From: Aggregatilinea lenta
GTDB taxonomy: Bacteria; Chloroflexota; Anaerolineae; Aggregatilineales; Aggregatilineaceae
DNA: 64,000 bases
Assembly (NCBI RefSeq): GCF_003569045.1
Contig: NZ_BFCB01000001.1
Span: forward strand, 1 to 64,000
Reading direction: 5' to 3'
Shown: piece by piece, positions 1-64,000 of the stretch
How positions within the stretch are numbered: position 1 is the stretch's first letter
Layout of the letters: each line of letters opens with the position of its first letter
Position numbers and translations under genes: made by a program
Notes under the pieces: generated by a model
The model's input: only the letters and a program-made list of their open reading frames with translations
What the model was told of the DNA's origin: nothing
Database searches by the model: none

Positions 1-227
1 ACTCCCTCTACCCCCCTCGTCAACCCCGAACTTCTATCTTCCTTGAAGTTGCTCCAAATAGCGAACCTACCCGCCTGTCCCACACCAAATCCCCCCACCT
101 GACCTAACCCCGGATCACCTGCTTCTCTCATGCAGCGTGCAGCAAGCACGTTTAGGATCAGGTTACTGATTCAGACAAAGGCAACGCGCACGGCTATGCG
201 TGCTAAACAACAGGAAAGGTTTAACCG

Positions 228-797
228 ATGGCTACTCCAACCACCGCTCACAAACCGCCGATGCTCGACAGCGACGAGGCGAATGAAAAGCAGCTCGACA
301 TGGCCCGCGCGCAAGGCGAAGCCTACCAGACTGCGCTGAAGCACATGGCTAACGAAGAAGCCCACGACGGCGGCGAACAGGCCGCGGGCGACTACGTCAT
401 CGCTTACGCAGTCGAATCCGCTGAGGGCATGTACGCGCTGAAGGATGGTAAGCTCAAATGGCAGGAGCCAACCTCGGAGAACGTACACGTCGAGGTGTCC
501 GTGCGCGACGCCGCCGACAACCGCTTCATCCCCGGCCTGAACGTGTTCGCCACGCTCATCGACCCGGACGGCAACACGGTCGCAACGCACCAGCAGCCGT
601 TCCTGTGGCATCCGTGGCTCTATCACTATGGCCGCAACTGGGAAGTGCCCGGCGACGGCAGGTACACCCTGCGCGTGCGGATCGATCCGCCGACGTTCAT
701 GCGGCACGACAGCAAGAACGGCAAGCGTTACGCCGAACAGATGGAAGTCGAATTCAAGAACGTGAAGATCGAGACCGGGCAGAAGAAATCGATGTAA
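228..797 (+). CDS. P19/Tp34-family metal-binding protein (iron-transport protein family)
   Basis: This 189-residue protein matches the P19/Tp34 family of copper/iron-binding beta-sandwich proteins, which normally work in the periplasm in iron uptake. The matching parts are a strand-rich core after about residue 55, the family-like HPWLYHYGRNW stretch beginning at His128, and the TLRVRIDPP...FMRH segment ending at His160. These histidines and nearby acidic residues are the likely metal ligands. The ATG at 228 follows a strong ribosome-binding site (AGGAAAGG at about 212-219). No signal peptide or lipobox is present: the N-terminus is polar and charged. That is odd for a family that is usually exported. 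The KTSC gene follows after 36 bp and is probably co-transcribed. No FTR1-type permease is nearby. The family call is fairly firm; the cellular role is uncertain. Confidence 0.7.
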   Translation: MATPTTAHKPPMLDSDEANEKQLDMARAQGEAYQTALKHMANEEAHDGGEQAAGDYVIAYAVESAEGMYALKDGKLKWQEPTSENVHVEVSVRDAADNRFIPGLNVFATLIDPDGNTVATHQQPFLWHPWLYHYGRNWEVPGDGRYTLRVRIDPPTFMRHDSKNGKRYAEQMEVEFKNVKIETGQKKSM

Positions 798-833
798 CGA
801 CCGGGCCGTTCGGCCCCAAGAGAGGACAGCAAG

Positions 834-1076
834 ATGAATCGTGTGACCGTGACGTCCGATACATTCCGCTCCATCGGGCACGATCCTGAAGAATGCCTGA
901 TGGAAGTGGAGCTGCGCGATGGGCGAATCATGCTTTACAACGACGTGCCCATTGCGGTCTATGAAGATTTCATGCGGTCCGCCGAGAAAAATGCAATGAC
1001 GGCGTACTTCAACGATTACATCCTTGACAAGTACGCGTCGAGCCAGGTCAAGCCGAACGACTCTGCTCCGGCCTAG
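834..1076 (+). CDS. KTSC-domain small protein
   Basis: This 80-residue protein is essentially one KTSC domain. It shows the S-x-x-F-x-x-IGHDP start, a central LRDGRIMLYNDVP strand pair, and the AYFNDYILDKY C-terminal helix. In other proteins this domain is named after a conserved Lys-Thr-Ser-Cys region and is often linked to lysyl-tRNA synthetase or nucleic-acid proteins; its biochemical role is unknown. The start is supported by a GAGAGGAC ribosome-binding site just upstream. It sits 36 bp downstream of the P19-like gene and is followed by a strong intrinsic terminator, so the two genes form a short transcription unit. I can support the domain but not a function. Confidence 0.7.
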   Translation: MNRVTVTSDTFRSIGHDPEECLMEVELRDGRIMLYNDVPIAVYEDFMRSAEKNAMTAYFNDYILDKYASSQVKPNDSAPA

Positions 1077-1104
1077 CCGGACGCGTACGCACACATGAAA
1101 CCCC

Positions 1105-1136
1105 TATGCCGGGCATCCAGTCCGGCATATTTTTTT
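1105..1136 (+). terminator. Intrinsic terminator of the P19-KTSC unit
   Basis: The arms TATGCCGG and CCGGCATA enclose a nine-base loop and are followed by a run of seven T. The hairpin also contains an ATG that is in frame with the downstream ATPase, so that ATG cannot be the transporter's real start. Confidence 0.85.
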
Positions 1137-1179
1137 GCCCCGTATGCCCCTCACGCTATGTTCTCGCGCTCCCACTGAG

Positions 1180-1207
1180 TTGTTCCTACCCGCTTTTATG
1201 GCACAAT
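1180..1207 (+). promoter_or_regulatory. Candidate promoter of the sugar ABC operon
   Basis: TTGTTC (1180-1185) and CACAAT (1202-1207) are separated by 16 bp. They lie just after the upstream terminator and before both possible starts of the first ATPase gene. The match to a housekeeping promoter is only moderate. Confidence 0.35.
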
Positions 1208-1273
1208 AGAAGGCAGATCTTAAAAGTACTCAAAACACTTATGGTTTGGTTTGACGGCAGGAGCCGAGCGGCA

Positions 1274-2785
1274 GTGAACACCGACAGCGCGGTTATCCTC
1301 GACCTACAGCACGTCAGCAAGCAGTTCCCCGGCGTCCTGGCGCTGCAAGACGTGACACTCACGCTGCACGTGGGCGAAGTGCACGCCCTGCTGGGCGAAA
1401 ACGGCGCGGGCAAATCCACCCTGACCAAGATCATCGCGGGCGTCTATCCCCCCACTTCCGGCGAGATCCGGCTGTTCGGCGAGCCGTGCCAGTTCGCTGC
1501 GCCCCACGACGCGCAAAAGGCCGGGATCGGCGTGCTCTACCAGGAGTTCAATCTGCTGCCGGAACTCAGCGTGGCGGAAAACGTGTTCCTGGGCAGCGAG
1601 CCGGAACAGCGCGGGCTGCCTGTCATCGACTGGAAGGGCATGCACCAGCGCACGCGCGACCTGCTGGAACGCCTGGGCACAACCATCTCGCCGGAAGCGA
1701 CGGTCGGCAACCTGTCCGTCGCGCAGCAGCAGATGGTGCAGGTGGTCAAAGCGCTGCACCAGAACGCCAAGCTGATCGTCATGGACGAGCCGACCACGCG
1801 CCTAACCGAATTCGAAGCGCGCGACCTGTTCGCCGTGGTGCGGGCGCTCAAGCGCGAAGGCGTGACGATCATCTTCATCAGCCACCGGCTCGAAGAGGTC
1901 AAGCAGATCTGCGACCGCGCGACGATCCTGCGCGACGGCGAGGTCGTAGCGACGGTGGACGTAGCGAGCACCTCGCTCGAGAGTCTGGCCGCGCTGATGC
2001 TGGGGCACCGGCTGGCGCAGCGCTTTCCGCCGCGCCACCAGCAGGCAGGCGACGAGTTGCTGCGCGTGCAGGGCCTGACGCGCTACGGCGCGTTCGAGGA
2101 CATCGACTTCGCGCTGTACGGCGGCGAGATCCTGGGCATCACGGGGCTGGTCGGCTCCGGGCGGACGGCGCTGCTGCGCGCGATCTTCGGCATCATCCCC
2201 GTGGACGAGGGGCACTTCTACGTGGATCGCCGCCTCGCGCAGATCCACTCCCCCCAGGACGCTATCGCGCACGGCATCGGCCTGCTGACCGAGGACCGCC
2301 AGCGCGAAGGGTTGGTGCTGGAAATGGGCATCGGGGAGAACATCACGCTCGCCTCGCTGGAACACGACCCGCCCGGCCTGTTGATCGACCACCAGCACGA
2401 GGCGGAGCTGACCGACTACTTCATCCGCGAGCTGCGCATCAACACGCCGCATCCCGACTTCCAGACGCGCTACCTCTCCGGCGGCACGCAGCAGAAGATC
2501 GTGATCTCCAAGTGGCTGGCGACTGGGCCGCGCATTTTACTGTGCGACGAGCCGACGCAGGGCGTGGACATCGGCGCGAAGGTCGAGATCTACCGCCTGA
2601 TGAACGATCTGGTCGAGAACGGGCTGGGCATCGTCATGGTCAGCGCGGACATCTCCGAAGTGCTGGGCATGTGCGACCGGCTGATCGTGCTGCGCGACGG
2701 GCAGATCGCCGCCCGGCTGGCGCGCGGCGACGCGAACGAATCGACGGTGCTGGCCTACGCGATGGGGGAGACGCCCGATGTTTAG
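1274..2785 (+). CDS. Sugar ABC transporter ATPase, CUT2 type, two nucleotide-binding domains (copy 1)
   Basis: This is an RbsA/MglA/XylG-type ATPase of about 503 residues that energises sugar import at the membrane. The first nucleotide-binding domain has Walker [10 protein letters not shown], a signature region LSVAQQQMVQV and Walker B LIVMDEPTT. The second has the degenerate P-loop GLVGSGRTA, signature LSGGTQQK and Walker B ILLCDEPTQGVD. Arg replaces Lys in the second P-loop, which is usual for CUT2 proteins. I prefer the GTG at 1274 because AGGAG lies about ten bases upstream; an in-frame ATG at 1241 lacks a ribosome-binding site and is the alternative. The stop overlaps the next gene's start by 8 bp, so it is translationally coupled to the permease-GAF fusion. 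The substrate is not determinable from the ATPase; a pentose is suggested by the neighbouring ara genes. Confidence 0.9.
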   Translation: MNTDSAVILDLQHVSKQFPGVLALQDVTLTLHVGEVHALLGENGAGKSTLTKIIAGVYPPTSGEIRLFGEPCQFAAPHDAQKAGIGVLYQEFNLLPELSVAENVFLGSEPEQRGLPVIDWKGMHQRTRDLLERLGTTISPEATVGNLSVAQQQMVQVVKALHQNAKLIVMDEPTTRLTEFEARDLFAVVRALKREGVTIIFISHRLEEVKQICDRATILRDGEVVATVDVASTSLESLAALMLGHRLAQRFPPRHQQAGDELLRVQGLTRYGAFEDIDFALYGGEILGITGLVGSGRTALLRAIFGIIPVDEGHFYVDRRLAQIHSPQDAIAHGIGLLTEDRQREGLVLEMGIGENITLASLEHDPPGLLIDHQHEAELTDYFIRELRINTPHPDFQTRYLSGGTQQKIVISKWLATGPRILLCDEPTQGVDIGAKVEIYRLMNDLVENGLGIVMVSADISEVLGMCDRLIVLRDGQIAARLARGDANESTVLAYAMGETPDV

Positions 2786-4598
2786 CCGGTTCCTCCCCAA
2801 GCAGCCCTCCCTGCGCGAAACGCTGAGCAACAACGCGCTGCTGGTCGTGTTTGTAACGCTGATGGTCGTGTTTTCGGTGTCGTCGCGGCACTTCACCAGC
2901 TCGACCAACGTGCTGCTGATCTTCCTGCGCACCGCGCCGCTGGGCGTCGTCGTGGCGGGCCAGACACTGGTGATCATCACCGGAGGCGTCGACCTGTCGG
3001 TCGGATCGGTCGCCGGGCTGACCAGCATCGTGGCTGCGCTGCTGATGTCGCCCGATTACAGTGTGGTGCTGCCCCCCGTCCCGGCGTTTCTCGTGGCGCT
3101 GACCCTCGCCGGGATCATCGGCTGGGGCCAGGGCTACCTGATCAGCCGCCGCGACCTGTCGCCGTTCATCGTCACCTTCAGCACGCTGAGCCTGATTAAG
3201 GGGCTGGCGCTGGTCTCCAGCAACGCCGCGCCGATCCCCATCGACCACAGCCGCTTCAACTGGATGTGGCGTGTCGCGCCGTCGCCGCGCCCGATCCCGA
3301 TCCTGCTGATGCTGCTGGTCTTCGTGGGGCTGGCGTACATCCTGAGCAATACCAAGCTGGGCCGCTACTCGATCGCTATCGGCAGCAACGAAACCGTCGC
3401 GCGCATGTCCGGCGTCAACGTGCAGCGCTATAAAACACAGGTCTACGTGATCAGCAGCGTGCTGGCCGGGCTGGCGGGGCTGCTGCTGCTCACCCGGCTG
3501 GAGAGCGGCGCATATACCATCGGGGAAAACTACCCGCTGATCTCGATCGCGGCGGTGGTCATCGGCGGGGCGAGCCTGCGCGGCGGGACCGGCAGCGCGT
3601 GGGGATCGCTGCTGGGCGTGCTGCTGCTGACGATGGTCGATACCGGGCTGGGTGTGCTGAACATCTCGCCGCTGTGGAGCACGGTCGTCATCGGCGCGCT
3701 GATCCTGCTCGCGGCGTTGGCCGACGTGGAGCGCCGCCGCGCGCGCGACGTGGTGCCCGCCGTGCGCATGGAACGCCCGGTCGATCACGAGTCGTACCTG
3801 GCGCAGATGCTGATTAACGTGCACCAGACGATCAAAGAGCATCTGGCGTGCGAGCATATCCGGCTGTACATGGTGGACCGCGAAACCGGCGACGTGATCG
3901 AGCAGGGCATCGACGCCAGCGACCGCACCATCATCAACGAGCAGCACCACCTCGCGCGGCGGGTGCTGCGCAGCCACGCGCCGCTGTGGGTGGATAATCT
4001 GCAAGATCAGGAAACGCTGATCATCGAGCCGATCAAGCCCGATCTCCAGTCGGCGCTGGCCGTGCCCATTCTCAACGCCGGGCGTGCGGTCGGCGTGCTG
4101 GAGCTGCAAAGTCCCTACGCGAGCATCTTCAGTGCCGCGACCGCCGAGCAGGTGACGCACCTGACGCGCAGCATCGCCGGGCCGCTCGAAGATGCGTGGC
4201 TGCTGGACAGCGGCTGGTTCCTGCGCCACGCGCGTGAAGCCTACCGCCACCTATGGGACGAGGTGTATTTGGGCAAGTGCGCGCTGACGGGCTGGATCTA
4301 CGCCTCAGAGAACGGGACCGACATGCACCCGGCGGAACGCGGACGGGCCGTGCAGCAGATCCTGCTCGACGCGATCGAAGCCGTACGCGAGCGTGAAACC
4401 GGCGACCGTGCCCGCGACCGGCGGCGCTACGAAGTGCTGCACACGACCTACGTACAGAACCTGTCGGTGGAGGAAATCACCGAGCAAATGAGCGTCAGCC
4501 GCCGCCAGTACTTCTACAACCTCAAAGACGCTCTGGAAGCCGTCACGCACGACATCGTGCACCGCGAAGTGACCGACGAGGAACCGGTGCGGGCGTAA
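2778..4598 (+). CDS. Sugar ABC permease fused to a GAF domain and a C-terminal HTH-like region
   Basis: This 606-residue protein is nearly twice the usual length of an RbsC-type permease. Residues 1 to about 318 are a normal CUT2 permease, including the conserved GGVDLSVGS loop, NTKLGRYSIAIGSNE and VVIGGASLRGGTGS. After an Arg-rich linker comes a GAF-like domain at about 340-470. Residues 475-590 are soluble and helical and end in a helix-turn-helix-like segment around 555-590 (YVQNLSVEEITEQMSVSRRQY). The frame is open throughout with uniform coding character, so this is a real fusion. It starts inside the ATPase gene and is followed by a 205-bp gap to the second ATPase. I infer a transporter that senses a cytoplasmic ligand and may contact DNA from the membrane. 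The permease call is firm, the GAF call good and the DNA-binding call tentative. Confidence 0.85.
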   Translation: MFSRFLPKQPSLRETLSNNALLVVFVTLMVVFSVSSRHFTSSTNVLLIFLRTAPLGVVVAGQTLVIITGGVDLSVGSVAGLTSIVAALLMSPDYSVVLPPVPAFLVALTLAGIIGWGQGYLISRRDLSPFIVTFSTLSLIKGLALVSSNAAPIPIDHSRFNWMWRVAPSPRPIPILLMLLVFVGLAYILSNTKLGRYSIAIGSNETVARMSGVNVQRYKTQVYVISSVLAGLAGLLLLTRLESGAYTIGENYPLISIAAVVIGGASLRGGTGSAWGSLLGVLLLTMVDTGLGVLNISPLWSTVVIGALILLAALADVERRRARDVVPAVRMERPVDHESYLAQMLINVHQTIKEHLACEHIRLYMVDRETGDVIEQGIDASDRTIINEQHHLARRVLRSHAPLWVDNLQDQETLIIEPIKPDLQSALAVPILNAGRAVGVLELQSPYASIFSAATAEQVTHLTRSIAGPLEDAWLLDSGWFLRHAREAYRHLWDEVYLGKCALTGWIYASENGTDMHPAERGRAVQQILLDAIEAVRERETGDRARDRRRYEVLHTTYVQNLSVEEITEQMSVSRRQYFYNLKDALEAVTHDIVHREVTDEEPVRA

Positions 4599-4803
4599 AT
4601 TGCACTGCGTTTGCACTGCCCGCACGGCCCCATTTCAACCCCTGCACAAAGCCTGCGCTCCCGCCGTTGACGCCCCCAATCGACGTAGATTACGCTGATT
4701 TCGGATTGCTTTTTGGGCCATTCCAAGAGATCCGTTTTTGCCGCCGCGCCGTCCCCCGGCACGCGGCCCCTTATTGTTCAGGTACTTATTCAGGACAAAC
4801 CCT

Positions 4804-6351
4804 ATGCAAGCATCCATCGAAGAGATCGACCCCTCGCAGCTCGATGCCGGATCGATGCTGCTGGAAATGCGCGGCATCTACAAATCGTTCCCCGGCGTCA
4901 AGGCGCTGCAAGACGTGGACTTCGACCTGCATCCCGGCGAGGTGCACGTGCTGCTGGGCGAAAACGGCGCGGGCAAGTCCACGCTGATGAAGATCCTCTC
5001 CGGCGTGTATACGCCCGACGCGGGCACGATCCGCCTGAGCGGGCGCGAGATCGCGTTCAGTAACCCGCGCCAGGCGCAGGATCATGGCGTCGCCACGATC
5101 TACCAGGAGTTCGCGCTGGTCCCCTACCTGTCCATCACGCAGAACATTTTCCTGGGCGACGAGATCACCCTGCGCGGGCTACCCGTGCTCAACTGGCCTG
5201 CCATGCACCGGCAGGCGCGCGCCGCGCTGCGCCAGCTCAATCTCGACGTCAACCCGCGCACCACCGTGCGCGACCTGGGCGTCGCCAAGCAGCAGCTCGT
5301 GGAGGTCGCCAAGGCGCTGCACCGCCGCGCAGACCTGATCATCATGGACGAGCCGACCTCGGCGCTCAGCCAGCACGAGATTGAAGACCTGTTCGGCGTC
5401 ATCCGCCAGCTCAAGGCGCGCGGCGTAGGCATCGTCTACATCAGCCACCACCTGGACGAGGTACACCGCATCGGGGATCGCGTGACCGTGTTGCGCGACG
5501 GCCAGCGCATCAATACGCTGCCGGTCAGCGGGGTGACGGTAGACGACCTGATCCGCATGATGGTGGGCCGCAACCTCAGCGAGCAGTTCCCTAAGGTGAG
5601 CGTCGAGCAGCGTGACGAAGTGCTGCGCGTCGAGGGTCTCAGCCGGAAGGGTGTGCTGCACGACATCAGCTTCACAGCCTACAGCGGCGAAATTCTGGGC
5701 ATCGCGGGGCTGGTCGGCTCCGGGCGGACGGAACTGGCGCGCGCGCTGTTCGGCGCAGACCCAATCGACGCGGGCCACATCGTGCTCGACGGCAAGCCCG
5801 TCAAGATTCACGGCCCGTCCGACGCGGTGGACCTGGGCATCGGCCTGCTGACCGAGGATCGCAAAGAGCAGGGGCTGGTGCTAGGCATGAGCGTGCGCAA
5901 CAACATCACGCTGCCGATCCTGGGGCGCATCACGCAGTCGCCGCTGCTCAACGTCCGGCGGGAGCGCGAGATCGCGGGGCAGTTCGTGCACGACCTCAGC
6001 ATCCGCACGCCCAGCCTGGCGCAGCAAGCGAAATACCTGTCCGGCGGCAACCAGCAGAAGGTCGTGCTGTCGAAGTGGCTGGCGACCAGCCCGCGCGTGC
6101 TGATCTTCGACGAGCCGACGCGCGGCATCGACGTGGGCGCGAAGGTGGAGATCTACACGCTCATGACGCGGCTGGCAAAGGACGGGGTCGCCATCCTCAT
6201 GATCAGCTCGGAGCTGCCAGAGGTGATCGGCATGAGCGACCGCGTGCTGGTAATGTTCGAGGGCCGGATCTCCGGCATGCTCGACCGTTCCGAACTTTCT
6301 CAAGAAACCATTATGGCCCTTGCAACCGGTGGAGACGCAGCACATGAGTAA
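4804..6351 (+). CDS. Sugar ABC transporter ATPase, CUT2 type, two nucleotide-binding domains (copy 2)
   Basis: This 515-residue protein is a second RbsA/MglA-like ATPase, paralogous to the one at 1274. The first domain has Walker [10 protein letters not shown], a signature-like [11 protein letters not shown] and Walker [13 protein letters not shown]. The second has [19 protein letters not shown] and [16 protein letters not shown] chose the ATG at 4804 because an in-frame TTG at 4738 would only add a basic, proline-rich extension and has no ribosome-binding site. The stop overlaps the start of the second permease as ATGAGTAA, so the two are coupled. The presence of two complete ATPase-permease pairs means either two transporters sharing a binding protein or a mixed complex. 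Confidence 0.92.
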
Positions 6352-7402
6352 CACGGTTTCCGAAAGCCCCAGCAGTAAAGTGTCACGCATGGGCGGCGCT
6401 TCGATCCTGGGGCGCATCCCGTTCTGGAAGATCATCGACGAGGCTGGCGTGCTGCTGGTCCTGATCGTGCTGATGGCCGTGCTGTCGTTCGACAACCAGG
6501 TCTTCGGCACGTGGTTCAACATGCGCCTGATCGCGCTCGACGCCGCGCTGGTGGGCATCGTCGCGTGCGGGCAGACGTTCGTGATCCTCACCGCCGGGAT
6601 CGACCTGTCGCTCGGCTCGATGGTGGCCTTCTCCGGGGTGGTGGTGGCCGGGCTGATGACCGTGCGCGGGTTGGCCTTCCCGGAGCAGATGTCGCCGCAG
6701 CTCAGCCCGTGGATGGCGATCCCGATCGCGCTGGGGTTCTGCACGCTGTACGGCATGCTGCAAGGCGTGATCATCACCAAGCTACGTATCACGCCGTTCA
6801 TCGTCACGCTGGGCAGCCTGAGCATCCTGCAAGGGCTGGCGCTGGTGCTGTCGAACGCGGCCCCGGTGCAGCAGCTCCCCCGCGACCTGCGCTGGATGAT
6901 CCAGATCCGGCCTGTAGTGCTGGGCGTTGAGCTGCCGCTGCCGATGCCTGCCATCATCACGCTCATCGTGTACATCACCGCGTGGCTGGTGCTGCGCTAT
7001 ACCAAGCTGGGCCGCTACGCCTACGCCATCGGCGGCAACGAGACGGCCACGCGCCTGTCGGGCATCAAGGTCGATCGCTACCTGATCGCGATCTACAGCC
7101 TGAGCGCCTTCCTCGCGGCGATGGCCGGGGTGATCCTGGCCGTGCGGCTGGACAGCGGCAACTACACCAACGGCGAGACGTACACGCTCGACGGCGTGGC
7201 GGCGGCGGTCATCGGCGGCACGAGCCTGATGGGCGGCGTCGGTGGGGTGTGGGGCACGCTGGTCGGCGCGGTGCTGATGTCCGTGGTGCGCAACGCATTG
7301 GTGCTCTACAACGTGCCGTCGATGTGGCACCGCGTGGTGGTGGGCGGAATCATCGTCAGCGCAGTCGCCATCGACGCGCTGCGCAAGCGGTTCCGTAGCT
7401 AA
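6344..7402 (+). CDS. Sugar ABC transporter permease, CUT2 type (copy 2)
   Basis: This 352-residue RbsC-like inner-membrane permease has the usual set of hydrophobic helices. It carries the conserved family segments [29 protein letters not shown] and [16 protein letters not shown]. The ATG at 6344 follows GGTGGAG with a 7-base spacer and overlaps the upstream ATPase stop; an in-frame TTG at 6320 is less likely. Unlike the first permease it stops at the normal length and carries no soluble extension. A 135-bp gap with a small CAGGC/GCCTG hairpin separates it from the binding-protein gene, a common arrangement that allows higher expression of the binding protein. Confidence 0.92.
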
Positions 7403-7537
7403 CGCTCATTTTCAGGCGTTTCTGCCTGTGCCCTCCCTGACGAAGCCGCAGCGAAAGGAGGACAGTGTCGGGGTCATCGTCCCGTTCGCAAGTTAAAGCG
7501 CACGCTTTTCAAACGCAGACTATTTGGAGGTTGAAGC

Positions 7538-9577
7538 ATGTCTAAGAAACTGACCTTTTTCCTGATCGCCGTGCTCGTCGTCGGCCTGCTGCCATTGGCC
7601 GCCGCGACCGCCCAGGACGACGAAACCGTCACGACCGCCGTCATTCCCCCCGCGCTGGTCAGCCCGTTCCACGTGGCCGTGCAGGACGGCGCGGTCGAGA
7701 TGGCCGGTGAACTCGGCTGGGAGATCATCACGCAGTCACCGGAGCGCGAAACCGACTTCGAGGCGCAGGTCGCCATCGTGGAGCAGGTCGTGCAGCAGGG
7801 CGTGGACATCCTGGGTGTGAACCCGATCAACGCCGACGCGATGATCGCGGGCGTGCGCGTGGCGAACGAAGCGGGCATCCCCGTCACCATGCACAACATG
7901 ATCACCCCGATCGCGGAAGGCGACGTGGTCGAGTACATCGGCTACGACCAGTGGGGCGGCGCGGCGAATCTGGCGGCGTACACCTGCGGTATCCTGGCCG
8001 AGAAGCAGGGCGTCGAAGTGGCCGAGGCATCCGGCAAGGTCTTCATCCTGACCGGCATCCCCGGCTTCCACGCCAACCGCCGCACCGGCGGCTTCAAGTA
8101 TGGCCTGGAACAGCACTGCCCGAATGTCGAAGTCGTCGGCGAGCAGACGGCGGAATGGGAACGCGAGAAGGCGCTGCAACTGGCGACCACCGCGCTCCAG
8201 CAGACCCCGGACATCGACGTGTTCTTCGGCAACAGCGACGAGATGGCCATCGGCGCGGGTTTGGCAGCGCAGCAGTTGGGTCTGACCATCGGCGAGGACA
8301 TTTTCTCGGTCGGCATCGACGGCAATGACGTCACGCTCGACCTGATCCGCGAGGGTACGGTCACCGCGACGCTGGGCGTTTATCCCAAGCGCATGGGCGA
8401 AACCGTCATCGTGCAGCAACAGAAGATCCTGAACGGCGAGGAAGTGCCGTACATTCTGCTGACCCCATCCACCGTGGTGGACCTTGAGAACCTCGACGCG
8501 TACATCGCGGGCGACACCTGGACCGACCCGGTCGAGGGCCAGCCGGAAGTGGACAACGGCGAGCCGACCGTGCCGGAAGGCGATATGGGCGGCGAGGCCG
8601 AGATGACCATCTACGAAGGCGCGACCACGGCAGTGATCCCGCCCGCGCTGGTCAGCCCGTTCCACGTGGCCGTGCAGGACGGCGCGGTCGAGAAGGCCGG
8701 TGAATATGGCTGGGAGATCATCACGCAGTCACCGGAGCGCGAAACCGACTTCGAGGCGCAGGTCGCCATCGTAGAACAGGTCGTGCAGCAGGGCGTGGAT
8801 ATCCTGGGCGTGAACCCGATCAACGCCGACGCGATGATCGCGGGCGTGCGCGTGGCGAACGAAGCGGGCATCCCCGTCACCATGCACAATATGATCACCC
8901 CGATCGCGGAAGGCGACGTGGTCGAGTACATCGGCTACGACCAGTGGGGCGGCGCGGCGAATCTGGCGGCGTACACCTGCGGCATCCTGGCCGAGAAGCA
9001 GGGCGTCGAAGTGGCCGAGGCATCCGGCAAGGTCTTCATCCTGACCGGCATCCCCGGCTTCCACGCCAACCGCCGCACCGGTGGCTTCAAGTACGGCCTG
9101 GAACAGCACTGCCCGAACGTCGAAGTCGTCGGCGAGCAGACGGCGGAATGGGAACGCGAAAAGGCGCTGCAACTGGCGACCACCGCGCTCCAGCAGACCC
9201 CGGACATCGACGTGTTCTTCGGCAACAGCGACGAGATGGCCATCGGCGCAGGTCTGGCAGCGCAGCAGTTGGGTCTGACCGTCGGCGAGGATATTTTCTC
9301 GGTCGGCATCGACGGCAATGACGTCACGCTCGACCTGATCCGCGAAGGTACGGTCACCGCGACGCTGGGCGTTTATCCCAAGCGCATGGGCGAAACCGTC
9401 ATCGTGCAGCAGAACAAGATCCTGAACGGTGAGGAAGTGCCGTACATTCTGCTGACCCCGTCCACCGTGGTGGACCTTGAGAACCTCGACGCATACATCG
9501 CGGGCGACACCTGGACCGACCCGGTCGAAGGCCAGCCGGAAGTGGATAACGGCGAGCCGACCGTGCCGGAGATGTAA
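7538..9577 (+). CDS. Sugar ABC substrate-binding protein with two tandem near-identical binding domains
   Basis: This 679-residue exported protein has a Sec signal peptide ending near AAATAQ (residues 1-26) and no lipobox. Two periplasmic-binding-protein-like domains (type 1, ribose-binding fold) then follow at about residues 32-347 and 363-678. They are joined by a short acidic, glycine-rich linker (GDMGGEAEM). Each domain contains the blocks [39 protein letters not shown] and [10 protein letters not shown]. Comparing the two copies I find four amino-acid differences: Met/Lys, Leu/Tyr, Ile/Val and Gln/Asn. Single-domain family members are about 320-350 residues, so this is an in-frame duplication of the whole mature protein. 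The start follows TTGGAGG seven bases upstream. It is the last gene of the transporter locus and ends at a long perfect palindrome. Confidence 0.92.
7631..8578 (+). repeat. Direct repeat copy 1: sugar-binding domain coding unit
   Basis: This 948-bp unit recurs 993 bp downstream. Most differences are scattered third-position changes. It encodes the first binding domain of the protein starting at 7538. Confidence 0.95.
8624..9571 (+). repeat. Direct repeat copy 2: sugar-binding domain coding unit
   Basis: This is the second copy of the 948-bp unit, in the same reading frame as copy 1. The scattered nucleotide differences argue against a simple assembly duplication. Confidence 0.95.
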
Positions 9578-9608
9578 GCGCGTAGGCCGGGCCTACGGGG
9601 TGGAAAGT

Positions 9609-9642
9609 GCAGCGCCTGCCGGATCGATCCGGCAGGCGCTGC
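9609..9642 (+). terminator. Perfect 34-bp palindrome after the sugar transporter operon
   Basis: Two 17-base arms, the first beginning GCAGCGCCTGCCGG, meet at a central GATC and are perfectly complementary. Only a short T-rich stretch follows (GTTTATT). It is the likely transcription end of the ABC locus or an mRNA-stabilising hairpin. Confidence 0.7.
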
Positions 9643-9680
9643 GACGTTTATTGGGTGATCTGATGGCCCATCACGCGTCT

Positions 9681-9752
9681 TTGTAGGGGGCAGGTTTGAT
9701 GCTCTTTAACTTTTTAAACCAGGGCGGGTTTGCAACCCGCCCCCCTACAAAA
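9681..9752. repeat. Dispersed palindromic repeat, GGGCGGGTTTGCAACCCGCCC type (class A)
   Basis: A partly degenerate GGGCAGGTTTG arm is followed by the palindrome GGGCGGGTTTGCAACCCGCCC-type core and CCTACAA. The same unit recurs in many intergenic gaps of the window. Confidence 0.75.
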
Positions 9753-9770
9753 CCCCGTTGGGCGCGGCCT

Positions 9771-9816
9771 GTCTCCCCTCTCCAACTTGATTGGAGAGGG
9801 GCCGGGGGTGAGGTCG
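9771..9816. repeat. Dispersed repeat, CTCCCCTCTCCA...TGGAGAGGGG type (class B)
   Basis: An inverted repeat built on CCCCTCTCCAA/TTGGAGAGGGG is followed by the constant tail CCGGGGGTGAGGTC. Copies or relatives occur near 19.2, 30.3, 34.5, 39.4 and 44.3 kb. The remaining sequence from 9817 to 9888 shows nothing. Confidence 0.75.
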
Positions 9817-9888
9817 CGGTGATGACCGGATTATTCTATTAAATTACACTAACCTGCCCTGCATTTTCGGATATGGCAAGCCCTTCCC

Positions 9889-11286
9889 CTACACCTCAAA
9901 CAGCTCGATGTCCAGCAGCTCGCAGAACAGGCCCCAGCGTTCCGCGTGGCGGCCCATGTTCATCACCTGATGGTGTGTACCGCCCGCGCGCAGCCAGCCG
10001 TTCATGCACTCGCGCACGCCGCTGTCGGGCCGGAAGTGGCCGTAGGGCATTTCGAGCTTGGGCATTTCCTCGGTATCGAGAATCTCGCCTTCGGACACGA
10101 TCAGCCGGAAGTCCGCGCCACCCATCGGGGCCAGCGAGGCGATGGTCGCCGCGCCGGGCCGCATCTGGAACAGGAACGTCGGCGGGTTGTCCAGCGCGCC
10201 AATGCCGAGCGGGCGATCGATCAGGCGCACTTTGCGGTCGGTCCGCGCGATCTTCCAGTTGCCCTCGCCCATATGGCTCATCAGGATCGAGTCGCGATAG
10301 AAGTCCATCGCGTACATCTCGGTGAAGTTCGCGGTCCCGGCCAGGACGTGCCCCGCCGCGACCAGCGCCGCGCTGCACGGATCGCCTTCCGCGCCGAAGC
10401 CGTAACCCTCCGCCATCAGCGACGAGGCGGCGGCCAGCGGCAGGAAGTTAAACCGCCCGTCGTCCCCAATCGAGCCGAAGTGCGTCGAATAGGCCTTATA
10501 GCCGCCCTCGTCCAGAATACGTTTGATGCCCAACTGGAAGCGCGCCGATTCCTCGCGCTGGCTGGCGCTCAGCCGGGGATCGACGTCGAACTGCGTATTC
10601 TCAGAGTCGATGAGCGCGCGCAGGTCGCCATCGGAAACCGCCTGCATCGCGCGGTACAAATCGCCGGGCGACAGGTAATCGATCTGCGGCCCCAGCTCGC
10701 GCAGCATATCCGCCGCGTCTACCCGCGTATCGCCCATGCCGTTCATGTGATAGCCGAAGATGGCGACCTTCAGCCGGGACCACATCGACACCGCCGCCGC
10801 CGCACGCGCCCAGTCTTCAAAGTCGCGCTTGAACGGCTCGGCGTGCCAGTCGCCGGTGATGACGGGCAGGGGGATGCCCGCCCGTGCGAACAGGTTCGCC
10901 TGATCCTGCGCGCCGTGGATGCCCTGGTTATAGGTCATGTCGCCCATGTCCCATTCGGGCGTGATGGTCCGCTCCGGCTGGATGTTGGCCAGCATCACCG
11001 GCAGGCGCGTCTGAGTTAAGGCGCGCGTCGCGTTCATCGACGGGCCGTAGGTCAGCATCACGATCATGATGCCGTCCATACCGCCGTGCTCGAACTCGTC
11101 CACAATCGCCTCAATGTCGGCGCGATTGCGGGCCGGACGGGGGAAGTGCACGGTTGCTACGTCGCTGAGCTGCTGCGCGACGTCCCGCGCGTAGGCTGCC
11201 TGACGCTCGGTGATGCCGGGCAGCATGGCGTCGTAAAGCTCCTGCATAATGCCGAGCAGCCCGATCTGAGGTTTAGACTCCGCCAT
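9889..11286 (-). CDS. araA: L-arabinose isomerase
   Basis: This 465-residue enzyme interconverts L-arabinose and L-ribulose, the first step of arabinose breakdown. The catalytic and metal-binding pattern of the AraA family is visible: Glu in GYGFGAEGD, Glu in FTEMYAMDF, His in SHMGEGNW and the C-terminal GGTHHQV. It is somewhat shorter than the roughly 500-residue enterobacterial enzyme. It sits downstream of araB and araD on the same strand, which supports the call. The start is preceded by AGGAG. A strong hairpin with a T-run lies between araD and this gene, so its expression may be uncoupled from or lower than that of araBD. A related sugar isomerase is possible, but the ara context makes this the best reading. 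Confidence 0.85.
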   Translation of the reverse strand: MAESKPQIGLLGIMQELYDAMLPGITERQAAYARDVAQQLSDVATVHFPRPARNRADIEAIVDEFEHGGMDGIMIVMLTYGPSMNATRALTQTRLPVMLANIQPERTITPEWDMGDMTYNQGIHGAQDQANLFARAGIPLPVITGDWHAEPFKRDFEDWARAAAAVSMWSRLKVAIFGYHMNGMGDTRVDAADMLRELGPQIDYLSPGDLYRAMQAVSDGDLRALIDSENTQFDVDPRLSASQREESARFQLGIKRILDEGGYKAYSTHFGSIGDDGRFNFLPLAAASSLMAEGYGFGAEGDPCSAALVAAGHVLAGTANFTEMYAMDFYRDSILMSHMGEGNWKIARTDRKVRLIDRPLGIGALDNPPTFLFQMRPGAATIASLAPMGGADFRLIVSEGEILDTEEMPKLEMPYGHFRPDSGVRECMNGWLRAGGTHHQVMNMGRHAERWGLFCELLDIELFEV

Positions 11287-11330
11287 CGTTCCCTGCTCCT
11301 ATTCTATTTGGTATGAAATATTTAAGGGTT

Positions 11331-11371
11331 AAAAAAACGGCTGCGCAGGGATCAACTCCGCTGCACAGCCG
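11331..11371 (-). terminator. Intrinsic terminator between araD and araA
   Basis: On the minus strand CGGCTGTGCAG and CTGCGCAGCCG (one G-T wobble) form a stem followed by seven T. Only about 45 bases separate the T-run from the araA start, which leaves little room for a separate promoter. Confidence 0.8.
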
Positions 11372-11382
11372 CGACTTAACAC

Positions 11383-12039
11383 TTATTGACCGTAAACGGT
11401 GGTGTAGCGCTTGTGCAGCTTGGCGATGTCGTCGGCGCTGATGGTGAGCGGTTGACCGAGCTGGAACGCCAGGAACACCGTGCGCGCCACGTCCTCGCAC
11501 ATGATCGCGGCCTTGACCGCTGCCAGCGGCGTCGGGCCGACTGTGAACACACCGTGATTCTGCATGATCACCGCCGGGGAATGCGGGTTCGGACCTTCGC
11601 GCAGCACACGCACCACCTCGCGCCCGATCTCCTCGCCGCCGATGAGCGCGAAGCCGCCGCACGGGATCGGCCCGCCAAACTCGTCGGCCATCGCCGTCAG
11701 GATGCACGGGATGTCCTTGCCCAATGCGGCCCAGGCCGTCGCGTAGGGGCTGTGCGTATGCACGATGCCGCCGACTTCCGGCATTTCGCGGTAGATATAG
11801 CAGTGCGTCGCCGTGTCGGAGGACGCCTTGTAGTTGCTCTCGACAATGGCCGCGTTTTCGTCCACGACGACCATGTTTTCCGGCCCCAACTGCTCGAAGC
11901 GCAGGCCGCTGGGTTTGATCACCACCAGCCCGGACTCTTTGTCGCGCCCGCTGATGTTGCCGCTGGTCCACGTGACCAGATTGTTACGTGGCAGCTCGGC
12001 ATGCAGGTCGGCGACGGTTTTGCGCAGGGCTTCTAACAT
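11383..12039 (-). CDS. araD: L-ribulose-5-phosphate 4-epimerase
   Basis: This 218-residue class II aldolase-family enzyme should convert L-ribulose 5-phosphate to D-xylulose 5-phosphate, feeding the pentose phosphate pathway. The family pattern is clear: TSGNISGRD near the N-terminus, the substrate loop IKPSG, the zinc-binding HTHSPYATAWA and a later histidine in MQNHGVF. The length is close to the usual 220-235. Its ATG overlaps the araB stop as TGATG, showing translational coupling. A terminator follows immediately. A fuculose-phosphate-type aldolase has the same fold, but the position between araB and araA makes AraD much more likely. Confidence 0.9.
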   Translation of the reverse strand: MLEALRKTVADLHAELPRNNLVTWTSGNISGRDKESGLVVIKPSGLRFEQLGPENMVVVDENAAIVESNYKASSDTATHCYIYREMPEVGGIVHTHSPYATAWAALGKDIPCILTAMADEFGGPIPCGGFALIGGEEIGREVVRVLREGPNPHSPAVIMQNHGVFTVGPTPLAAVKAAIMCEDVARTVFLAFQLGQPLTISADDIAKLHKRYTTVYGQ

Positions 12040-13703
12040 CAGTCGATCCCCCGTGCCTCGTTGCGGATCTGGCGCAGACGCTTCATGACGTCGTTCTCGC
12101 CGCGCCCGAAGTAGTCGTGCAGCGTGACGTATTCGGCGTACAGTCTGTCGTACACGGCCTGGTTTTCAGGGATGGGCGTGAAGACCTCATCCTTGAGCGC
12201 GCCCATCTTGGCTGCCGCCGCCTGGATGTCCTCGTACGCGCCCGCCGCAACCGCCGCGTGCATGGCGCTGCCCACCGCCGGACCCTGGCCGCTCTTGATG
12301 ATCTTGAACTCGCGGCCCGTCACGTCAGCGTAGATCTGCATCAGCAGCTTGTTCTTTTCGGGCAGACCACCCGCCGCGACGACCTCACGGATCGGCACGC
12401 CGTTGTCCTCGAACGCCTCGAAGATCGTGCGCGAGCCGTAGGCGGTCGCTTCGATCAGCGCACGGTAGATGTCGGGGGCCTTCGTCGCCAGCGTCGCACC
12501 GATCAACAGGCCGCTCAGGTCCACATCCACCAGCACGGAACGGTTGCCGTTCCACCAGTCGAGCGCCAACAGGCCGTGCTCGCCGGGCTTCTGCTTGGCC
12601 GCTTCGGCTTCCAGGTAGGCGTGCAGATCCATGCCCTTCGCCTTAGCCGCTTCGTGATACTCCGGCGGGACGGCGTTATCGACGAACCACGCGAAGATGT
12701 CGCCCACGGCGCTCTGTCCGGCTTCGTAGCCATACAGACCGGGCACGATACCGCCGTCCACCACGCCGCACATGCCGGGGACTTCGTGCATCTCTTCGTT
12801 CATCACCATATCGCAGGTGCTGGTGCCCATGATCATAACCATCACGCCAGGGCCGACGACGCCTGCCGCCGGGGGCGTCACGTGCGCGTCCACGTTCGCC
12901 ACGGCGACCGCGATGCCCGGCTTGAGGCCGGTCCAGCCCGCCGCCTCGCCGGTCAGGTTGCCCGCCAACCCACCGAGCGGTGATAGCTCGCGCTTCAGCT
13001 TCTGATCGACCACATCCGCCAGACGCGGATCGAGCGCCGCGAAGTATTCCGGCTTGGGATAGTCGCCGTCCTGGTAGATGGCCTTGTATCCGGCGGTGCA
13101 GGCGTTGCGCGTTTCCTGGCCGCCCAACTGCCACACGACCCAGTCCGCCGCCTCAAGGATGCGGTCCGCTGCTGCGTAAACTTCCGGCGCTTCGTCCAGG
13201 ATCTGGAGCGTCTTGCTGAACAGCCACTCGGACGAGATCTTGCCGCCGTAGCGGTTCAGCCACGGCTCGCCCATCTGACGCGCCGTTTCGTTGATCTTGT
13301 CGGCTTCGGGCTGCGCGGCGTGGTGCTTCCACAGCTTGACCCACGCGTGCGGGTTGTCATGAAGCTCCGGCAGGCGCATCAGCGGCGTGCCGTCCGCCTT
13401 GACGGGGAGAATCGTGCAGGCGGTGAAGTCGATGCCGATGCCGATCACGTCCGCCGGATCGATGCCCGCCGCCTTGACCGCCGCCGGAACCGCGTTCTTG
13501 AACACGGCGATGTAGTCATCCGGGTTTTGCAGCGCCCATTCGGGGGGCAGGGGCTTGTCGCTGCCGGGCAAGTGCTCGTCGATCACGCCGTCGGCGTACT
13601 TGTGCACCGCGCTGCCCAGCTCCGCGCCGTCACTGACGCGCACCACCACCGCGCGTCCCGACTCGGTTCCAAAGTCCACTCCAACAGCATACTGCTCTGC
13701 CAT
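12039..13703 (-). CDS. araB: Ribulokinase
   Basis: This 554-residue FGGY-family kinase should phosphorylate L-ribulose at C5 with ATP. The N-terminal ASKHA phosphate loop is GVDFGTESGRAV. The conserved block IGIGIDFTACTILPV and the ribulokinase-like segment IMGTSTCDMV, followed by PGMCGVVDGGIVPG and EAGQSAVGDIF, are diagnostic of AraB rather than xylulokinase. The length fits the family. It is the first gene of the araB-araD-araA set; AAGGAGA lies upstream of the ATG. The convergent sugar transporter at 1.2-9.6 kb may supply its pathway. No AraR- or AraC-type regulator is adjacent. The 345-bp gap upstream of it mostly holds dispersed repeats. Confidence 0.92.
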   Translation of the reverse strand: MAEQYAVGVDFGTESGRAVVVRVSDGAELGSAVHKYADGVIDEHLPGSDKPLPPEWALQNPDDYIAVFKNAVPAAVKAAGIDPADVIGIGIDFTACTILPVKADGTPLMRLPELHDNPHAWVKLWKHHAAQPEADKINETARQMGEPWLNRYGGKISSEWLFSKTLQILDEAPEVYAAADRILEAADWVVWQLGGQETRNACTAGYKAIYQDGDYPKPEYFAALDPRLADVVDQKLKRELSPLGGLAGNLTGEAAGWTGLKPGIAVAVANVDAHVTPPAAGVVGPGVMVMIMGTSTCDMVMNEEMHEVPGMCGVVDGGIVPGLYGYEAGQSAVGDIFAWFVDNAVPPEYHEAAKAKGMDLHAYLEAEAAKQKPGEHGLLALDWWNGNRSVLVDVDLSGLLIGATLATKAPDIYRALIEATAYGSRTIFEAFEDNGVPIREVVAAGGLPEKNKLLMQIYADVTGREFKIIKSGQGPAVGSAMHAAVAAGAYEDIQAAAAKMGALKDEVFTPIPENQAVYDRLYAEYVTLHDYFGRGENDVMKRLRQIRNEARGID

Positions 13704-13844
13704 GTGTATGGGTCTCCTTAAATTAATAAGCGAATAGCTTTTTAGCAGATAGCGATCAGCGTTTGGCGTTTAGCACGAGCTAAAACCGCTTCTAAGTTTA
13801 CCGCGTGTCGGGCGTTCGTCGTCAGCGATCAACAATACGCTTGC

Positions 13845-13984
13845 TGTAGGGGCGGGGCTTGCTCCGCCCGGCTCGCACAAATGCAGGGCAGGTTTGAAAC
13901 CTGCCCCTACAACAGCAGGCAATTGACGCCTGGGGTAATCCAAAATGACGAACCTGTAGGGGCGGGTTTGCAACCCGCCCTGGT
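13845..13984. repeat. Composite dispersed repeat in the araB/FGGY-kinase gap
   Basis: Three class A palindromic units follow one another: a GGGCGGGGCTTGCTCCGCCC type, a GGCAGGTTTGAAACCTGCC type and a GGGCGGGTTTGCAACCCGCC type. They are joined by a CAGGCAATTGAC spacer. A very similar composite lies at about 44.37-44.47 kb. The rest of the gap, 13704-13844 and 13985-14048, shows no gene. Confidence 0.75.
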
Positions 13985-14048
13985 TTTGTCCGGCTTTAAT
14001 GTGCTGTTTTTGCCTGAACTAAAAACTAATGACGATTCACCAAAAACT

Positions 14049-15539
14049 TCAATGTAAGGTTTGCGCGAACGGGTACAGCGCGTGATAGCGCTCGAAACGC
14101 TCGGTGTACAGATCGTGACGCCGCGCATCTGGCTCGAAGACGCGATCCACCTTGACCAGCAGACCGACCGCCTCGTCTGCGGAAGCGTACACGCCGCCGC
14201 CCAGTCCTGCCAGGATCGCCGCGCCGAGCGCGCACGCCTCGGTCACCTGGGGGCGCAGCAGCGGCACACCGATGATATCCGCGATGATCTGGAGCCACGC
14301 GTCCGAGCGCGCGCCGCCGCCGGTCACACGGTACTCGCTGACCTCGATGCCCGCCCGCGCCATGCGCTCGATCCCGTCGCGGAAATAATAGGTCATGCCT
14401 TCTAACAGGCCCTTGATGGTCGTTCCGCGCGACGTTTCAAGCGTCAATCCGGCGATGATGCCATAGGGATTGTCGTCATAATAGGGCGGGCCGGTGGGCG
14501 CGAAATGCGGCAGCACCAGCAGGTCGGTCGGCTCGGTGGGCATCTCGGCCAGCAGCACGTCGTACGCGTCCTGGCCTGCGGCGTCCGCCGCCGCGCGCTC
14601 CATCGGAGCGAACGTGTCGCGGAACCACTTCAGCAGCGCCCCGCTCAAATTGTAGTAGAAGCTGGCGTACAGCCCCGGCAGCGCGTGATGCTCGACGTTC
14701 AGCCGCGACGCGATCATCTGGTCCGTAGCCGGGATGGTGTCATAGGTAGGCGTGATGCAGGTATATGTGCCGAGGCCGTAGCTGGCGAGGCCTGCGCGAA
14801 TCGCGCCCGCGCCCACGGCGGTCACGCACTGGTCGTGTGAACCGAGCACGATCACCGTGCTGCGCGGTAGGCCCAGCTCGTCGGCCAGGGCGGGATCGAT
14901 CGTGCCGAGCGGGGTTGCGGCCTGGGCCAGATCGGGCAGCTTTTCGCGCGGCATCCCGACGTAATCGAGCGTCGGCTGCGACCACGCCTCGGCCCGGATA
15001 TCCAGGAACAGCGTGCGGTTGGCGAGCGCGTAGTCGGTCACCGGCTCGCCGCCGAGCAAATAGACCACCAGATCGGCCCAGCCCAGGAACTTATAGGTGT
15101 TGTTAAAGAGGTCCGGCGCGTTGTCCCGCAGCCAGATCAGCTTGGGGCCGCCGTAAATGCCGCCCGCCAGGTTGCCGCTCCGCTCGTAAAAAGCCACCGG
15201 GTCGAGCGCTGCCAATGCCTGGACCGTTTCCGTGCCCCGGCTGTCAAATCCCAGAATGCAATTTCCCAGAATCTCACGCCTCGATGAGACGGGCGTCATC
15301 GCCTCGCCCATCGACGAGACCGCAAGCGCTTGTACCGGGTGATCCGGGATCTGCGCCACCGTGTCATGAATCGCCTCCTTAATGCTTTGCCAGACGTGAC
15401 GGCTGTCGAGTTCCGCCCAACCGGGCTGCGGGCGCACGACGTTGTACTCGCGGCTGGTCACGGCCAGAAGGGTGCCATCCGCAGACAGCGCCAACACTTT
15501 GCATCCGGTCGTCCCGACGTCGATTCCCAACAGGCTCAT
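14049..15539 (-). CDS. FGGY-family carbohydrate kinase
   Basis: This 496-residue sugar kinase has the ASKHA phosphate-1 loop GIDVGTTGCKVL at the N-terminus, the FGGY central block LPHFAPTGPPYYDDN, and the C-terminal signature YRVTGGGARSDAWLQIIADI with the adenosine motif ACALGAAILAGLG. Family members phosphorylate pentuloses, hexuloses, erythritol or glycerol; overall pattern and length are closest to xylulokinase-like enzymes, but the substrate is not fixed by sequence. The ATG follows GGAGG with an 8-base spacer. It lies 19 bp after a class II aldolase on the same strand. The pair therefore looks like a kinase-aldolase catabolic route in which the phosphorylated ketose is cleaved. A LacI-type operator in front of the aldolase gene probably controls both. 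Confidence 0.85.
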   Translation of the reverse strand: MSLLGIDVGTTGCKVLALSADGTLLAVTSREYNVVRPQPGWAELDSRHVWQSIKEAIHDTVAQIPDHPVQALAVSSMGEAMTPVSSRREILGNCILGFDSRGTETVQALAALDPVAFYERSGNLAGGIYGGPKLIWLRDNAPDLFNNTYKFLGWADLVVYLLGGEPVTDYALANRTLFLDIRAEAWSQPTLDYVGMPREKLPDLAQAATPLGTIDPALADELGLPRSTVIVLGSHDQCVTAVGAGAIRAGLASYGLGTYTCITPTYDTIPATDQMIASRLNVEHHALPGLYASFYYNLSGALLKWFRDTFAPMERAAADAAGQDAYDVLLAEMPTEPTDLLVLPHFAPTGPPYYDDNPYGIIAGLTLETSRGTTIKGLLEGMTYYFRDGIERMARAGIEVSEYRVTGGGARSDAWLQIIADIIGVPLLRPQVTEACALGAAILAGLGGGVYASADEAVGLLVKVDRVFEPDARRHDLYTERFERYHALYPFAQTLH

Positions 15540-15558
15540 GCGCCGCCCTCCAGGCTGG

Positions 15559-16527
15559 TTACGTGCCCAACTGCGGATACCCCAACAGCTCCATTACTTC
15601 GACCATAATACCGGCTGCCGCTTCGATGGAATCGGCCAGATATTGGCGCGACTCGGCAGCCTCGAACTCACCGCGCGCGATGGCGTCCTGCCGCTCGATC
15701 AGCTTTTGAGCGGCGTACTGCCCCGCCTCGCGCACGATGCGCGTCCACATATTCACGCGGATCACGCCGTCCCCGGCCAGCCCGGTCATCTGGTCCGGCG
15801 TCAGGCTCGATGTGCCGTGCAGCACCAGCCGCGCGTCGCCCAGGCTGGCGGTGAGCGCCTGCGCGCGCTCTGCCAGATAGCGCACGCCGCCGACCGCGTC
15901 CGACTGCTGCTCGGTGCCCAGGTCGGCCACCAGCAGATCGACGCCCGTGTGCGCCATGTAATCGACCGCTTTTTCCACGTACGAATCGCGCTGAACGGCC
16001 TGCGACCGCCCGCCAGACACGCTCAACTGCTCGATGATGCCCTCGACCAGCACCTGATCGCCGTAGGTCTGCACGTATTCCGCCGTCCACACGAGGTTGT
16101 CTTCCAGCGGGTACTTCTGCGCGTCGAACATGACCGTCGCCAGGTAGGGCAGGCCCTCGGTCAGCGCCCAGCGATCACGCTTGGGATCGGCGTGATCGAG
16201 ATGCGGCAGCACCACGACGCGCGAATAGGGCGCGTCCGGCCCGTCGCACAGCGCCTTGAGGTGTTCCATGTTGGAGATGAATCCGGCGCGCGGATCGCCG
16301 CTGGAGGTGATGCGTGCAGCCTGGGGCATGTAGGGGTAGGTGAAGGTCATGGCGACGGCCAGGGGCACTTCGCTGAGGTTGTATTTCTCCGCGATGCGCT
16401 GGGCGGCCAGTAGTATCGCCTCGGTGTTCCAGTGCGCGGCGGTGCAGAAGATCGCCATGCTCGCACCCCGGTCGCGGAACAACTGCGTGTAACGGAGCGC
16501 TTCATCGCGTCGTGTAATCACGGTCAT
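15559..16527 (-). CDS. Class II (zinc) ketose-bisphosphate aldolase family protein
   Basis: This 322-residue protein matches the class II fructose/tagatose-bisphosphate aldolase family, which cleaves phosphorylated ketoses to dihydroxyacetone phosphate and an aldehyde using zinc. Visible elements are VVVLPHLDHAD, with the HxDH zinc and catalytic signature; VEGIIEQLSVSGG, equivalent to the usual acidic loop; and LVLHGTSSLTPDQM, equivalent to the HGxSG phosphate-binding and zinc region. The sequence is divergent from housekeeping FbaA, so a pathway-specific substrate is likely. It is the first gene of a two-gene unit with the FGGY kinase. The promoter and operator lie about 200 bases upstream of the ATG, giving a long leader. 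Substrate unknown. Confidence 0.8.
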   Translation of the reverse strand: MTVITRRDEALRYTQLFRDRGASMAIFCTAAHWNTEAILLAAQRIAEKYNLSEVPLAVAMTFTYPYMPQAARITSSGDPRAGFISNMEHLKALCDGPDAPYSRVVVLPHLDHADPKRDRWALTEGLPYLATVMFDAQKYPLEDNLVWTAEYVQTYGDQVLVEGIIEQLSVSGGRSQAVQRDSYVEKAVDYMAHTGVDLLVADLGTEQQSDAVGGVRYLAERAQALTASLGDARLVLHGTSSLTPDQMTGLAGDGVIRVNMWTRIVREAGQYAAQKLIERQDAIARGEFEAAESRQYLADSIEAAAGIMVEVMELLGYPQLGT

Positions 16528-16724
16528 GCCAGCACCGCCTCAGGGGTAACCATCGCGCCCGGATCGGGACGACCCGGTAAGGGATGAACGTGTGGATTGG
16601 AATACCGCGCAGGATGAGCCACAGCGCAGACACGGAGGCCCTGCGTTCGAGGAGATATTCTACAAATAAACTCTATAGAGATGAAGGGACGCATGTCCTG
16701 TTCAAAGCATTATATATGACATGT

Positions 16725-16766
16725 TGTGAACGCTCACAGAATATCATGTCCTGCGCTCAGCGTCAA
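16725..16766 (-). promoter_or_regulatory. Promoter and LacI-type operator for the aldolase-FGGY kinase operon
   Basis: On the minus strand TTGACG (16766-16761) and TATTCT (16743-16738) are 17 bp apart. The operator-like TGTGAGCGTTCACA (plus-strand 16725-16738) directly abuts the -10 box. The same arrangement, TTGACG...TATTCTGTGAA, is found before the lacI-like gene at 18070, implying common control. Confidence 0.7.
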
Positions 16767-16805
16767 TCGAGTCGGCGCGTGCCGGGCAGAGCGATTGTGA
16801 ACGAC

Positions 16806-16866
16806 TTGACAATCCGCGCGCAGATGCCGTATTATGTCGTTATACGATATATCGTCACACGACATA
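16806..16866 (+). promoter_or_regulatory. padR promoter with nested palindromic operators
   Basis: TTGACA (16806-16811) and TATTAT (16830-16835) are 18 bp apart, a near-consensus promoter. Directly downstream lie TATGTCGT (16833-16840) and its complement ACGACATA (16859-16866), enclosing the perfect palindrome ACGATATATCGT (16844-16855). A third half-site, GCGACATAT, follows at about 16873. PadR proteins often repress their own gene through such ATGT/ACAT sites. Confidence 0.75.
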
Positions 16867-16896
16867 TTGATCCGCGACATATCAGGGAGATCGTGA

Positions 16897-17241
16897 ATGG
16901 AGACACTTCAGGAACACTTGCCTCTGTCCGAATCGACGTTCTTTATTCTGCTCAGCCTCGCCCAGGAACCCCGGCACGGGTACGCTATCCTGAAGGACGT
17001 CGAGGCGCTCAGCCACCAGCGCGTCACTTTGAGCACTGGCACGCTCTACGGCGCGCTCAGCCGCCTGCTCGATCAGGGCTGGGTGATGCGGTTGGATGAG
17101 GACGAGCCGGAAGAATCGGGCCGCCCGCGCAAGCGTTACCGGCTCAGCGATCTGGGCCAGCGCATTTTGCAGGCGGAAACAGGGCGTCTGGAACGGGTAG
17201 CGGCGGTGGCACGCTTCCGCCTGGAAGGAACAACCTTATGA
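16897..17241 (+). CDS. PadR-family transcriptional regulator
   Basis: This 114-residue winged-helix protein is recognised by LSLAQEPRHGYAIL, the recognition region TLSTGTLYGALSRLLDQGWV, the wing segment ESGRPRKRYRLSDLG and a C-terminal dimerisation helix. PadR regulators are usually repressors that respond to small molecules. A near-consensus promoter with nested palindromes lies 30-90 bp upstream, consistent with autoregulation. The ATG follows AGGGAGAT. The stop overlaps the start of the next gene by 4 bp (ATGA). The coupled partner is a membrane protein, an arrangement also seen for PadR genes with adjacent ABC or DUF1700/DUF1048-like membrane proteins. Confidence 0.9.
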   Translation: METLQEHLPLSESTFFILLSLAQEPRHGYAILKDVEALSHQRVTLSTGTLYGALSRLLDQGWVMRLDEDEPEESGRPRKRYRLSDLGQRILQAETGRLERVAAVARFRLEGTTL

Positions 17242-17858
17242 CCCGGACAGGTCGCATTCTCACAACTCTTTACGGCTATTTACTGCGGCTGTACCCGTCA
17301 GGCTTCCGCGCTGAATTCGCGGACGAAATGCGGGGCGTGTTTGCCGACGCCATGCGCGACGCCGTCGCTGCCGGATCGTGGCCGGTGATGCACCTCATCC
17401 TGCGCGAACTGGCGAGCCTGCCCGCAAGCCTCGTGCAGGCGTCCAGGCTTTACCCTTCACGGTCCATTTATGCCGACAAACTCTCGCGCGCCCGCTGGTC
17501 GGCACGGTACTTCAGCATCTTCTGGGGCGGCTATATGCTCACGCTCGCCGTGCAGCGCACGCTCGATTCCGGCGATCTGACCGTCCTGCGCGCCGTGCAA
17601 ATGGTTCCCTCGCTCGCGCTCGTGCTGGCGTGGCGGTGGGAGCGGCAGGGCGGCCTGCTGACCATGCTCGGCGGTGCGGTGCTGTGCGGCCTGGGCGCGA
17701 TCGGCGGCTACAACGCAACCCAGGGCGAGCCGCTGCTGACCCAACTTGCGATCATGTTCACTGGCCTGATGTGGGGTGCAGCCTATCTGGTGTTTGGCGG
17801 CTTATACGTGTGGGTGGCGAATAAAGCGCGAGCAGCAGAAGCGGCTCACACGAACTGA
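17238..17858 (+). CDS. Membrane protein coupled to PadR
   Basis: This 206-residue protein of unknown function has an N-terminal amphipathic region (LYGYLLRLYPSGFRAEFADEM) resembling the start of many PadR-linked membrane proteins. Then come about four hydrophobic helices at roughly residues 95-110, 120-135, 145-160 and 172-195. Its ATG overlaps the padR stop and is preceded by AAGGAA. The YP-x-x-FR-x-x-F...EM pattern at the N-terminus recurs in families found beside PadR regulators, where the membrane protein may be the regulated target or a co-sensor. I see no enzymatic motif. The name stays general because only topology and context can be supported. Confidence 0.75.
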   Translation: MTRTGRILTTLYGYLLRLYPSGFRAEFADEMRGVFADAMRDAVAAGSWPVMHLILRELASLPASLVQASRLYPSRSIYADKLSRARWSARYFSIFWGGYMLTLAVQRTLDSGDLTVLRAVQMVPSLALVLAWRWERQGGLLTMLGGAVLCGLGAIGGYNATQGEPLLTQLAIMFTGLMWGAAYLVFGGLYVWVANKARAAEAAHTN

Positions 17859-18012
17859 AGAAGTTCTACAGCCACCAAGCTTCCATCATCCACAGCCAGC
17901 CTCGCGCAGCACGGCATTTCCGCTCCCGGCTGCGCGAGGTATCTTCGCATGGTCTGTCCGCCAAATCTTATCGCCTTCTACCCCAACGATCTTTCGTCCA
18001 CGACCCAGACGC

Positions 18013-18056
18013 TTGACGCCAAATAGCACTCAATGTTATTCTGTGAAGGTTCACAG
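18013..18056 (+). promoter_or_regulatory. Promoter and operator of the lacI-like gene
   Basis: TTGACG (18013-18018) is followed after 18 bp by TATTCT (18037-18042) and the overlapping palindrome CTGTGAAGGTTCACAG (18041-18056). The ATG of the regulator lies 14 bp further on. The palindrome is of the LacI-family type and its position predicts autorepression. Confidence 0.7.
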
Positions 18057-18069
18057 AAATATTTATTTA

Positions 18070-19104
18070 ATGGCCAAAAAGCCTATGCCGCGCCGCGCCC
18101 CCAAGCCAATTACACTGCATGACGTCGCCCAACACTCCGGTGTTTCGTACCAGACAGTCTCGCGTGTCATCAACAACCATCCCTACGTCTCCAAAGACAC
18201 GCGCCACCGCGTGCTGGCCGCCATCCGCGAGCTGGACTATCGCCCCAACCGCGTCGCGCGCAGCCTCGCCACGCGGCGGTCGTATACGCTCGGTATCGTC
18301 ACCTTCGGCACAAACTACTACGGTCCGGCGCAGATGATGTCGAACGTCGAGCGCGCCGCCCGCGCGCGCGGCTACAACCTGACCGTCTCCAACGTGGACG
18401 TGCTCAGCGCGCGCTCGGTGCACGACATGGTCGAGCAGCTCGGCGGGCAGCTCGTGGATGGTCTGGTGCTGATCACGCCCGTGCTCGGCATTTCCTACGA
18501 GGATCTGGTGTCGCTCTGTGCCGGGATTCCGTTCGTGATGATCGACGCCCAACTGAACGCGCGCATCCCGTCGGTGGTCATCGACCAGCGCTACGGCAGC
18601 CAGATCGCCACGCAGCACCTGCTCGATCTGGGCCACCGCTGCGTCGCGGAGATTCGGGGACCACTGAACTGGTTTGGCGCCATCGCCCGGCACGAGAGCT
18701 GCCTCGCCACGTTGAAGGCGGCGGGCCTGGAACCGGTCGGCCAGTACGAAGGCAACTGGACCGCCGAAGACGGCTATACCGCCGCGTGCGCCCTGCTCGA
18801 GTCGGGCGCGGCGTTCACGGCGCTCGTAGTCGGCAACGACCAGATGGCGCTCGGCGCCATGCACGCGCTGCACGAGCGCGGCGTCCGCATCCCGGAAGAC
18901 GTATCCATCGTGGGCTTCGACGACATCCCCGAAGCAGCCTACTTCGAGCCGCCGCTGACCACCGTCCGGCAGGACTTCGGCGGCCTGGGCGAGCAGAGCG
19001 TGGAATACCTCGTCAGCCTGATCGACGAGCCGGACACCCCGCTGCACCAGCGCGTGCTGCACCCGTATCTCGTCGTGCGCGACAGCACGCGAGAACTGGC
19101 ATAA
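18070..19104 (+). CDS. LacI-family transcriptional regulator
   Basis: This 344-residue repressor has a classic N-terminal LacI helix-turn-helix (ITLHDVAQHSGVSYQTVSRV, about residues 14-33) and the hinge helix region (YRPNRVARSLATRRS). A periplasmic-binding-protein-like effector domain follows with DGLVLITPV, VVGNDQMALGAMHAL and VSIVGFDDIPEAAYFEPPLTT-type segments. The start at 18070 gives the standard N-terminus; upstream in-frame codons would add non-homologous sequence across the operator. The near-identical promoter-operator before the aldolase-FGGY kinase operon suggests that it represses that pathway and itself, with a sugar or sugar phosphate as effector. No operator of this type was found before araB or the sugar transporter. 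Confidence 0.9.
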   Translation: MAKKPMPRRAPKPITLHDVAQHSGVSYQTVSRVINNHPYVSKDTRHRVLAAIRELDYRPNRVARSLATRRSYTLGIVTFGTNYYGPAQMMSNVERAARARGYNLTVSNVDVLSARSVHDMVEQLGGQLVDGLVLITPVLGISYEDLVSLCAGIPFVMIDAQLNARIPSVVIDQRYGSQIATQHLLDLGHRCVAEIRGPLNWFGAIARHESCLATLKAAGLEPVGQYEGNWTAEDGYTAACALLESGAAFTALVVGNDQMALGAMHALHERGVRIPEDVSIVGFDDIPEAAYFEPPLTTVRQDFGGLGEQSVEYLVSLIDEPDTPLHQRVLHPYLVVRDSTRELA

Positions 19105-19148
19105 CGATCATCAATCCCTTTTTTCCGTCGGGAAAAGCAGAAAAAAAC

Positions 19149-19262
19149 AGGGCGGGTTCGAGACCCGCCCCTACAGATCACGCTCGACGTTGCATATCTC
19201 CCCGTCCATACATCGAATTGGAGAGGCCGAGGCCAGCTTTACTGAGCGGGGGTGAGGTCGGC
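19149..19262. repeat. Dispersed repeats (class A then degenerate class B)
   Basis: GGGCGGGTTCGAGACCCGCCC followed by CTACA is a class A unit. Further on, CTCCCCGTCC...TTGGAGAGGCC and GGGGGTGAGGTC form a class B unit interrupted by a short insertion. Confidence 0.6.
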
Positions 19263-19282
19263 GCGGTTTCCTGCACGTCCCT

Positions 19283-20833
19283 CTACCCTACCGCGCCGTC
19301 CGCCGTGGTGACCTCGCCGCTCTCGGCGGTCACGGCCACGTCCGGCAGTTCAGTCGCAGCCGGCGGCGCGCTTTCCGCCGTGACGGATACGCTCGGCGCG
19401 ACGCCCGGACCAACCGGCACGCCCCACAGGCGCAGCGCGCCGTCCTCACCCGCCGACAGCAGGAACAGGCCGTCCGGCGCGAACGCTACGCTAGCGACCG
19501 CCGTGTCACTGTCCAGTGTCGCGGCGACCGATCCGGCCTCTGGCGCGACCACGTTCCACAACTGAATCGTGCCGCCCGCCTCGTCACCGCCCGCCGACGC
19601 CAGCAGACTGCCGTCCGCGTTAAACGCGACGCCCGCAACCTCGGCCTGGTCGGATTGGAGCGTGCTCACGGCCTCCCCCAGCGTGCCCTCAGTCCAACTC
19701 GTGTTCCACAGACGCACTGTGCCATCCGCGCTGGCCGACGCCAGCAGCGTGCCGTCCGCCCGGAATGCCATATCCTGCACCGCGCCGGTGTGGCCGGTTG
19801 CGGTCAGCAGGTGATCCCAGGCCGCCTCGACGCGTTCCTCGCTGACTGTCACCTGGAGCGCGTAGAGATCGACCGCGCCGCTGTTATAGCCAATCGCCAG
19901 CATCCAACGACCCTGTTCGTCCGCGACCGGGCCAAACGCGAGGCTGGTCACCGGCACGTTGTTGTCGATGGTGGTCAGCAGCGTGCCCGTGCGGCCATTC
20001 CACAGGTTGGCCGTCCCCGCGCTTTCTGCCGAGTCTGGCATGGTCGCGGCAGACGCGACGATCAACAGGTCAGGGCTGACGGCCACCGCGTTGACCGGCT
20101 GTTCGTCCTGCACGCCCATCACCAGCGCGTCGATCCCCGGCGGAACCACCTGGAAGAAGCGGATGTCACCCTGTTCGCCGCCGATCGCCAGGAAGGTCAG
20201 GCCGCCACTGGAGCCAAAATCGAGCGCCGTGACCGGCTCCCCGGTCGTGTCGAGCACCTGCGGTTCGGCCCCCGGCGTGCCGGGCGTCACGATCAACACG
20301 CCGCTCATGTCGCCCGCCGCGCCGACTGCGATCGCGTCACCGCCCGGCGACCAGATCGCCGCGCCCGTCGCGCCGCCGTCGCCGGTGTTAATCTCCGCCA
20401 GCTCCACGACCTGCGCCGCCGTCTCGACACTCATCGGGCTGCCCGCCGCCACCACGTCACCCGGGTCCGTGCTGGGACCCTGGTGGGTGGGATAGCTGCT
20501 GCACAACACCAACTGCGAGCCGTCAGCCGCCACGCGGTAATCGTAAGTCGTGCCGTCGTAACTCATCACCACGACATAGCCCGGCGTGACGACTTGGCTG
20601 TACATCTGGTCTTCCTGCGGGCAGCCCAGGCTGGTGTCGCCGAATTCCGTCTCGGTCCAGCTATACGATTCCAGCGCGTCGAGCGACACCGGCTCGCCCA
20701 ACTGCTCGTTCAGATCGGCCAGCGCCTGATCGACGGCGTCTTCCGGGCCGCTTTGGGCCAACACCTGCACGGCAGGCAGCGCGCCAACCAGCGCCAGCAG
20801 CAGTACCGTGCGTACCAGTAGACGTTTCAACAT
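19283..20833 (-). CDS. Secreted WD40-repeat protein
   Basis: This 516-residue exported protein has a signal peptide ending near VQVLAQ (residues 1-27). An N-terminal domain of about 110 residues contains two cysteines (LGCPQEDQMYSQ and LVLCSSYP), a pattern common in extracytoplasmic proteins of this kind of organism. WD40-type blades fill residues 140-480. The clearest blades are HTGAVQDMAFRADGTLLASA...TVRLWN, VAGVAFNADGSLLASAGG...TIQLWN and VASVAFAPDGLFLLSAGEDGALRLWG. No catalytic domain is visible; a binding or scaffold role outside the membrane is likely. The start follows AAGGAG. The SH3-like secreted protein lies immediately upstream on the same strand (70 bp), so they may be co-expressed. 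Confidence 0.85.
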   Translation of the reverse strand: MLKRLLVRTVLLLALVGALPAVQVLAQSGPEDAVDQALADLNEQLGEPVSLDALESYSWTETEFGDTSLGCPQEDQMYSQVVTPGYVVVMSYDGTTYDYRVAADGSQLVLCSSYPTHQGPSTDPGDVVAAGSPMSVETAAQVVELAEINTGDGGATGAAIWSPGGDAIAVGAAGDMSGVLIVTPGTPGAEPQVLDTTGEPVTALDFGSSGGLTFLAIGGEQGDIRFFQVVPPGIDALVMGVQDEQPVNAVAVSPDLLIVASAATMPDSAESAGTANLWNGRTGTLLTTIDNNVPVTSLAFGPVADEQGRWMLAIGYNSGAVDLYALQVTVSEERVEAAWDHLLTATGHTGAVQDMAFRADGTLLASASADGTVRLWNTSWTEGTLGEAVSTLQSDQAEVAGVAFNADGSLLASAGGDEAGGTIQLWNVVAPEAGSVAATLDSDTAVASVAFAPDGLFLLSAGEDGALRLWGVPVGPGVAPSVSVTAESAPPAATELPDVAVTAESGEVTTADGAVG

Positions 20834-20903
20834 CGTTCGCTCCTTACTACACGCTCTCGATTAACATTCCATAAACCAGCTCACTCCGGACCTGCGCGCG
20901 GCT

Positions 20904-21677
20904 TCAGCCGACCGGTTGGGTCGACGGAAAGCGCTGCGCGACCGGCCTCAGCGTCACTTCATCAATCTCGATGCCCGCCGGGTTGCCCCCGGTGATGCGC
21001 ACCTGCACGACGTGCAGACCGCGCGGCACTACAAACGCGTCGCCGTCGTAGCCGACAATGGTGTTGTAGCCGGGCGTGGACCCGACCTGCACCATCACCC
21101 GGCTGACCACCTGCCCGTCCACGCTGACCTCGATCGACTGCACGCCCGTGCCCCGGTTGAGGAAGTACACCTCGGCGCGGTACAGGCCCCCGGCGGCGAT
21201 CACCGCGCTGCGCGCGTCGCCGGGACGCAGCCGCACGGTGAGGTCGTCGCTGGCCCGCCTGCGCAGGCGCAGCGTGCCGTCGCCGCGCATGCCTTCCGCC
21301 TGCAAGCGGATCGGGTAGGGCGGCGTCACCAGCCGGAATACCACCGGCAGATCGTCCGCGTCGCCCAGCAGCGTCACCCGCCACGCCGGAACCCACACCT
21401 CGTGGTGGTCGCGCCACGTCCGCAGCCACGCATCGTCGCCCACCGACGACCGCCCATCGACCGCGATCAGGCTGCCGGTCGTGAGGTAGCCCGCGATGGG
21501 GTAGAAGATCGACGGGCCGCTGCGCACAAAGACCGCCTCACGGCCCTCGACGACCGCCAGCCGCGCCAACGGCCCCGCCTGCGCATGGGCCACGCCCATG
21601 TCCCCGCACCACCCGGCGCATAACGCGCCCACGAGCAGCAGGGTCACTACGATATACCTGGAGCTGGGGACGTGCAC
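20904..21677 (-). CDS. Secreted SH3-like domain protein
   Basis: This 257-residue protein starts with GTG at 21677, supported by GAGGAGAG upstream. Residues 1-33 form a signal peptide ending near VAHAQ. Residues 40-105 look like a bacterial SH3 domain (VFVRSGPSIFYPIAGYLTTG...WVPAWRVTLLG), a fold that typically binds cell-wall peptides. The remainder, about 110-250, is strand-rich with no motif I recognise; it contains YRAEVYFLNRGTGVQSIEV, reminiscent of a beta-sandwich or carbohydrate-binding module. It precedes the WD40 gene on the same strand. I infer a role in binding the envelope; no enzyme is apparent. Confidence 0.7.
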   Translation of the reverse strand: MHVPSSRYIVVTLLLVGALCAGWCGDMGVAHAQAGPLARLAVVEGREAVFVRSGPSIFYPIAGYLTTGSLIAVDGRSSVGDDAWLRTWRDHHEVWVPAWRVTLLGDADDLPVVFRLVTPPYPIRLQAEGMRGDGTLRLRRRASDDLTVRLRPGDARSAVIAAGGLYRAEVYFLNRGTGVQSIEVSVDGQVVSRVMVQVGSTPGYNTIVGYDGDAFVVPRGLHVVQVRITGGNPAGIEIDEVTLRPVAQRFPSTQPVG

Positions 21678-21902
21678 GGCGATCTCTCCTCATGGGCAGC
21701 GGCGTCGGCAGGATCTTGCGTACGGCGCTCGCGTACACTATAAAGTTTAGCAACATCTGCCCACAGCCATGTCGGCGATCGCTCTACGGGTGATCCATGC
21801 GTCCCAACCGGACCCGCCAGCCCTATACGCATTTTTCCGCCTTTGCTATACTCTTAAGATGCGTGAAATGAACGCCTACAAATAATTAGCAAGATACACA
21901 AC

Positions 21903-21918
21903 TACACGGATCCGTGTA
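21903..21918. promoter_or_regulatory. 16-bp perfect palindrome upstream of the hybrid kinase gene
   Basis: TACACGGATCCGTGTA is perfectly symmetrical and lies 118 bp before the kinase start in the 358-bp gap 21678-22035. A TATACT hexamer at 21847-21852 could be a -10 box for the kinase. The remainder of the gap shows no gene. Confidence 0.45.
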
Positions 21919-22035
21919 CCCTTAAGCTAAGGACCGTGTCATCACTCCCTGGAGTATGCTGGTTTCACCTGCCAGGGTCGTCTTACCACTTCGCGGCAGT
22001 GGGGCCGGACGCCGCAAACAGTCATCGCAGCCGTC

Positions 22036-25000
22036 ATGCTCGATATGTTTAATTCTCCCGCGCGGACGAGGCAAGTTTCTGGACGTATGGACCTTCATAC
22101 ACGGATCGATGACACAGCATCCAACGAGCAGATTAACGTCCTGTTGATCGAAGACAGCTCCGGCGACGCAGCGCTGATTAGTGCCTACCTTCAGCGCAGC
22201 CAACCCAGCATCTTCAATCTCGCCATCGCCGACCGGGTGAGCAGCGGCAAGTCGCTGCTGGCGCGCGGCGGTATGGACATCGTGCTGCTCGACCTGTCCC
22301 TGCCCGACAGCCAGGGACTGGACAGCCTATCCGACCTGCTCGCCATCGCCCCAACCGTGCCGTTGATCGTGCTAACCGGGCTGGACGACGACCAGCTGGG
22401 CCTGGAAGCCGTCACACGCGGCGCACAGGACTACCTCGTCAAGGGCACGATCAACGGCGAAAGTCTGCGCCGGTCGCTGCGCTATGCGATTGAGCGCAAA
22501 CGCACCGAGGACACGCTGCGCCGCGTCAACCGTGCGTACCGCGTGCTGGCTGGCGGCAATCACGCCGTCGTGCACTCGTCCGACGAACACGCGCTGATGG
22601 CCGAAATCTGCCGCGTGGCGACGCAGATCGGCGGCTATAAGCTGGCGTGGGTCGGCTACGCGCGGCAGGACGCGGCCCACACGGTCGAGCCGATCGCGTG
22701 GGCAGGCGAGGGCGCGGCGTATATCGCGCAGCTCAAGGTAACCTGGGGTGACGACAGCCCGCACGGGCGCGGCCCGTTCGGCACCGCGATCCGCACACGG
22801 CGCCCGGTCGCGTGTAAGAATACGCTGGCCGACCCTGCCTTCCAGCCGTGGCGGAAGCAGGCCCGGAAGTACGGGTTCAACTCGCTGCTCGCGTTCCCCC
22901 TGTCCGATGGCGAGCAGACCTTTGGCGCACTGACCGTCTACGCCGGGGAGCCGGACGCTTTCGACGTGCAGGAAATCGCGCTGCTGGAGGAGCTGTCGGG
23001 CGAAGTCGCTCAGCGCGTCACCGCCCTGCGTGAGCGCATCGTGCGCCAGCGCGCCGAGCAGGCCCTGCGCGAAAGCGAAGGCCGCTTCCGCCGGCTGATC
23101 GAGCATTCACCGGACATCATCTTCCGCTACCGGATCGCGCCGCAGCCCGGCCTGGAATACCTCAGCCCGACCGCCAACAAGATCCTGGGCTATCCGTCCG
23201 AGGACGCGTACGACCTGCTCGACACCCGGCTAAGGGCGCTGTGCACGTCGGTCAGCCTTTCGAACTCGCCGCAGATTTTGGAGATCGCGGACTCCGCCGG
23301 GCAGCCGGTATGGCTGGAACTGCGGCTGGCCCCCGTCCACGACGAGGGGCAGGCCCTGGTTGCCGTCGAGGGCATTGCGCAGGACATCACCGAGCGCAAG
23401 CTGGCCGAAGACGCCGAACGCGAGCAGCGCGCTCTGGCCGAAGCCCTGACCAACACGGCGGCGGCGCTGAGCAGCACGCTCGACCTCGACGAGGTGATGA
23501 ATCGCATTCTGGATTATGTCGGGCGCGTGGTGCCACACGACGCGGCGAACATCATGTTGATCGAGGGCGGCGAGGTGCGCATCGCCTACTGGCGGGGCTA
23601 CCCGGAGTCGTACAGGGAGGTGTTCCACACGCTGCGCTTTCCAATCGATCTCGCCCGCTTCCAGGCGATGATCACGACGCGCCACCCGATCCTGATCACG
23701 GACACAACCGAAGATCCGCTGTGGATGCGTATCCCCGAAACCTCCTACATTCGCTCGTACACGGCGGTCCCCATCCTGACGCAGGACCGCGTGATCGGCT
23801 TCCTCAGCCTGGACAGCCGCACGCCGGATTTTTTCACCCCGGTACATGCCGAACGGCTGCAAGCCTTTGCCAATCAGGTGGGCATTGCCAGCGAAAACGC
23901 GCAGCTCTACGACCAGATCCGGCGCTACTCGGTCGAGTTGGAACAGCGCGTCGCCCAGCGCACCCTCGACCTCAGCGTGCGCAACGCGGCGATCGAAAAG
24001 CTGAGCCACACGCTCGACGTCAACCGGATGCTCGACGGCGTGCTGCGGCTCATCACCGACATGATGCCGGTCAGCGGCGCGGCGCTCTATCTGGTAAACG
24101 AGGAGCGCACGTCGCTCGACCTCGTCGTACACACGGGCATGCCGCTGGACGAGCTAAACGCGGCGGCGGGCGTACCGACCGGGCCGGGCTATGACGCATG
24201 GTTCAACGAGCTTCGGCTCGCCAAGAAAACCAGCGATCCGCAGGCCGTGTTCCGGTTTGGCGCGGACCACGCTCTGAACGTCCCCTTCTGGCAGCAGAAT
24301 CAGGTTCAGGGGGTGCTGTCGCTGATCCATGACGACGGTGGCCTGTGGCAGGAGGGCGAGCTGAGCATGTTCGACGCTATCGCGCGCCAGATCTGTATCG
24401 CCGTCTCCAACGCCCGCTCGTACATGGCCGCCGTGCGCGGCGAAGCCCAGATCCGCGCGATTCTGCACAACGTGGCCGACGGCCTGCTGGTGTTCGATCA
24501 CAGCGGCGGGCTGCTGTTGATGAATCCGGCGGCGGAAGCGCTGTTCGGCTTTTATCCGTCCGCGCTGGGCGGCGCGAAACGCGTCAGTGACATTCTGTGG
24601 TCCTGGCTGCAAACCCACCTCGAAAACGGGCACCTGCCGCTATCCGTCGAATTCGTTATGCCTGCCAACGGCATCGACGCCGAGGAAGAAAGTGCGGTCG
24701 AGCAGTGGTGCGAGATCGACGGGTGCCCCAGCCAAAGCGACGACAAGACGATGCCCTGCTGGCTGTTCGTGCAAAACGAGACGTTCGGCTCGATCGCGCA
24801 GACCTGCCCGATCTACCGGCGGGTGCCGCGCCGCGCGGTCAACGCGCGCGTCGCGGAGGTGCGCGACACCGCCGACCAGTTTCTCGGCACGGTCATCGGC
24901 CTGCATGACGTCACATATTACCGCGACCTGGACGATCTGAAGAACCAGTTCGTGTCCACCGTCTCGCACGAGATGCGCACGCCGCTGTCGACCGTAGTCC

Positions 25001-25614
25001 TGCAAATCGGCACGGTGCTGGCCTACTACGACCGCCTCACCGAAACCGAGCGGCGCGAGATGCTGCACGAGATCCAGGAGCAAGCGCACGTGCTGCGCGA
25101 CCTGATCGAAGACATTCTCGGCGTGTCGCGCCTGGACGCCCGCCGCGAGTATCCCGAAAAACAGCGCTTCGACCTGGCGGCGCGCTGCCGGGCGCTCGTC
25201 TCGGTCATGCGCACGCAGATCCAGCAGAAGAATCTGCGCATCGACCTGGACGGGTGCAGCGACTCGCTCGAAATCACCGCCGACATCGACCAGATCGAGC
25301 GCGTGTTCCGCAACCTGACGAGCAACGCGATCAAGTACACGCCCGCCGGGGGCGAGATCCGCGTGCGCCTGACGCAGAGTCACGGCGAAGCGCACCTCAG
25401 CGTCATCGACAGCGGCATCGGCATCCCACCCGAAGATCAGTTGTACGTGTTCGACCGCTTCTACCGCGCCGACCAGGCCGCCCTGATCGCGCATGGGACC
25501 GGACTGGGCTTATCGATCTGCAAAGAGCTGGTCGAGTTGCACGGCGGTCGGATCGACGTGCACAGCGAGCCGGGCAAGGGCAGCACCTTCACCGTGCACC
25601 TGCCGCTGGGCTGA
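22036..25614 (+). CDS. Multi-sensor hybrid histidine kinase with N-terminal receiver domain
   Basis: This 1192-residue signalling protein has, in order: a receiver domain (about 33-150, phospho-acceptor Asp86 in VLLDLSLPDSQG, Lys136 in YLVKG); GAF (about 170-340); PAS (about 350-455); GAF (about 475-635); GAF (about 655-800); a PAS-like region with an insert (about 805-960); HisKA with His978 in TVSHEMRTPLS; and HATPase with NLTSNAIKYTP, DSGIGIP, VFDRFYRAD and GTGLGLSICKELVELHGG. No transmembrane segment is visible, so it is cytoplasmic. The receiver at the front suggests that it is itself a target of another kinase or a phosphorelay node. The start could also be the ATG at 22087. There is no adjacent response regulator. 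Function is general sensing; the ligands are unknown. Confidence 0.9.
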   Translation: MLDMFNSPARTRQVSGRMDLHTRIDDTASNEQINVLLIEDSSGDAALISAYLQRSQPSIFNLAIADRVSSGKSLLARGGMDIVLLDLSLPDSQGLDSLSDLLAIAPTVPLIVLTGLDDDQLGLEAVTRGAQDYLVKGTINGESLRRSLRYAIERKRTEDTLRRVNRAYRVLAGGNHAVVHSSDEHALMAEICRVATQIGGYKLAWVGYARQDAAHTVEPIAWAGEGAAYIAQLKVTWGDDSPHGRGPFGTAIRTRRPVACKNTLADPAFQPWRKQARKYGFNSLLAFPLSDGEQTFGALTVYAGEPDAFDVQEIALLEELSGEVAQRVTALRERIVRQRAEQALRESEGRFRRLIEHSPDIIFRYRIAPQPGLEYLSPTANKILGYPSEDAYDLLDTRLRALCTSVSLSNSPQILEIADSAGQPVWLELRLAPVHDEGQALVAVEGIAQDITERKLAEDAEREQRALAEALTNTAAALSSTLDLDEVMNRILDYVGRVVPHDAANIMLIEGGEVRIAYWRGYPESYREVFHTLRFPIDLARFQAMITTRHPILITDTTEDPLWMRIPETSYIRSYTAVPILTQDRVIGFLSLDSRTPDFFTPVHAERLQAFANQVGIASENAQLYDQIRRYSVELEQRVAQRTLDLSVRNAAIEKLSHTLDVNRMLDGVLRLITDMMPVSGAALYLVNEERTSLDLVVHTGMPLDELNAAAGVPTGPGYDAWFNELRLAKKTSDPQAVFRFGADHALNVPFWQQNQVQGVLSLIHDDGGLWQEGELSMFDAIARQICIAVSNARSYMAAVRGEAQIRAILHNVADGLLVFDHSGGLLLMNPAAEALFGFYPSALGGAKRVSDILWSWLQTHLENGHLPLSVEFVMPANGIDAEEESAVEQWCEIDGCPSQSDDKTMPCWLFVQNETFGSIAQTCPIYRRVPRRAVNARVAEVRDTADQFLGTVIGLHDVTYYRDLDDLKNQFVSTVSHEMRTPLSTVVLQIGTVLAYYDRLTETERREMLHEIQEQAHVLRDLIEDILGVSRLDARREYPEKQRFDLAARCRALVSVMRTQIQQKNLRIDLDGCSDSLEITADIDQIERVFRNLTSNAIKYTPAGGEIRVRLTQSHGEAHLSVIDSGIGIPPEDQLYVFDRFYRADQAALIAHGTGLGLSICKELVELHGGRIDVHSEPGKGSTFTVHLPLG

Positions 25615-25630
25615 CCGCCTCACGCGCACC

Positions 25631-25665
25631 AAAAAGCGGGCGATATCCGGCATCACCCGCTTTCC
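25631..25665. terminator. Bidirectional terminator between convergent genes
   Basis: AAAGCGGG and CCCGCTTT form a stem in the 72-bp gap between the kinase and the convergent PRC-barrel gene. T-runs on both sides (five on the minus strand) fit use in both directions. Confidence 0.7.
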
Positions 25666-25686
25666 ATAACGTGGGAACGAACGCGA

Positions 25687-26346
25687 CTACGCTTCGTACG
25701 CCTCCAGCCGGTCCAGCACGCTGGATTTGACCGATAGATACACCTCGTCCTCGGTCACGTCCATCACCCACGAGGTCGGCACGAGCTTCTTGGTCTTGAA
25801 GATCAGCCCTTCGGAGATCACGAAGTGGCTAACGCGGTCGTCGGCGCTCACGAAGAGGCGCTCGACGTTGCCCACGTGGTCGCCATCGGTGCTGTAGACC
25901 TTCGCGCCTTCCTTTAGAGCGATCGTGTTTTCCGGGATGTTGTGGACCACTTGCACCGGCGTCAGGTACGGCGCGTAGCCGTAATTCCCGGCGTAGCCCG
26001 GCGACCCCCACCACGCGGCCCCCGCTGGCGGATACCAATAGTACGGCGCGGCGCTGTCGGTACCCGCTGCGGCGCGATCCTCGACGTCTTCCCACGGCAC
26101 GTAGTAGCGCTCCTCGTAGGGCGGCAGATCGTCTAGATTGTCAATCCCGGCGCGCAGGGTGACTGTGTCTTCCGTCGCGTCAGTCAAATCCTCGATGCGC
26201 ACGACCTTGTCTTCGGGCAGCAGAAAGCCCTTGCGCACGACGATGTGTGTAACCTCGTCCGTCTTGGGGTCGAGCACGACGCGGTCAACTGTGCCGACTT
26301 TGTCGCCACTCACCGTCTTGACCTCGGTGCCATTCTTGAACTCCAT
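25687..26346 (-). CDS. PRC-barrel domain protein (two barrels)
   Basis: This 219-residue protein has two PRC-barrel-like domains. The first (residues 1-75) is FKNGTEVKTVSGDKVGTVDRVVL...IVVRKGFLLPEDKVV. The second (about 140-215) is LKEGAKVYSTDGDHVGNVERLFV...FVISEGLIFKTKKLVP. Between them is a Tyr/Pro/Gly/Trp-rich linker (about 95-130) with no regular structure. PRC barrels are small beta-barrels found in photosynthetic reaction-centre H subunits and in RimM and other RNA or protein adaptors. Two in tandem with a low-complexity linker are typical of stress-linked soluble proteins in this kind of genome. I chose the ATG at 26346 because AAAGGGAG lies just upstream; a longer reading would start at 26385. 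No partner is obvious. Confidence 0.8.
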   Translation of the reverse strand: MEFKNGTEVKTVSGDKVGTVDRVVLDPKTDEVTHIVVRKGFLLPEDKVVRIEDLTDATEDTVTLRAGIDNLDDLPPYEERYYVPWEDVEDRAAAGTDSAAPYYWYPPAGAAWWGSPGYAGNYGYAPYLTPVQVVHNIPENTIALKEGAKVYSTDGDHVGNVERLFVSADDRVSHFVISEGLIFKTKKLVPTSWVMDVTEDEVYLSVKSSVLDRLEAYEA

Positions 26347-26540
26347 CTCAAACTCCCTTTCGTCATTCACAGGCCCCGCGTGCATCCAAAAACACGCCTG
26401 CCTGTGCCAGAGTACAACACTGTATAGTAAGCATACGGTGTCTCGCGGCGCGAAACATCAGGAGGTCGGCGTATTTCGGGGTAGGAGAAGTGGGCAGAGT
26501 ACGGGTAAGCCGGATGACCCATGCGGGGCCAGCGGGGAAA

Positions 26541-26572
26541 CAAAAGAGGCCGCGGCGACCTGCCGGGCCTCT
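26541..26572 (-). terminator. Terminator after the KDPG-type aldolase gene
   Basis: On the minus strand AGAGGCC and GGCCTCT form a stem followed by TTTG, 26 bp after the stop codon. Confidence 0.7.
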
Positions 26573-26597
26573 CGATTGTCGTGCGGTTCCGGTCCGG

Positions 26598-27272
26598 CTA
26601 TAGGCCGCGAATGACGCGGATCAGGTCCAGAGCGCCGCGCGTGGCGTGCTCGATGCTCTGGAAGTCCCCGGCCTTCACCCAGTCCTTCTTGACCAGATTG
26701 CTGCCCATACCCACGCAGGCCACGCCCGCGTCGAACCACGCCCGCAGATTGGCTTCTTCGGTCGTGACGCCGCCCGTCGGCATGAGGCGCGACCACGGTC
26801 GCGGGCCGAGCAGGTCTTTGACGAAACCGGGACCGCCCACCGCCGTGCCGGGGAACGCCTTCACGATCTCCACGCCCCATTCCTCCGCCCGCGCGATGTC
26901 GTTCACGCTGCCGCAGCCCGGCATGTAGGCCACCTTGTGCCGGTTGCACACCCGCACCACCTCTTCGTTGAAGGTCGGCCCCACCACGAAGTTCGCGCCG
27001 TGCGCCATGTACAGCGCCGCCGTCGGCGCGTCGTCCACCGACCCCACCCCGACGATCAGCTCCGGCTGCGCCTGCGCGCAGTGCTTGACCAGCGCCGAAA
27101 AGACCTCGATTGCGAAGTCGCCGCGATTGGTGAACTCCAGCACGCGCGCCCCGCCCTTGTACAGCGCGGCAGCGATCTGCCGGGCCGTGTCCACGTCGGC
27201 GTTGTAGAACAGCGGGACCATGCCCCCCGCAATCACCGTGTTCAGAACGCTCAATCGATCGAATCGAGCCAC
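26598..27272 (-). CDS. KDPG/KHG-type aldolase (Eda family)
   Basis: This 224-residue class I aldolase of the 2-dehydro-3-deoxyphosphogluconate / 4-hydroxy-2-oxoglutarate family cleaves KDPG-like substrates to pyruvate and an aldehyde. The key residues are present: Glu46 and Arg50 in VLEFTNRG, the Schiff-base Lys138 in EIVKAFPG, and the phosphate-loop segment MPTGGVTTEE. The length fits the family. It starts with GTG at 27272, nine bases after AGGAG. No KDG kinase or Entner-Doudoroff dehydratase is adjacent, so the precise substrate (KDPG, a KDPGal-like compound or a deoxy-sugar acid) is open. The upstream neighbour on the same strand is an unrelated glycosyltransferase. Confidence 0.85.
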   Translation of the reverse strand: MARFDRLSVLNTVIAGGMVPLFYNADVDTARQIAAALYKGGARVLEFTNRGDFAIEVFSALVKHCAQAQPELIVGVGSVDDAPTAALYMAHGANFVVGPTFNEEVVRVCNRHKVAYMPGCGSVNDIARAEEWGVEIVKAFPGTAVGGPGFVKDLLGPRPWSRLMPTGGVTTEEANLRAWFDAGVACVGMGSNLVKKDWVKAGDFQSIEHATRGALDLIRVIRGL

Positions 27273-27421
27273 TGTAACTATCTCCTGTCTTCAACACATG
27301 CCGGATGCCGCCGCGAACACGCTGCATCGCCTGAAACCATACTCGACTTTCGCCGCCGGAGCCAGTCTGCGGGGCGTGGTGAGCTGCTCACGCAACCCGC
27401 CACACCCCGGTTCGTTTGACT

Positions 27422-28969
27422 TCACTCGAGCGGAGCCAGCTCGTAGATCACGATGCCGTCGAAGGACTTCTGGCTCACGATGCGATCCCGCCGGTCCACC
27501 AGCCAGTTCGACATATCCGACAGGCCGCGCCGCATCGGGTCGAAGTCACGGACCCAACCCTGGCGGTGGAAGTCCTCCCACTGATCGCGGTAGATGACCC
27601 AGATGCGCGGGGCCTCGCGCTCGATGGCCGTTGTATCGGGCGTCTCGGTCTGTAAAAACGCCTCGTCCAGCACGTCCGCGCTGCCGTCATAGGAGTGCTT
27701 GAACGCCTCATAGGTCGTCATACGCGCGAACATCACCCGGTCCCCCGGCTGGAACTGCTGTTCCAGGTAGCGCCCCGCCTCGGACCAGTCGGTACGCTGG
27801 TAGCTGCCGCTGGCGAACAATTGGACTGACAGCAGCGCCCCGGTCAGCACCACGACGGCAACCGCCGCCCGGCTCCAGCGCGGCGCGAGCCAGCGCCAGC
27901 CCCATACGAACAGGATCATCACCGACGGCCCCAGGACCAGCATGTAACGGTCCTTGTACTTGCTGTAGAACGTCACGCCGATGAAAAACAGCGCGAGCAC
28001 GGGCAGCACGCCCGACGCGATCCAGTACAACCGGTCCGGCTGCGGACGCCACGTCCGCGCCACGACGACCACTCCGGCGATGATGCCCACCGCGCCCAGC
28101 ACGACGCCCGGCACGGAGAACCACTGCCACGTGCCGTCGAAGCCTGCCAGCAGGTTGAGGAACGTGATCGGCAGGTCGCTGAGCACCGGCGGGTGCGCCA
28201 TGCCCACGTAGCCGACCGGCTCGTATTCGCCGGTCGCCAGCAGCATCCACAGCCCCGCCGGAGCGACGGCCAGTGCTTGCGCGATGCCCCACGGAATCCA
28301 CATCTCGCGCGTGCGCCGCCACAGCACCAGCAGCAGCACGCCCTGCGCCGCCGGGAGCGCCAGCGACGAGTAATGCGTCATGTAGGCCAGCACGCTGCAC
28401 AGCCAGAACAAGATCCACGTGCGGCGCGAGCGCTGCCCGCGCACCAGCCGGATGAACAGGTAGGTGAACAGCAGGCAGAACAGGAACAGCAGCGTATAAA
28501 AGCGCGCCGTGCGCGACAGGATGACGTGCAGCGGATTCACCGCCAGCAGCGCGCCGACTTCCAACGCCAGCAGCCGGTCGCCGTACAACTGCACGATGAT
28601 CACCATCAGCAGCGCGATGTTGACTACGCCCAGGATCACCGCCGGGAGCCGCAGCAGCACGTCCGAACTGTGCGGCAGGATCTGCATCATCATGTAATAG
28701 ATCGGGGCCTGGTTGCCCGCGCCCAGGATCGAGTCGATGGCGTCTTCCAACGGCACGTTGGCGCGCAGCGAGGTGAGCACCTCATCCGTCCAGAAGTCCG
28801 CGCCGCCGAGATTCCAGGCGCGCAGCCCCATCCCCACCAGCAGAATGATCGCCACCGCCACCAGATAGCGCGCCTGGGACATCGCGACGGGGCGCAAGGC
28901 GGCGTGCTCCATCGCCGGAGCGTCCACGAGCGGGTGGGCGGTCCCAGGCTGTGAATTTGCAGAGTGCAT
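27422..28969 (-). CDS. GT39-like membrane glycosyltransferase (ArnT/PMT fold)
   Basis: This 515-residue polytopic membrane protein matches the lipid-linked-sugar glycosyltransferase superfamily that includes ArnT and protein mannosyltransferases. After a polar N-terminus and first helix comes the family's catalytic acidic loop (GGADFWTDEVLT, about residues 54-65). Then follow GNQAPIYYMMMQ, roughly ten further hydrophobic helices to about residue 400, and a soluble extracytoplasmic C-terminal domain (about 400-515). These enzymes move sugars from polyprenyl phosphate to lipids or proteins on the outer side of the membrane. The start is preceded by AAGGAG, and a plausible promoter lies at 29050-29079. 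Acceptor and donor are unknown. Confidence 0.8.
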   Translation of the reverse strand: MHSANSQPGTAHPLVDAPAMEHAALRPVAMSQARYLVAVAIILLVGMGLRAWNLGGADFWTDEVLTSLRANVPLEDAIDSILGAGNQAPIYYMMMQILPHSSDVLLRLPAVILGVVNIALLMVIIVQLYGDRLLALEVGALLAVNPLHVILSRTARFYTLLFLFCLLFTYLFIRLVRGQRSRRTWILFWLCSVLAYMTHYSSLALPAAQGVLLLVLWRRTREMWIPWGIAQALAVAPAGLWMLLATGEYEPVGYVGMAHPPVLSDLPITFLNLLAGFDGTWQWFSVPGVVLGAVGIIAGVVVVARTWRPQPDRLYWIASGVLPVLALFFIGVTFYSKYKDRYMLVLGPSVMILFVWGWRWLAPRWSRAAVAVVVLTGALLSVQLFASGSYQRTDWSEAGRYLEQQFQPGDRVMFARMTTYEAFKHSYDGSADVLDEAFLQTETPDTTAIEREAPRIWVIYRDQWEDFHRQGWVRDFDPMRRGLSDMSNWLVDRRDRIVSQKSFDGIVIYELAPLE

Positions 28970-29049
28970 AAAGTGTCCTTCTCCTTGAAGGCCGCAGGCG
29001 CGTGTTGAGTCAGCTCAATCAGCAGAGAGTCTAAAAAACGCCCATCTTC

Positions 29050-29079
29050 ATTTTATCGTATCGCCCCGGAGGCTGTTAA
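29050..29079 (-). promoter_or_regulatory. Promoter for the GT39-like gene
   Basis: On the minus strand TTAACA (29079-29074) and TAAAAT (29055-29050) are 18 bp apart, about 80 bp before the start codon. Confidence 0.5.
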
Positions 29080-29135
29080 TGCACCTTTTGCATGGGAGAA
29101 CAGGTTTCTCATTCGCCTATTGACCCGTGATCCGT

Positions 29136-29262
29136 CGGGTCAGGGCTTGCTCCGCCCGTTTTTGCCTTCGCCTTGTCCCCTTTCCTCCGCGTGCGATGCG
29201 GTTGGCGAACGTGACGCGCTGTTGTTTCGTAGGAGCGGGGCTTGCTCCGCCCGTTTACCATC
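29136..29262. repeat. Dispersed class A repeats in the GT39/BON gap
   Basis: Two half-repeats of the GGGGCTTGCTCCGCCCGTTT type (about 29143-29161 and 29232-29262) lie in the 524-bp gap 28970-29493. Apart from these, the GT39 promoter and the conserved element at 29375, the gap shows no gene. Confidence 0.6.
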
Positions 29263-29374
29263 GCCGCGTTCTGCTCGTCTCCGCTTACGTTAGGGCAGAC
29301 GGCACAAGCGCATAACATGCCCTACCAGATGGTACGGTGCGCCGCGCAAAAGGTTCCGTAGTCGCGGAGTGGCC

Positions 29375-29456
29375 TAGTACGAACCGAGCCACCTGACCAC
29401 CGCTAAAATCCGCCACGTGCCTCATTTCGCCGCCGCGCAGGGCCGGTAAAGTAGAG
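29375..29456 (+). promoter_or_regulatory. Conserved upstream element, copy 1 (before BON gene)
   Basis: Blocks TAGTACGA, CCACCTG, AAAATCCGCCACGTGC-CTCATTTC and, 17 bp later, GTAAAGTAGAG. The same blocks in the same order occur at 31115-31201 before the superoxide dismutase gene, with the same 17-bp spacing between the last two. Confidence 0.55.
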
Positions 29457-29493
29457 ATATCAGAACGTTGAGCACAGCCTGTGGAGGGATCTC

Positions 29494-30147
29494 ATGAGCG
29501 AGTACCATCCTAAAGGGGATGATCACGACCAGCACGACGACGATTACCAGGAAGAATATGGGCCTGGATACAAGTACAGCGGCGGCGATTACGATCCGCG
29601 CAAGGTGAGTACGCGCGACCGCGAATATTACGCGCAGTCGTACGGACAAACCGAGGGAGACGCACAGGGCGACGCGATGCCCAAGAACCCGGACTACGAC
29701 GCCGACGAGGACCCGCGCTACTACGACGATCCGAAGCGCAAGCAAGAAGAAGCCGAGCACGAGGAAGCGATCAGCCGCCGAGCGGCGATGCCGGAAAACC
29801 TTGAGGAGTGGGAAGAGCCGGAACACGCCGAGCACTACGAATACAACGCCTACGGCAGCGACGCGCACGACCCCGACCAGACGCGCGTCGAGGACCCGAT
29901 GGAGTTCGATCCGTCCACTGACCGGCGCGAGGACGGGCAAATTTACGATGACGTCATTGAGTTGTTCGTGCGCGACGATAGGCTGGACGGCGATAAGGTC
30001 CACGTCGCGGTGGACCAGGGTGAAGTCGTGCTGAGCGGCACGGTCAAGGACAAGCCGGTCAAGGTCCATGCGGAACAGGCCGTGCGGCGAGTCGCGGGCG
30101 TGCGGATCGTGCACAATGCGCTCAGCGTGCCGGGCGACGAGGGTTGA
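29494..30147 (+). CDS. BON-domain protein with long acidic N-terminal region
   Basis: This 217-residue protein has a very hydrophilic, acidic and tyrosine-rich N-terminal two-thirds (Asp/Glu/Tyr/His-rich, residues 1-145) that is probably disordered. It ends in one BON domain (about 148-213: IYDDVIELFVRDDRLDGDKVHVAV, then GEVVLSGTVKDKP, then VRRVAGVRIVHNALSV). BON domains bind phospholipid or act in osmotic-stress proteins such as OsmY. There is no signal peptide, so it is predicted to be cytoplasmic. The ATG follows GGAGGGAT. The gene ends in a strong terminator. Its upstream region shares ordered sequence blocks with that of the superoxide dismutase gene, suggesting shared stress control. 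Confidence 0.8.
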   Translation: MSEYHPKGDDHDQHDDDYQEEYGPGYKYSGGDYDPRKVSTRDREYYAQSYGQTEGDAQGDAMPKNPDYDADEDPRYYDDPKRKQEEAEHEEAISRRAAMPENLEEWEEPEHAEHYEYNAYGSDAHDPDQTRVEDPMEFDPSTDRREDGQIYDDVIELFVRDDRLDGDKVHVAVDQGEVVLSGTVKDKPVKVHAEQAVRRVAGVRIVHNALSVPGDEG

Positions 30148-30174
30148 TGCAGGTTTATCCTACTTAGACTTACC

Positions 30175-30209
30175 CGCTGGCGGCGTTTTTAGCGTCGCCA
30201 GCGTTTTTT
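30175..30209 (+). terminator. Intrinsic terminator of the BON gene
   Basis: CGCTGGCG and CGCCAGCG form a perfect stem followed by six T, 28 bp after the stop codon. Confidence 0.9.
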
Positions 30210-30287
30210 GATTCTGCCCATGATCCGCGTGATGGCCTCATCCCAATGCGATACACCTCGCCCCTACGCACCGGCACGGTTTTGCTT

Positions 30288-30335
30288 GTCTCCCCTCTCC
30301 AGCCCAGACTGGAGAGGGGCCGGGGGTGAGGTCGC
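30288..30335. repeat. Dispersed class B repeat
   Basis: CTCCCCTCTCCAG and CTGGAGAGGGG surround a short spacer and are followed by CCGGGGGTGAGGTC, matching the copy at 9771-9816. Confidence 0.75.
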
Positions 30336-30354
30336 GCCGAGAGCGGGTTGCTCC

Positions 30355-31077
30355 CTACTCCCACGGATTTTCCATCGTCTGGATCAGCACGGGCCGCCCG
30401 ATCTTCACGTTGTCGCGGCGTGTGACCAGCCACAGCACCAGATCCGCGATGTCTTCGGGCCGCAAGCACTTGTCCTCATTGAGACCCTTCGATCCCTGCG
30501 ACATTTCCGAAATCACCATGCCGGGGCAGATCACATGCACGTGAATATTCAGGTCCTGGTTTTCGCGCTGGATATATTCGGACAGGGCGTTCAGCGCGTG
30601 CTTGGACACGCCGTACGCCCCGCTGCCGGGATAATATTCCAGGCCGGATTCGGAGCTGATGTTGACGATGTGCCCGCGCTGGCGTGCGCGCATGGAGGGC
30701 AGCACGGCGCGCGCCATCAAAAATGGGCCGCGCAGATTGATGCCCATCACCTGATCCCAGTCCTGAATGGTGTGATCGTGGATCGGGCCGCCGCCGCCAA
30801 TGCCCGCGTTGCTCACCAGAATATCGACCGGGCCGAACGCCTCGGTCGTATCCTCGACCAGCCGCTCGACGTCCAGCTCGTCCGCGACGCTGGCCTGGAT
30901 CGCCACCGCCTGCCCGCCCGCCGCCTCGATCTGCGCGATCGTCGTTTGCAGCGGCCCCATACGCCGCCCACAGATCACCACCTGCGCGCCCTCGCGCGCC
31001 AGAGCCAGCGCGATTCCCTGCCCGATACCCGTGCCTCCACCGGTTACCAGCGCGACCTGCCCATCCAACATGCCCAT
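30355..31077 (-). CDS. SDR-family oxidoreductase
   Basis: This 240-residue short-chain dehydrogenase/reductase of the classical type is a soluble NAD(P)-dependent enzyme. Visible are the dinucleotide-binding TGGGTGIGQGIA, ICGRR after the second strand (an Arg that favours NADPH), the NAG motif in LVSNAGIGGGG, the catalytic Ser in INISSESG, and YGVSKHAL with the catalytic Tyr and Lys. I chose the ATG at 31077 because AGGAGG lies six bases upstream; an upstream in-frame start at 31137 would add a non-homologous stretch. It is transcribed away from the superoxide dismutase gene, so the conserved element at 31115-31201 lies in their shared promoter region. Substrate unknown. Confidence 0.9.
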   Translation of the reverse strand: MGMLDGQVALVTGGGTGIGQGIALALAREGAQVVICGRRMGPLQTTIAQIEAAGGQAVAIQASVADELDVERLVEDTTEAFGPVDILVSNAGIGGGGPIHDHTIQDWDQVMGINLRGPFLMARAVLPSMRARQRGHIVNISSESGLEYYPGSGAYGVSKHALNALSEYIQRENQDLNIHVHVICPGMVISEMSQGSKGLNEDKCLRPEDIADLVLWLVTRRDNVKIGRPVLIQTMENPWE

Positions 31078-31114
31078 GCCCAACCTCCTGTGTATGTCTG
31101 GCTCCATAGCCTGA

Positions 31115-31201
31115 TAGTACGAGTCTAAATGACCCACCTGTCCAGTTCAAAATCCGCCACCTGCCTCATTTCATCCCTTGGGCGATGCAGTACAGTGGAG
31201 T
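31115..31201 (+). promoter_or_regulatory. Conserved upstream element, copy 2 (before superoxide dismutase gene)
   Basis: TAGTACGA, CCACCTG, AAAATCCGCCACCTGC-CTCATTTC and GTACAGTGGAG match the blocks before the BON gene in order. The 17-bp distance between CATTTC and the GTAMAGTRGAG box is identical in both. Confidence 0.55.
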
Positions 31202-31327
31202 GTGGGTTCCAGTGCTCGGGGATGGTAGAACACGATGGGCCGACTCTTATTGGTTGAACTGGAACGCGTTGCTTCCCCCGAGTGCTCGCCCACCTCACCC
31301 CCGCAGATTCAGAGGAGGATTCGACCA

Positions 31328-32128
31328 ATGCACTTCAATCATAAATTGACTTTATTGGGCGCGCTGCTGCTGGCGATCAGCCTGTCGGCCTTCGGCGTTG
31401 CGAACGTGACCGCCCAGGAAGATATGCAGGTCGCGGCGTCGGCGCAGTTGGTGGACACTGCCGGGAACCCGGTCGGCACGGTGCGCTTCGTGGACGAGCA
31501 GGAATATGGCACGATCGCGATCATCGTGCAGGCGCAAAACCTGACGCCCGGCTTCCACGGTTTCCATCTGCACGAAACCGGCCAGTGCGATCCCGCCGCC
31601 GATCCGCCTTTTAGCTCAGCGGGCGGCCACCTGAACCTGACCGGGGCGGCGCACCCCAGCCATGAGGGCGACTTCCCCACGCTGCTGGTGATGCAGAACG
31701 GCACCGCCGCGATGTCGTTCCGCACCGATCGCTTCACGATCGCGGATCTGCTGGACGCGGATGGCTCGGCGCTCGTGGTCCACAGCGGCCCCGACAACTA
31801 CGCCAACATCCCGGCGGACTACCTGCAGGAAGGCGAACAGCTCCTTGAGAGCACGACCAGCAGCGGCGACGGCGGTGACCGCGTGGCGTGTGGCGTCGTC
31901 GCGGAAGGCGACCTGCCAGCAGCCGAACCGCAGGGCACCGAACCGGCAGTGGAAACCACGGCTGAGCCGGTGGCGACCGAAGCCATGACGGAGCCGGTGG
32001 CGACTGAGGCCATGGTCGAACCGATGGGCACCGAAGCGATGGTTGAGCCGGTGGGCACGGAAGCCATGATCGAACCGGCAGTGACCGACGTCATGACGGA
32101 ACCCGTCGCGACCGAACCGGCCAGCTAA
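31328..32128 (+). CDS. sodC: Secreted Cu/Zn superoxide dismutase with a C-terminal nine-residue repeat tail
   Basis: This 266-residue exported enzyme converts superoxide to peroxide and oxygen outside the membrane. The signal peptide is residues 1-30 (ends NVTAQ). The Cu/Zn fold covers about 33-192. Expected copper ligands are His80, His82, His101 and His152; zinc ligands are His101, His109, His112 and Asp115; the disulphide is Cys87-Cys188 and the active-site Arg is Arg185. All are present with normal spacing. After residue 192 the protein continues as a Pro/Glu/Thr/Ala tail of about six copies of a TEPVATEAM-like nonapeptide, which is not part of the family. The ATG at 31328 follows AGAGGAGG. 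A strong terminator follows. Confidence 0.93.
   Translation: MHFNHKLTLLGALLLAISLSAFGVANVTAQEDMQVAASAQLVDTAGNPVGTVRFVDEQEYGTIAIIVQAQNLTPGFHGFHLHETGQCDPAADPPFSSAGGHLNLTGAAHPSHEGDFPTLLVMQNGTAAMSFRTDRFTIADLLDADGSALVVHSGPDNYANIPADYLQEGEQLLESTTSSGDGGDRVACGVVAEGDLPAAEPQGTEPAVETTAEPVATEAMTEPVATEAMVEPMGTEAMVEPVGTEAMIEPAVTDVMTEPVATEPAS
31961..32122 (+). repeat. 27-bp tandem repeats in the sodC tail
   Basis: About six imperfect 27-bp units encode EPVATEAMT-like nonapeptides with changes such as EPMGTEAMV and EPAVTDVMT. They form the C-terminal tail of the superoxide dismutase. Confidence 0.85.
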
Positions 32129-32166
32129 CCCGCCAGACATCAGACAGTACCAGCAAGCGTGACACG

Positions 32167-32195
32167 AGCGGCCTCCTGTTGGGGGCCGCTTTTTT
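32167..32195 (+). terminator. Intrinsic terminator of sodC
   Basis: AGCGGCCTCC and GGGGGCCGCT form a stem with a four-base loop followed by six T. Confidence 0.85.
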
Positions 32196-32357
32196 GCACG
32201 CTACAAGCCAATTCGGTGTATTAAATTTCTTTAATTATGTTCAACTGTCTCACCTCATCACATTAAACAACCTTAAACGTGAGCTGTTCGCTGTGTGGGG
32301 CGTTTGTGCTACGATTGGAAGCGGTTTTCCACTCGATCCCCCAACCCAGGAGCAGGC

Positions 32358-34454
<2,097 letters not shown>

Positions 34455-34474
34455 GGGATTGCCCGGTCACGAGA

Positions 34475-34530
34475 AGACCTCACCCCCGGCCCCTCTCCAA
34501 TCAAGTTGGAGAGGGGAGAAAAGCAAGTAT
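34475..34530. repeat. Dispersed class B repeat (reverse orientation)
   Basis: GACCTCACCCCCGGCCCCTC opens the unit, followed by the TCCAA...TTGGA stem and GAGGGGAG. It is the reverse complement of the copy at 9771-9816. Confidence 0.75.
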
Positions 34531-34633
34531 CCGGCGGGTTTATGGGGCAGATTGCACACCCATAGGCATTAAGCCTAACGGGGCAACGGCGACTGTTTCC
34601 TCTGGCGGTAAAGCAACGCGCGAGTGGGAGTAA

Positions 34634-34765
34634 CGGTAGGGGTAGGGCAAGCCCTACCCGGCTTTGCGCTCAACGGGCGGGGCAAGCCCCGCCCCTACGA
34701 AAGGCCGTGTTTCCCTCGGAAATGCCGAGCTTAATGCGTATGGGTTGCAACCCCGCCCCTGGGGA
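34634..34765. repeat. Dispersed class A repeats in the transporter/PDZ gap
   Basis: GGGTAGGGCAAGCCCTACCC, then GGGCGGGGCAAGCCCCGCCC, then a GGGTTGCAACCCCGCCCC half-unit follow one another. The 408-bp gap 34455-34862 holds only these, the class B unit at 34475 and the terminator at 34795. Confidence 0.75.
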
Positions 34766-34794
34766 GCCAATTCGCCAACAGGAGCACAAACAGC

Positions 34795-34824
34795 GAGGGC
34801 GCGCCGCGTGTACGGTGCGCCCTC
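34795..34824 (-). terminator. Possible terminator of the PDZ gene
   Basis: On the minus strand GAGGGCGC and GCGCCCTC form an 8-bp perfect stem followed by GCTGTTTG. The T-run is short, so activity is uncertain. Confidence 0.5.
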
Positions 34825-34862
34825 ACATACCGGTTTACCAGGAATCGTTCAAACGATCAGCG

Positions 34863-36848
34863 TCAGGCCGACTGGCCGCTGGCCGCAGGGCCGTTCGACT
34901 GCTGCGAGCCGCCGGTGCCCGGCGCGGCCTCGTTCGGCTGAGACTGGTCACTGCCGCTGCGGGGCGTCTGGCCCTGCTGGCGCGGCGAGGTGTCCTGCTG
35001 GCCCTGGTTGCCACGACGCGGCATCTGGAACGGGGTGTTATTGCCACGTCCTGACTCGGTGCGGAACTGGAAGCGCATGCCTCCGGAACGCGCGCCCAGC
35101 GTCACGTCGATCGACTGCGCTTCGCCGTCGCGCACGACGGTCAGCGTCACCGTGTCGCCCGCTTCGTAGGCGTTCAGACGGTCGCTCAGGGTATGCTCGG
35201 CGTCCACGTCCTCACCATCGACGGCTACCACGACGTCACCCTCTTGCAGACCCGCTTCTTCGGCGGGCGTGTCCGCGTAGACCTGCTCGATCAACGCGCC
35301 TTCTTCGAGGTCCAACCCCTCTTCGGCGGCGACGTCAGCCGTCAGCACGCGGTACTGCACGCCCAGCTGCGTCGGGGGCTGCATCATGCCATAGCCATAG
35401 CCGTAGCCCTGACCCATCATACCCTCGCCCATATGGAACGGCATCGCGGAGATAAAAGGCATCATCGCGGTGAAGTCCAGGGCGGACAGGTCCACGTCGA
35501 TATCCTGTTCCGCGCCGTCACGCAGCACGGTGATGGTCAGCGTCTGGCTGCTCTGGACGTCGCTGGCGATCGACTCGATCGCGCTCAGGTCCAGGCCGGT
35601 CAGGGCCGTACCGTTGACCGCCGTCACCACGTCGCCCTCCGCGAAGCCGAGGTCCGCCAGCGGCGAATCCGCGTCCAGCGCGGTCAGTTCGAGACCCTCA
35701 CCGGTCCAGGTAACGTCCACGCCCAGGTGCGCGCGCAGCATCGGCCCGAAGTCATCCAGCATGCCCATGTGCATCGCGGAGAAGTCGGGCAGGTCCAACG
35801 CGGACAGGTCCACGTCGATATCCTGTGCTTCGCCGTCGCGCAGCACGGTGATGGTCAGCGTCTGGCTGTCCTTCACGGCATTGAAGATCGACTCGGCGGC
35901 GCTCATGTCCAGGTCGGCCAGGGCCGTGCCGTTGATCGCCGTCACCACATCGCCCTCCGCGAAGCCGAGGTCCACCAGCGGCGAATCCGCGTCCAACGCG
36001 GTGATCTGCAGGCCCTCGTCCGTGCGCGCGACTTCGACGCCGAGCAGGTCGTGCAGGCGCTGGCCCATGTTGCCCAGCATGTCGCCCATGCCGAAGTTGA
36101 AGTCGAAGTCATAGCTCGGAACTTCCACGTCGCCCAGGCCCATCAGGTCGATTTCGAGCGTCTGCTCTACGCCGTCGCGCTCGATGACCACGTCCAGCGT
36201 GCCGCCCTGCATCAGCATTTGCATCACGTCACGCGGGCTGTTCAGGTCTTCGACCGACAGACCGCCGATACTGGTGATCAGGTCGCCTTCTTCCAGCCCG
36301 GAACCGGCCAGGGGCGAACCGGCTGCAATCGAGTTCACGCGCAGGCCGCCCGTTTCCACCGTAAGGTTCAGGCCCAGGAAGTCCAGCGTGCCCAGCTCAA
36401 GTCCCTGGTTCGGCTCGTCGGGTGTGGTGGGCTGCGCCTCAAGATCGGCGGGGCGCTCACCCAAGGTCACGGCATGCTCGGATTCGACATCGCGGTAAGT
36501 CGTGGTCAGCGTGACCTCGTCGCCGGGGGCATAACCGGCCAGCGTGGACAGCAGCGTGTCTACGGTGTCGATTTCGGTGTCGTCGATCGTGGTGATCACG
36601 TCACCCACACGCACACCGGCTTCATCGGCGGGCGAGCCGTCAGCCACTTCCATCACCAGCACGCCGTCCGGCGAGTCTTGCACGCCGACGCCCAACCACG
36701 CGCTGCCAGCTTCCTGTTGAGCCGCCACGGTCACGGGGATTTGGTCCGCCGCGCTCACCACGCCTGACAGTCCCAGCGCGCCCAGCATCAAAGCCAGCGC
36801 TGCGGTGACGATCAGGGTTGTTTTCCCTATTAAAGCTCCAGTACGCAC
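34863..36848 (-). CDS. Exported five-PDZ protein without protease domain
   Basis: This 661-residue protein starts with GTG at 36848 (GGAGG eight bases upstream). Its first 33 residues form a signal sequence or membrane anchor ending near VVSAAD. Five PDZ domains follow at about 50-125, 155-240, 270-350, 375-455 and 495-585, each with a GV-x-V or SPL-x-x-x-G-x-x-x-GD-x-I/V-x-x-x-xG core. Domains 3 and 4 are near-duplicates at the DNA level (35485-35690 against 35803-36008, offset 318 bp). The last 75 residues are Gln/Ser/Gly/Pro-rich. No trypsin-like or other protease domain is present, unlike HtrA or CtpA. The adjacent OmpR/kinase pair suggests a role in envelope sensing, perhaps by binding C-termini of misfolded proteins. 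Confidence 0.85.
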   Translation of the reverse strand: MRTGALIGKTTLIVTAALALMLGALGLSGVVSAADQIPVTVAAQQEAGSAWLGVGVQDSPDGVLVMEVADGSPADEAGVRVGDVITTIDDTEIDTVDTLLSTLAGYAPGDEVTLTTTYRDVESEHAVTLGERPADLEAQPTTPDEPNQGLELGTLDFLGLNLTVETGGLRVNSIAAGSPLAGSGLEEGDLITSIGGLSVEDLNSPRDVMQMLMQGGTLDVVIERDGVEQTLEIDLMGLGDVEVPSYDFDFNFGMGDMLGNMGQRLHDLLGVEVARTDEGLQITALDADSPLVDLGFAEGDVVTAINGTALADLDMSAAESIFNAVKDSQTLTITVLRDGEAQDIDVDLSALDLPDFSAMHMGMLDDFGPMLRAHLGVDVTWTGEGLELTALDADSPLADLGFAEGDVVTAVNGTALTGLDLSAIESIASDVQSSQTLTITVLRDGAEQDIDVDLSALDFTAMMPFISAMPFHMGEGMMGQGYGYGYGMMQPPTQLGVQYRVLTADVAAEEGLDLEEGALIEQVYADTPAEEAGLQEGDVVVAVDGEDVDAEHTLSDRLNAYEAGDTVTLTVVRDGEAQSIDVTLGARSGGMRFQFRTESGRGNNTPFQMPRRGNQGQQDTSPRQQGQTPRSGSDQSQPNEAAPGTGGSQQSNGPAASGQSA

Positions 36849-36975
36849 AGATTCATCCTCCAAGTCTGAATACTTGCCTCAGTTGAGTCTTAACAAAATT
36901 TGTAAACAATGTGTAATGCGAAGCTGAGTCTTCGGTGAATTGCCCGTCCACAGGCAAAAACGCCCGGTGCGGCCC

Positions 36976-38430
36976 TCACGACCGGTTCAGGCGCGGCGTG
37001 CGGACGCGTTTGCTCACCGCAGGGGCAGGCGCGTCGTCCGCGTGGGATGGCGCAGGGTTGACCAGCGGCAGCCGCAGCGTGAACGTCGTGCCGGTCCCGA
37101 CGTGGCTGGACACGCTCAGCTCGCCCCCATGCACGTCCGCGATCCACTTGGCAATGGACAGGCCCAGCCCGGTTCCGCCCTGCGCCCGCGAGCGCGCCTT
37201 GTCGACGCGGTAGAAGCGATCGAAGATGTGCGGCAGATCCGTTTCGGGGATGCCCATGCCCGTGTCGCACACGGTGATGGTGGCCTGGTCGCCGTCGCGC
37301 GCGAGGGTGATCGTCACGGAACCGCCTTTGGGTGTGTATTTGATGCCGTTCGAGACGAGGTTGAGCAGGAGCTGCTTCAGCCGGTCGGCGTCGCCCATGA
37401 CCTGCGCCTGGTCGATGTCTCCCAGGTGCACCGTCACGCCGTGCGTCAGCACCAGCGCCTGGTTATAAACTTCGAGCACCAGCGTATCCAGCTCCACCAG
37501 CCCGTGGTCGAGTGGCAGCCGTCCCGCGTCGGCCTTCGCCAGCAGCAGCAGGTCGTCCACCAGCCGCGTCATGCGCCGCGACTCGCTCTCGATGGCCTCC
37601 ATCGCCTCCTCGTCGTACCCGATGCGGCGCATCAGGTCCAGGTTGCCCTGGATCGACGTCAATGGCGTACGCATCTCGTGCGAGACGTCCGCGACGAAGC
37701 GGCGCTGCACGTTGAAGAGCTGTTCGAGGCGTTCCAGCGTCTGGTTGAAGGTGGTGGCGAGACGGCCAATTTCGTCCTGCGGCCCCTGGTTGGGGATGCG
37801 GCGGCCCAGGTCGTCGGCGGCGGTGATCTGGCGCGCCGTCTCCCCGATCGCCTCAATCGGCTTGAGCGCGCGCCGCGCCAGCACGTCGCCCAGCAGCAGC
37901 GACGCCAGCAGCGTAAACGCGCCGCTGACCAGCATGATCTTCAGCAGACGGTCGATGGCCGCGTCCACGGTGCGCAGCGAGGTCGCCACCTGGATGTAGC
38001 CGTACAGCTCGCCGCCCGTCTGCAGCGGCGAGGCCGCCACACGCAGGTGCGCGCCGCGCACGTAGACGTCGCTGTAGACCGGATCGCGGCTGTCCAGCAC
38101 GGCGGGATCGAGCGACAGGTCGTTGCCCATGCTCAGCGACGTTTCGTACAGATACGGCTCCTGCGAGGCGGCGTCGTGGCCCCAGATCTGCACGAATACG
38201 CCCGACGACAGCAGGTCGTTGAACTTCTTATAAGCCGTCCAGCTGTTGCTGTCTTGCGAGCCGCTGGTCAGGGCGCTGCTCTGCACGTCGTTCAGCGCTT
38301 TGTAGAGACTCTCATCCACCTGATTGCGCAGCGTCCAGTTTAAGATACCGGACGTCGCAGTACTAAACATGAGGATGACGATTGCCAACAAGCTGGAATA
38401 GAGGAATGTAAGGCGCGTGCGAATCGTCAT
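36976..38430 (-). CDS. Two-component sensor histidine kinase with HAMP domain
   Basis: This 484-residue membrane kinase has a first helix at about 8-30, an extracytoplasmic sensor segment of about 130 residues, a second helix at about 163-185, and a HAMP linker (RRALKPIEAIGETARQI). HisKA follows with His251 in VSHEMRTPLTS, then HATPase with NLVSNGIKYTP, DTGMGIPETD, IFDRFYRVD and GTGLGLSIAKWIADVHGG. It lies 183 bp downstream of the OmpR-type regulator on the same strand and is its evident partner. The extracytoplasmic domain shows no known fold to me. The PDZ protein gene follows on the same strand 112 bp downstream, so it could belong to the same regulon. The C-terminal tail is Pro/Ala/Arg-rich. 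Confidence 0.92.
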   Translation of the reverse strand: MTIRTRLTFLYSSLLAIVILMFSTATSGILNWTLRNQVDESLYKALNDVQSSALTSGSQDSNSWTAYKKFNDLLSSGVFVQIWGHDAASQEPYLYETSLSMGNDLSLDPAVLDSRDPVYSDVYVRGAHLRVAASPLQTGGELYGYIQVATSLRTVDAAIDRLLKIMLVSGAFTLLASLLLGDVLARRALKPIEAIGETARQITAADDLGRRIPNQGPQDEIGRLATTFNQTLERLEQLFNVQRRFVADVSHEMRTPLTSIQGNLDLMRRIGYDEEAMEAIESESRRMTRLVDDLLLLAKADAGRLPLDHGLVELDTLVLEVYNQALVLTHGVTVHLGDIDQAQVMGDADRLKQLLLNLVSNGIKYTPKGGSVTITLARDGDQATITVCDTGMGIPETDLPHIFDRFYRVDKARSRAQGGTGLGLSIAKWIADVHGGELSVSSHVGTGTTFTLRLPLVNPAPSHADDAPAPAVSKRVRTPRLNRS

Positions 38431-38613
38431 AAGCCGTCAGTTAACCACTCAAAGCCGCCGGCAGGCAGCGGTTGCTGTCGGGAAAATTGTAGCATTCCAA
38501 GGTTAACGTGTGATGAGAGTTCGATGCACGTCACGGCAGCATCAGCGCCAGCTGCGGGCAAACGCGGCGCTCCGGTGCATGCACGGCGTGCCGAGTGGTC
38601 GGCGGAAACGGCG

Positions 38614-39291
38614 CTACTCTTCGCGGAGCACGTAGCCGACGCCGCGCACGGTGTGGATCAGGCGCGGCTCGCCGCCTTCTTCCGTCTTCTGGCGCAGGTA
38701 GCGCACGTACACCTCAATGATATTGCTCTCGCCGCCGAAGTCGTAGCTCCACACGCGGTCGAAGATCATCTCGCGCGTCAGCACGCGGCGCGGGTTGTGC
38801 ATGAACAGTTCCAGCAGCTCGTACTCTTTGGCGGTCAGGTCGATGAAGCGGGTGCCACGCTGGGCACGGTGCGTGCCGGTGTCCAGCGTCAGGTCCGCAA
38901 ACTTGAGGATTTCCGGACGCGACGAGGGCGCGCTGCGCCGGAACAGCGCGCGAATACGGGCGATCAGCTCGTCGAACGAGAACGGCTTGACGAGGTAGTC
39001 ATCCGCCCCGGCGTTCAGGCCCTGCACGCGATCCGCGACTTCTTCTTTCGCGGTCAGCATCAGGATCGGCACGTCGCCCGCCGCGCGCAGGCGGCGGCAC
39101 ACCTCGATCCCGTCCAGGCCGGGCAGCATCCAGTCCAGGATCACCAGATCGGGCGGCGTGTCGCGCGCCATTTCCAGGCCACTGGGACCATCATACGCCA
39201 CGTCCACACGAAAGCCTTCGTAGATGAGGCCACGCTTCAAAAACTGCGCGATGCGTGCTTCGTCTTCAATGACCAGGATGCGTTCGGGCAT
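38614..39291 (-). CDS. OmpR-family response regulator
   Basis: This 225-residue protein has a receiver domain (residues 4-118; phospho-acceptor Asp53 in [10 protein letters not shown], conserved Thr in LMLTAKEE, Lys102 in YLVKPF). An OmpR/PhoB winged-helix DNA-binding domain follows (about 130-225, ending in [14 protein letters not shown] and [11 protein letters not shown]). The ATG at 39291 gives the standard N-terminus and follows AAAGGATT; an in-frame upstream start at 39321 would add ten residues. It precedes its kinase by 183 bp on the same strand. Targets are unknown, although the PDZ gene further along is a natural candidate. Confidence 0.95.
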
Positions 39292-39404
39292 CGTGACAAT
39301 CCTTTCGCGCGCACAAACCAACCCTTATTGTACTTTACCTCACGCGGTTTCAGATAGTCGGCGCGAGGCGGCGCTTAGAGCGTGTTATGCATTTGTAGCC
39401 CCCC

Positions 39405-39505
39405 TGACACCTTCCCCCACGCAAGCGGAGAGAAAGGGGAGACACATGGCGGGGCGTATAGCATGCGCCCCACCGGGCGGAGCAAGCCCCGCCCCTACGG
39501 ATCAC
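39405..39505. repeat. Dispersed repeats between dhaL and the response regulator
   Basis: A degenerate class B unit (CCCCCTGACACCTTCCCCC...GAGAGAAAGGGGAG) is followed by GGGCGGAGCAAGCCCCGCCC and CTACGG of class A. The 389-bp gap 39292-39680 contains these, the terminator at 39583 and nothing else recognisable. Confidence 0.6.
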
Positions 39506-39582
39506 AGGGCAGTTGGCGAGCGAGAAAGCGGGGATCTCGCTCAACAAGTGCATAACACGCTCTAGCCAGTAATGCGCAAAAT

Positions 39583-39608
39583 GAAAGCGGGCTTTACCCG
39601 CCCGCTTC
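39583..39608 (-). terminator. Terminator of the dhaK-dhaL unit
   Basis: On the minus strand GAAGCGGG and CCCGCTTTC form a stem followed by ATTTTG, about 75 bp after the dhaL stop. Confidence 0.65.
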
Positions 39609-39680
39609 AATTGGAAGTCGGAGATCCGCAGTCCACCGCATCGCCCCAAAACCCTGCAAACGCCGGTCACCTTCACGGCG

Positions 39681-40334
39681 CTAGCGTTCGGGCGGCTGGA
39701 CCCCGGCGGCATAGTCCCACATTGACTTGAGAATCAGGTAGGTCGATAGCGCGCCCGGATCGGGATGCCCTAACGACCGCTCGCCGAGTGTCTTGGCCCG
39801 GCCCACGGAAGCGATCATGTCCTTCGTCGCTTCCATGCCGGTTCTGGCCGCTTCGGATACCGCCGCGAGCGCCTCGTCGAGCGGGTCGGAGGCCACCTGA
39901 ACCGAGGTGAGCGCCGCCGGTTCCAGCGCATCGACCATCGTTTTGTCGCCCGCCTGCGTTTTGCCGCGCGCCTTCACCGCCGCCAGCCCATCGACCAGCC
40001 ACGCCGATAAGCCCTGCGCGTCCAGGACGGTGACGCCGCCCAGGCGCTTCGCGCCGCCCCGGAACCACGTCCCAAAAATGATGCCGGAAGCGCCGCCCGT
40101 CGAGGTGATCAACGCCATGCCTGCGGCCTTGAACAGATCGTCCAGCGCCGCAAAGCTTCCGGCCTCCAGCTTCTGGCGGACCGCCTCAAAGCCGCGCGCC
40201 ATGCCAATACCGTGATCGCCGTCGCCAATGGCCTTATCCGCCTCGGTCAGCACCTCGGTGTACCCGACCATCTGCCGGCAGAGGTAGACCAGCATCTCTT
40301 GCGTTTCGTGCACGGTGAGCGATGGTGTCGCCAT
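39681..40334 (-). CDS. dhaL: Dihydroxyacetone kinase subunit L
   Basis: This 217-residue ADP/ATP-binding subunit of dihydroxyacetone-type kinase carries the nucleotide and magnesium motif AIGDGDHGIGMARG near the N-terminus, then TSTGGASGIIFGTWFRG and the magnesium-binding GDKTMVDALEPA. Length and pattern match DhaL. It starts 5 bp after the dhaK stop at the ATG at 40334 (GGTGAG upstream). In PTS-type systems DhaL keeps ADP bound and is re-phosphorylated by DhaM. No dhaM is present nearby, so the phosphate source here is unclear: either ATP exchange or a DhaM elsewhere. Related DhaKL pairs also act on erythrulose and other trioses or tetroses. Confidence 0.92.
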   Translation of the reverse strand: MATPSLTVHETQEMLVYLCRQMVGYTEVLTEADKAIGDGDHGIGMARGFEAVRQKLEAGSFAALDDLFKAAGMALITSTGGASGIIFGTWFRGGAKRLGGVTVLDAQGLSAWLVDGLAAVKARGKTQAGDKTMVDALEPAALTSVQVASDPLDEALAAVSEAARTGMEATKDMIASVGRAKTLGERSLGHPDPGALSTYLILKSMWDYAAGVQPPER

Positions 40335-40339
40335 CGGAC

Positions 40340-41335
40340 TCACCACTTGGTCCACCCAAAGGACCGGATGGGCATGTCGTAATAGCGTTTCAGCTCGTCG
40401 TCCAGGCGCATCAGGCTGATGGAGAACCCGGCCATTTCCTGAGTCGTGAACAGCGACCCGGCGACGCTCTCGTGTACGGCAATGCCGTTCGCGTCCAGGA
40501 TCTGAAGCACGCGCCGGTTGGCGATGAGCAGCTCCATATTCGTGGTCGAGCCTGCGCCGTTGACCAGCACACAGACTTCGTCGCCGCGCTCGAAGGGCAG
40601 ATCCTGCAAAATCAGCTCCAGCATCTTGTCGACCAGCACGTCCGTGGGGACCATCTTCTCGCGCCAGACGCCCGTCTCGCCGTGCACGCCCATGCCGATC
40701 TCGATCTCATCGTCCGGCAGATCGAAGGTAAACTGCCCCGTTTCGGGGATCGATCCGGCATGGAGGGCAACGGAAACGGAGCGGATGTTGTCGAGCGCTT
40801 TGGACGTCACGCGGACGACGCCGTCCAGCGTGTCGAGTGTCGCGGCAGCGCCGCCCGCGATCTTGACCGCAAGCATCGCGCCGCCGATGCCCCGCCGGTT
40901 TTCGATGGGGCCGCAGGCGACGTCATCCCGGATCAGCAGCGTCTGAACCTCGATGCCTTCGTCGGCGGCCAGCTCCGCAGCCATATCGAAGTTGAGGATG
41001 TCACCGGCATAGTTGCCATAGAGGTACAGAACGCCTTTGCCCCGGTGAATGGCTTTCGTCGCTTCAAGAATAATGTCAGGCGTCGGCGCGGCGAAAACGT
41101 TCCCCAGAGCCGCACCGTCAGCCATGTTATCGCCCACATAGCCGTGATAGGCTGGCTCGTGCCCGCTGCCACCGCCGATCAGCAGCGCCACCTTGCCGTC
41201 AGGAATATCGACGCGGGCCATGGCCGTCACGCCATCCAGCTTGCGGACGCGCCCGTTGTACGTGGCAACGAGGCCGTCCAGCATCTCAGGAACGACATTT
41301 TTAGGGTCATTAAGAATCTTTTTTGCTTTTCTCAC
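40340..41335 (-). CDS. dhaK: Dihydroxyacetone kinase subunit K
   Basis: This 331-residue substrate-binding subunit contains the early VALLIGGGSGHEPAYHGYVG substrate loop, LYGNYAGDILNFDMA, and the GMGVHGETG segment whose histidine forms the covalent hemiaminal with the substrate carbonyl. It is the right length for DhaK. It starts with GTG at 41335, nine bases after AAGGATG, and is followed directly by dhaL. Together the two phosphorylate dihydroxyacetone or a related small ketose, which would connect to the dihydroxyacetone phosphate produced by the class II aldolase at 15.6 kb. That link is inferred from chemistry, not from proximity. Confidence 0.93.
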   Translation of the reverse strand: MRKAKKILNDPKNVVPEMLDGLVATYNGRVRKLDGVTAMARVDIPDGKVALLIGGGSGHEPAYHGYVGDNMADGAALGNVFAAPTPDIILEATKAIHRGKGVLYLYGNYAGDILNFDMAAELAADEGIEVQTLLIRDDVACGPIENRRGIGGAMLAVKIAGGAAATLDTLDGVVRVTSKALDNIRSVSVALHAGSIPETGQFTFDLPDDEIEIGMGVHGETGVWREKMVPTDVLVDKMLELILQDLPFERGDEVCVLVNGAGSTTNMELLIANRRVLQILDANGIAVHESVAGSLFTTQEMAGFSISLMRLDDELKRYYDMPIRSFGWTKW

Positions 41336-41453
41336 CGTTCACATCCTTCGTGTGCGAAAAACTAAATCGCGCCGGGGCATGTTCTGCTGCACCCGGCTAA
41401 TTTTCATGCTAGATCTGAGTGCTGTTTTTGACAACCGGCAGCCGGGAATGCCG

Positions 41454-41960
41454 CTAGCGCATGTTGGGGAATTCGATGAAGTCAGCGGTATCGGCGTCCG
41501 TGTCCAGCACGCAGATCGAGCGAGACTGGGGGCAGCTGCCGCCCAACGCGCCGGGGTTGAGCACGCGCACGCTGTAGGGCCGCCGGAACTCGTCACGGCG
41601 CTCGTGGGTGTGGCCGTGACAAACGTACGTATATTTGCCCGCCATAATCAGGCCGGTCAGCAGGCCGTAGTCGTGCCCGTGCGTCACGCCGATCAGGCAC
41701 TCTCCCGCGCTGACCGTCGCGCTGTACTGCGGGCCTGCCGCGCCGATCATACGCGTCGCGGCGATCAGCTCGTCGCGGTAGGCGTCCATGTTCCCCCACA
41801 CGAACGTAACGGTCCACCCGGCGAACAGCAGCACCGTCTCCGCGTTGGTGACGTCGCCGCAGTGGATCAGGCGCTCCACGCGGCGCGCGCGGAACGCGTC
41901 CAGCGCGCGCCGCGTGTTCGCGGCGTTGTTGTGCGTGTCGGAAAGGATGCCGACTTTCAT
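41454..41960 (-). CDS. YfcE/MJ0936-type metallophosphoesterase
   Basis: This 168-residue calcineurin-like phosphoesterase has the full metal-binding set: SDTHNN at the N-terminus, HCGDVTN, VWGNMD, GVTHGH and CHGHTH. Length and pattern match the small YfcE/MJ0936 group of bacterial phosphodiesterases, whose natural substrates are mostly unknown. Its ATG overlaps the stop of the histidine phosphatase gene as ATGA, so it is translationally coupled. It is the last gene of a tight four-gene operon (MFS transporter, YkvA-like protein, histidine phosphatase, this gene). Confidence 0.92.
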   Translation of the reverse strand: MKVGILSDTHNNAANTRRALDAFRARRVERLIHCGDVTNAETVLLFAGWTVTFVWGNMDAYRDELIAATRMIGAAGPQYSATVSAGECLIGVTHGHDYGLLTGLIMAGKYTYVCHGHTHERRDEFRRPYSVRVLNPGALGGSCPQSRSICVLDTDADTADFIEFPNMR

Positions 41961-42565
41961 ATACGGCGGCGACCTGTGGTGTAAGGCAGCCCGGTGTAGG
42001 GCGCTTCCAAAAAGCCGGTGATCGGGCGCAGGGAGGCGCGGTCGAGAGTCATGATCGCCGCGAAGCCAAGCGCGCTCCATGCATCGTAAGAGGGCATCTC
42101 GTGCAGCAGGTACGCCACGTACAGCGTCAGCACGGACGCGTGCGACACGACCGCGAGCGTCTCGGCGGCGCTGTGACGCGCCAGCACGCCGTCCATCGCG
42201 GCGGAGAAGCGCGCCTGCGCATCGTACGCCGATTCCCAGCCGGGCAGCGGCGGCGTATACACGCGTGAAAAGAAGGCTGCCTGCGCCGCGCGGAAGCCCT
42301 CCGCCGGGACCCATTCGTCACGGCGCGCTTCGTCCAGACCCTCGACCGGCACGGACGGGATGCCGTGCGCGGCCTGGACCGCGTCGCCGACGACCGTCGC
42401 CTTGGGCTGGAAGCTGGTATAGACGGCGCTGACGCCCTGCCAGAAACGCGCCGCCATCAGGCCGGTCACCTGACTGCGGCCTTCGTCGTTGAGCGCCCAC
42501 TGTGACGCGGGAACCGCCGGGTCGGGCTGCGTCTGCGGATGGCGGATCAGGTACAGGAACGCCAC
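41957..42565 (-). CDS. Histidine phosphatase family protein
   Basis: This 202-residue enzyme of the phosphoglycerate-mutase-like histidine phosphatase superfamily starts with GTG at 42565, one base after the upstream stop and eight bases after AAGGAC. The catalytic histidine is His9 in LIRHPQT; note RHP in place of the usual RHG. Further family elements are NDEGRSQVTGL, AVYTSFQPKAT, the acidic EARRDEW, and VVSHASVLTLYV with the second catalytic histidine. Substrate is unknown; family members include phosphosugar, alpha-ribazole phosphate and protein phosphatases. It sits in an operon between a YkvA-like protein and a metallophosphoesterase. Confidence 0.88.
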   Translation of the reverse strand: MAFLYLIRHPQTQPDPAVPASQWALNDEGRSQVTGLMAARFWQGVSAVYTSFQPKATVVGDAVQAAHGIPSVPVEGLDEARRDEWVPAEGFRAAQAAFFSRVYTPPLPGWESAYDAQARFSAAMDGVLARHSAAETLAVVSHASVLTLYVAYLLHEMPSYDAWSALGFAAIMTLDRASLRPITGFLEAPYTGLPYTTGRRRI

Positions 42566-42566
42566 G

Positions 42567-42944
42567 TCATTCGTCCTTGACTTCGTACTTGCCTTCGATG
42601 ACGTCGTGCTCCGGCGCCGCCTTGCGCTTGCGTTTGCCCTCGCCGGGGATCTGGCCGCGATATTCCGCGACGACTTCCGGCGGCGCGTTGTGGATGAACA
42701 TCTGCAAGCCGAAGACCAGCGCGCCCAGATCGTCCATGATGCCAAACGGCAGCAGCACGTCCGGCAGCAGGTCGATCGGCGACAGGATGTAGAGCGCCAC
42801 CAGCAGCGGGATCAGCTTCGCGCCATTCCCGACGCGGCGGTCGAACAGCAGCCGCCCCGACAGCATCAAGTTATTGAACAACCGCGACAGAATGTCGGGG
42901 TCATAGTTTTTTTGCTTTTGTTTTGCCATGCCCGTTTGCCTCAT
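42567..42944 (-). CDS. YkvA-like protein (DUF1232)
   Basis: This 125-residue protein has a DUF1232 core (about residues 48-85: LIPLLVALYILSPIDLLPD, then LPFGIMDDLGALVFGLQMF), which forms one or two short membrane helices. A Lys/Arg-rich C-terminal tail (GEGKRKRKAAPEHD) follows. The function of the family is unknown. Two starts are possible, ATG at 42944 or 42929; GGAGTGGA supports the first. The gene is one base from the histidine phosphatase gene and 15 bp from the MFS gene, so it belongs to the four-gene operon. Confidence 0.85.
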   Translation of the reverse strand: MRQTGMAKQKQKNYDPDILSRLFNNLMLSGRLLFDRRVGNGAKLIPLLVALYILSPIDLLPDVLLPFGIMDDLGALVFGLQMFIHNAPPEVVAEYRGQIPGEGKRKRKAAPEHDVIEGKYEVKDE

Positions 42945-42959
42945 TCCACTCCATCTAGT

Positions 42960-44168
42960 CTAACCTGGTTCTGCTGAAGTATACGCAGAGACCGGGTCCG
43001 GGTTCCGTTCGTGCGGCTGGCGCGGGATCAAGCGCGCGAACAGGATCGCGACGGCGATCCCGGCGATGCCCGTCCAGAACGGCCAGCGCGGATCGATGCC
43101 GTACAGCGCCCCGGCGGCGACGTTGCCGAGCAGGTAGGCCAGCCCGGCCAGCGTATCGACCAGGGCATAGGCCGTGCCGCGCAGGTGCTCCGGCACGCGC
43201 TCACTGATGATGCTCACCGCCAGCGGACGCGCCGCGTTGTACGCGCCCAGCATAAAATACGCCACCACCACGACCGGCCATGCGCCGGTCGTCAGCAGCA
43301 GGCCGAATGCCAGGGCTACAAGTAAGAGGCTAGCAAAAAACGCCCGCCACGACGACAGCCGCCCCAGCCCCAGGCTAATCACCGCCGTGCCCAGCGCATT
43401 GAGCGATCCGAACACGCCGATCGACGAGCGCGAGAAGCCACCGGCCTCTTCCAGGTACTGCGGCGAGAGCGTCTGGCCCACGTACAGCGCCACGAATGCC
43501 AGCGTCACCAGGATGAATGGGGACAGCACGGGCCAGCGGCGCAGCGTAGACCGGTCGCTCTGGCCATGTGTGGGTTGGACAGGGGCCGGATAATCGGTGG
43601 TGCGCCGGACGGCGGCGGTGCTCAGCGCGAAGCCGACCGTGCTGCACACGAACACCGCGCGCAGGCTGACCCAGTCCCCGATCAGCCCGCCGACTGTGGG
43701 CGACACGACCAGCCCCGCCGAGTAGGCCGCCCACAGCGCCGTCAGCGACGCCTGGATCGGCAGGGACGGGTTGCGCGTGGGATCGTGGCGCAGGCTCTGC
43801 GTCAGGTACAGGTTCGTGATCGGGATCGCCACCGCCGATAGGCCGTACATGAAAAAGCCGGGAATGGCCCAACGCCAGTCGGGCGCGAGCGCGATCATCA
43901 GCACGCCGCCTACGCCGGCGTACCAGCCGGGCAGCATCAGCCGCCGCGCGGGCGAGCGGTCGGCCAGGATGCCCACAGGCAGGATGAAGATCAGCCGCGC
44001 CATGCCCCACATACTCAGCACCACGCCGGTCTGCGCGGGCGTCGCGCCCAGCGACTTCACGTATAGCGGCTGCATGTAGAGCCACAGGCCCTCGCCCACG
44101 CCCCACAGCCAGTAGGACGTCATCACCCAGCGGGTATCGCGCCCCATATCGCGCCACAGGTTCAGCAC
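42960..44168 (-). CDS. MFS transporter
   Basis: This 402-residue major facilitator has about twelve hydrophobic helices in two halves. The first-half loop GILADRSPARRLML fits the conserved MFS motif between helices 2 and 3. Other clear segments are YWLWGVGEGLWLYMQPLYVKSLG near the start (written here only as the region from about residue 19) and a second-half helix AYFMLGAYNAARPLAVSI. It starts with GTG at 44168, supported by AAGGAC. It leads a four-gene operon with a YkvA-like protein and two phosphatase-like enzymes, so its substrate may be a phosphorylated or phosphatase-processed small molecule. That is inference; sequence alone does not give the substrate. Confidence 0.9.
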   Translation of the reverse strand: MLNLWRDMGRDTRWVMTSYWLWGVGEGLWLYMQPLYVKSLGATPAQTGVVLSMWGMARLIFILPVGILADRSPARRLMLPGWYAGVGGVLMIALAPDWRWAIPGFFMYGLSAVAIPITNLYLTQSLRHDPTRNPSLPIQASLTALWAAYSAGLVVSPTVGGLIGDWVSLRAVFVCSTVGFALSTAAVRRTTDYPAPVQPTHGQSDRSTLRRWPVLSPFILVTLAFVALYVGQTLSPQYLEEAGGFSRSSIGVFGSLNALGTAVISLGLGRLSSWRAFFASLLLVALAFGLLLTTGAWPVVVVAYFMLGAYNAARPLAVSIISERVPEHLRGTAYALVDTLAGLAYLLGNVAAGALYGIDPRWPFWTGIAGIAVAILFARLIPRQPHERNPDPVSAYTSAEPG

Positions 44169-44269
44169 ACGGTCGTCCTTTTGCAGCGATCAGCGGTTAG
44201 CCCAAAAATCTAAAGACAAAAACAAAGGCAGCGACAGCGCGCTGCGGGTTGGGAGGCGGGCCGGATGCG

Positions 44270-44470
44270 GGCAGACCTCACCCCCCGACCCCTCTCCAGT
44301 CGGGGCTGGAGAGGGGAGACAAGCGAAGATCGACAGGTTTTGTAGGGGCGGATTTGCAACCCGCCCAGTTTTTCGCAAGAGCAGGGCAGGTTTAAAACCT
44401 GCCCCTACAAAAGCAGGTAATTGACAACCGGACAGTCCGAAAAGGTGATCCTATAGGGGCGGGTTCGCCC
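44270..44470. repeat. Array of class B and class A dispersed repeats
   Basis: A class B unit (AGACCTCACCCCCC...CTGGAGAGGGGAG) is followed by three class A units with the CAGGTAATTGAC spacer also seen at 13.9 kb. The 312-bp gap 44169-44480 is almost entirely made of these repeats. Confidence 0.8.
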
Positions 44471-44480
44471 CTTCAACGAA

Positions 44481-45338
44481 TTATTCCGTTACCCCCATGC
44501 GCGCCTGGATGAACTCCCACACCAGCCGGAACACGGTTTCACGCTCGACGTCCTGCGTCAGAATGTGGCCGCTGCGTTCCAGCGTATGCTGCACCACGTC
44601 CGTGCTGCGCACACGCCCGGCGACGTACTCCAGGCTGGCGTAGGGCGCGGTGTCGTCGGCGCGGGAATAGACCAGCAGCAGCGGCACACTCAGCCGCGGC
44701 AGGCGGCGGCGCACGTCGCGCATCAGGGCCGTAAGCTGCACCACGGAGGCCGTGGGCCGCAGGCGGTAATCGAGGCGGCCATAGTCGTCCAGACCCATCG
44801 CACGCTGCGCCGCGCGTACGGCCTCGTCCAATGCGCCCGGCCAATCGGATTTGCGCGTGAAGGGCAGCACAAGGTTAATCAGCCGGGCGTAGCGTGCCGC
44901 GCGCTGCTCGATGAACAGCGGTGTGGCCATCGCTACGACGCCATCCACTATCCCATCCGTGCCCGCGCGCAGACTGAGCAGACCACCCATCGACAGGCCG
45001 ACGGCGAACACCTTGCGGCAGCGCGCCCGGAGCAGAGCGATGGCATCCAGCTCGTCTTCGTACCAGTTCAGCCAGTGCTGGCGGCGCATGATCGCGGGCT
45101 GCGTGCCATGCCCGGCCAGCCGGGGGACGTAAACGGTCAGGCCGCGCGCATGCAGATAGGTCGCCAGCCAGCGCATTTCTTCCGGCGACGCGGTGAAGCC
45201 GTGCGTGCATACACAGCCAACTTCACCGCCATCCAGCAGAAACGGCTCCGCGCCGTGCCGGATGCGCACGTGGTCGAGGTCCAGCTTGCGAGTTTCCGGG
45301 CGAGTGTCCATAGCGTCCATAGCCGAATAGTCTACCAC
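44481..45338 (-). CDS. Alpha/beta hydrolase, carboxylesterase/monoacylglycerol-lipase type
   Basis: This 285-residue serine hydrolase has a HGFTASPEEM oxyanion region, LAGHGT, the nucleophile elbow GLSMGGLLSL, the catalytic Asp in LVYSRADDTAP and the catalytic His in ERSGHILTQD. The order and spacing are close to Est30-type carboxylesterases and monoacylglycerol lipases, which cleave short-chain esters. There is no signal peptide, so the enzyme is predicted to be cytoplasmic. The start is uncertain: GTG at 45338 or ATGs at 45320 and 45311, none with a strong ribosome-binding site. The gene is divergent from the TolB-like secreted protein. Confidence 0.9.
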   Translation of the reverse strand: MVDYSAMDAMDTRPETRKLDLDHVRIRHGAEPFLLDGGEVGCVCTHGFTASPEEMRWLATYLHARGLTVYVPRLAGHGTQPAIMRRQHWLNWYEDELDAIALLRARCRKVFAVGLSMGGLLSLRAGTDGIVDGVVAMATPLFIEQRAARYARLINLVLPFTRKSDWPGALDEAVRAAQRAMGLDDYGRLDYRLRPTASVVQLTALMRDVRRRLPRLSVPLLLVYSRADDTAPYASLEYVAGRVRSTDVVQHTLERSGHILTQDVERETVFRLVWEFIQARMGVTE

Positions 45339-45428
45339 GCCGCGCGCGTTCCTTCACCCGCCGGATCGCGGCGCGGCGCGGAATAGGCCAGCAGTATGGC
45401 AAACGCGGGCACGGCACAGGCGGCGCGG

Positions 45429-45459
45429 TTGGTCGCGCCCAACGCCGCGCTGCTATACT
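45429..45459 (+). promoter_or_regulatory. Candidate promoter of the TolB-like gene
   Basis: TTGGTC (45429-45434) and TATACT (45454-45459) are 19 bp apart, with the start codon 32 bp further downstream. The -10 box is good and the spacing slightly long. Confidence 0.4.
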
Positions 45460-45490
45460 GCTTATCACACGACCATGAAAGGAACGGGAC

Positions 45491-47218
45491 ATGAAACGAC
45501 TGCTGCCGCTTCTCGCCTCGCTGATGTTGATCGCCCTGGTGAGCGCACCTCTGGCCGCGCGCGCCCAGGGACCCTATCCCCTGCCCGCGCCGCTCTACAT
45601 TCTGACGTCCGAACAGCGGCTGATCGCCGTCGATCCCGCGACCGGTGAGCAAACGCCCGTCTCGCCCGTCGATCAGCCGGTGGCGGATTTCGCCATCGCG
45701 CCAGACGGAGCGTGGTACGTCTACCGCACCAGCGCCAACGGGCCGCTGGTCATCGTGAGCGACCGGCTCTCCGGCAGCGGCTACGTGCTGGACTTCGAAG
45801 CCAGGCTGCCGCCGGAAGACGCCGCCGGGCCGACTATCGCCTGGGCCGGGGACGTCAGCTCGATCGCGTACCTCGTACCAGAGGGCCTGCGCATCGCGCA
45901 GCTCGGCGGCAGCGACGGCATGGCGACCTTCCAGACCGTGTCCGGCGGCCCCTGGGACCGCGTGACCTGGGTCGAGCCGGACATGTGGGCCGTGGCGGAC
46001 AGCAGCGGCAGTGCGCGGGGCTTTGAGCAGCGGAATGGGAGCTGGGTGAGCGCGGCGCTGCCCACCGGGCCGGTCACCGCTCAGACCGTGGCCGACGCAA
46101 CCTTGACCGACAGCGGCGTGACCCTGGCGGATGGGCAGGTCGTGCCGAGCACGGCAGGCACACTGGCCTTCGAGTGGGGGCCGGTGCCGCCGCCGACGCT
46201 GGCGGGCACACCCCTGCCCGATCACCTTTATTTCCTGGCCGCAGACGAAGCCGGGATCGACCAGCTCTGGCAGCTTCCGGCAGACGGATCGGCGGCTCAG
46301 GCGCTGACCGCGTCCGAGGCGAGCATCACCGCCTACGCTATCGCGCCGCAGCAGGATCGCGCCGTCATCGCGGCGGGCGGGACGCTGTCTGTCGTGTCGT
46401 TCGGCGAAGGCAGTCCGGTCGAGCTGGCGCAGGTCCAAACCGACAACGGGCGCGTCAGCGCCGCGTGGAGCGCGGACGGGGTACAGATCGCGTTTAGCGA
46501 CGGACGCGGGCTGTGGACCGTCCCGGCGGACGGCAGCGCCGCGCCGACCCTGCTGATCCAGAACAACTTCAACGAGCAGGCGATTGCGTCGATACACGTG
46601 TACTTCGACCCGCGCTGGTCGCCGGACGGGACCCGGCTGCTGGTGACGATCGGGTTGTACGAGGGTAGTCTGTTCGGCGTGGTGGACGTGGCGGATGGGG
46701 CGCTCACCGAGCTGAGCCAGCTCAACGGGACCAGCGCGGGCTGGGTGGACGAGGGCCGGGTCATCGCCTGGACCGCGTCCTTCGGCTACCAGACACCAGG
46801 GCTGTACCTGGCCGACCTCACCGCGCCGGGCGTCGCGCAGACGATCCTCGGCCCGCAGTATCCCGTCTTCGACGTGCAGCAGAACGTCGCGGGCCAGTGG
46901 CTGGTGCTTTACGGCTCGGCACCTGGACTGGGACCGCAGCTTCTGCGCGCGCTGTCCGCGCCGGACATCACCGGGCCGTACGATCCCGCGTTCGGCAGCG
47001 CGACCGGCGCTTACGCGGACCAGCCGCTGCTGGGCCTGATGGGACAGACGGACGCGCACCTGCTGCTCGTCGGACTGCGTGGCAGCGACTACGACGACCA
47101 GGGCCGCGCGCGCGGCACGCTGATCGTGGCGGATCTGGGGCTGGGCACGACCGTGCAGATCGACACGCCGGGGCCGGTGTCGAATCTGGCGTGGGGCAGC
47201 ACGGACGCAAGCAGTTGA
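45491..47218 (+). CDS. Secreted TolB/WD40-like beta-propeller protein
   Basis: This 575-residue exported protein has a signal peptide ending at ARAQ (residues 1-26). The mature part is built of repeated strand blocks typical of TolB-like propellers: LIAVDPATGEQTPVSPVDQ, DFAIAPDGAWYVYRTSA, VSAAWSADGVQIAFSDGRG, DPRWSPDGTRLLVTIG and others, ending at FGSATGAYADQ and LGTTVQIDTPGPVSNLAWG. No catalytic residues are recognisable. The ATG follows AAAGGAA. The gene stands alone, with repeats downstream. A role in binding or scaffolding at the surface is likely, as for the WD40 protein at 19.3 kb. Confidence 0.82.
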   Translation: MKRLLPLLASLMLIALVSAPLAARAQGPYPLPAPLYILTSEQRLIAVDPATGEQTPVSPVDQPVADFAIAPDGAWYVYRTSANGPLVIVSDRLSGSGYVLDFEARLPPEDAAGPTIAWAGDVSSIAYLVPEGLRIAQLGGSDGMATFQTVSGGPWDRVTWVEPDMWAVADSSGSARGFEQRNGSWVSAALPTGPVTAQTVADATLTDSGVTLADGQVVPSTAGTLAFEWGPVPPPTLAGTPLPDHLYFLAADEAGIDQLWQLPADGSAAQALTASEASITAYAIAPQQDRAVIAAGGTLSVVSFGEGSPVELAQVQTDNGRVSAAWSADGVQIAFSDGRGLWTVPADGSAAPTLLIQNNFNEQAIASIHVYFDPRWSPDGTRLLVTIGLYEGSLFGVVDVADGALTELSQLNGTSAGWVDEGRVIAWTASFGYQTPGLYLADLTAPGVAQTILGPQYPVFDVQQNVAGQWLVLYGSAPGLGPQLLRALSAPDITGPYDPAFGSATGAYADQPLLGLMGQTDAHLLLVGLRGSDYDDQGRARGTLIVADLGLGTTVQIDTPGPVSNLAWGSTDASS

Positions 47219-47252
47219 GGGCGAGCAATCTGTAGAGGTAGCGTTTTCCAAC

Positions 47253-47560
47253 AAGTAGGGCAGGTTAGAAACCTGCCCCTACAACAACGGGCGACCGAAA
47301 ACTGGGATCGCTCAAGACGACGAACGCGGTAGGGGCGGGCTTGCAACCCATAGGCATTGAGCCAAACAGGGCAAACGCGGCCTTTTCCCCCGATGTCAAA
47401 ACAACGCGTAAGCATCGGTAACCGTAGGGGTAGAGCTTGCTCTACCCGTTTTTCTCTTAACGGGCGATGCAAGCATCGCCCCTACGAAAAGCACGAGATT
47501 CCATTTCCCCTCAAAAGGGCTTAACTTAATACGTATGGGCTTGCAACCCGCCCGTTTTTT
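47253..47560. repeat. Array of class A dispersed repeats
   Basis: Successive units GGGCAGGTTAGAAACCTGCCC, GGGCGGGCTTGCAACCC, GGGTAGAGCTTGCTCTACCC and GGGCGATGCAAGCATCGCCC, then GGGCTTGCAACCCGCCC, fill most of the 473-bp gap 47219-47691. The rest, from 47561, shows no gene. Confidence 0.75.
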
Positions 47561-47691
47561 ACGCCCCTGCATCACAAATGTATGGCGTAGTGCGATACGC
47601 CCCATGCCCGTCGACTTCAGTGAATCACAAAATCAGGCGAGAGAAAGACCGGAACCCATCAGCGCGGTAGATAGCGCCACCAGCCAGCCTA

Positions 47692-48081
47692 TCAAGCGTC
47701 GATTACGGCAATGGCTTCGATTTCTACGAGCGCTCCGGAAACGCCCAGACTTTCAACGAAGAGAAAGCTAATGGGCGTTGGGAAATTTCCCCAAACTTTT
47801 TGTGCGGCAGCAAATCCCTCTCGGATATCCTGTCCTTTGACAACGTAAATGGTTTGCTTGACCACGTTTTCTTGCGAGGCTCCAACGGTCTTGAGAATTT
47901 CAAGCATATTCTTGTACGCTTGCTCCGTTTGAGCCGCCAGGGTATCACCGACCAACGTGCCGTCGGACAACACGCCATTTTGACCGCCAATGTAGACCGT
48001 TTTGCCACCCTCGACCACAACCGCTTGCGAGAACACAGGGCTTTTGTGCAGCCCATCCGGGTTGACGTGCGTTATTTTCAT
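47692..48081 (-). CDS. RidA-family protein (YjgF/YER057c/UK114)
   Basis: This 129-residue protein matches the RidA family, trimeric proteins that hydrolyse reactive enamine/imine intermediates. The family pattern is visible: FSQAVVVEGGKTVYIGGQNG, then QTEQAYKNMLEILKTVGAS, VVKQTIYVVKGQD and the C-terminal VEIEAIAVI. The usual arginine in the C-terminal I-R-x-x-x-x-V region is not obvious here, so enzymatic activity is uncertain and it may belong to a non-RidA subgroup. The ATG at 48081 follows GGAGGAG. It overlaps or abuts the DUF1697 gene just upstream. This stretch has visibly lower G+C than its neighbours. Confidence 0.88.
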   Translation of the reverse strand: MKITHVNPDGLHKSPVFSQAVVVEGGKTVYIGGQNGVLSDGTLVGDTLAAQTEQAYKNMLEILKTVGASQENVVKQTIYVVKGQDIREGFAAAQKVWGNFPTPISFLFVESLGVSGALVEIEAIAVIDA

Positions 48082-48085
48082 AGCA

Positions 48086-48652
48086 TTATGCTCCTCCGTC
48101 GGCATCGATTTCTCTCAGTAGGTCCAGCAATTTTGTTGTGGTGTTCCAATTGCGAATGGTCATGGATTTGTAGACCGGCGACGCCATGATCTTGTTCAGC
48201 CGGCTTTTGGTCCGTTGAGCGCTGAGCCGCTGCGAGTAGATCACGCCATCTCCCGGCCAGACCCTGTCAACTCCCTCGCGGGGACTGAACACGGGCATCG
48301 CGTGGGCCGACTCAATCCCCATCAAAAAGATGGCATCGCTGTGATATTTCTCCGGCTCCTCACCGAAGCCTTCTGGCTTGTTATCGATGACAGCCTGGAA
48401 CTGATCGCGGGTCAACGCCAACACGTTGATCGCGGGACTATCCAGCGTAAACTTTTCGGACAGCATCGCCTCAATTTTTGGGCCGAGCGTTTGTGCGTCA
48501 AGGTCTGACTTCAATATCACGTTGCCGCTCTGGATGTACGTGATGACGTTCTCGAACCCCTGCTCCTCAAGGCGAAGTCTTAGCTCCGCCATGGGGATTT
48601 TGTTTTTGCCGCCCACATTGATCCCACGTATGAGTATCACGTAGGTGTTCAT
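48086..48652 (-). CDS. DUF1697 protein
   Basis: This 188-residue protein matches DUF1697: the N-terminus YVILIRGINVGGKNKIPM, then FENVITYIQSGNVIL, and the C-terminal NKIMASPVYKSMTIRNWNT with a following TKLLDLL. The family is cytoplasmic and uncharacterised. It directly precedes the RidA-family gene on the same strand and shares its lower G+C and more A/T-rich third positions, which suggests that the pair was acquired together. No other neighbour explains its role. Confidence 0.88.
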   Translation of the reverse strand: MNTYVILIRGINVGGKNKIPMAELRLRLEEQGFENVITYIQSGNVILKSDLDAQTLGPKIEAMLSEKFTLDSPAINVLALTRDQFQAVIDNKPEGFGEEPEKYHSDAIFLMGIESAHAMPVFSPREGVDRVWPGDGVIYSQRLSAQRTKSRLNKIMASPVYKSMTIRNWNTTTKLLDLLREIDADGGA

Positions 48653-48679
48653 CGCTTTTCACCATCCTGATCGCCAACG

Positions 48680-48712
48680 GGCAGAGCAAGCCCCGCCCCT
48701 ACGAAAAACTTG
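48680..48712. repeat. Dispersed class A repeat
   Basis: GGGCAGAGCAAGCCCCGCCC followed by CTACGAAAA is a single class A unit. Confidence 0.65.
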
Positions 48713-48723
48713 TCACCGGCGTG

Positions 48724-49287
48724 TCACTCTTGCAGCGAGAGCGCGTCTTCCAGCGGGACACCGTTCAGCAGCACGGTCACGGTCCTGACATCGCTAAACT
48801 GGCCCGCCGTCTGCTCGATCTGCGCCTGGATGCGCGGCGCGTCACATTCCCCGCCCACCTGCAAATTGCCCAGCAGTGCGACGGTCACACCGCCCGCGTC
48901 GTCGAGGGTCACACTTTCCACGTCCAGCTCGGACTGGTACAGCGCGTTATAGTACTCTTCCTCACCGTAATACTGGTCGCGCTCCTCGAACAGACGCGAC
49001 AGCGCGGTGGACACTTTCGCTTCGACCTCCAGCGGCAGCGGCGAGAATGCCCCGGTCGGCACGATGCTGTCGCCGCACCCAATCGGGTCACCGGACGCGC
49101 CGTTGTCTTCCAGCACGACGAAATAGAGCGCGAACACCGTCTCGCTGGGCGTCGGGGACAGCGCCGGGTTGGTGCTTTGCGCCGGGGTCGCCGTGGGGTT
49201 ATCGGTCTGTTCGTCTATCTCATCACACGCGGCGGCGCCCACCACCAATGCCAACACCAACGCCGCCCAAAGAACGAATCGCTGCAT
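48724..49287 (-). CDS. GerMN-domain lipoprotein
   Basis: This 187-residue lipoprotein starts at the ATG at 49287 (GAGGAG eight bases upstream). The signal peptide ends in a lipobox at VVGAAAC, so Cys21 should be lipidated and the protein anchored outside the membrane. A Thr/Pro-rich linker is followed by a GerMN-like domain (about 50-185: ALSRLFEERDQYYGE, then VESVTLDDAGGVTVALLGNL, then IQAQIEQTAGQFSDV and VTVLLNGVPL). GerMN domains occur in spore-germination proteins and in actinobacterial LpqB; here no spore genes are present, so a general envelope role is more likely. Confidence 0.82.
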   Translation of the reverse strand: MQRFVLWAALVLALVVGAAACDEIDEQTDNPTATPAQSTNPALSPTPSETVFALYFVVLEDNGASGDPIGCGDSIVPTGAFSPLPLEVEAKVSTALSRLFEERDQYYGEEEYYNALYQSELDVESVTLDDAGGVTVALLGNLQVGGECDAPRIQAQIEQTAGQFSDVRTVTVLLNGVPLEDALSLQE

Positions 49288-49388
49288 CGGGATGCTCCTC
49301 ACCTGTTTGATTGTTATGGGAGTGCTGCGTGTACAGATTTTAGGGCAAGCGGCGGTCAGGCGGCCATTGAGCAGGGGCGCGGCGGGTG

Positions 49389-49859
49389 TCAGGAGGGGAT
49401 GTGCTTTTCCATGATCAGCCCGGCTTCGCCATCGCGATAATAGCCAGGGCGGCGCTCGACGATGGTGTAGCCGGTGTGGCGGTAGAGCGTCAGCGCAGGC
49501 ACGTTGCCTTCGCGCACGGTCAGGCGCACGGCCGGCTCGCGCAGGCGCTGTTCGGCGCGGGCCAGCAGCGCGCGGCCCAGGCCCCGCCGCTGGTGCGCCG
49601 GATGCACGCCGATTGTGATGATCCAGCCACGCGCCCGCAGCGGCGAACGTATGGCCGAGACGAACGCCGCCAGCGATCCGTCCGGCGCGACGATCTTCAG
49701 GTTGGTGACGCGCGGCGCGATGAACAGCAGCACGAGGTCGGCGTAGGGGTAAGCGTCGCGCGGGAAGATGCGCCGCTCCAGGTCGTGCACGGCGCGCAGG
49801 TCGAACAGCGTCGCGCGCGTGATGCGATAGCCGTCGGGGAGGGAGGAGGGACTGGTCAC
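49389..49859 (-). CDS. GNAT-family acetyltransferase (RimI-like)
   Basis: This 156-residue acetyltransferase of the GNAT fold has YRITRATLFDLRAVHDLERR at the N-terminus, the acetyl-CoA pyrophosphate-binding segment IGVHPAHQRRGLGRALL, and the RimI-like LTVREGNVPALTLYRHTGY and GLIMEKHI at the end. RimI-type enzymes acetylate protein N-termini. I place the start at the GTG at 49859, seven bases after the preceding gene's stop; longer in-frame readings run into that gene. It is the last gene of the PspA-like cluster. Confidence 0.85.
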   Translation of the reverse strand: MTSPSSLPDGYRITRATLFDLRAVHDLERRIFPRDAYPYADLVLLFIAPRVTNLKIVAPDGSLAAFVSAIRSPLRARGWIITIGVHPAHQRRGLGRALLARAEQRLREPAVRLTVREGNVPALTLYRHTGYTIVERRPGYYRDGEAGLIMEKHIPS

Positions 49860-49866
49860 GGACGGT

Positions 49867-50688
49867 TTAGCTGTGGCCTGCCGCCGTATAACTCTGGACT
49901 TCGTCGATGGCGGAGATCGTGTCTTGAAGCGAGAGCACCTCGTCCTTGATCTCCTGCTGGAGCCGCTGCGCGCGGGCGCTGTCAATATCCTTCGTGTCGA
50001 TGAGCTGGACCTGCGCGTAGACCGTGCCCAGCGCCGACAGCGTGTGGTCGAGCTGGATGTCGGCGCGCTTGAGCGAGTTTTCGAGGCTGCGGAGATTGGC
50101 GATCTGCGCCTCTTTGGTCTGGATCGCTTCTTCCAGCTCCGCCTTGACGCCGGGGTCCTGCTCGATGTTCAGGCGGCGGCGCAGGTTGGCCAGCTCCTGG
50201 GGGGCCATGCGGCGGTCGCGGTTGATGATCGCGTTTTCCTCGAAAGCGTCCATGCGGCGCGCAAGCAGGTAAATCTGCTCGATCCAGTCCGTGACCTCAT
50301 CGGCGGTCTGCTGCAGGCCAAGGCGCATCACGCCGCCGCGCTGCTGTGCCGTCTCGCCGATCAGGCGGCGATATTCCAGCGCGCGCTTCAGGCGGTCGCG
50401 GGCGATCAGGTTGCGGATGTCGCCGGGGTCGAAGCGGTCGGAGAGCATGTGATCGACGGCCTTCGCCGCCGCGTTGGGATCGGTGACGGTCGCGATCATA
50501 TAGGCCGCCTCCGCCACCGCGCCGAACACCAGCCAGAACCAGTTCTGCCAGAATTCGAACGGCGCATAGCCCAGGCCAAACAGCACCAGAGCCAGAGCGA
50601 TGATCACCGCGCTCTCAACGCTGAAAAAGGCCGTGCTGACGATCGCCCCCCAGGCGCGATCGCGCAGGTCGTCTTTGCCTTTCGACAT
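49867..50688 (-). CDS. Membrane-anchored coiled-coil protein next to PspA-like gene
   Basis: This 273-residue protein has two hydrophobic helices near the N-terminus (about 17-40 and 45-66), then a long charged region rich in Arg/Glu/Leu heptads. The pattern (about 75-265) suggests an extended cytoplasmic coiled coil. I do not recognise a named domain. It follows the PspA/IM30-like gene by about 120 bp on the same strand, and the GNAT gene follows within 8 bp. In PspA systems membrane-anchored coiled-coil partners recruit or regulate the ESCRT-III-like protein, so this could be a functional counterpart; that is inference from context and architecture only. Confidence 0.75.
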   Translation of the reverse strand: MSKGKDDLRDRAWGAIVSTAFFSVESAVIIALALVLFGLGYAPFEFWQNWFWLVFGAVAEAAYMIATVTDPNAAAKAVDHMLSDRFDPGDIRNLIARDRLKRALEYRRLIGETAQQRGGVMRLGLQQTADEVTDWIEQIYLLARRMDAFEENAIINRDRRMAPQELANLRRRLNIEQDPGVKAELEEAIQTKEAQIANLRSLENSLKRADIQLDHTLSALGTVYAQVQLIDTKDIDSARAQRLQQEIKDEVLSLQDTISAIDEVQSYTAAGHS

Positions 50689-50806
50689 ACATCACCCTTT
50701 TCGGTGCAGGGCAGCCGCGCCGGGCCGCGCGGACACGCCCAAATAGGGGCGCACGGCGGCGCCCCTAACCTGTTTCTTCGGTTGGCAGGCCGCGGCGCGC
50801 GTGCGC

Positions 50807-51496
50807 CTAGCCGCCCTCGCCGCCCAGGCCGAGGCGCTGGCGGCGTTCCTGTAGCTGAAGCTCGATCTCGGTGGTGCCAATGGCCTCGTCGATCTGGTCG
50901 CGCACGTTGGTGGTCGCCATTTCCAGGCGGGCCTCTTCGCGGTCCAGGCGGGCGCGGATCTGGTCACCCAGGCGCTGCACGTCTTCATCCCCAACGCCAG
51001 CCAGATCGTCCAGGTTCTTGATCGTCTTGGTGGTCAGTTCCTTCGCCTCGACCAGTTCCAGCAGCGCCTTGAGATGTTCGCGCTCCTGCTTGATGGTCGT
51101 CAGCTTGGCTTCCAGCTTGAGCTTGGCGTCGAGCATGCGGCGGTATTCCTGCTCCTGCGACTGCCACTGCTCGTAATATTCCTGGGCCAGCTGCTGCTTC
51201 TGGTTCAGTTCCGCCTGCGCCGCCGCCGCCAGGTCGGCCTTGCCGCGCACCAGCAGCGTGTCGATGTCGCGGTCGAGCTTTTCCGCCGCCGCCGCGAACT
51301 CTTCGTACTTGCGCTTGAGCGTCTTAACCGTGCCGCCAATCGTCGCCGCCGAGTCGTCCAGCGCGTCCAGGTTGCGCTCGGCCTGGCGGACGTACTCGTC
51401 CATCACCTTGACCGAATTCGCTTCCAGCGCCTGGTCGACCAGACCGTGAATGTTGGCGGAAATGAGCGTGTTGATTTTTTGTAGCAGCGAAGCCAT
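50807..51496 (-). CDS. PspA/IM30-family (ESCRT-III-like) protein
   Basis: This 229-residue, almost wholly helical protein fits the PspA/IM30 (Vipp1) family: LISANIHGLVDQALEANSVKVMDEYVRQAE at the N-terminus (residues about 8-38, described here by position), then long Gln/Glu/Lys/Leu coiled coils through about 200. The length is typical. These proteins coat and repair stressed membranes. The ATG at 51496 follows a GGAGG-containing ribosome-binding site; an in-frame start at 51532 is less likely. No PspBC or PspF homologue is adjacent, but the downstream membrane coiled-coil gene may substitute as partner. C-terminal residues are Gly/Glu-rich. Confidence 0.85.
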   Translation of the reverse strand: MASLLQKINTLISANIHGLVDQALEANSVKVMDEYVRQAERNLDALDDSAATIGGTVKTLKRKYEEFAAAAEKLDRDIDTLLVRGKADLAAAAQAELNQKQQLAQEYYEQWQSQEQEYRRMLDAKLKLEAKLTTIKQEREHLKALLELVEAKELTTKTIKNLDDLAGVGDEDVQRLGDQIRARLDREEARLEMATTNVRDQIDEAIGTTEIELQLQERRQRLGLGGEGG

Positions 51497-51712
51497 AAAG
51501 GAGTTCCTCCTCAGAGTGCTATGCCGAGCCAAGTGAGCAGCAGAAACCAGGATGCATACCAGCGGCGAGGCGAGCCGGGGAGTGCCTCGCGTAGACGCTG
51601 CCGCGCCGCCGCCTGGGAGCCGTGTTTGCCCTCATGGTAACACGAAACGGGCGGTTCCCCTGACGGTCGCCTGACGATCTTCTGACAGGTGCGCGAGTAC
51701 AGCGCGCTGCGC

Positions 51713-52846
51713 CTAGTTTTCGGCGCCTTCGTTGGCCACCGGGAGGTAGATCACAAACGTGCTGCCTTCCCCGAAGGTGCTCTGGACGTTGACGGAGCCG
51801 CCGTGCAGCCGCACGACGCCGTCCACAATCGCCAGCCCCGACCCCGCGCCCTGGTCCTCGTACTTCTCGCGGTTGATCTGGTAGAAGCTGTCGAAGATGA
51901 TTTCCAGCTCCTGGGGCGGGATGCCACGTCCCCGATCCTGCACCTGAAATGCGACCACGTCGCCGTCTCGATAGACGCGGATCGTCACCGGCTGGCCGGG
52001 CTTGTCCGAAAACTTGACGGCGTTGTCCATCAGGCATTCCAGCGCCGCAGAGAAATAGTCCATGTCCACGAACACCGGCGGCAAATCGTCGTCGACCGAT
52101 ACCTCGATGCCAACGCTGTGTTCCTGCGCCAGATCGTAGTACTTGCTCTGGATGCCGTACAACAGCGCTTCATAGCTGGTAAACAACCGTCTACGCCAAT
52201 TATACGTATTTTCGGCTTCACTCGTTTCGAGTTCCACGAGCAAAATGAAGTTTTCGACCAGACGGCGCAGCCGTCCCGCCCCGGCATTGATGCCGCGCAG
52301 GAAGGCGCGCATGTCGTCTTTGCTCAGATCGTCGGCGTCGCGGTGCAGCATATCGGCGTAAGCCACCACGTAGGTGAGGGGGGTGCGCAGCTCGTGGTTG
52401 AGGATGGTCAGGATGTTGTGCTTGATGTCCGACACTTCGCCGTGCCAGGCGTTATCAAGCTGCTTTTTGCGGTCGAGCTTGGCGGCCACGGCCACCAGCA
52501 GGTCGTCGGCGTCGAAGGGTTTGACGACATAATCCTCCGCTCCCATACGCTTGCCCCGGTGGATGTCGTCACGCTCGCCTTTGGCCGTCAGGAAAATAAA
52601 CGGGATCATGACCCAGTTCTGATGCGCGCGCACCGCGTTGAAGAAGTCGTAGCCATCCATGCGGGGCATCATGATGTCCGACACGATCAGGTCTGGCGCT
52701 TTCGGCTGCGTGCTGAGCACTTCTAACCCGGCGACGCCATTCGTGGCGGTCAGCACATCGTAGCCGTTCAGCTCCAGGATATCCCGGATGCCTTCCATCA
52801 GGTGCATGTCATCTTCTACAACCAGAATCGTAGCCGCGCTACCCAT
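51713..52846 (-). CDS. Receiver-histidine kinase hybrid (REC-HisKA-HATPase)
   Basis: This 377-residue cytoplasmic protein has an N-terminal receiver domain (Asp57 in LIVSDIMMPRMDG, Lys109 in YVVKPF) followed by HisKA with His151 in NHELRTPLTY. A HATPase domain follows with DNAVKFSD, DRGRGIPPQELE, IFDSFYQ and the variant G box GAGSGLAIVDGVVRLHGG. The ATG at 52846 is preceded by GGAGGGAAGGG and overlaps the stop of the giant kinase upstream (ATGGGTAG), so the two are translationally coupled. The simplest reading is that the giant kinase phosphorylates this receiver, which then tunes its own kinase domain. The output partner is not in the window. Confidence 0.92.
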   Translation of the reverse strand: MGSAATILVVEDDMHLMEGIRDILELNGYDVLTATNGVAGLEVLSTQPKAPDLIVSDIMMPRMDGYDFFNAVRAHQNWVMIPFIFLTAKGERDDIHRGKRMGAEDYVVKPFDADDLLVAVAAKLDRKKQLDNAWHGEVSDIKHNILTILNHELRTPLTYVVAYADMLHRDADDLSKDDMRAFLRGINAGAGRLRRLVENFILLVELETSEAENTYNWRRRLFTSYEALLYGIQSKYYDLAQEHSVGIEVSVDDDLPPVFVDMDYFSAALECLMDNAVKFSDKPGQPVTIRVYRDGDVVAFQVQDRGRGIPPQELEIIFDSFYQINREKYEDQGAGSGLAIVDGVVRLHGGSVNVQSTFGEGSTFVIYLPVANEGAEN

Positions 52847-55800
52847 TCCCTTCCCTCCAGTACACGGACTGTTCTTGTGGCTCATAAACGGGCAGCTTCA
52901 AACGGAACGTGCTGCCGCGACCCTGTTCGCTCTCGACTTCGATGCTGCCGCCATGAAGCCCCATGATCTCCTTGATGATCGCCAGCCCCAGGCCGGTGCC
53001 GGGCACGCTCGGGTTCACGTTGGACCCCCGGTAGAAGCGATCGAAGATATTGGGCAGTTCATTGGCCGGGATTCCGATTCCCGTATCGACGGTTTCAATA
53101 ATAACCCATTCCGGTTCACCCTGCTCAGAGCGTCCCACCTCACTGCGCACGACGATTTGCCCACCCGGCGGCGTGTAATTGATCGCGTTGCTGACCAGAT
53201 TGGTCAGCGCCCGCAGCAGTTGGTCGGGATCGCCGTAGACCAGCGGCAGGGTGCCGTTCGTGCCCTCGTATTGCAGATCCTCCTGGGCGCTTTCGGCCCA
53301 GGCGATGTTGTTCTGCACGACGGTATCGATCACCAGTTGCAGATCTACCGGCTGGCGGACCTGCGGGCGCTCGGCGCGCTGCTCGCTTTGCAAGCGCGAC
53401 AGATCTAGCAGCTCCACAATCAGGCGCTCCAGCCGCTCGACCTCACGGCCCATCACTTCGAGGTAGCTCGCGCGGCGCTCCGGGCGACCTTGTTCCAGCA
53501 GCGACAGGTACAGTTTAAGGTTCGCCAGCGGCGTGCGCAGCTCGTGCGAGACGTTCGAGACAAAGTGATCCTTCATCCGGTCCAGCTCTTGGAGCTGCGA
53601 GATGTCGCGCAGGATCACGACCGAACCCAGTAACTGGTCACCTTCGAGCACGCGCGCGGCCTTGGCCTGCAGCGCCACCACGCCCAGCTCGATGATCTCG
53701 GTCGCGTCGCTGATGTCGGCCTCGTTGTACAGCACGCGGTTGACCAGCGCGCGGATGCGCAGACTAAGGTCCATATTCAGGTCGTGCTGCTCGAACAGGT
53801 CCTTGGCAACCGGGTTGGTCAGCACCACGTGGCCGCTCAGGTCGAAGACGATGACGGCGTCCGCCACGGAGCGCAGGATCGCTTCAGTGCGCTCCTGCTG
53901 CTCGCGGATCTCCGACGTGCGCTCGATCACGCGCGCTTCAAGCTCCAACGTCTGCTGGCGCACGCGCTCGAACAGGCGCGCGTTGGAGACGGAGATCGCA
54001 AGCTGCGCCGCAAGCGGTTCCAGCACGTTGAGGTCTTCCGGCGTGATGCTAAAGTGGCGCTGGCGCTCGACGACCATCACGCCGATCACCTCGTCGGCCA
54101 CGATCAGCGGGATCCCCAGCGAACAGCACTCGATCGAGCCGCCGTTGAGCGTGGAGAAGCCGTCACACAGGCGGTTTTGCAGCACCGGCTCGCCCTGCTG
54201 CACGGACTGCCACGCCACCCCGTCGGGGGATAGGTAGTAGCCGTCCGGCGTATCGTCCACGTAAATCGAGGGGCGGCCCGCAAACAGCGAATGGATGACC
54301 AGATGATCGTCCTCGACCTGAAGCAGGCCGATCATGTCGTAGTGCAGGATGTCGAACAGCTTGCGCGCGACGCCCTCGATGAGGCTGGACAGGCTGAGGA
54401 TCGCGGTTGCGTAGCGTCCCACTTCGTTGACCAACCGCAGCTGGTCGAGATGGTGGCGGATCTCGTCGAACAGGCTCGCGTTCTGGATGGTCAGCGCGGC
54501 CTGCACGCCCAGCAGCCGGATCTGTTCCGTCAGCCAGTCGGCATAGGCGTCGGGATTTTCCGTATCGACCAGCAGCAGCGTGCCGATGGGCACGTCCGCC
54601 TTGACCAGCGGCACGGCGATGACGGCCTGCGCGTGCGTGCTCTCGATAAACTCCGGCGGCAGCGCGCTGGACTGGGCCACGCGGTTGACGAAGTGCGGAC
54701 GCCACTGGTGGATGACGTAGGCAGGCAGCAGCGTATCGTCTTCCAGGGCGTAGCTGCTCCCGATGAACTGTTCCGAACCGGGGCCATACGCCGCCGTCCC
54801 GACCAGCCGGTCACCCTCGATCAGCCACAGGTAGGCGCCCTGCGCGCCGAACACGCCCGCGCTCTCCTGGCAGATCAGGTTGAGCACGGCCCCGCTGTCG
54901 AGCTGCGAGCTGATCGCCAGCCCCAGCCGTCCCAGGTCCGTCGAGAGCGCCTCGCGCCGCAGGGTATTCTCGAACAGCGCGGCATTGTCCATCACCACAC
55001 CCAACTGCTGCCCAATGTTCGCCAGCAGTTGCTTCACTTCCGTGTTGAACGGCATGTCCGGCTGGCACACGCTCAGGAGACCGATCGCCGCCCCGTGCGA
55101 GAGCAGCGGCACGCTGTAAAACGTGAAGGTCTGCCCATCCCCCAGCCGGACCGGCGACAGCTCCGTAGCGTTGGGCACGCAGCTCAGCCGCGCGCACAGC
55201 TCGTCGGGCAGGCCGGACGCGGCCAACAGGTGCAGCTCGTTGGAGGGCACGTCGCGCCGGTGGATGGTGCCGCCGCTGATACTCAGCGTTTCGAGCACAC
55301 GTTCCAGCGAGACGGTGACGAGGTTGTCCTGTGTCAGCACTTCATTACTGGCCGCCAAAATCGTGTTCAGCGCGCGCAGAGCGCGGTTCTGACGGCTGGC
55401 TTCTTCGAGCAGGCGGAAGTTCTCAATCGCCGCCGCGATCTGGTTGGCGAAGGTTTGCACGAGATGGAAAGAGTCGGTCGTGAACTTGTGCGGCTCGTAG
55501 CTGTCGATGTGCAGGAAGCCGATCACCTGATCGCGCACGATCAGCGGCGCGCCGATCCAGCAGCGCACCTCCTGGTAACTGTACTGGCCCGGACGCCACC
55601 AGCGGTTCTGGCGCGTGTCGGTGACCAGCATGGCGCGCTTCGTCTCGAAGATGCGCTGGCTGAGCGGGTAAATCGACAGGGCCAGCGTCGTTTCTGCCGG
55701 GAGCGGCGTGGTGACCGGGTAGATCGCGCGCAAGGTCCACTGGCGGTCGTCCTCGTCGAGCAGGCCGATATGCGCCTGATCAAAGTCGAGCACCTGATCG

Positions 55801-57953
55801 AGCGTGCGCAGCGCCAGATCCAGGGCGCTGTCCAGGTCCGCGCTGGACACCAGATCGTACGAGGCGCGCTGAAGCAGCTCCGCCTGCACGCGGCGGCGCT
55901 GCTCGTTTTCAAACAACTGCGCATTTTCGACGGCGATCACCGTCTGGCCTGCGAAGGCCGTCGCGATCTGAAGGTCGGCGTCGGTAAAGTGGCCGGGCCG
56001 GGCATGGGCAAGGCTCAGACAGCCCAGCACCTGATCGTGGATGATGAGCGGGATGCCGATCCACGAGCCGTGCTGAAACCCGCTTTGAATCCAGTCGGCA
56101 TCGATTGTCGTGTCGACGACGAGCTGCGGCGCGTGCTGGGTGAACATCTGAAGCATGTACGGGTAGCGCGCGATCTCGATCCGCACCTCGGAAATCGGCT
56201 TCTCGTCCGAGCCGGGCGTGAAGCCGTGGTAAGCACACACGCGCAGACGCCCCGGCTCGGCCATCAGCAGCACCGTCGCACGGTCGTAGTCCAGAATGGT
56301 GAACAGCCGCTGGAGCATGGCGTGCAGCGCGTCGTCCAGCTTCATGCTGCTCAGCAGGCTGGCGACTTCGCGCAGGGCCTCGGCCACCCGACGTTGGTGG
56401 CGCTCCTGGCTGTGCAAGCGCGCGTTGTCGATCGCCACACCGATCTGCCGGGCGACGCTGCCGAGCATCGCCACCTCGACCTGATCGAACTCGCGCGGCT
56501 GCTCGCTGCCCAGTTGCAGCACCCCGATCACCCGGCTGCGCGCCACCAGCGGCACGGTGATGCCGGTCCGCATGTTGAACTTGCGCAGGTGCGCGCTGAA
56601 GGTGCTGCCTTCGTCCGCGTCGGTGCTGACCACCGTCTCGTGCGTCTGGATGACCTGCCCCGCCGTGCTTTCGTCGATGATCAGCGTCTCAGGCGAAAAT
56701 CCGTGCTTGTCGGGCAGGGTGGAGCTGCCTGCCAACACCAGCATGCCCGGTTGGTGCTCGTCCAGCAGGTACGCGACCGCGTTGCTCAACCGCGTGATCG
56801 CCAGCACCTGGCTGAGCGCGCGCGTGATGACCTGATCCAGCTCCAGAGAGGCGGAAATATCGGCGCTGATGGCGCTGAGCACCATCAATTCCTGGCTGCG
56901 TTCGTTGAGGTTATGCCGGATGATCGACGCCGTGATATCGCGGAAGGCCAGCAGCTGCGCGCCGGGCACAACGCCGACATGCTCGAACGGCGTCAGCGTG
57001 AGCCGCACGAAGTATTCTTCGCCGTCGCGCTGCACTTCGCACTCGGCGGTGGAGATTTCGTGCGCCAGCATGCGCCGGATCGGCCCGGCAAACGCCGAGC
57101 CGCGCGCCAGCTCAAGGACGTGTCCGGGCGCAAGGCCGCTCAGGTCGCGCCCGCCGATCCAACCCAGCGCCGGGGCGTTTTTCCACAGGACGCGGGCATT
57201 GGAATCGAGCACCAGATAGCCGTCGTTGAAGCTGCCGAAGACCGAATCCAGCAATGTTTCGAGCGCTACTTCCCGCCGCGACTTGAGCACCAGCGCCGAC
57301 ACGCCTAACACCGGCATTGCGAAGCCCAATGCGGCGATGCCCGGCATGGCCCGCCACCCGGCCAGGGGCGACAGCAGCGGAATGACGCTGCTGAACAGCG
57401 CGACGAGCATAAACGGCAGCCCGGTCCGCCAGAAGCGGATGCGGCCCTGGCGCACCGCCAGCGCGAGGATCGTCCCCACCACCGCCTGCCCGAATGCCAT
57501 GAACAGCACGGCCAGCACCCACCGGTGCATCAACTGCAAGACGATCCACAGCAGCGCAAACCCAGCCGGATCGCGCGCTACCACCACCGGATCGTCCGCG
57601 CTGGCGAACATCGCCAGCAGCCCGACGTCGATTGCCACGTTGATCAGCACCATCGCGGTCAGGACGCGTGCGCGGTGCAGCCGCAGCCACGATTCGTAAT
57701 AGAGGCCCAGCAGTGTCAGGGGCAAAAGGACGAGGTAAATCCAGGTGGAAACCAGCGTAACGACGACGAACGCAGCCCGCGCCAGCGCGGCGTCGGTCGT
57801 CGTCGTGATGATGAAGCTGCACATCGTGGCGCCTGCGACGACGAGCAGGTATGTGGTCAAGACAAGACTCGCCAGACCACGGGGCCGCCGTTGATAGACC
57901 ACCGTCGCCAATAAAATGTAGAGGCAAATCAAAGGGATAAGTAGATACGCCAT
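52839..57953 (-). CDS. Giant membrane histidine kinase with six GAF and two PAS domains
   Basis: This 1704-residue kinase begins with seven or so transmembrane helices (about residues 1-225), then PAS (about 230-345). Six consecutive GAF domains follow at about 350-515, 518-680, 684-850, 850-995, 998-1160 and 1164-1335. Next come a coiled coil, a second PAS (about 1365-1455), HisKA with His1470 in NVSHELRTPLA, and HATPase (NLVSNAINYTPPGG, DTGIGIPANELP, IFDRFYRGS, GTGLGLAIIKEIMGLHGG). Each GAF keeps strand patterns such as IGVLQLG, LGCLSLAHA, IGFLHIDSYE, IGLLSVCQ and IGTLLLVD. I chose the ATG at 57953 because the first helix then starts immediately; 57998 is an alternative. It overlaps the receiver-kinase gene, and the ATPase-winged-helix gene lies 172 bp upstream. 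Confidence 0.92.
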   Translation of the reverse strand: MAYLLIPLICLYILLATVVYQRRPRGLASLVLTTYLLVVAGATMCSFIITTTTDAALARAAFVVVTLVSTWIYLVLLPLTLLGLYYESWLRLHRARVLTAMVLINVAIDVGLLAMFASADDPVVVARDPAGFALLWIVLQLMHRWVLAVLFMAFGQAVVGTILALAVRQGRIRFWRTGLPFMLVALFSSVIPLLSPLAGWRAMPGIAALGFAMPVLGVSALVLKSRREVALETLLDSVFGSFNDGYLVLDSNARVLWKNAPALGWIGGRDLSGLAPGHVLELARGSAFAGPIRRMLAHEISTAECEVQRDGEEYFVRLTLTPFEHVGVVPGAQLLAFRDITASIIRHNLNERSQELMVLSAISADISASLELDQVITRALSQVLAITRLSNAVAYLLDEHQPGMLVLAGSSTLPDKHGFSPETLIIDESTAGQVIQTHETVVSTDADEGSTFSAHLRKFNMRTGITVPLVARSRVIGVLQLGSEQPREFDQVEVAMLGSVARQIGVAIDNARLHSQERHQRRVAEALREVASLLSSMKLDDALHAMLQRLFTILDYDRATVLLMAEPGRLRVCAYHGFTPGSDEKPISEVRIEIARYPYMLQMFTQHAPQLVVDTTIDADWIQSGFQHGSWIGIPLIIHDQVLGCLSLAHARPGHFTDADLQIATAFAGQTVIAVENAQLFENEQRRRVQAELLQRASYDLVSSADLDSALDLALRTLDQVLDFDQAHIGLLDEDDRQWTLRAIYPVTTPLPAETTLALSIYPLSQRIFETKRAMLVTDTRQNRWWRPGQYSYQEVRCWIGAPLIVRDQVIGFLHIDSYEPHKFTTDSFHLVQTFANQIAAAIENFRLLEEASRQNRALRALNTILAASNEVLTQDNLVTVSLERVLETLSISGGTIHRRDVPSNELHLLAASGLPDELCARLSCVPNATELSPVRLGDGQTFTFYSVPLLSHGAAIGLLSVCQPDMPFNTEVKQLLANIGQQLGVVMDNAALFENTLRREALSTDLGRLGLAISSQLDSGAVLNLICQESAGVFGAQGAYLWLIEGDRLVGTAAYGPGSEQFIGSSYALEDDTLLPAYVIHQWRPHFVNRVAQSSALPPEFIESTHAQAVIAVPLVKADVPIGTLLLVDTENPDAYADWLTEQIRLLGVQAALTIQNASLFDEIRHHLDQLRLVNEVGRYATAILSLSSLIEGVARKLFDILHYDMIGLLQVEDDHLVIHSLFAGRPSIYVDDTPDGYYLSPDGVAWQSVQQGEPVLQNRLCDGFSTLNGGSIECCSLGIPLIVADEVIGVMVVERQRHFSITPEDLNVLEPLAAQLAISVSNARLFERVRQQTLELEARVIERTSEIREQQERTEAILRSVADAVIVFDLSGHVVLTNPVAKDLFEQHDLNMDLSLRIRALVNRVLYNEADISDATEIIELGVVALQAKAARVLEGDQLLGSVVILRDISQLQELDRMKDHFVSNVSHELRTPLANLKLYLSLLEQGRPERRASYLEVMGREVERLERLIVELLDLSRLQSEQRAERPQVRQPVDLQLVIDTVVQNNIAWAESAQEDLQYEGTNGTLPLVYGDPDQLLRALTNLVSNAINYTPPGGQIVVRSEVGRSEQGEPEWVIIETVDTGIGIPANELPNIFDRFYRGSNVNPSVPGTGLGLAIIKEIMGLHGGSIEVESEQGRGSTFRLKLPVYEPQEQSVYWREGNG

Positions 57954-58125
57954 GCGGTCGGACCAACCCCCACAGAGATATTGCCTACAGTATAGCATGT
58001 ACTATTCATTTACGATTGCCACGCAATAGGCACAGACTGTCCAGTCGACAGAGCCTCACATAAGACTGCATGTACGCCAATCATAGCCCGGTTAGAGGGA
58101 GCCTATTGCCCGCCAGCGGCGGCGA

Positions 58126-59514
58126 TCAAGTCACCGCGCCCTGCGCGCTGTTCAGCTTGTAGCCCCGCCCGCGAATCGTGCTGATAAACTGAGGATTGGA
58201 CGGGTCCGGCTCCAGCTTGGATCGCAAGCGGCTCACCAGCTTTTCGATCCGCGCGTCGTCCACCTCGCCCATGTAGTCCTGGCCCCACACCGTGTCCACG
58301 ATCTGATACTTGTCACAAATTTTGTCCAGACGGCCATACAGCAGCAGCAGCAGCCGGTATTCCAGGTCAGTCAGCGGCTCGACACGGCGGCCATCGACCC
58401 AGACCCCACCCGCGTCGATGTCCACCCACACTCCCGCCGGGACTTCCTGCTGGATCAGGCGCTGCCGCCGGGCATAGTTCTCGAACAGGCGGCAAAACAG
58501 CCGGACACCCTGCTCGTCACTGACCAGCATGCCGCGCCCCAGCAGCGCGCCGCGCTGCACGTCCGATAGCGCGTCGACGCCCTGCGTCGCGGCCAGCGTG
58601 GTCCACTCGCGCTCAGCGGGCGCAAGCTGGTTCCACAGCTTGATCAGCTCGCTGCGCACCAGCCGGTGATTGCTCAGCACGTCGTTGGCGACGCTTAGCG
58701 CCTGCTCGGTATACGTCACCGGCGCGCCGGACTCGACCTCCATGACCACATGCGCGACCGCATGGATCAGGCCGGGATGCCCGCCCGCCTGGTCGAGGAT
58801 GAAGTCGCGCTCCGCCGGATCGAGCGAATCGTGCGCCTGGTGGAAGATGTCGGCGGCCAGCCGCACCGAGTCCGTCGGGGACAGCGGCTCCAGGTAGTGC
58901 TTGTACGCGCCGAACGGCTCCAAAAACTCCGCGAGGTCGTCACCCGCCTCCAGCGTCGAAGTAGGCCGCAGCGTCGCGATCACATAGTTGAGCTGCGACG
59001 CATAGTTGTCCTTGAGCGCGCGCAGGTTCAGGAAGACGCGCTCGTCCAGCCCGGTCAGCACCGCATCGAACTCGTCCAGGATCAGGATCACTTCCTGCGA
59101 GTCGTCGGCCTGGATCAGATCCAGCAGCGCGTCGTTGAACGCCAGCGGAATGGTGAAGGAGTTCTGCGAGCGCACGACCGTCTGGTAATGCTCGTCCAGG
59201 CGCGCCAGCAGCGGCTGGGGCGTGGGCTTCTGGCCGGAGAGCGTCTCGATCACCGCGCGCAGCACGACCTCGTAAAAGCCCTGGGCGCTCATTTCGAGCA
59301 TGCGATTGCAGTCCACGTAGACGAACAGCGCCGGATGCCCGACGCGCTGCTCGTATGACTGCGCGAAGGCCGATTGGGCGACGTGCCGCAGCAGCGTCGA
59401 TTTGCCGAAGTTGCTCAATCCCACCAGCGAGATCGGCTGCCCGACCACCAGCATATCCAGGATGTCCGCCGCGTCACGGGGCCGGTAGGGCGTCAGAGTG
59501 TGTCGTTCAGACAT
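58126..59514 (-). CDS. P-loop ATPase fused to an OmpR-type winged helix
   Basis: This 462-residue protein has an N-terminal AAA/STAND-like ATPase (Walker A GLSNFGKSTLL at residues 32-42; Walker B VILILDEFD with Asp147-Glu148; a sensor-like RPTSTLEAG). A helical region spans about 230-340, and a C-terminal OmpR/PhoB winged helix spans about 365-462 (GVWVDGRRVEPLTDLEYRLL, then ARIEKLVSRLRSKLE and STIRGRGYKL). There is no receiver domain. The architecture suggests a DNA-binding regulator controlled by nucleotide-driven conformational change rather than phosphorylation. It lies on the same strand directly upstream of the giant kinase and receiver-kinase, so the three could form one signalling unit. 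I know of no named family with exactly this fusion. Confidence 0.85.
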   Translation of the reverse strand: MSERHTLTPYRPRDAADILDMLVVGQPISLVGLSNFGKSTLLRHVAQSAFAQSYEQRVGHPALFVYVDCNRMLEMSAQGFYEVVLRAVIETLSGQKPTPQPLLARLDEHYQTVVRSQNSFTIPLAFNDALLDLIQADDSQEVILILDEFDAVLTGLDERVFLNLRALKDNYASQLNYVIATLRPTSTLEAGDDLAEFLEPFGAYKHYLEPLSPTDSVRLAADIFHQAHDSLDPAERDFILDQAGGHPGLIHAVAHVVMEVESGAPVTYTEQALSVANDVLSNHRLVRSELIKLWNQLAPAEREWTTLAATQGVDALSDVQRGALLGRGMLVSDEQGVRLFCRLFENYARRQRLIQQEVPAGVWVDIDAGGVWVDGRRVEPLTDLEYRLLLLLYGRLDKICDKYQIVDTVWGQDYMGEVDDARIEKLVSRLRSKLEPDPSNPQFISTIRGRGYKLNSAQGAVT

Positions 59515-59743
59515 AACGTGCACCACCAGTGGAGGGACACATCACCGGCGTCCCCATTATGCAAAGAGGGCTATAGGGGCTTGTTGCGTGCACCCAATCG
59601 CGAACCGGCCTATCCTCTCCCCTGGCACCCGCTCGCCAGTGACGAGGCAAAAACAAAGTCCTTCCTTTTCCCCTGAGAGGAAGGCAAGCCGGGCCGGGGA
59701 ACAGCGCCGTACGAGCGCACACCACAGTCCCCAGGCGTCGAAG

Positions 59744-59767
59744 AGGGGCAATACGATGACTGCCCCT
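59744..59767 (-). terminator. Possible hairpin after the LPTTG protein gene
   Basis: On the minus strand AGGGGCA and TGCCCCT form a 7-bp stem followed by CTTC. It lies 36 bp after the stop. The 288-bp gap 59515-59802 otherwise shows no gene. Confidence 0.4.
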
Positions 59768-59802
59768 GATGATTCTCGCTTACTCTGTGCCCACGCCGCC
59801 GG

Positions 59803-61539
59803 TTAGCTCGGTGTACGCAGCTTGCGCGCGATGACCACGACGGACACCAGTCCCGCCGCCGCGATTGCCAGCAGCGTCAGACCGTTGGTGCCATCAATGT
59901 CGCCCGCCTGATCGGCGATGTCGGAGAAGAAGCCCGTGGTGGGCAGTGCCGAGGGCAGCGCCTCTACGCCGGCTTCTTCCGTAGCCATCTCAAGAGTGGG
60001 CGGGGTCGTGGGCGACACGCCCAGTTCCGCGAGCGCCGTCATGGTCGCACTGATACCTTCCAGGTCCGGCGTGGGCGTGGGCGGAATGCCGACCGTAAAG
60101 GTGATCTCGCCCGCCGTCGGCACATTCACCTGGATCAGGACCTCGTCCGTGGGCGGGATCTGCGCCTGGATGTCGGCTGGCAGCGACGTGTAATCGACCA
60201 GCAGCCAGTAGACACCCGGCTCCAGCGAGCCGAAGTCGAACTCGCCGCCTTCGCCGGTGATAATCTCGCCGATGAACTCGTCGCCCAGCTCGATGGTCGG
60301 CGTGGGCTGTGCGCCCTGGCGGCTGCCGCTGACCAGCACGATGTGGCCCTCGCCGCCGGACGGATGATACGCCGCGCCGCCCGCTTCTTCGGTCGCGCCG
60401 GCGTCGGCGGTCGCTTCAGGCTCCGGCCCAGCAGACGCCGGATTATTGGGCGTGGTCAGCGTCAGCGTATAGTCGCCGGGGCCGGACACACTGCTGACCC
60501 GCAAGGCGTAGGTGCCGTCTTCGGGCAGCTCAAAGTTCTCGATGAGCGCGTTCAGGCCGTCGCCGCTGTCGTCGTCTTCGGCCACAATCGTACCGTCCGG
60601 GCCGACCATCTCGACGAACATATCCATGCTGACTTCGTCACCGGCCACCGCGCTAACGGTGACCACGTCACCCGCGCTGCCGTCGAAGACCCACTCGACC
60701 GGGGTCGTGTCTTCCAGCGTCTCCGTCATGGCTTCACCGTAAGCGATGGAGGGCGCTTCTTCGGTCGCGCCAGCAGTCGCCTCTTCGAAGGGCACACCGG
60801 TCACTGCGAGGGGAGTGCCTTCTTCGGGGATGGTCACGGTCGTCACGTCGGACGGCGTAAACACGCCGTCGCCGTCGTCACGGTAGAGCCGGATCGTCAC
60901 GCCCGAAAACGGGTTGTTCGATTCGTCCACCAGATGCCCGGAGAGGCGCGCGGCCACGGCCACGGCGGTCTGCGTCGCGCCGTTCGACTGCGCCACAGCG
61001 GTTCCGGTCGCGTCGTTCGCTTCCGCCTGAGCGGTCTGCGTCGCCTGACGCGCGGCAGCGGTCGAGGCGGCCTGTTCGGCGGCAGACGTCGCGGCAGCCA
61101 CCGCCGTCTGCGTAAGCTGCGCTTCGGCGGTGGCCGTCGCAGCGGCGTTAGCCGCGGACTGTGTCTGCGCCTCAAAGATGGCGTTCTGCGTCACCGTCCC
61201 GGCCAACTCGAACTCGCGCACGGCGGTCTGGCTGGCTTCGAAGGCGATCTGTGCCGCCGTCTGCGTATATCCAAAATTCATCGCCACTGCGGTGTTGGTC
61301 TGAATGACGGCAGTCGAGGTCAGCTCGTTGGGGCTTACTTCATCGCCGCCGCCCAGGGCCAGCACGATCAGGATCCCAACGATGGCGATGACCGCCAGCA
61401 TGAGCAGCGCGCCGACGATCTTAAACGTCCGGCTGATGCCGCCCTCATCCGGTTCTTCGAAGCCCGGCAGATCCAGGTCTTCTTCGAACGGTGGCATCTC
61501 GTCCAGTTCGCTCAGGTCGTCCAGGTCTTCGAAGCCCAT
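59803..61539 (-). CDS. Bitopic surface protein with Ala/Thr/Gln coiled region, PPC-like domain and LPTTG sorting-like motif
   Basis: This 578-residue protein has an acidic cytoplasmic N-terminus (1-36), a transmembrane helix (about 40-63), an Ala/Thr/Gln-rich helical stretch (about 75-200), and a small strand domain (about 203-255). A PPC-like domain follows (about 280-370: VVTVSAVAGDEVSMDMFVEM, then ENFELPEDGTYALRVSSV), then linkers and another beta domain (about 400-500). Near the C-terminus are LPTTG (residues 532-536), then a hydrophobic helix (about 555-572) and RKLRTPS. LPXTG plus helix plus basic tail is a sortase signal, although the gap before the helix is long and an N-terminal anchor is already present. 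The start follows GGAGGGAATT. It is downstream of the lipoyl-like and MutL-like genes, probably co-transcribed. Confidence 0.8.
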   Translation of the reverse strand: MGFEDLDDLSELDEMPPFEEDLDLPGFEEPDEGGISRTFKIVGALLMLAVIAIVGILIVLALGGGDEVSPNELTSTAVIQTNTAVAMNFGYTQTAAQIAFEASQTAVREFELAGTVTQNAIFEAQTQSAANAAATATAEAQLTQTAVAAATSAAEQAASTAAARQATQTAQAEANDATGTAVAQSNGATQTAVAVAARLSGHLVDESNNPFSGVTIRLYRDDGDGVFTPSDVTTVTIPEEGTPLAVTGVPFEEATAGATEEAPSIAYGEAMTETLEDTTPVEWVFDGSAGDVVTVSAVAGDEVSMDMFVEMVGPDGTIVAEDDDSGDGLNALIENFELPEDGTYALRVSSVSGPGDYTLTLTTPNNPASAGPEPEATADAGATEEAGGAAYHPSGGEGHIVLVSGSRQGAQPTPTIELGDEFIGEIITGEGGEFDFGSLEPGVYWLLVDYTSLPADIQAQIPPTDEVLIQVNVPTAGEITFTVGIPPTPTPDLEGISATMTALAELGVSPTTPPTLEMATEEAGVEALPSALPTTGFFSDIADQAGDIDGTNGLTLLAIAAAGLVSVVVIARKLRTPS

Positions 61540-61594
61540 AATTCCCTCCGCGATTGTGTGGCGTAAATGCTTTCGCCTGGCCCGGCAGCGCGTC

Positions 61595-62677
61595 TCAGCC
61601 GAGCAGTTCCAGGTTGACCAACGCGATGGCGGTGATGCGACCGCTCGGCAGCCTCACGCGGGCACTCGGCAGCCGCAGACCACTCTCGGTGACCTGCGGT
61701 TCAGGCGGCAGCTCGACTACTTCAACAACGAGACCGTCCCACGGCGCGCGCACGATCCGCACACGGTCGCCTATTTCCAGGGCGCGGTCAACCGTAGGGG
61801 CGGGCGGCATGGCGCTGCCGGACGGCAGCGGGATCAATATTTCCGGGCGCTCGCCCGTCCAGCGATCGGGAAGTGCGGCATTGAAGGCAGCCTGACGGCC
61901 CACACTGCTGCCCAGGAGCTGGTAGATCGCGTCGGTCGGCCTGCGCTGACCAAATCCCTCGGTCAATATTACAGGGAATGTAAGCCGCAACGCCAATTCG
62001 CGCAAGTTTGAGGGCATGCTGGGCGCGACGACGCCCGCCACTTCCTGCTGTTCCGCGATGGCAAGGTCGCGCTTGGTGAGCGGATCGGGGCTGATGACCA
62101 CCACGCGACGGTATTCCGAAATACGCATGTCGATCTGGTTCAGACCGGTGAAGCCGTCTTCCGGCAGAAAGCGGAACGTCTCGAACCCCAGGCGGCCATT
62201 CCCCCACGCGCACTGGATCAGCGCGCCCGTGGTGGAGATGAGCACGGTGTTATTTTCCGCCTGCTCGACCTGCCCCGGAATGCCCGCGAACACCTCGACC
62301 GAGCGCTCGATCGTCTGCAGCACGATCTCCGCGCCCTCGACGCGCGTCACCTGCCCGTCGACGGGCGAGACGACCGTCTTCATACGGCGGCCCCGGCCTC
62401 GCTGGGCGAGCACCTGCCCCGTCTCGACGTGCTGGCCCTCACGGACCTGCATATAGCTCGCCAGTTGGACCGGATCGGTGACGTTCTTGGCGATGCCGCT
62501 GATGTCGACCGTGTGCAGCGCGCCCAATACCTCGCCTTGCAGCACGGCCTGGAACGCCTCGACGTTCATGCGCGGGGTCGCCTGCATCTCGCGCAGAACG
62601 ACGCCCGGCGGCAGCCTGCGCTCGCGCTGCACCCGCGCGAGGCCCATCACGATCGACGTTTCAGGATAGTACGGCAT
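61595..62677 (-). CDS. Lipoyl/biotinyl-like domain protein next to MutL-like gene
   Basis: This 360-residue protein of unknown function has a half-barrel resembling the lipoyl/biotinyl fold at about 75-130 (VREGQHVETGQVLAQRG, then MKTVVSPVDGQVTRVEGAEI) without a modifiable Lys motif. The central part contains TTGALIQCAWGNGRLGFETF and FPVILTEGFGQRRPTDAIYQ. The C-terminal 90 residues look like a small barrel (LEIGDRVRIVRAPWDGLVVE), similar to KOW-type modules. The ATG at 62677 follows AGGAGGACG and lies inside the end of the MutL-like gene, giving a 17-bp overlap and coupling. The domain without a modification site suggests a structural or export-adaptor role like membrane-fusion proteins. Confidence 0.75.
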   Translation of the reverse strand: MPYYPETSIVMGLARVQRERRLPPGVVLREMQATPRMNVEAFQAVLQGEVLGALHTVDISGIAKNVTDPVQLASYMQVREGQHVETGQVLAQRGRGRRMKTVVSPVDGQVTRVEGAEIVLQTIERSVEVFAGIPGQVEQAENNTVLISTTGALIQCAWGNGRLGFETFRFLPEDGFTGLNQIDMRISEYRRVVVISPDPLTKRDLAIAEQQEVAGVVAPSMPSNLRELALRLTFPVILTEGFGQRRPTDAIYQLLGSSVGRQAAFNAALPDRWTGERPEILIPLPSGSAMPPAPTVDRALEIGDRVRIVRAPWDGLVVEVVELPPEPQVTESGLRLPSARVRLPSGRITAIALVNLELLG

Positions 62678-64000
62678 GGGCCGCGTCCTCCTGGGGCGCC
62701 AGCACTTCTTCACCCGGCTCGTCCGGGGCGACATCGCCGCCGGTCATGGCCGCCAGCCAGCGCTCGAAGCGCGCCACCCGCTCTTTGGGGCGCGGCAGCG
62801 CCAGTGGACGTCCGCGCGCGTCGAAGATGATGCCCGCCGCGCCCGCCACCACGTGCAGCTTGAGCCGCCGCTTGCCGTTGATCGACAGGCCGCGCCGCAG
62901 CTTGATCGACACATTGCAGACCATGCCGGGCGACACGGGAGCCATCCAGATCTCGCCGCCGCGCACGGTGTGCGTGATCGTCCGGCCCGACGCCGGGCGG
63001 ATCTGCACGGTCATCGCGCTCTGGCCGTTCCGCGCCGCGCCCAGCGGACTGAACGCCGTCGCCAGCGGCAGCAGCGCGTCGCCGTCCAGCATCTGCACGG
63101 TGATGATCGGCTTGAGATAGGCCGCCACACCCAGACCGGACAGCAGGTTGTACGGGTCCAGCCGCAGCTCGGTGATACCCACCGGCTGGAGCGCGTCCAG
63201 CAGCAACATGGCCGACACGCCGGGATGCTGCGCGTCGGTCAGCACCGCACCCGCCGCGATCACCGGGCTAAACGCGGGCGGCAGGTCGCCGCGTCCCAGG
63301 CCCCACTCGGCGCGCGACCCGCGCACCATGCGCCGCACGATCTCGCGCGCGACCGCCTGCTCGATCATCAGATCGCGCGGGCTGCCGGGCACGGTCGCCG
63401 GGCGCAGCGCCTTGTTATGCGCGTAATCCCACAGCTCGTCGTCGGTCACGTCCGGCGGCAGCCACTTACGCAGCGTGTCGAGCTTGAGCGTGTCGAGGGT
63501 ATCAACGAGGCTGTGGCCGATGCCCAGCCCGGTATGGACCGAAAAGCGTGTCTCTTTGTGCACGCCCGCGACGAGCGCGCTGTTGGTGCTGCCAATGTCC
63601 ACCACCAGCGGGCCAACACCGCGCCGGGGCAGCTCCGTGAGGTAGCGCACCGCGCTGATCGTGCCCTGCACCGTCGGCACGATGCCGATTGGGCTATAGC
63701 GCGCGACCTCGGCAAAGCCGCCGGGCTGGTGGCTGCGGAAATCGTCGTAGGCCAGGGACAGTTCGATCTGCGCGGGGAACACCTGCTCCTCGCGCATGTC
63801 AGGGCGCACGTTAGGCGCGTAGAACATCGCCGCGCGCGTCGAGAGCAGGCGTTTGATCTGCGGGCGCAGCGCGCGGTTGCCCGCGTACAGCACGCTCGGC
63901 GGCTGGCCGCGCATCGCCATCAGCGCGTCACGTACGGTCCCGGCCATGTCGAGCACGAGCGATTCCGTGCCCTCGTCGGTGCCGCCCGCGATCAGGATCA
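62661..64000 (-). CDS. MutL-like (glutamate mutase L) ASKHA protein, 5' end outside window
   Basis: At least 446 residues lie in the window; the start is beyond base 64000. The sequence matches the glutamate mutase L family, ASKHA ATPases related to actin and Hsp70. Visible are AGGTDEGTESLVLDMAG at the truncated N-terminal side and the phosphate loop VVDIGSTNSALVAGV, then LGIGHSLVDTLD, AAGAVLTDAQHPG and a C-terminal domain of small strands (WMAPVSPGMVCNVSIKLRRG). In B12-dependent mutase systems MutL may act as a chaperone or reactivase, but no mutase subunit is present in this window. Here it is coupled to a lipoyl-like protein and followed by the LPTTG surface protein, so a different role is plausible. 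Confidence 0.85.
   Translation of the reverse strand, partial: ILIAGGTDEGTESLVLDMAGTVRDALMAMRGQPPSVLYAGNRALRPQIKRLLSTRAAMFYAPNVRPDMREEQVFPAQIELSLAYDDFRSHQPGGFAEVARYSPIGIVPTVQGTISAVRYLTELPRRGVGPLVVDIGSTNSALVAGVHKETRFSVHTGLGIGHSLVDTLDTLKLDTLRKWLPPDVTDDELWDYAHNKALRPATVPGSPRDLMIEQAVAREIVRRMVRGSRAEWGLGRGDLPPAFSPVIAAGAVLTDAQHPGVSAMLLLDALQPVGITELRLDPYNLLSGLGVAAYLKPIITVQMLDGDALLPLATAFSPLGAARNGQSAMTVQIRPASGRTITHTVRGGEIWMAPVSPGMVCNVSIKLRRGLSINGKRRLKLHVVAGAAGIIFDARGRPLALPRPKERVARFERWLAAMTGGDVAPDEPGEEVLAPQEDAAHAVLS

Follow-up and report, generated by a model that had tools for sequence, protein, structure and literature searches.

A probable PspA control locus with a STAND-like ATPase-winged helix protein and two kinases in Aggregatilinea lenta

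Which gene does a receiver-less ATPase with a DNA-binding tail control, and what do two neighbouring kinases have to do with it? The question is raised by three genes in the window (the whole stretch of 64,000 nucleotides analysed here), which the sequence-only reading had joined into a relay in which nucleotide state and phosphorylation converge. Comparison with related genomes points elsewhere: this is probably an envelope-stress control locus for PspA, in which the ATPase-winged helix protein would regulate pspA and the kinases would serve as additional inputs.

Layout of the locus and the encoded proteins

The locus and its surroundings comprise:

61595..62734, minus strand: c4 gene, an upstream neighbour with a barrel-sandwich-like region, behind a MutL-family gene (Pfam MutL seen in L002)
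59803..61539, minus strand: gene 5' of the ATPase gene; N-terminal hydrophobic segment, PPC-like region, C-terminal hydrophobic segment and what we take to be a C-terminal LPTTG-like motif
58126..59514, minus strand: ATPase-winged helix gene (462 aa); STAND-like ATPase with C-terminal OmpR/PhoB-type winged helix, the proposed pspA regulator
57989..57997, minus strand: extended -10 TGCTATACT 5' of the giant kinase gene, a probable separate promoter
52839..57953, minus strand: giant kinase (GK) gene (1,704 aa); 7TM-like N-terminus, PAS, six GAF, weak PAS, HisKA, HATPase_c
51713..52846, minus strand: receiver-kinase (RK) gene (377 aa); receiver-HisKA-HATPase, immediately 5' of pspA
51660..51686, minus strand: triple GTCAG box (period 11 bp) at the pspA promoter, putative site for the ATPase winged helix
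51634..51642, minus strand: predicted pspA promoter: extended -10 TGTTACCAT, 17 nt past the third GTCAG repeat
50807..51496, minus strand: pspA (PspA/IM30 family, 229 aa; Pfam match)
49867..50688, minus strand: c10 gene; hydrophobic N-terminus and long helices, without Pfam match, a recurrent 3' neighbour of pspA
49389..49985 (start uncertain), minus strand: GNAT acetyltransferase gene, a further neighbour in loci of the window's family (f1) and of f4

The three genes are co-oriented and GK and RK overlap by 8 bp (52839-52846), both as originally described; 172 bp separate the ATPase gene from GK, and pspA comes after both kinases. The PspA match (53.8 bits against a Pfam cut-off of 33.9) is the only one above the cut-off in the genome, the second match scoring 31.9 bits. 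For c10, the predicted model (pLDDT 71) gave a best fold-search Z of 11.5, which is within the range that the tool deems uninformative for helical models, and hence no ESCRT claim is made for it. PADLOC returned weak generic matches only. A consensus sigma-70 scan found no promoter in which both hexamers are present, and those predicted here are of the extended -10 kind.

That the ATPase carries an OmpR-type DNA-binding domain and no receiver is borne out by Pfam, with Trans_reg_C at 2.8e-18 (66.2 bits, cut-off 26.2) and Response_reg absent. The ATPase part covers approximately residues 1-357, including a winged-helix subdomain of its own, and the C-terminal winged helix residues 358-458. AAA_22 is barely above its cut-off (27.9 bits against 27), AAA_16 and NACHT are under theirs, and Sigma54_activat is absent from the Pfam matches (E up to 0.01). 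The GKS of Walker A, the DEF of Walker B and the GH of a GGHP motif are invariant in 42 aligned sequences. In the predicted model (pLDDT 88.9), residues 4-357 resemble in fold the archaeal STAND/AAA+ proteins PAB2304 (2qen; Z 20.1, 305 residues aligned at 4.9 A) and SSO1545 (2fna), NLRs with their NB-ARC and ORC/Cdc6 also being among the best (Z about 15-19); identity is only about 12%, however, and the present protein continues into an OmpR-type DNA-binding domain, which resembles those of VicR/YycF (Z about 15). (An NB-ARC label was rejected, none of the ten NB-ARC matches in the genome being the ATPase.) MalT and the AfsR/SARP regulators likewise join a STAND ATPase to a DNA-binding domain, but theirs differs in class or lies at the opposite end, and they have large sensor repeats, which this protein seems to lack.

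In RK, Pfam recognises Response_reg, HisKA and HATPase_c but nothing that would bind DNA, so the description of it as lacking a DNA-binding output was correct. GK has seven hydrophobic segments at its N-terminus (by a crude hydropathy count), a PAS domain, an array of six GAF domains recognised by piecewise Pfam and our own profile (the fourth weak, at 1.5e-5 and under the Pfam cut-off) and a second PAS slightly under the Pfam cut-off.

Linkage to pspA and the GTCAG box

Is the trio a conserved unit? In f1, the three genes are contiguous in 11 of the 13 genomes where this is visible, the exceptions being G011, with its ATPase on a separate contig and no kinases after it, and G005, which keeps the kinases and is missing the ATPase. 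(Contig edges cut off G006, G010 and G014, and G007 and G012 have no full ATPase match.) Across the class Anaerolineae, 80 ATPase loci were hand-picked among the matches listed, mostly one per genus, and 73 could be evaluated, seven with less than 2.5 kb downstream being left out. At 43 of the 73, pspA is found in the same orientation no more than 6 kb downstream, so that the proposed regulator is encoded beside pspA there, in the manner of PspF; the gap is below 700 bp at 38. The linkage occurs in 21 of 31 families, and neither RK nor GK lies between ATPase and pspA in 39 of the 43 linked loci. No pspA was found within 6 kb at the other 30 evaluable loci. The linked signalling locus that had been proposed is therefore real within f1, but the trio is not a conserved unit, and the widespread partner of the ATPase is pspA. 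The ATPase is retained in four f3 genomes (65-92% complete) that yielded no PspA match, so it may have another role there.

The pspA promoters carry a distinctive element. Three GTCAG repeats with a spacer of 6, matching at least 11/15 positions, are found in 51 of 54 pspA upstream regions, as against 3.1% of shuffles, and spacers of 3-5 and 7-9 gave 1-5 of 54. An extended -10 follows 17-19 nt past the third repeat in 39 of the 44 promoters to which the 51 regions were cut by flank length. When box and -10 were combined into a single call (threshold 18, fixed once before the result was known), all 55 loci with a linked ATPase were positive, which is not an independent test, since the box and its spacing to the -10 had been learned from linked loci. 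The sets with an unlinked ATPase or with none had no part in the definition. The call was positive in 10 of 16 genomes with an unlinked ATPase (six fail), in 0 of 4 with a distant ATPase subfamily and in 5 of 40 without the ATPase-winged helix protein, shuffles giving 1.3%. (Left out were L208, at a contig edge in G006; L277, with a partial PspA; L257, where G182 has a weak PspA next to its own ATPase and a box of 13/15; and the second PspA copies L258 and L259, at 9/15 each. Of 38 PspA places, 30 had loci read and 29 were counted.) On the PspA tree, six independent pairs agree on the co-occurrence of box and ATPase, none opposes it and four show no difference (median p 0.031, range to 0.125).

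Where the ATPase is lacking, the box is mostly lacking as well. Among order-mates of the window's genome (f2, f6, f8), one of 21 has a box of at least 11/15, located within a coding region, and in f7, which has an ATPase relative without the tail, none of 7 does. G005 and G072 keep a good box in loci that are otherwise intact and from which the ATPase is absent; G095 has a box without a full ATPase match, its contig ending 0.9 kb upstream; and G025 and G044 (the latter of f7), both without the ATPase-winged helix protein, are borderline in the combined call.

In the 6.2-Mb genome of the window, the exact triple box has one copy, at pspA. Copies with one mismatch total 17, not far from the 11 of a reversed-pattern control. 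Three of these (C2:1043281, C2:1185678 and C2:1815849) each lie 5' of an open frame, and the frames presumably encode secreted-like, small membrane-like and kynurenine-formamidase-like proteins, respectively. Autoregulation through this box was considered and rejected, a box of at least 11/15 being found in just four regions upstream of the ATPase itself, the background level. At loci without adjacent pspA, the best box scores in the 0.7 kb 3' of the ATPase were 8-12/15, none convincing; when 45 of these loci (772 kb) were scanned, one box with a -10 was returned, that of pspA in L010, which makes c7, a small gene adjoining the ATPase gene in f42, an unlikely target. Nor are the kinases plausible readers of the box, as they have no DNA-binding domain and the order-mates keep RK without the box. 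Sigma-54 (PF04552) has no match in the genome (98% complete), whereas 4 of 14 control genomes match.

As a regulator of pspA, the ATPase would be a nucleotide-switched transcription factor without a receiver. Its STAND-like part, recognised from sequence and predicted fold, would control oligomerisation, and its OmpR/PhoB-type tail would bind the three tandem GTCAG half-sites, one per turn of DNA. These half-sites end about 20 bp before the pspA -10, a position from which the protein could recruit housekeeping RNA polymerase. RK would feed in a second, PspA-linked input, and GK may be a variable sensor, plausibly feeding RK.

The kinases and competing explanations

How do the kinases relate to the ATPase? 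The 8-bp overlap is not conserved among 11 f1 loci (window included), where the distance between the stop of GK and the earliest start that RK could use ranges from -47 to +168 nt, with 18-23 nt in seven. The coupling of GK and RK is also found in L170 of f38. GK orthologues in the position that GK has in the window came up only in f1 and at a single f38 locus and carry 3-6 GAF domains, so that the sensing of up to six ligands, as had been suggested, is not a fixed property. At four other loci (L116, L129, L134 and L157, from f26, f29 and f35), histidine kinases with 4 to 10 GAF-like domains lie 25-156 bp 5' of the ATPase, which means that ATPase and GAF kinases are linked there as well, though in a different order; a single-GAF kinase (L118) and a kinase fragment (L137) occupy the same side. 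This suggests that GAF-array kinases are gained and lost in the vicinity of the ATPase and that GK is a variable addition. RK, on the other hand, adjoins pspA in 14 of 21 order-mate genomes (f2/f6/f8) without the ATPase, and in f1, f4, f27 and f38 it is adjacent to the ATPase or shares its locus. It is best read as a second, independently conserved input linked to PspA.

A relay, in which GK phosphorylates the RK receiver and the ATPase, as the output, combines phosphorylation with ATP state, is possible but rather doubtful. The GK-RK coupling, the kinases found next to the ATPase and the catalytic motifs of GK and RK, which seem intact, would all suit it. However, ATPase and RK evidently do not need each other, since most ATPase-pspA loci have no RK or GK between and RK accompanies pspA without the ATPase; the comparison thus gives no support to a closed system of three proteins. 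Furthermore, the ATPase has no receiver to take the phosphate, and GK probably has a promoter of its own: two findings had been named as speaking against the module, separate transcription and no conserved linkage of the ATPase gene with the kinases, and it is to the former that the extended -10 before GK, present in 7 of 11 f1 loci, points.

Other explanations concern the box itself. It could serve another OmpR-family regulator, such as a PhoB-like protein, the ATPase being linked to pspA for other reasons, for instance ESCRT-type remodelling of PspA polymers, with its winged helix directed at other genes; this we consider unlikely. The pho boxes of E. coli are TGTCA direct repeats with the same period (excerpts of PMC10294691), so a PhoB-like regulator could bind the GTCAG box, and G005 and G072 retain the box without the ATPase. 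On the whole, however, the box tracks the ATPase-winged helix protein rather than pspA or the kinases, even where the ATPase is unlinked; it is missing where the ATPase relative is without a tail (f7), and its exact form is single in the genome. As for remodelling, the persistence of the ATPase in f3 would agree with such a role, and AAA+ ATPases beside PspA are reported as probable remodelling partners, but, in the excerpts of PMC11237479, these have two AAA domains, VPS4 architecture, or a coiled coil with beta-propeller repeats, and no winged-helix tail. If the ATPase does regulate pspA, it might do so as a repressor, released by ATP hydrolysis or stress. Regulators bound over the -35 region may act as repressors or as activators. 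Still, the constant spacing to the extended -10 resembles the geometry of activators, strict spacing being described for PhoB-activated promoters (excerpts of PMC10294691), and repression seems the less probable sign by some way.

Known systems and implications

Regulation of pspA by the ATPase-winged helix protein has a clear parallel in E. coli, where PspF is also a receiver-less ATPase transcription factor for the psp genes (excerpts of PMC3128695). PspF, however, is an enhancer-binding protein that works with sigma-54 and is inhibited by PspA, while here a STAND-like ATPase bears an OmpR-type tail, the box adjoins an extended -10 and the genome has no sigma-54 match. In LiaRS-LiaH and other two-component systems, kinases are encoded beside the PspA homologue, as here (excerpts of PMC11237479 and PMC9239133), but none of the three proteins in the window combines a receiver with a winged helix; one carries the receiver and another the DNA-binding domain. 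PhoB and its boxes share the OmpR/PhoB-type winged helix and the direct repeats with an 11-bp period before the promoter (excerpts of PMC10294691); the differences are the three half-sites, the GTCAG core, the one exact genomic copy and the ATPase domain that is proposed to drive the regulator in place of a receiver. Our searches of open-licence full texts listed no description of the ATPase-winged helix/pspA pairing.

On the best reading, the fusion would be a functional counterpart of PspF. More tentatively, and with less than even confidence, PspA may hold this NLR-like activator with its PhoB-type tail inactive until membrane damage releases it, as a convergent PspF equivalent of the Anaerolineae in a genome without a sigma-54 match, with GAF-array kinases and RK connected to that promoter in several lineages. 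If the ATPase does regulate pspA, a little-studied bacterial class would have a regulator of PspA whose DNA target is precisely defined, and the task of PspF would have been solved a second time by an unrelated protein that couples an ATPase to the state of the membrane. Whether PspA regulates by contact with ATPase regulators would then become a testable general question, and the predicted binding box would make the targets readable in many uncultured genomes.

The pspA box and its predicted reader

Direct repeats of the form GTCAG-N6-GTCAG-N6-GTCAG were found by reading the regions upstream of pspA. This triple box reaches a score of at least 11 out of 15 in 51 of 54 such regions, compared with 3.1% of dinucleotide shuffles, and is essentially confined to a spacer of 6 (51/54 regions, as against 1–5 with other spacers); its near-invariant parts are the middle GTC and the third GTCA. 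An extended -10 begins 17–19 nt past the third repeat in 39 of 44 regions, with a -10 score of at least 9 in 37/44, versus about 1.6/44 in shuffles. Because of this distance, the third half-site is predicted to lie in the -35 region, and we infer that the layout is that of PhoB-type activated promoters. The box is the sole match in the window with two mismatches allowed, and the exact triple box occurs once in the whole genome.

51660-51686, minus strand: triple GTCAG box in the pspA promoter region
51634-51642, minus strand: extended -10 of the predicted pspA promoter

Which protein reads the box? The combined call (box plus extended -10) was obtained in 55/55 cases where the ATPase-winged helix gene is linked to pspA, in 10 of 16 genomes where a main-clade ATPase is present but unlinked (six fail), in 0/4 with the distant ATPase subfamily (families f39 and f49) and in 5/40 without an ATPase-winged helix, shuffles giving 1.3%; because the box had itself been found in the linked set, the test rests on the unlinked and ATPase-less sets. 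Among independent pairs on the PspA tree that differ in the ATPase, the box agrees in six, disagrees in none and shows no difference in four (median p 0.031, range to 0.125). In the order-mates f2, f6 and f8, which have no ATPase-winged helix, the receiver-kinase stands beside pspA in 14/21, and the box score reaches 11 in one of the 21, inside coding sequence. A box of 11 or better is also absent from all seven f7 genomes, whose ATPase relative stops before the winged-helix tail. This pattern across ATPase-bearing, receiver-kinase-only and tailless genomes favours the ATPase tail over the kinases as the predicted reader of the box. There are exceptions: G005 and G072 lack the ATPase yet have a good box, G095 has a box on a contig that ends 0.9 kb upstream, and G025 (f2) and G044 (f7) are borderline in the combined call. 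Beside the tailless ATPase in most of the f7 loci (L074–L080) is a gene with what we take to be HD-like and helix-turn-helix-like segments.

The ATPase and the neighbouring kinases

The sequence-only reading had suggested that the ATPase, the giant kinase and the receiver-kinase could form a relay, with up to six ligands sensed at the GAF array. Its observations are confirmed: all three genes are on the minus strand, the two kinase genes overlap by 8 bp, the ATPase protein carries a winged helix of the OmpR type but lacks a receiver, the receiver-kinase consists only of receiver, HisKA and HATPase_c domains, without a DNA-binding output, and the giant kinase contains six GAF domains, of which the fourth is divergent. 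PAS domains flank this array on both sides (the second just below its cut-off), and the N-terminus is hydrophobic and 7TM-like. In the predicted ATPase model (pLDDT 88.9), fold comparison groups residues 4-357 with archaeal STAND/AAA+ ATPases, NLRs and ORC/Cdc6, and residues 358-458 with VicR/YycF DNA-binding domains; the Walker motifs are invariant in the ATPase profile, built from 42 sequences.

The interpretation is partly supported, since linkage of the three genes holds within the window's own family, f1, but not as a fixed trio across families, where pspA, when linked to the ATPase, mostly follows it with neither kinase between. The genes are contiguous in 11 of 13 f1 genomes where visible; in G011 the ATPase is on another contig with no kinases after it, and G005 lacks the ATPase in a locus otherwise intact with both kinases and pspA. 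(Outside this count are G006, G010 and G014, at contig edges, and G007 and G012, with no full ATPase match.) In f4, the ATPase, receiver-kinase and pspA occur without the giant kinase in 4/4 evaluable loci. Orthologues of the giant kinase have 6, 5, 4 or 3 GAF domains, and in L261 (G006:C405) the receiver-kinase appears to be duplicated, with two copies in tandem between the giant kinase and pspA.

With four candidates scored per genome and a threshold of E 1e-50, the ATPase profile finds a match in 155 of the 396 genomes of the class. Eighty loci, mostly one per genus, were fetched, of which 73 were evaluable for pspA downstream. It lies on the same strand within 6 kb in 43/73 (21/31 families), with a direct gap of under 700 bp in 38/73, and was not found within 6 kb downstream in 30/73. 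Neither kinase orthologue intervenes in 39 of the 43 linked loci; three f27 loci have the receiver-kinase between, and one f38 locus both kinases. On a quick ATPase tree with 30 open forks, pspA adjacency is found in deep branches of the main clade and changes 11 times, receiver-kinase insertion three times and giant-kinase insertion twice. Adjacency was not seen in f10, f11, f12, f16, f22, f23, f39, f42, f47 or f49 (in most f42 loci a small gene, c7, takes the place beside the ATPase), and in four f3 genomes that keep the ATPase no PspA match was found.

Within f1, the extended -10 TGNTATACT precedes the giant kinase in 7 of 11 loci, including the window's (57989-57997, in a 172-bp gap after the ATPase gene). 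The shuffle rate, given for the window's gap only, is 3.8%. Genus g6 accounts for all four loci without the element; L073, on a contig that breaks off within the kinase gene, also has it. The giant kinase is thus probably transcribed on its own, together with the receiver-kinase, in most of f1, and a putative phosphorelay from the first to the second is plausible.

Of the 80 loci, 72 extend at least 1.5 kb upstream. On the same strand as the ATPase gene, histidine kinases with 4 to 10 GAF-like domains end 25–156 bp before it in L116 (f29), L129 (f26), and L134 and L157 (f35); a kinase with one GAF domain lies 13 bp before the ATPase gene of L118 (f42), and a kinase fragment is found in L137 (f35). 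The L116 kinase (13431-19721, minus strand; 2,097 aa) has ten GAF-like domains plus PAS and ends 67 bp upstream; nine of the ten pass Pfam's GAF_2 stretch test. The ATPase/GAF-kinase pairing thus recurs in four loci, in an arrangement unlike the window's, which favours some functional link, though no fixed trio.

Genomic surroundings and further box sites

The PspA/IM30 gene (50807-51496) comes next after the receiver-kinase. It is the one gene in the genome (6.2 Mb, 98% complete) whose PspA/IM30 match passes Pfam's cut-off, a second match scoring too low. Behind it in the same block follow c10 and a GNAT acetyltransferase gene.

49867-50688, minus strand: c10, hydrophobic helical protein without a Pfam match, after pspA
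59803-61539, minus strand: LPXTG-like surface protein, upstream of the ATPase

c10 accompanies pspA in many Anaerolineae loci and is possibly a new PspA partner; the genes that it often stands behind are presumably solute-binding/VWA-like. The surface protein has an acidic N-terminal stretch followed by a hydrophobic segment, and ends, as do f1, f3 and f4 examples (window, L067 c32, L064 c29), in an LPTTG/LPSTG-like motif, hydrophobic segment and basic tail, which we take to resemble a sortase substrate. Upstream of the ATPase, many families share a recurrent cluster (window 61595-62734 and upstream; L002:4496-7009) in which a MutL-family (PF13941) gene is accompanied by genes for a barrel-sandwich-like protein and for two membrane-like proteins; it also occurs in loci without pspA. 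Two PspC-domain genes in the window's genome (C4:338142 and C4:434261) are unlinked to pspA.

The strict box plus -10 pattern occurs at 37 places in 34/80 genomes, and its reversed control at none. PspA is directly downstream in 26 of 30 returned loci; L303 stops before the PspA position, L313 and L320 stop 0.15–0.3 kb past the site, and in L315 PspA was not found in the 1.5 kb after it. Another seven places have no locus of their own, and four of these fall at L128, L135, L139 and L147, all of them pspA loci. Six places are outside known pspA promoters (G077:C78, G066:C346, G080:C377, G102:C337, G103:C464, G121:C49), so that most but not all copies of the box are linked to pspA. In L324 (G080:C377), box and extended -10 (site at 2764) precede a membrane protein gene, presumably SPFH/band-7-like, which may be a second gene under this regulator; the L322 copy (G077:C78) lies 0.3 kb before a gene that we take to be MurE-like. 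The remaining copies, L323 (G066:C346), L325 (G102:C337), L326 (G103:C464) and L327 (G121:C49), are likewise away from known pspA genes, some at contig ends.

Relation to known PspA control

In role, the ATPase-winged helix system resembles E. coli PspF, which according to PMC3128695 activates psp genes as an AAA+ protein without a receiver and is inhibited by PspA. However, PspF's defining sigma-54 activator domain is absent from the ATPase-winged helix protein, and the genome search found no sigma-54. In the accessible parts of the published PspA-neighbourhood surveys (PMC11237479, PMC9239133), AAA+ ATPases, two-component systems and HTH regulators adjoin pspA, and no ATPase-winged-helix protein is placed beside it; in those same parts, Chloroflexi are named once in PMC11237479, for a PspA-PspAA fusion, and neither Chloroflexi nor Anaerolineae in the main text of PMC9239133. 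The object of interest is the ATPase-winged helix protein with its pspA box, which, judging from sequence, would be a new form of PspA control.
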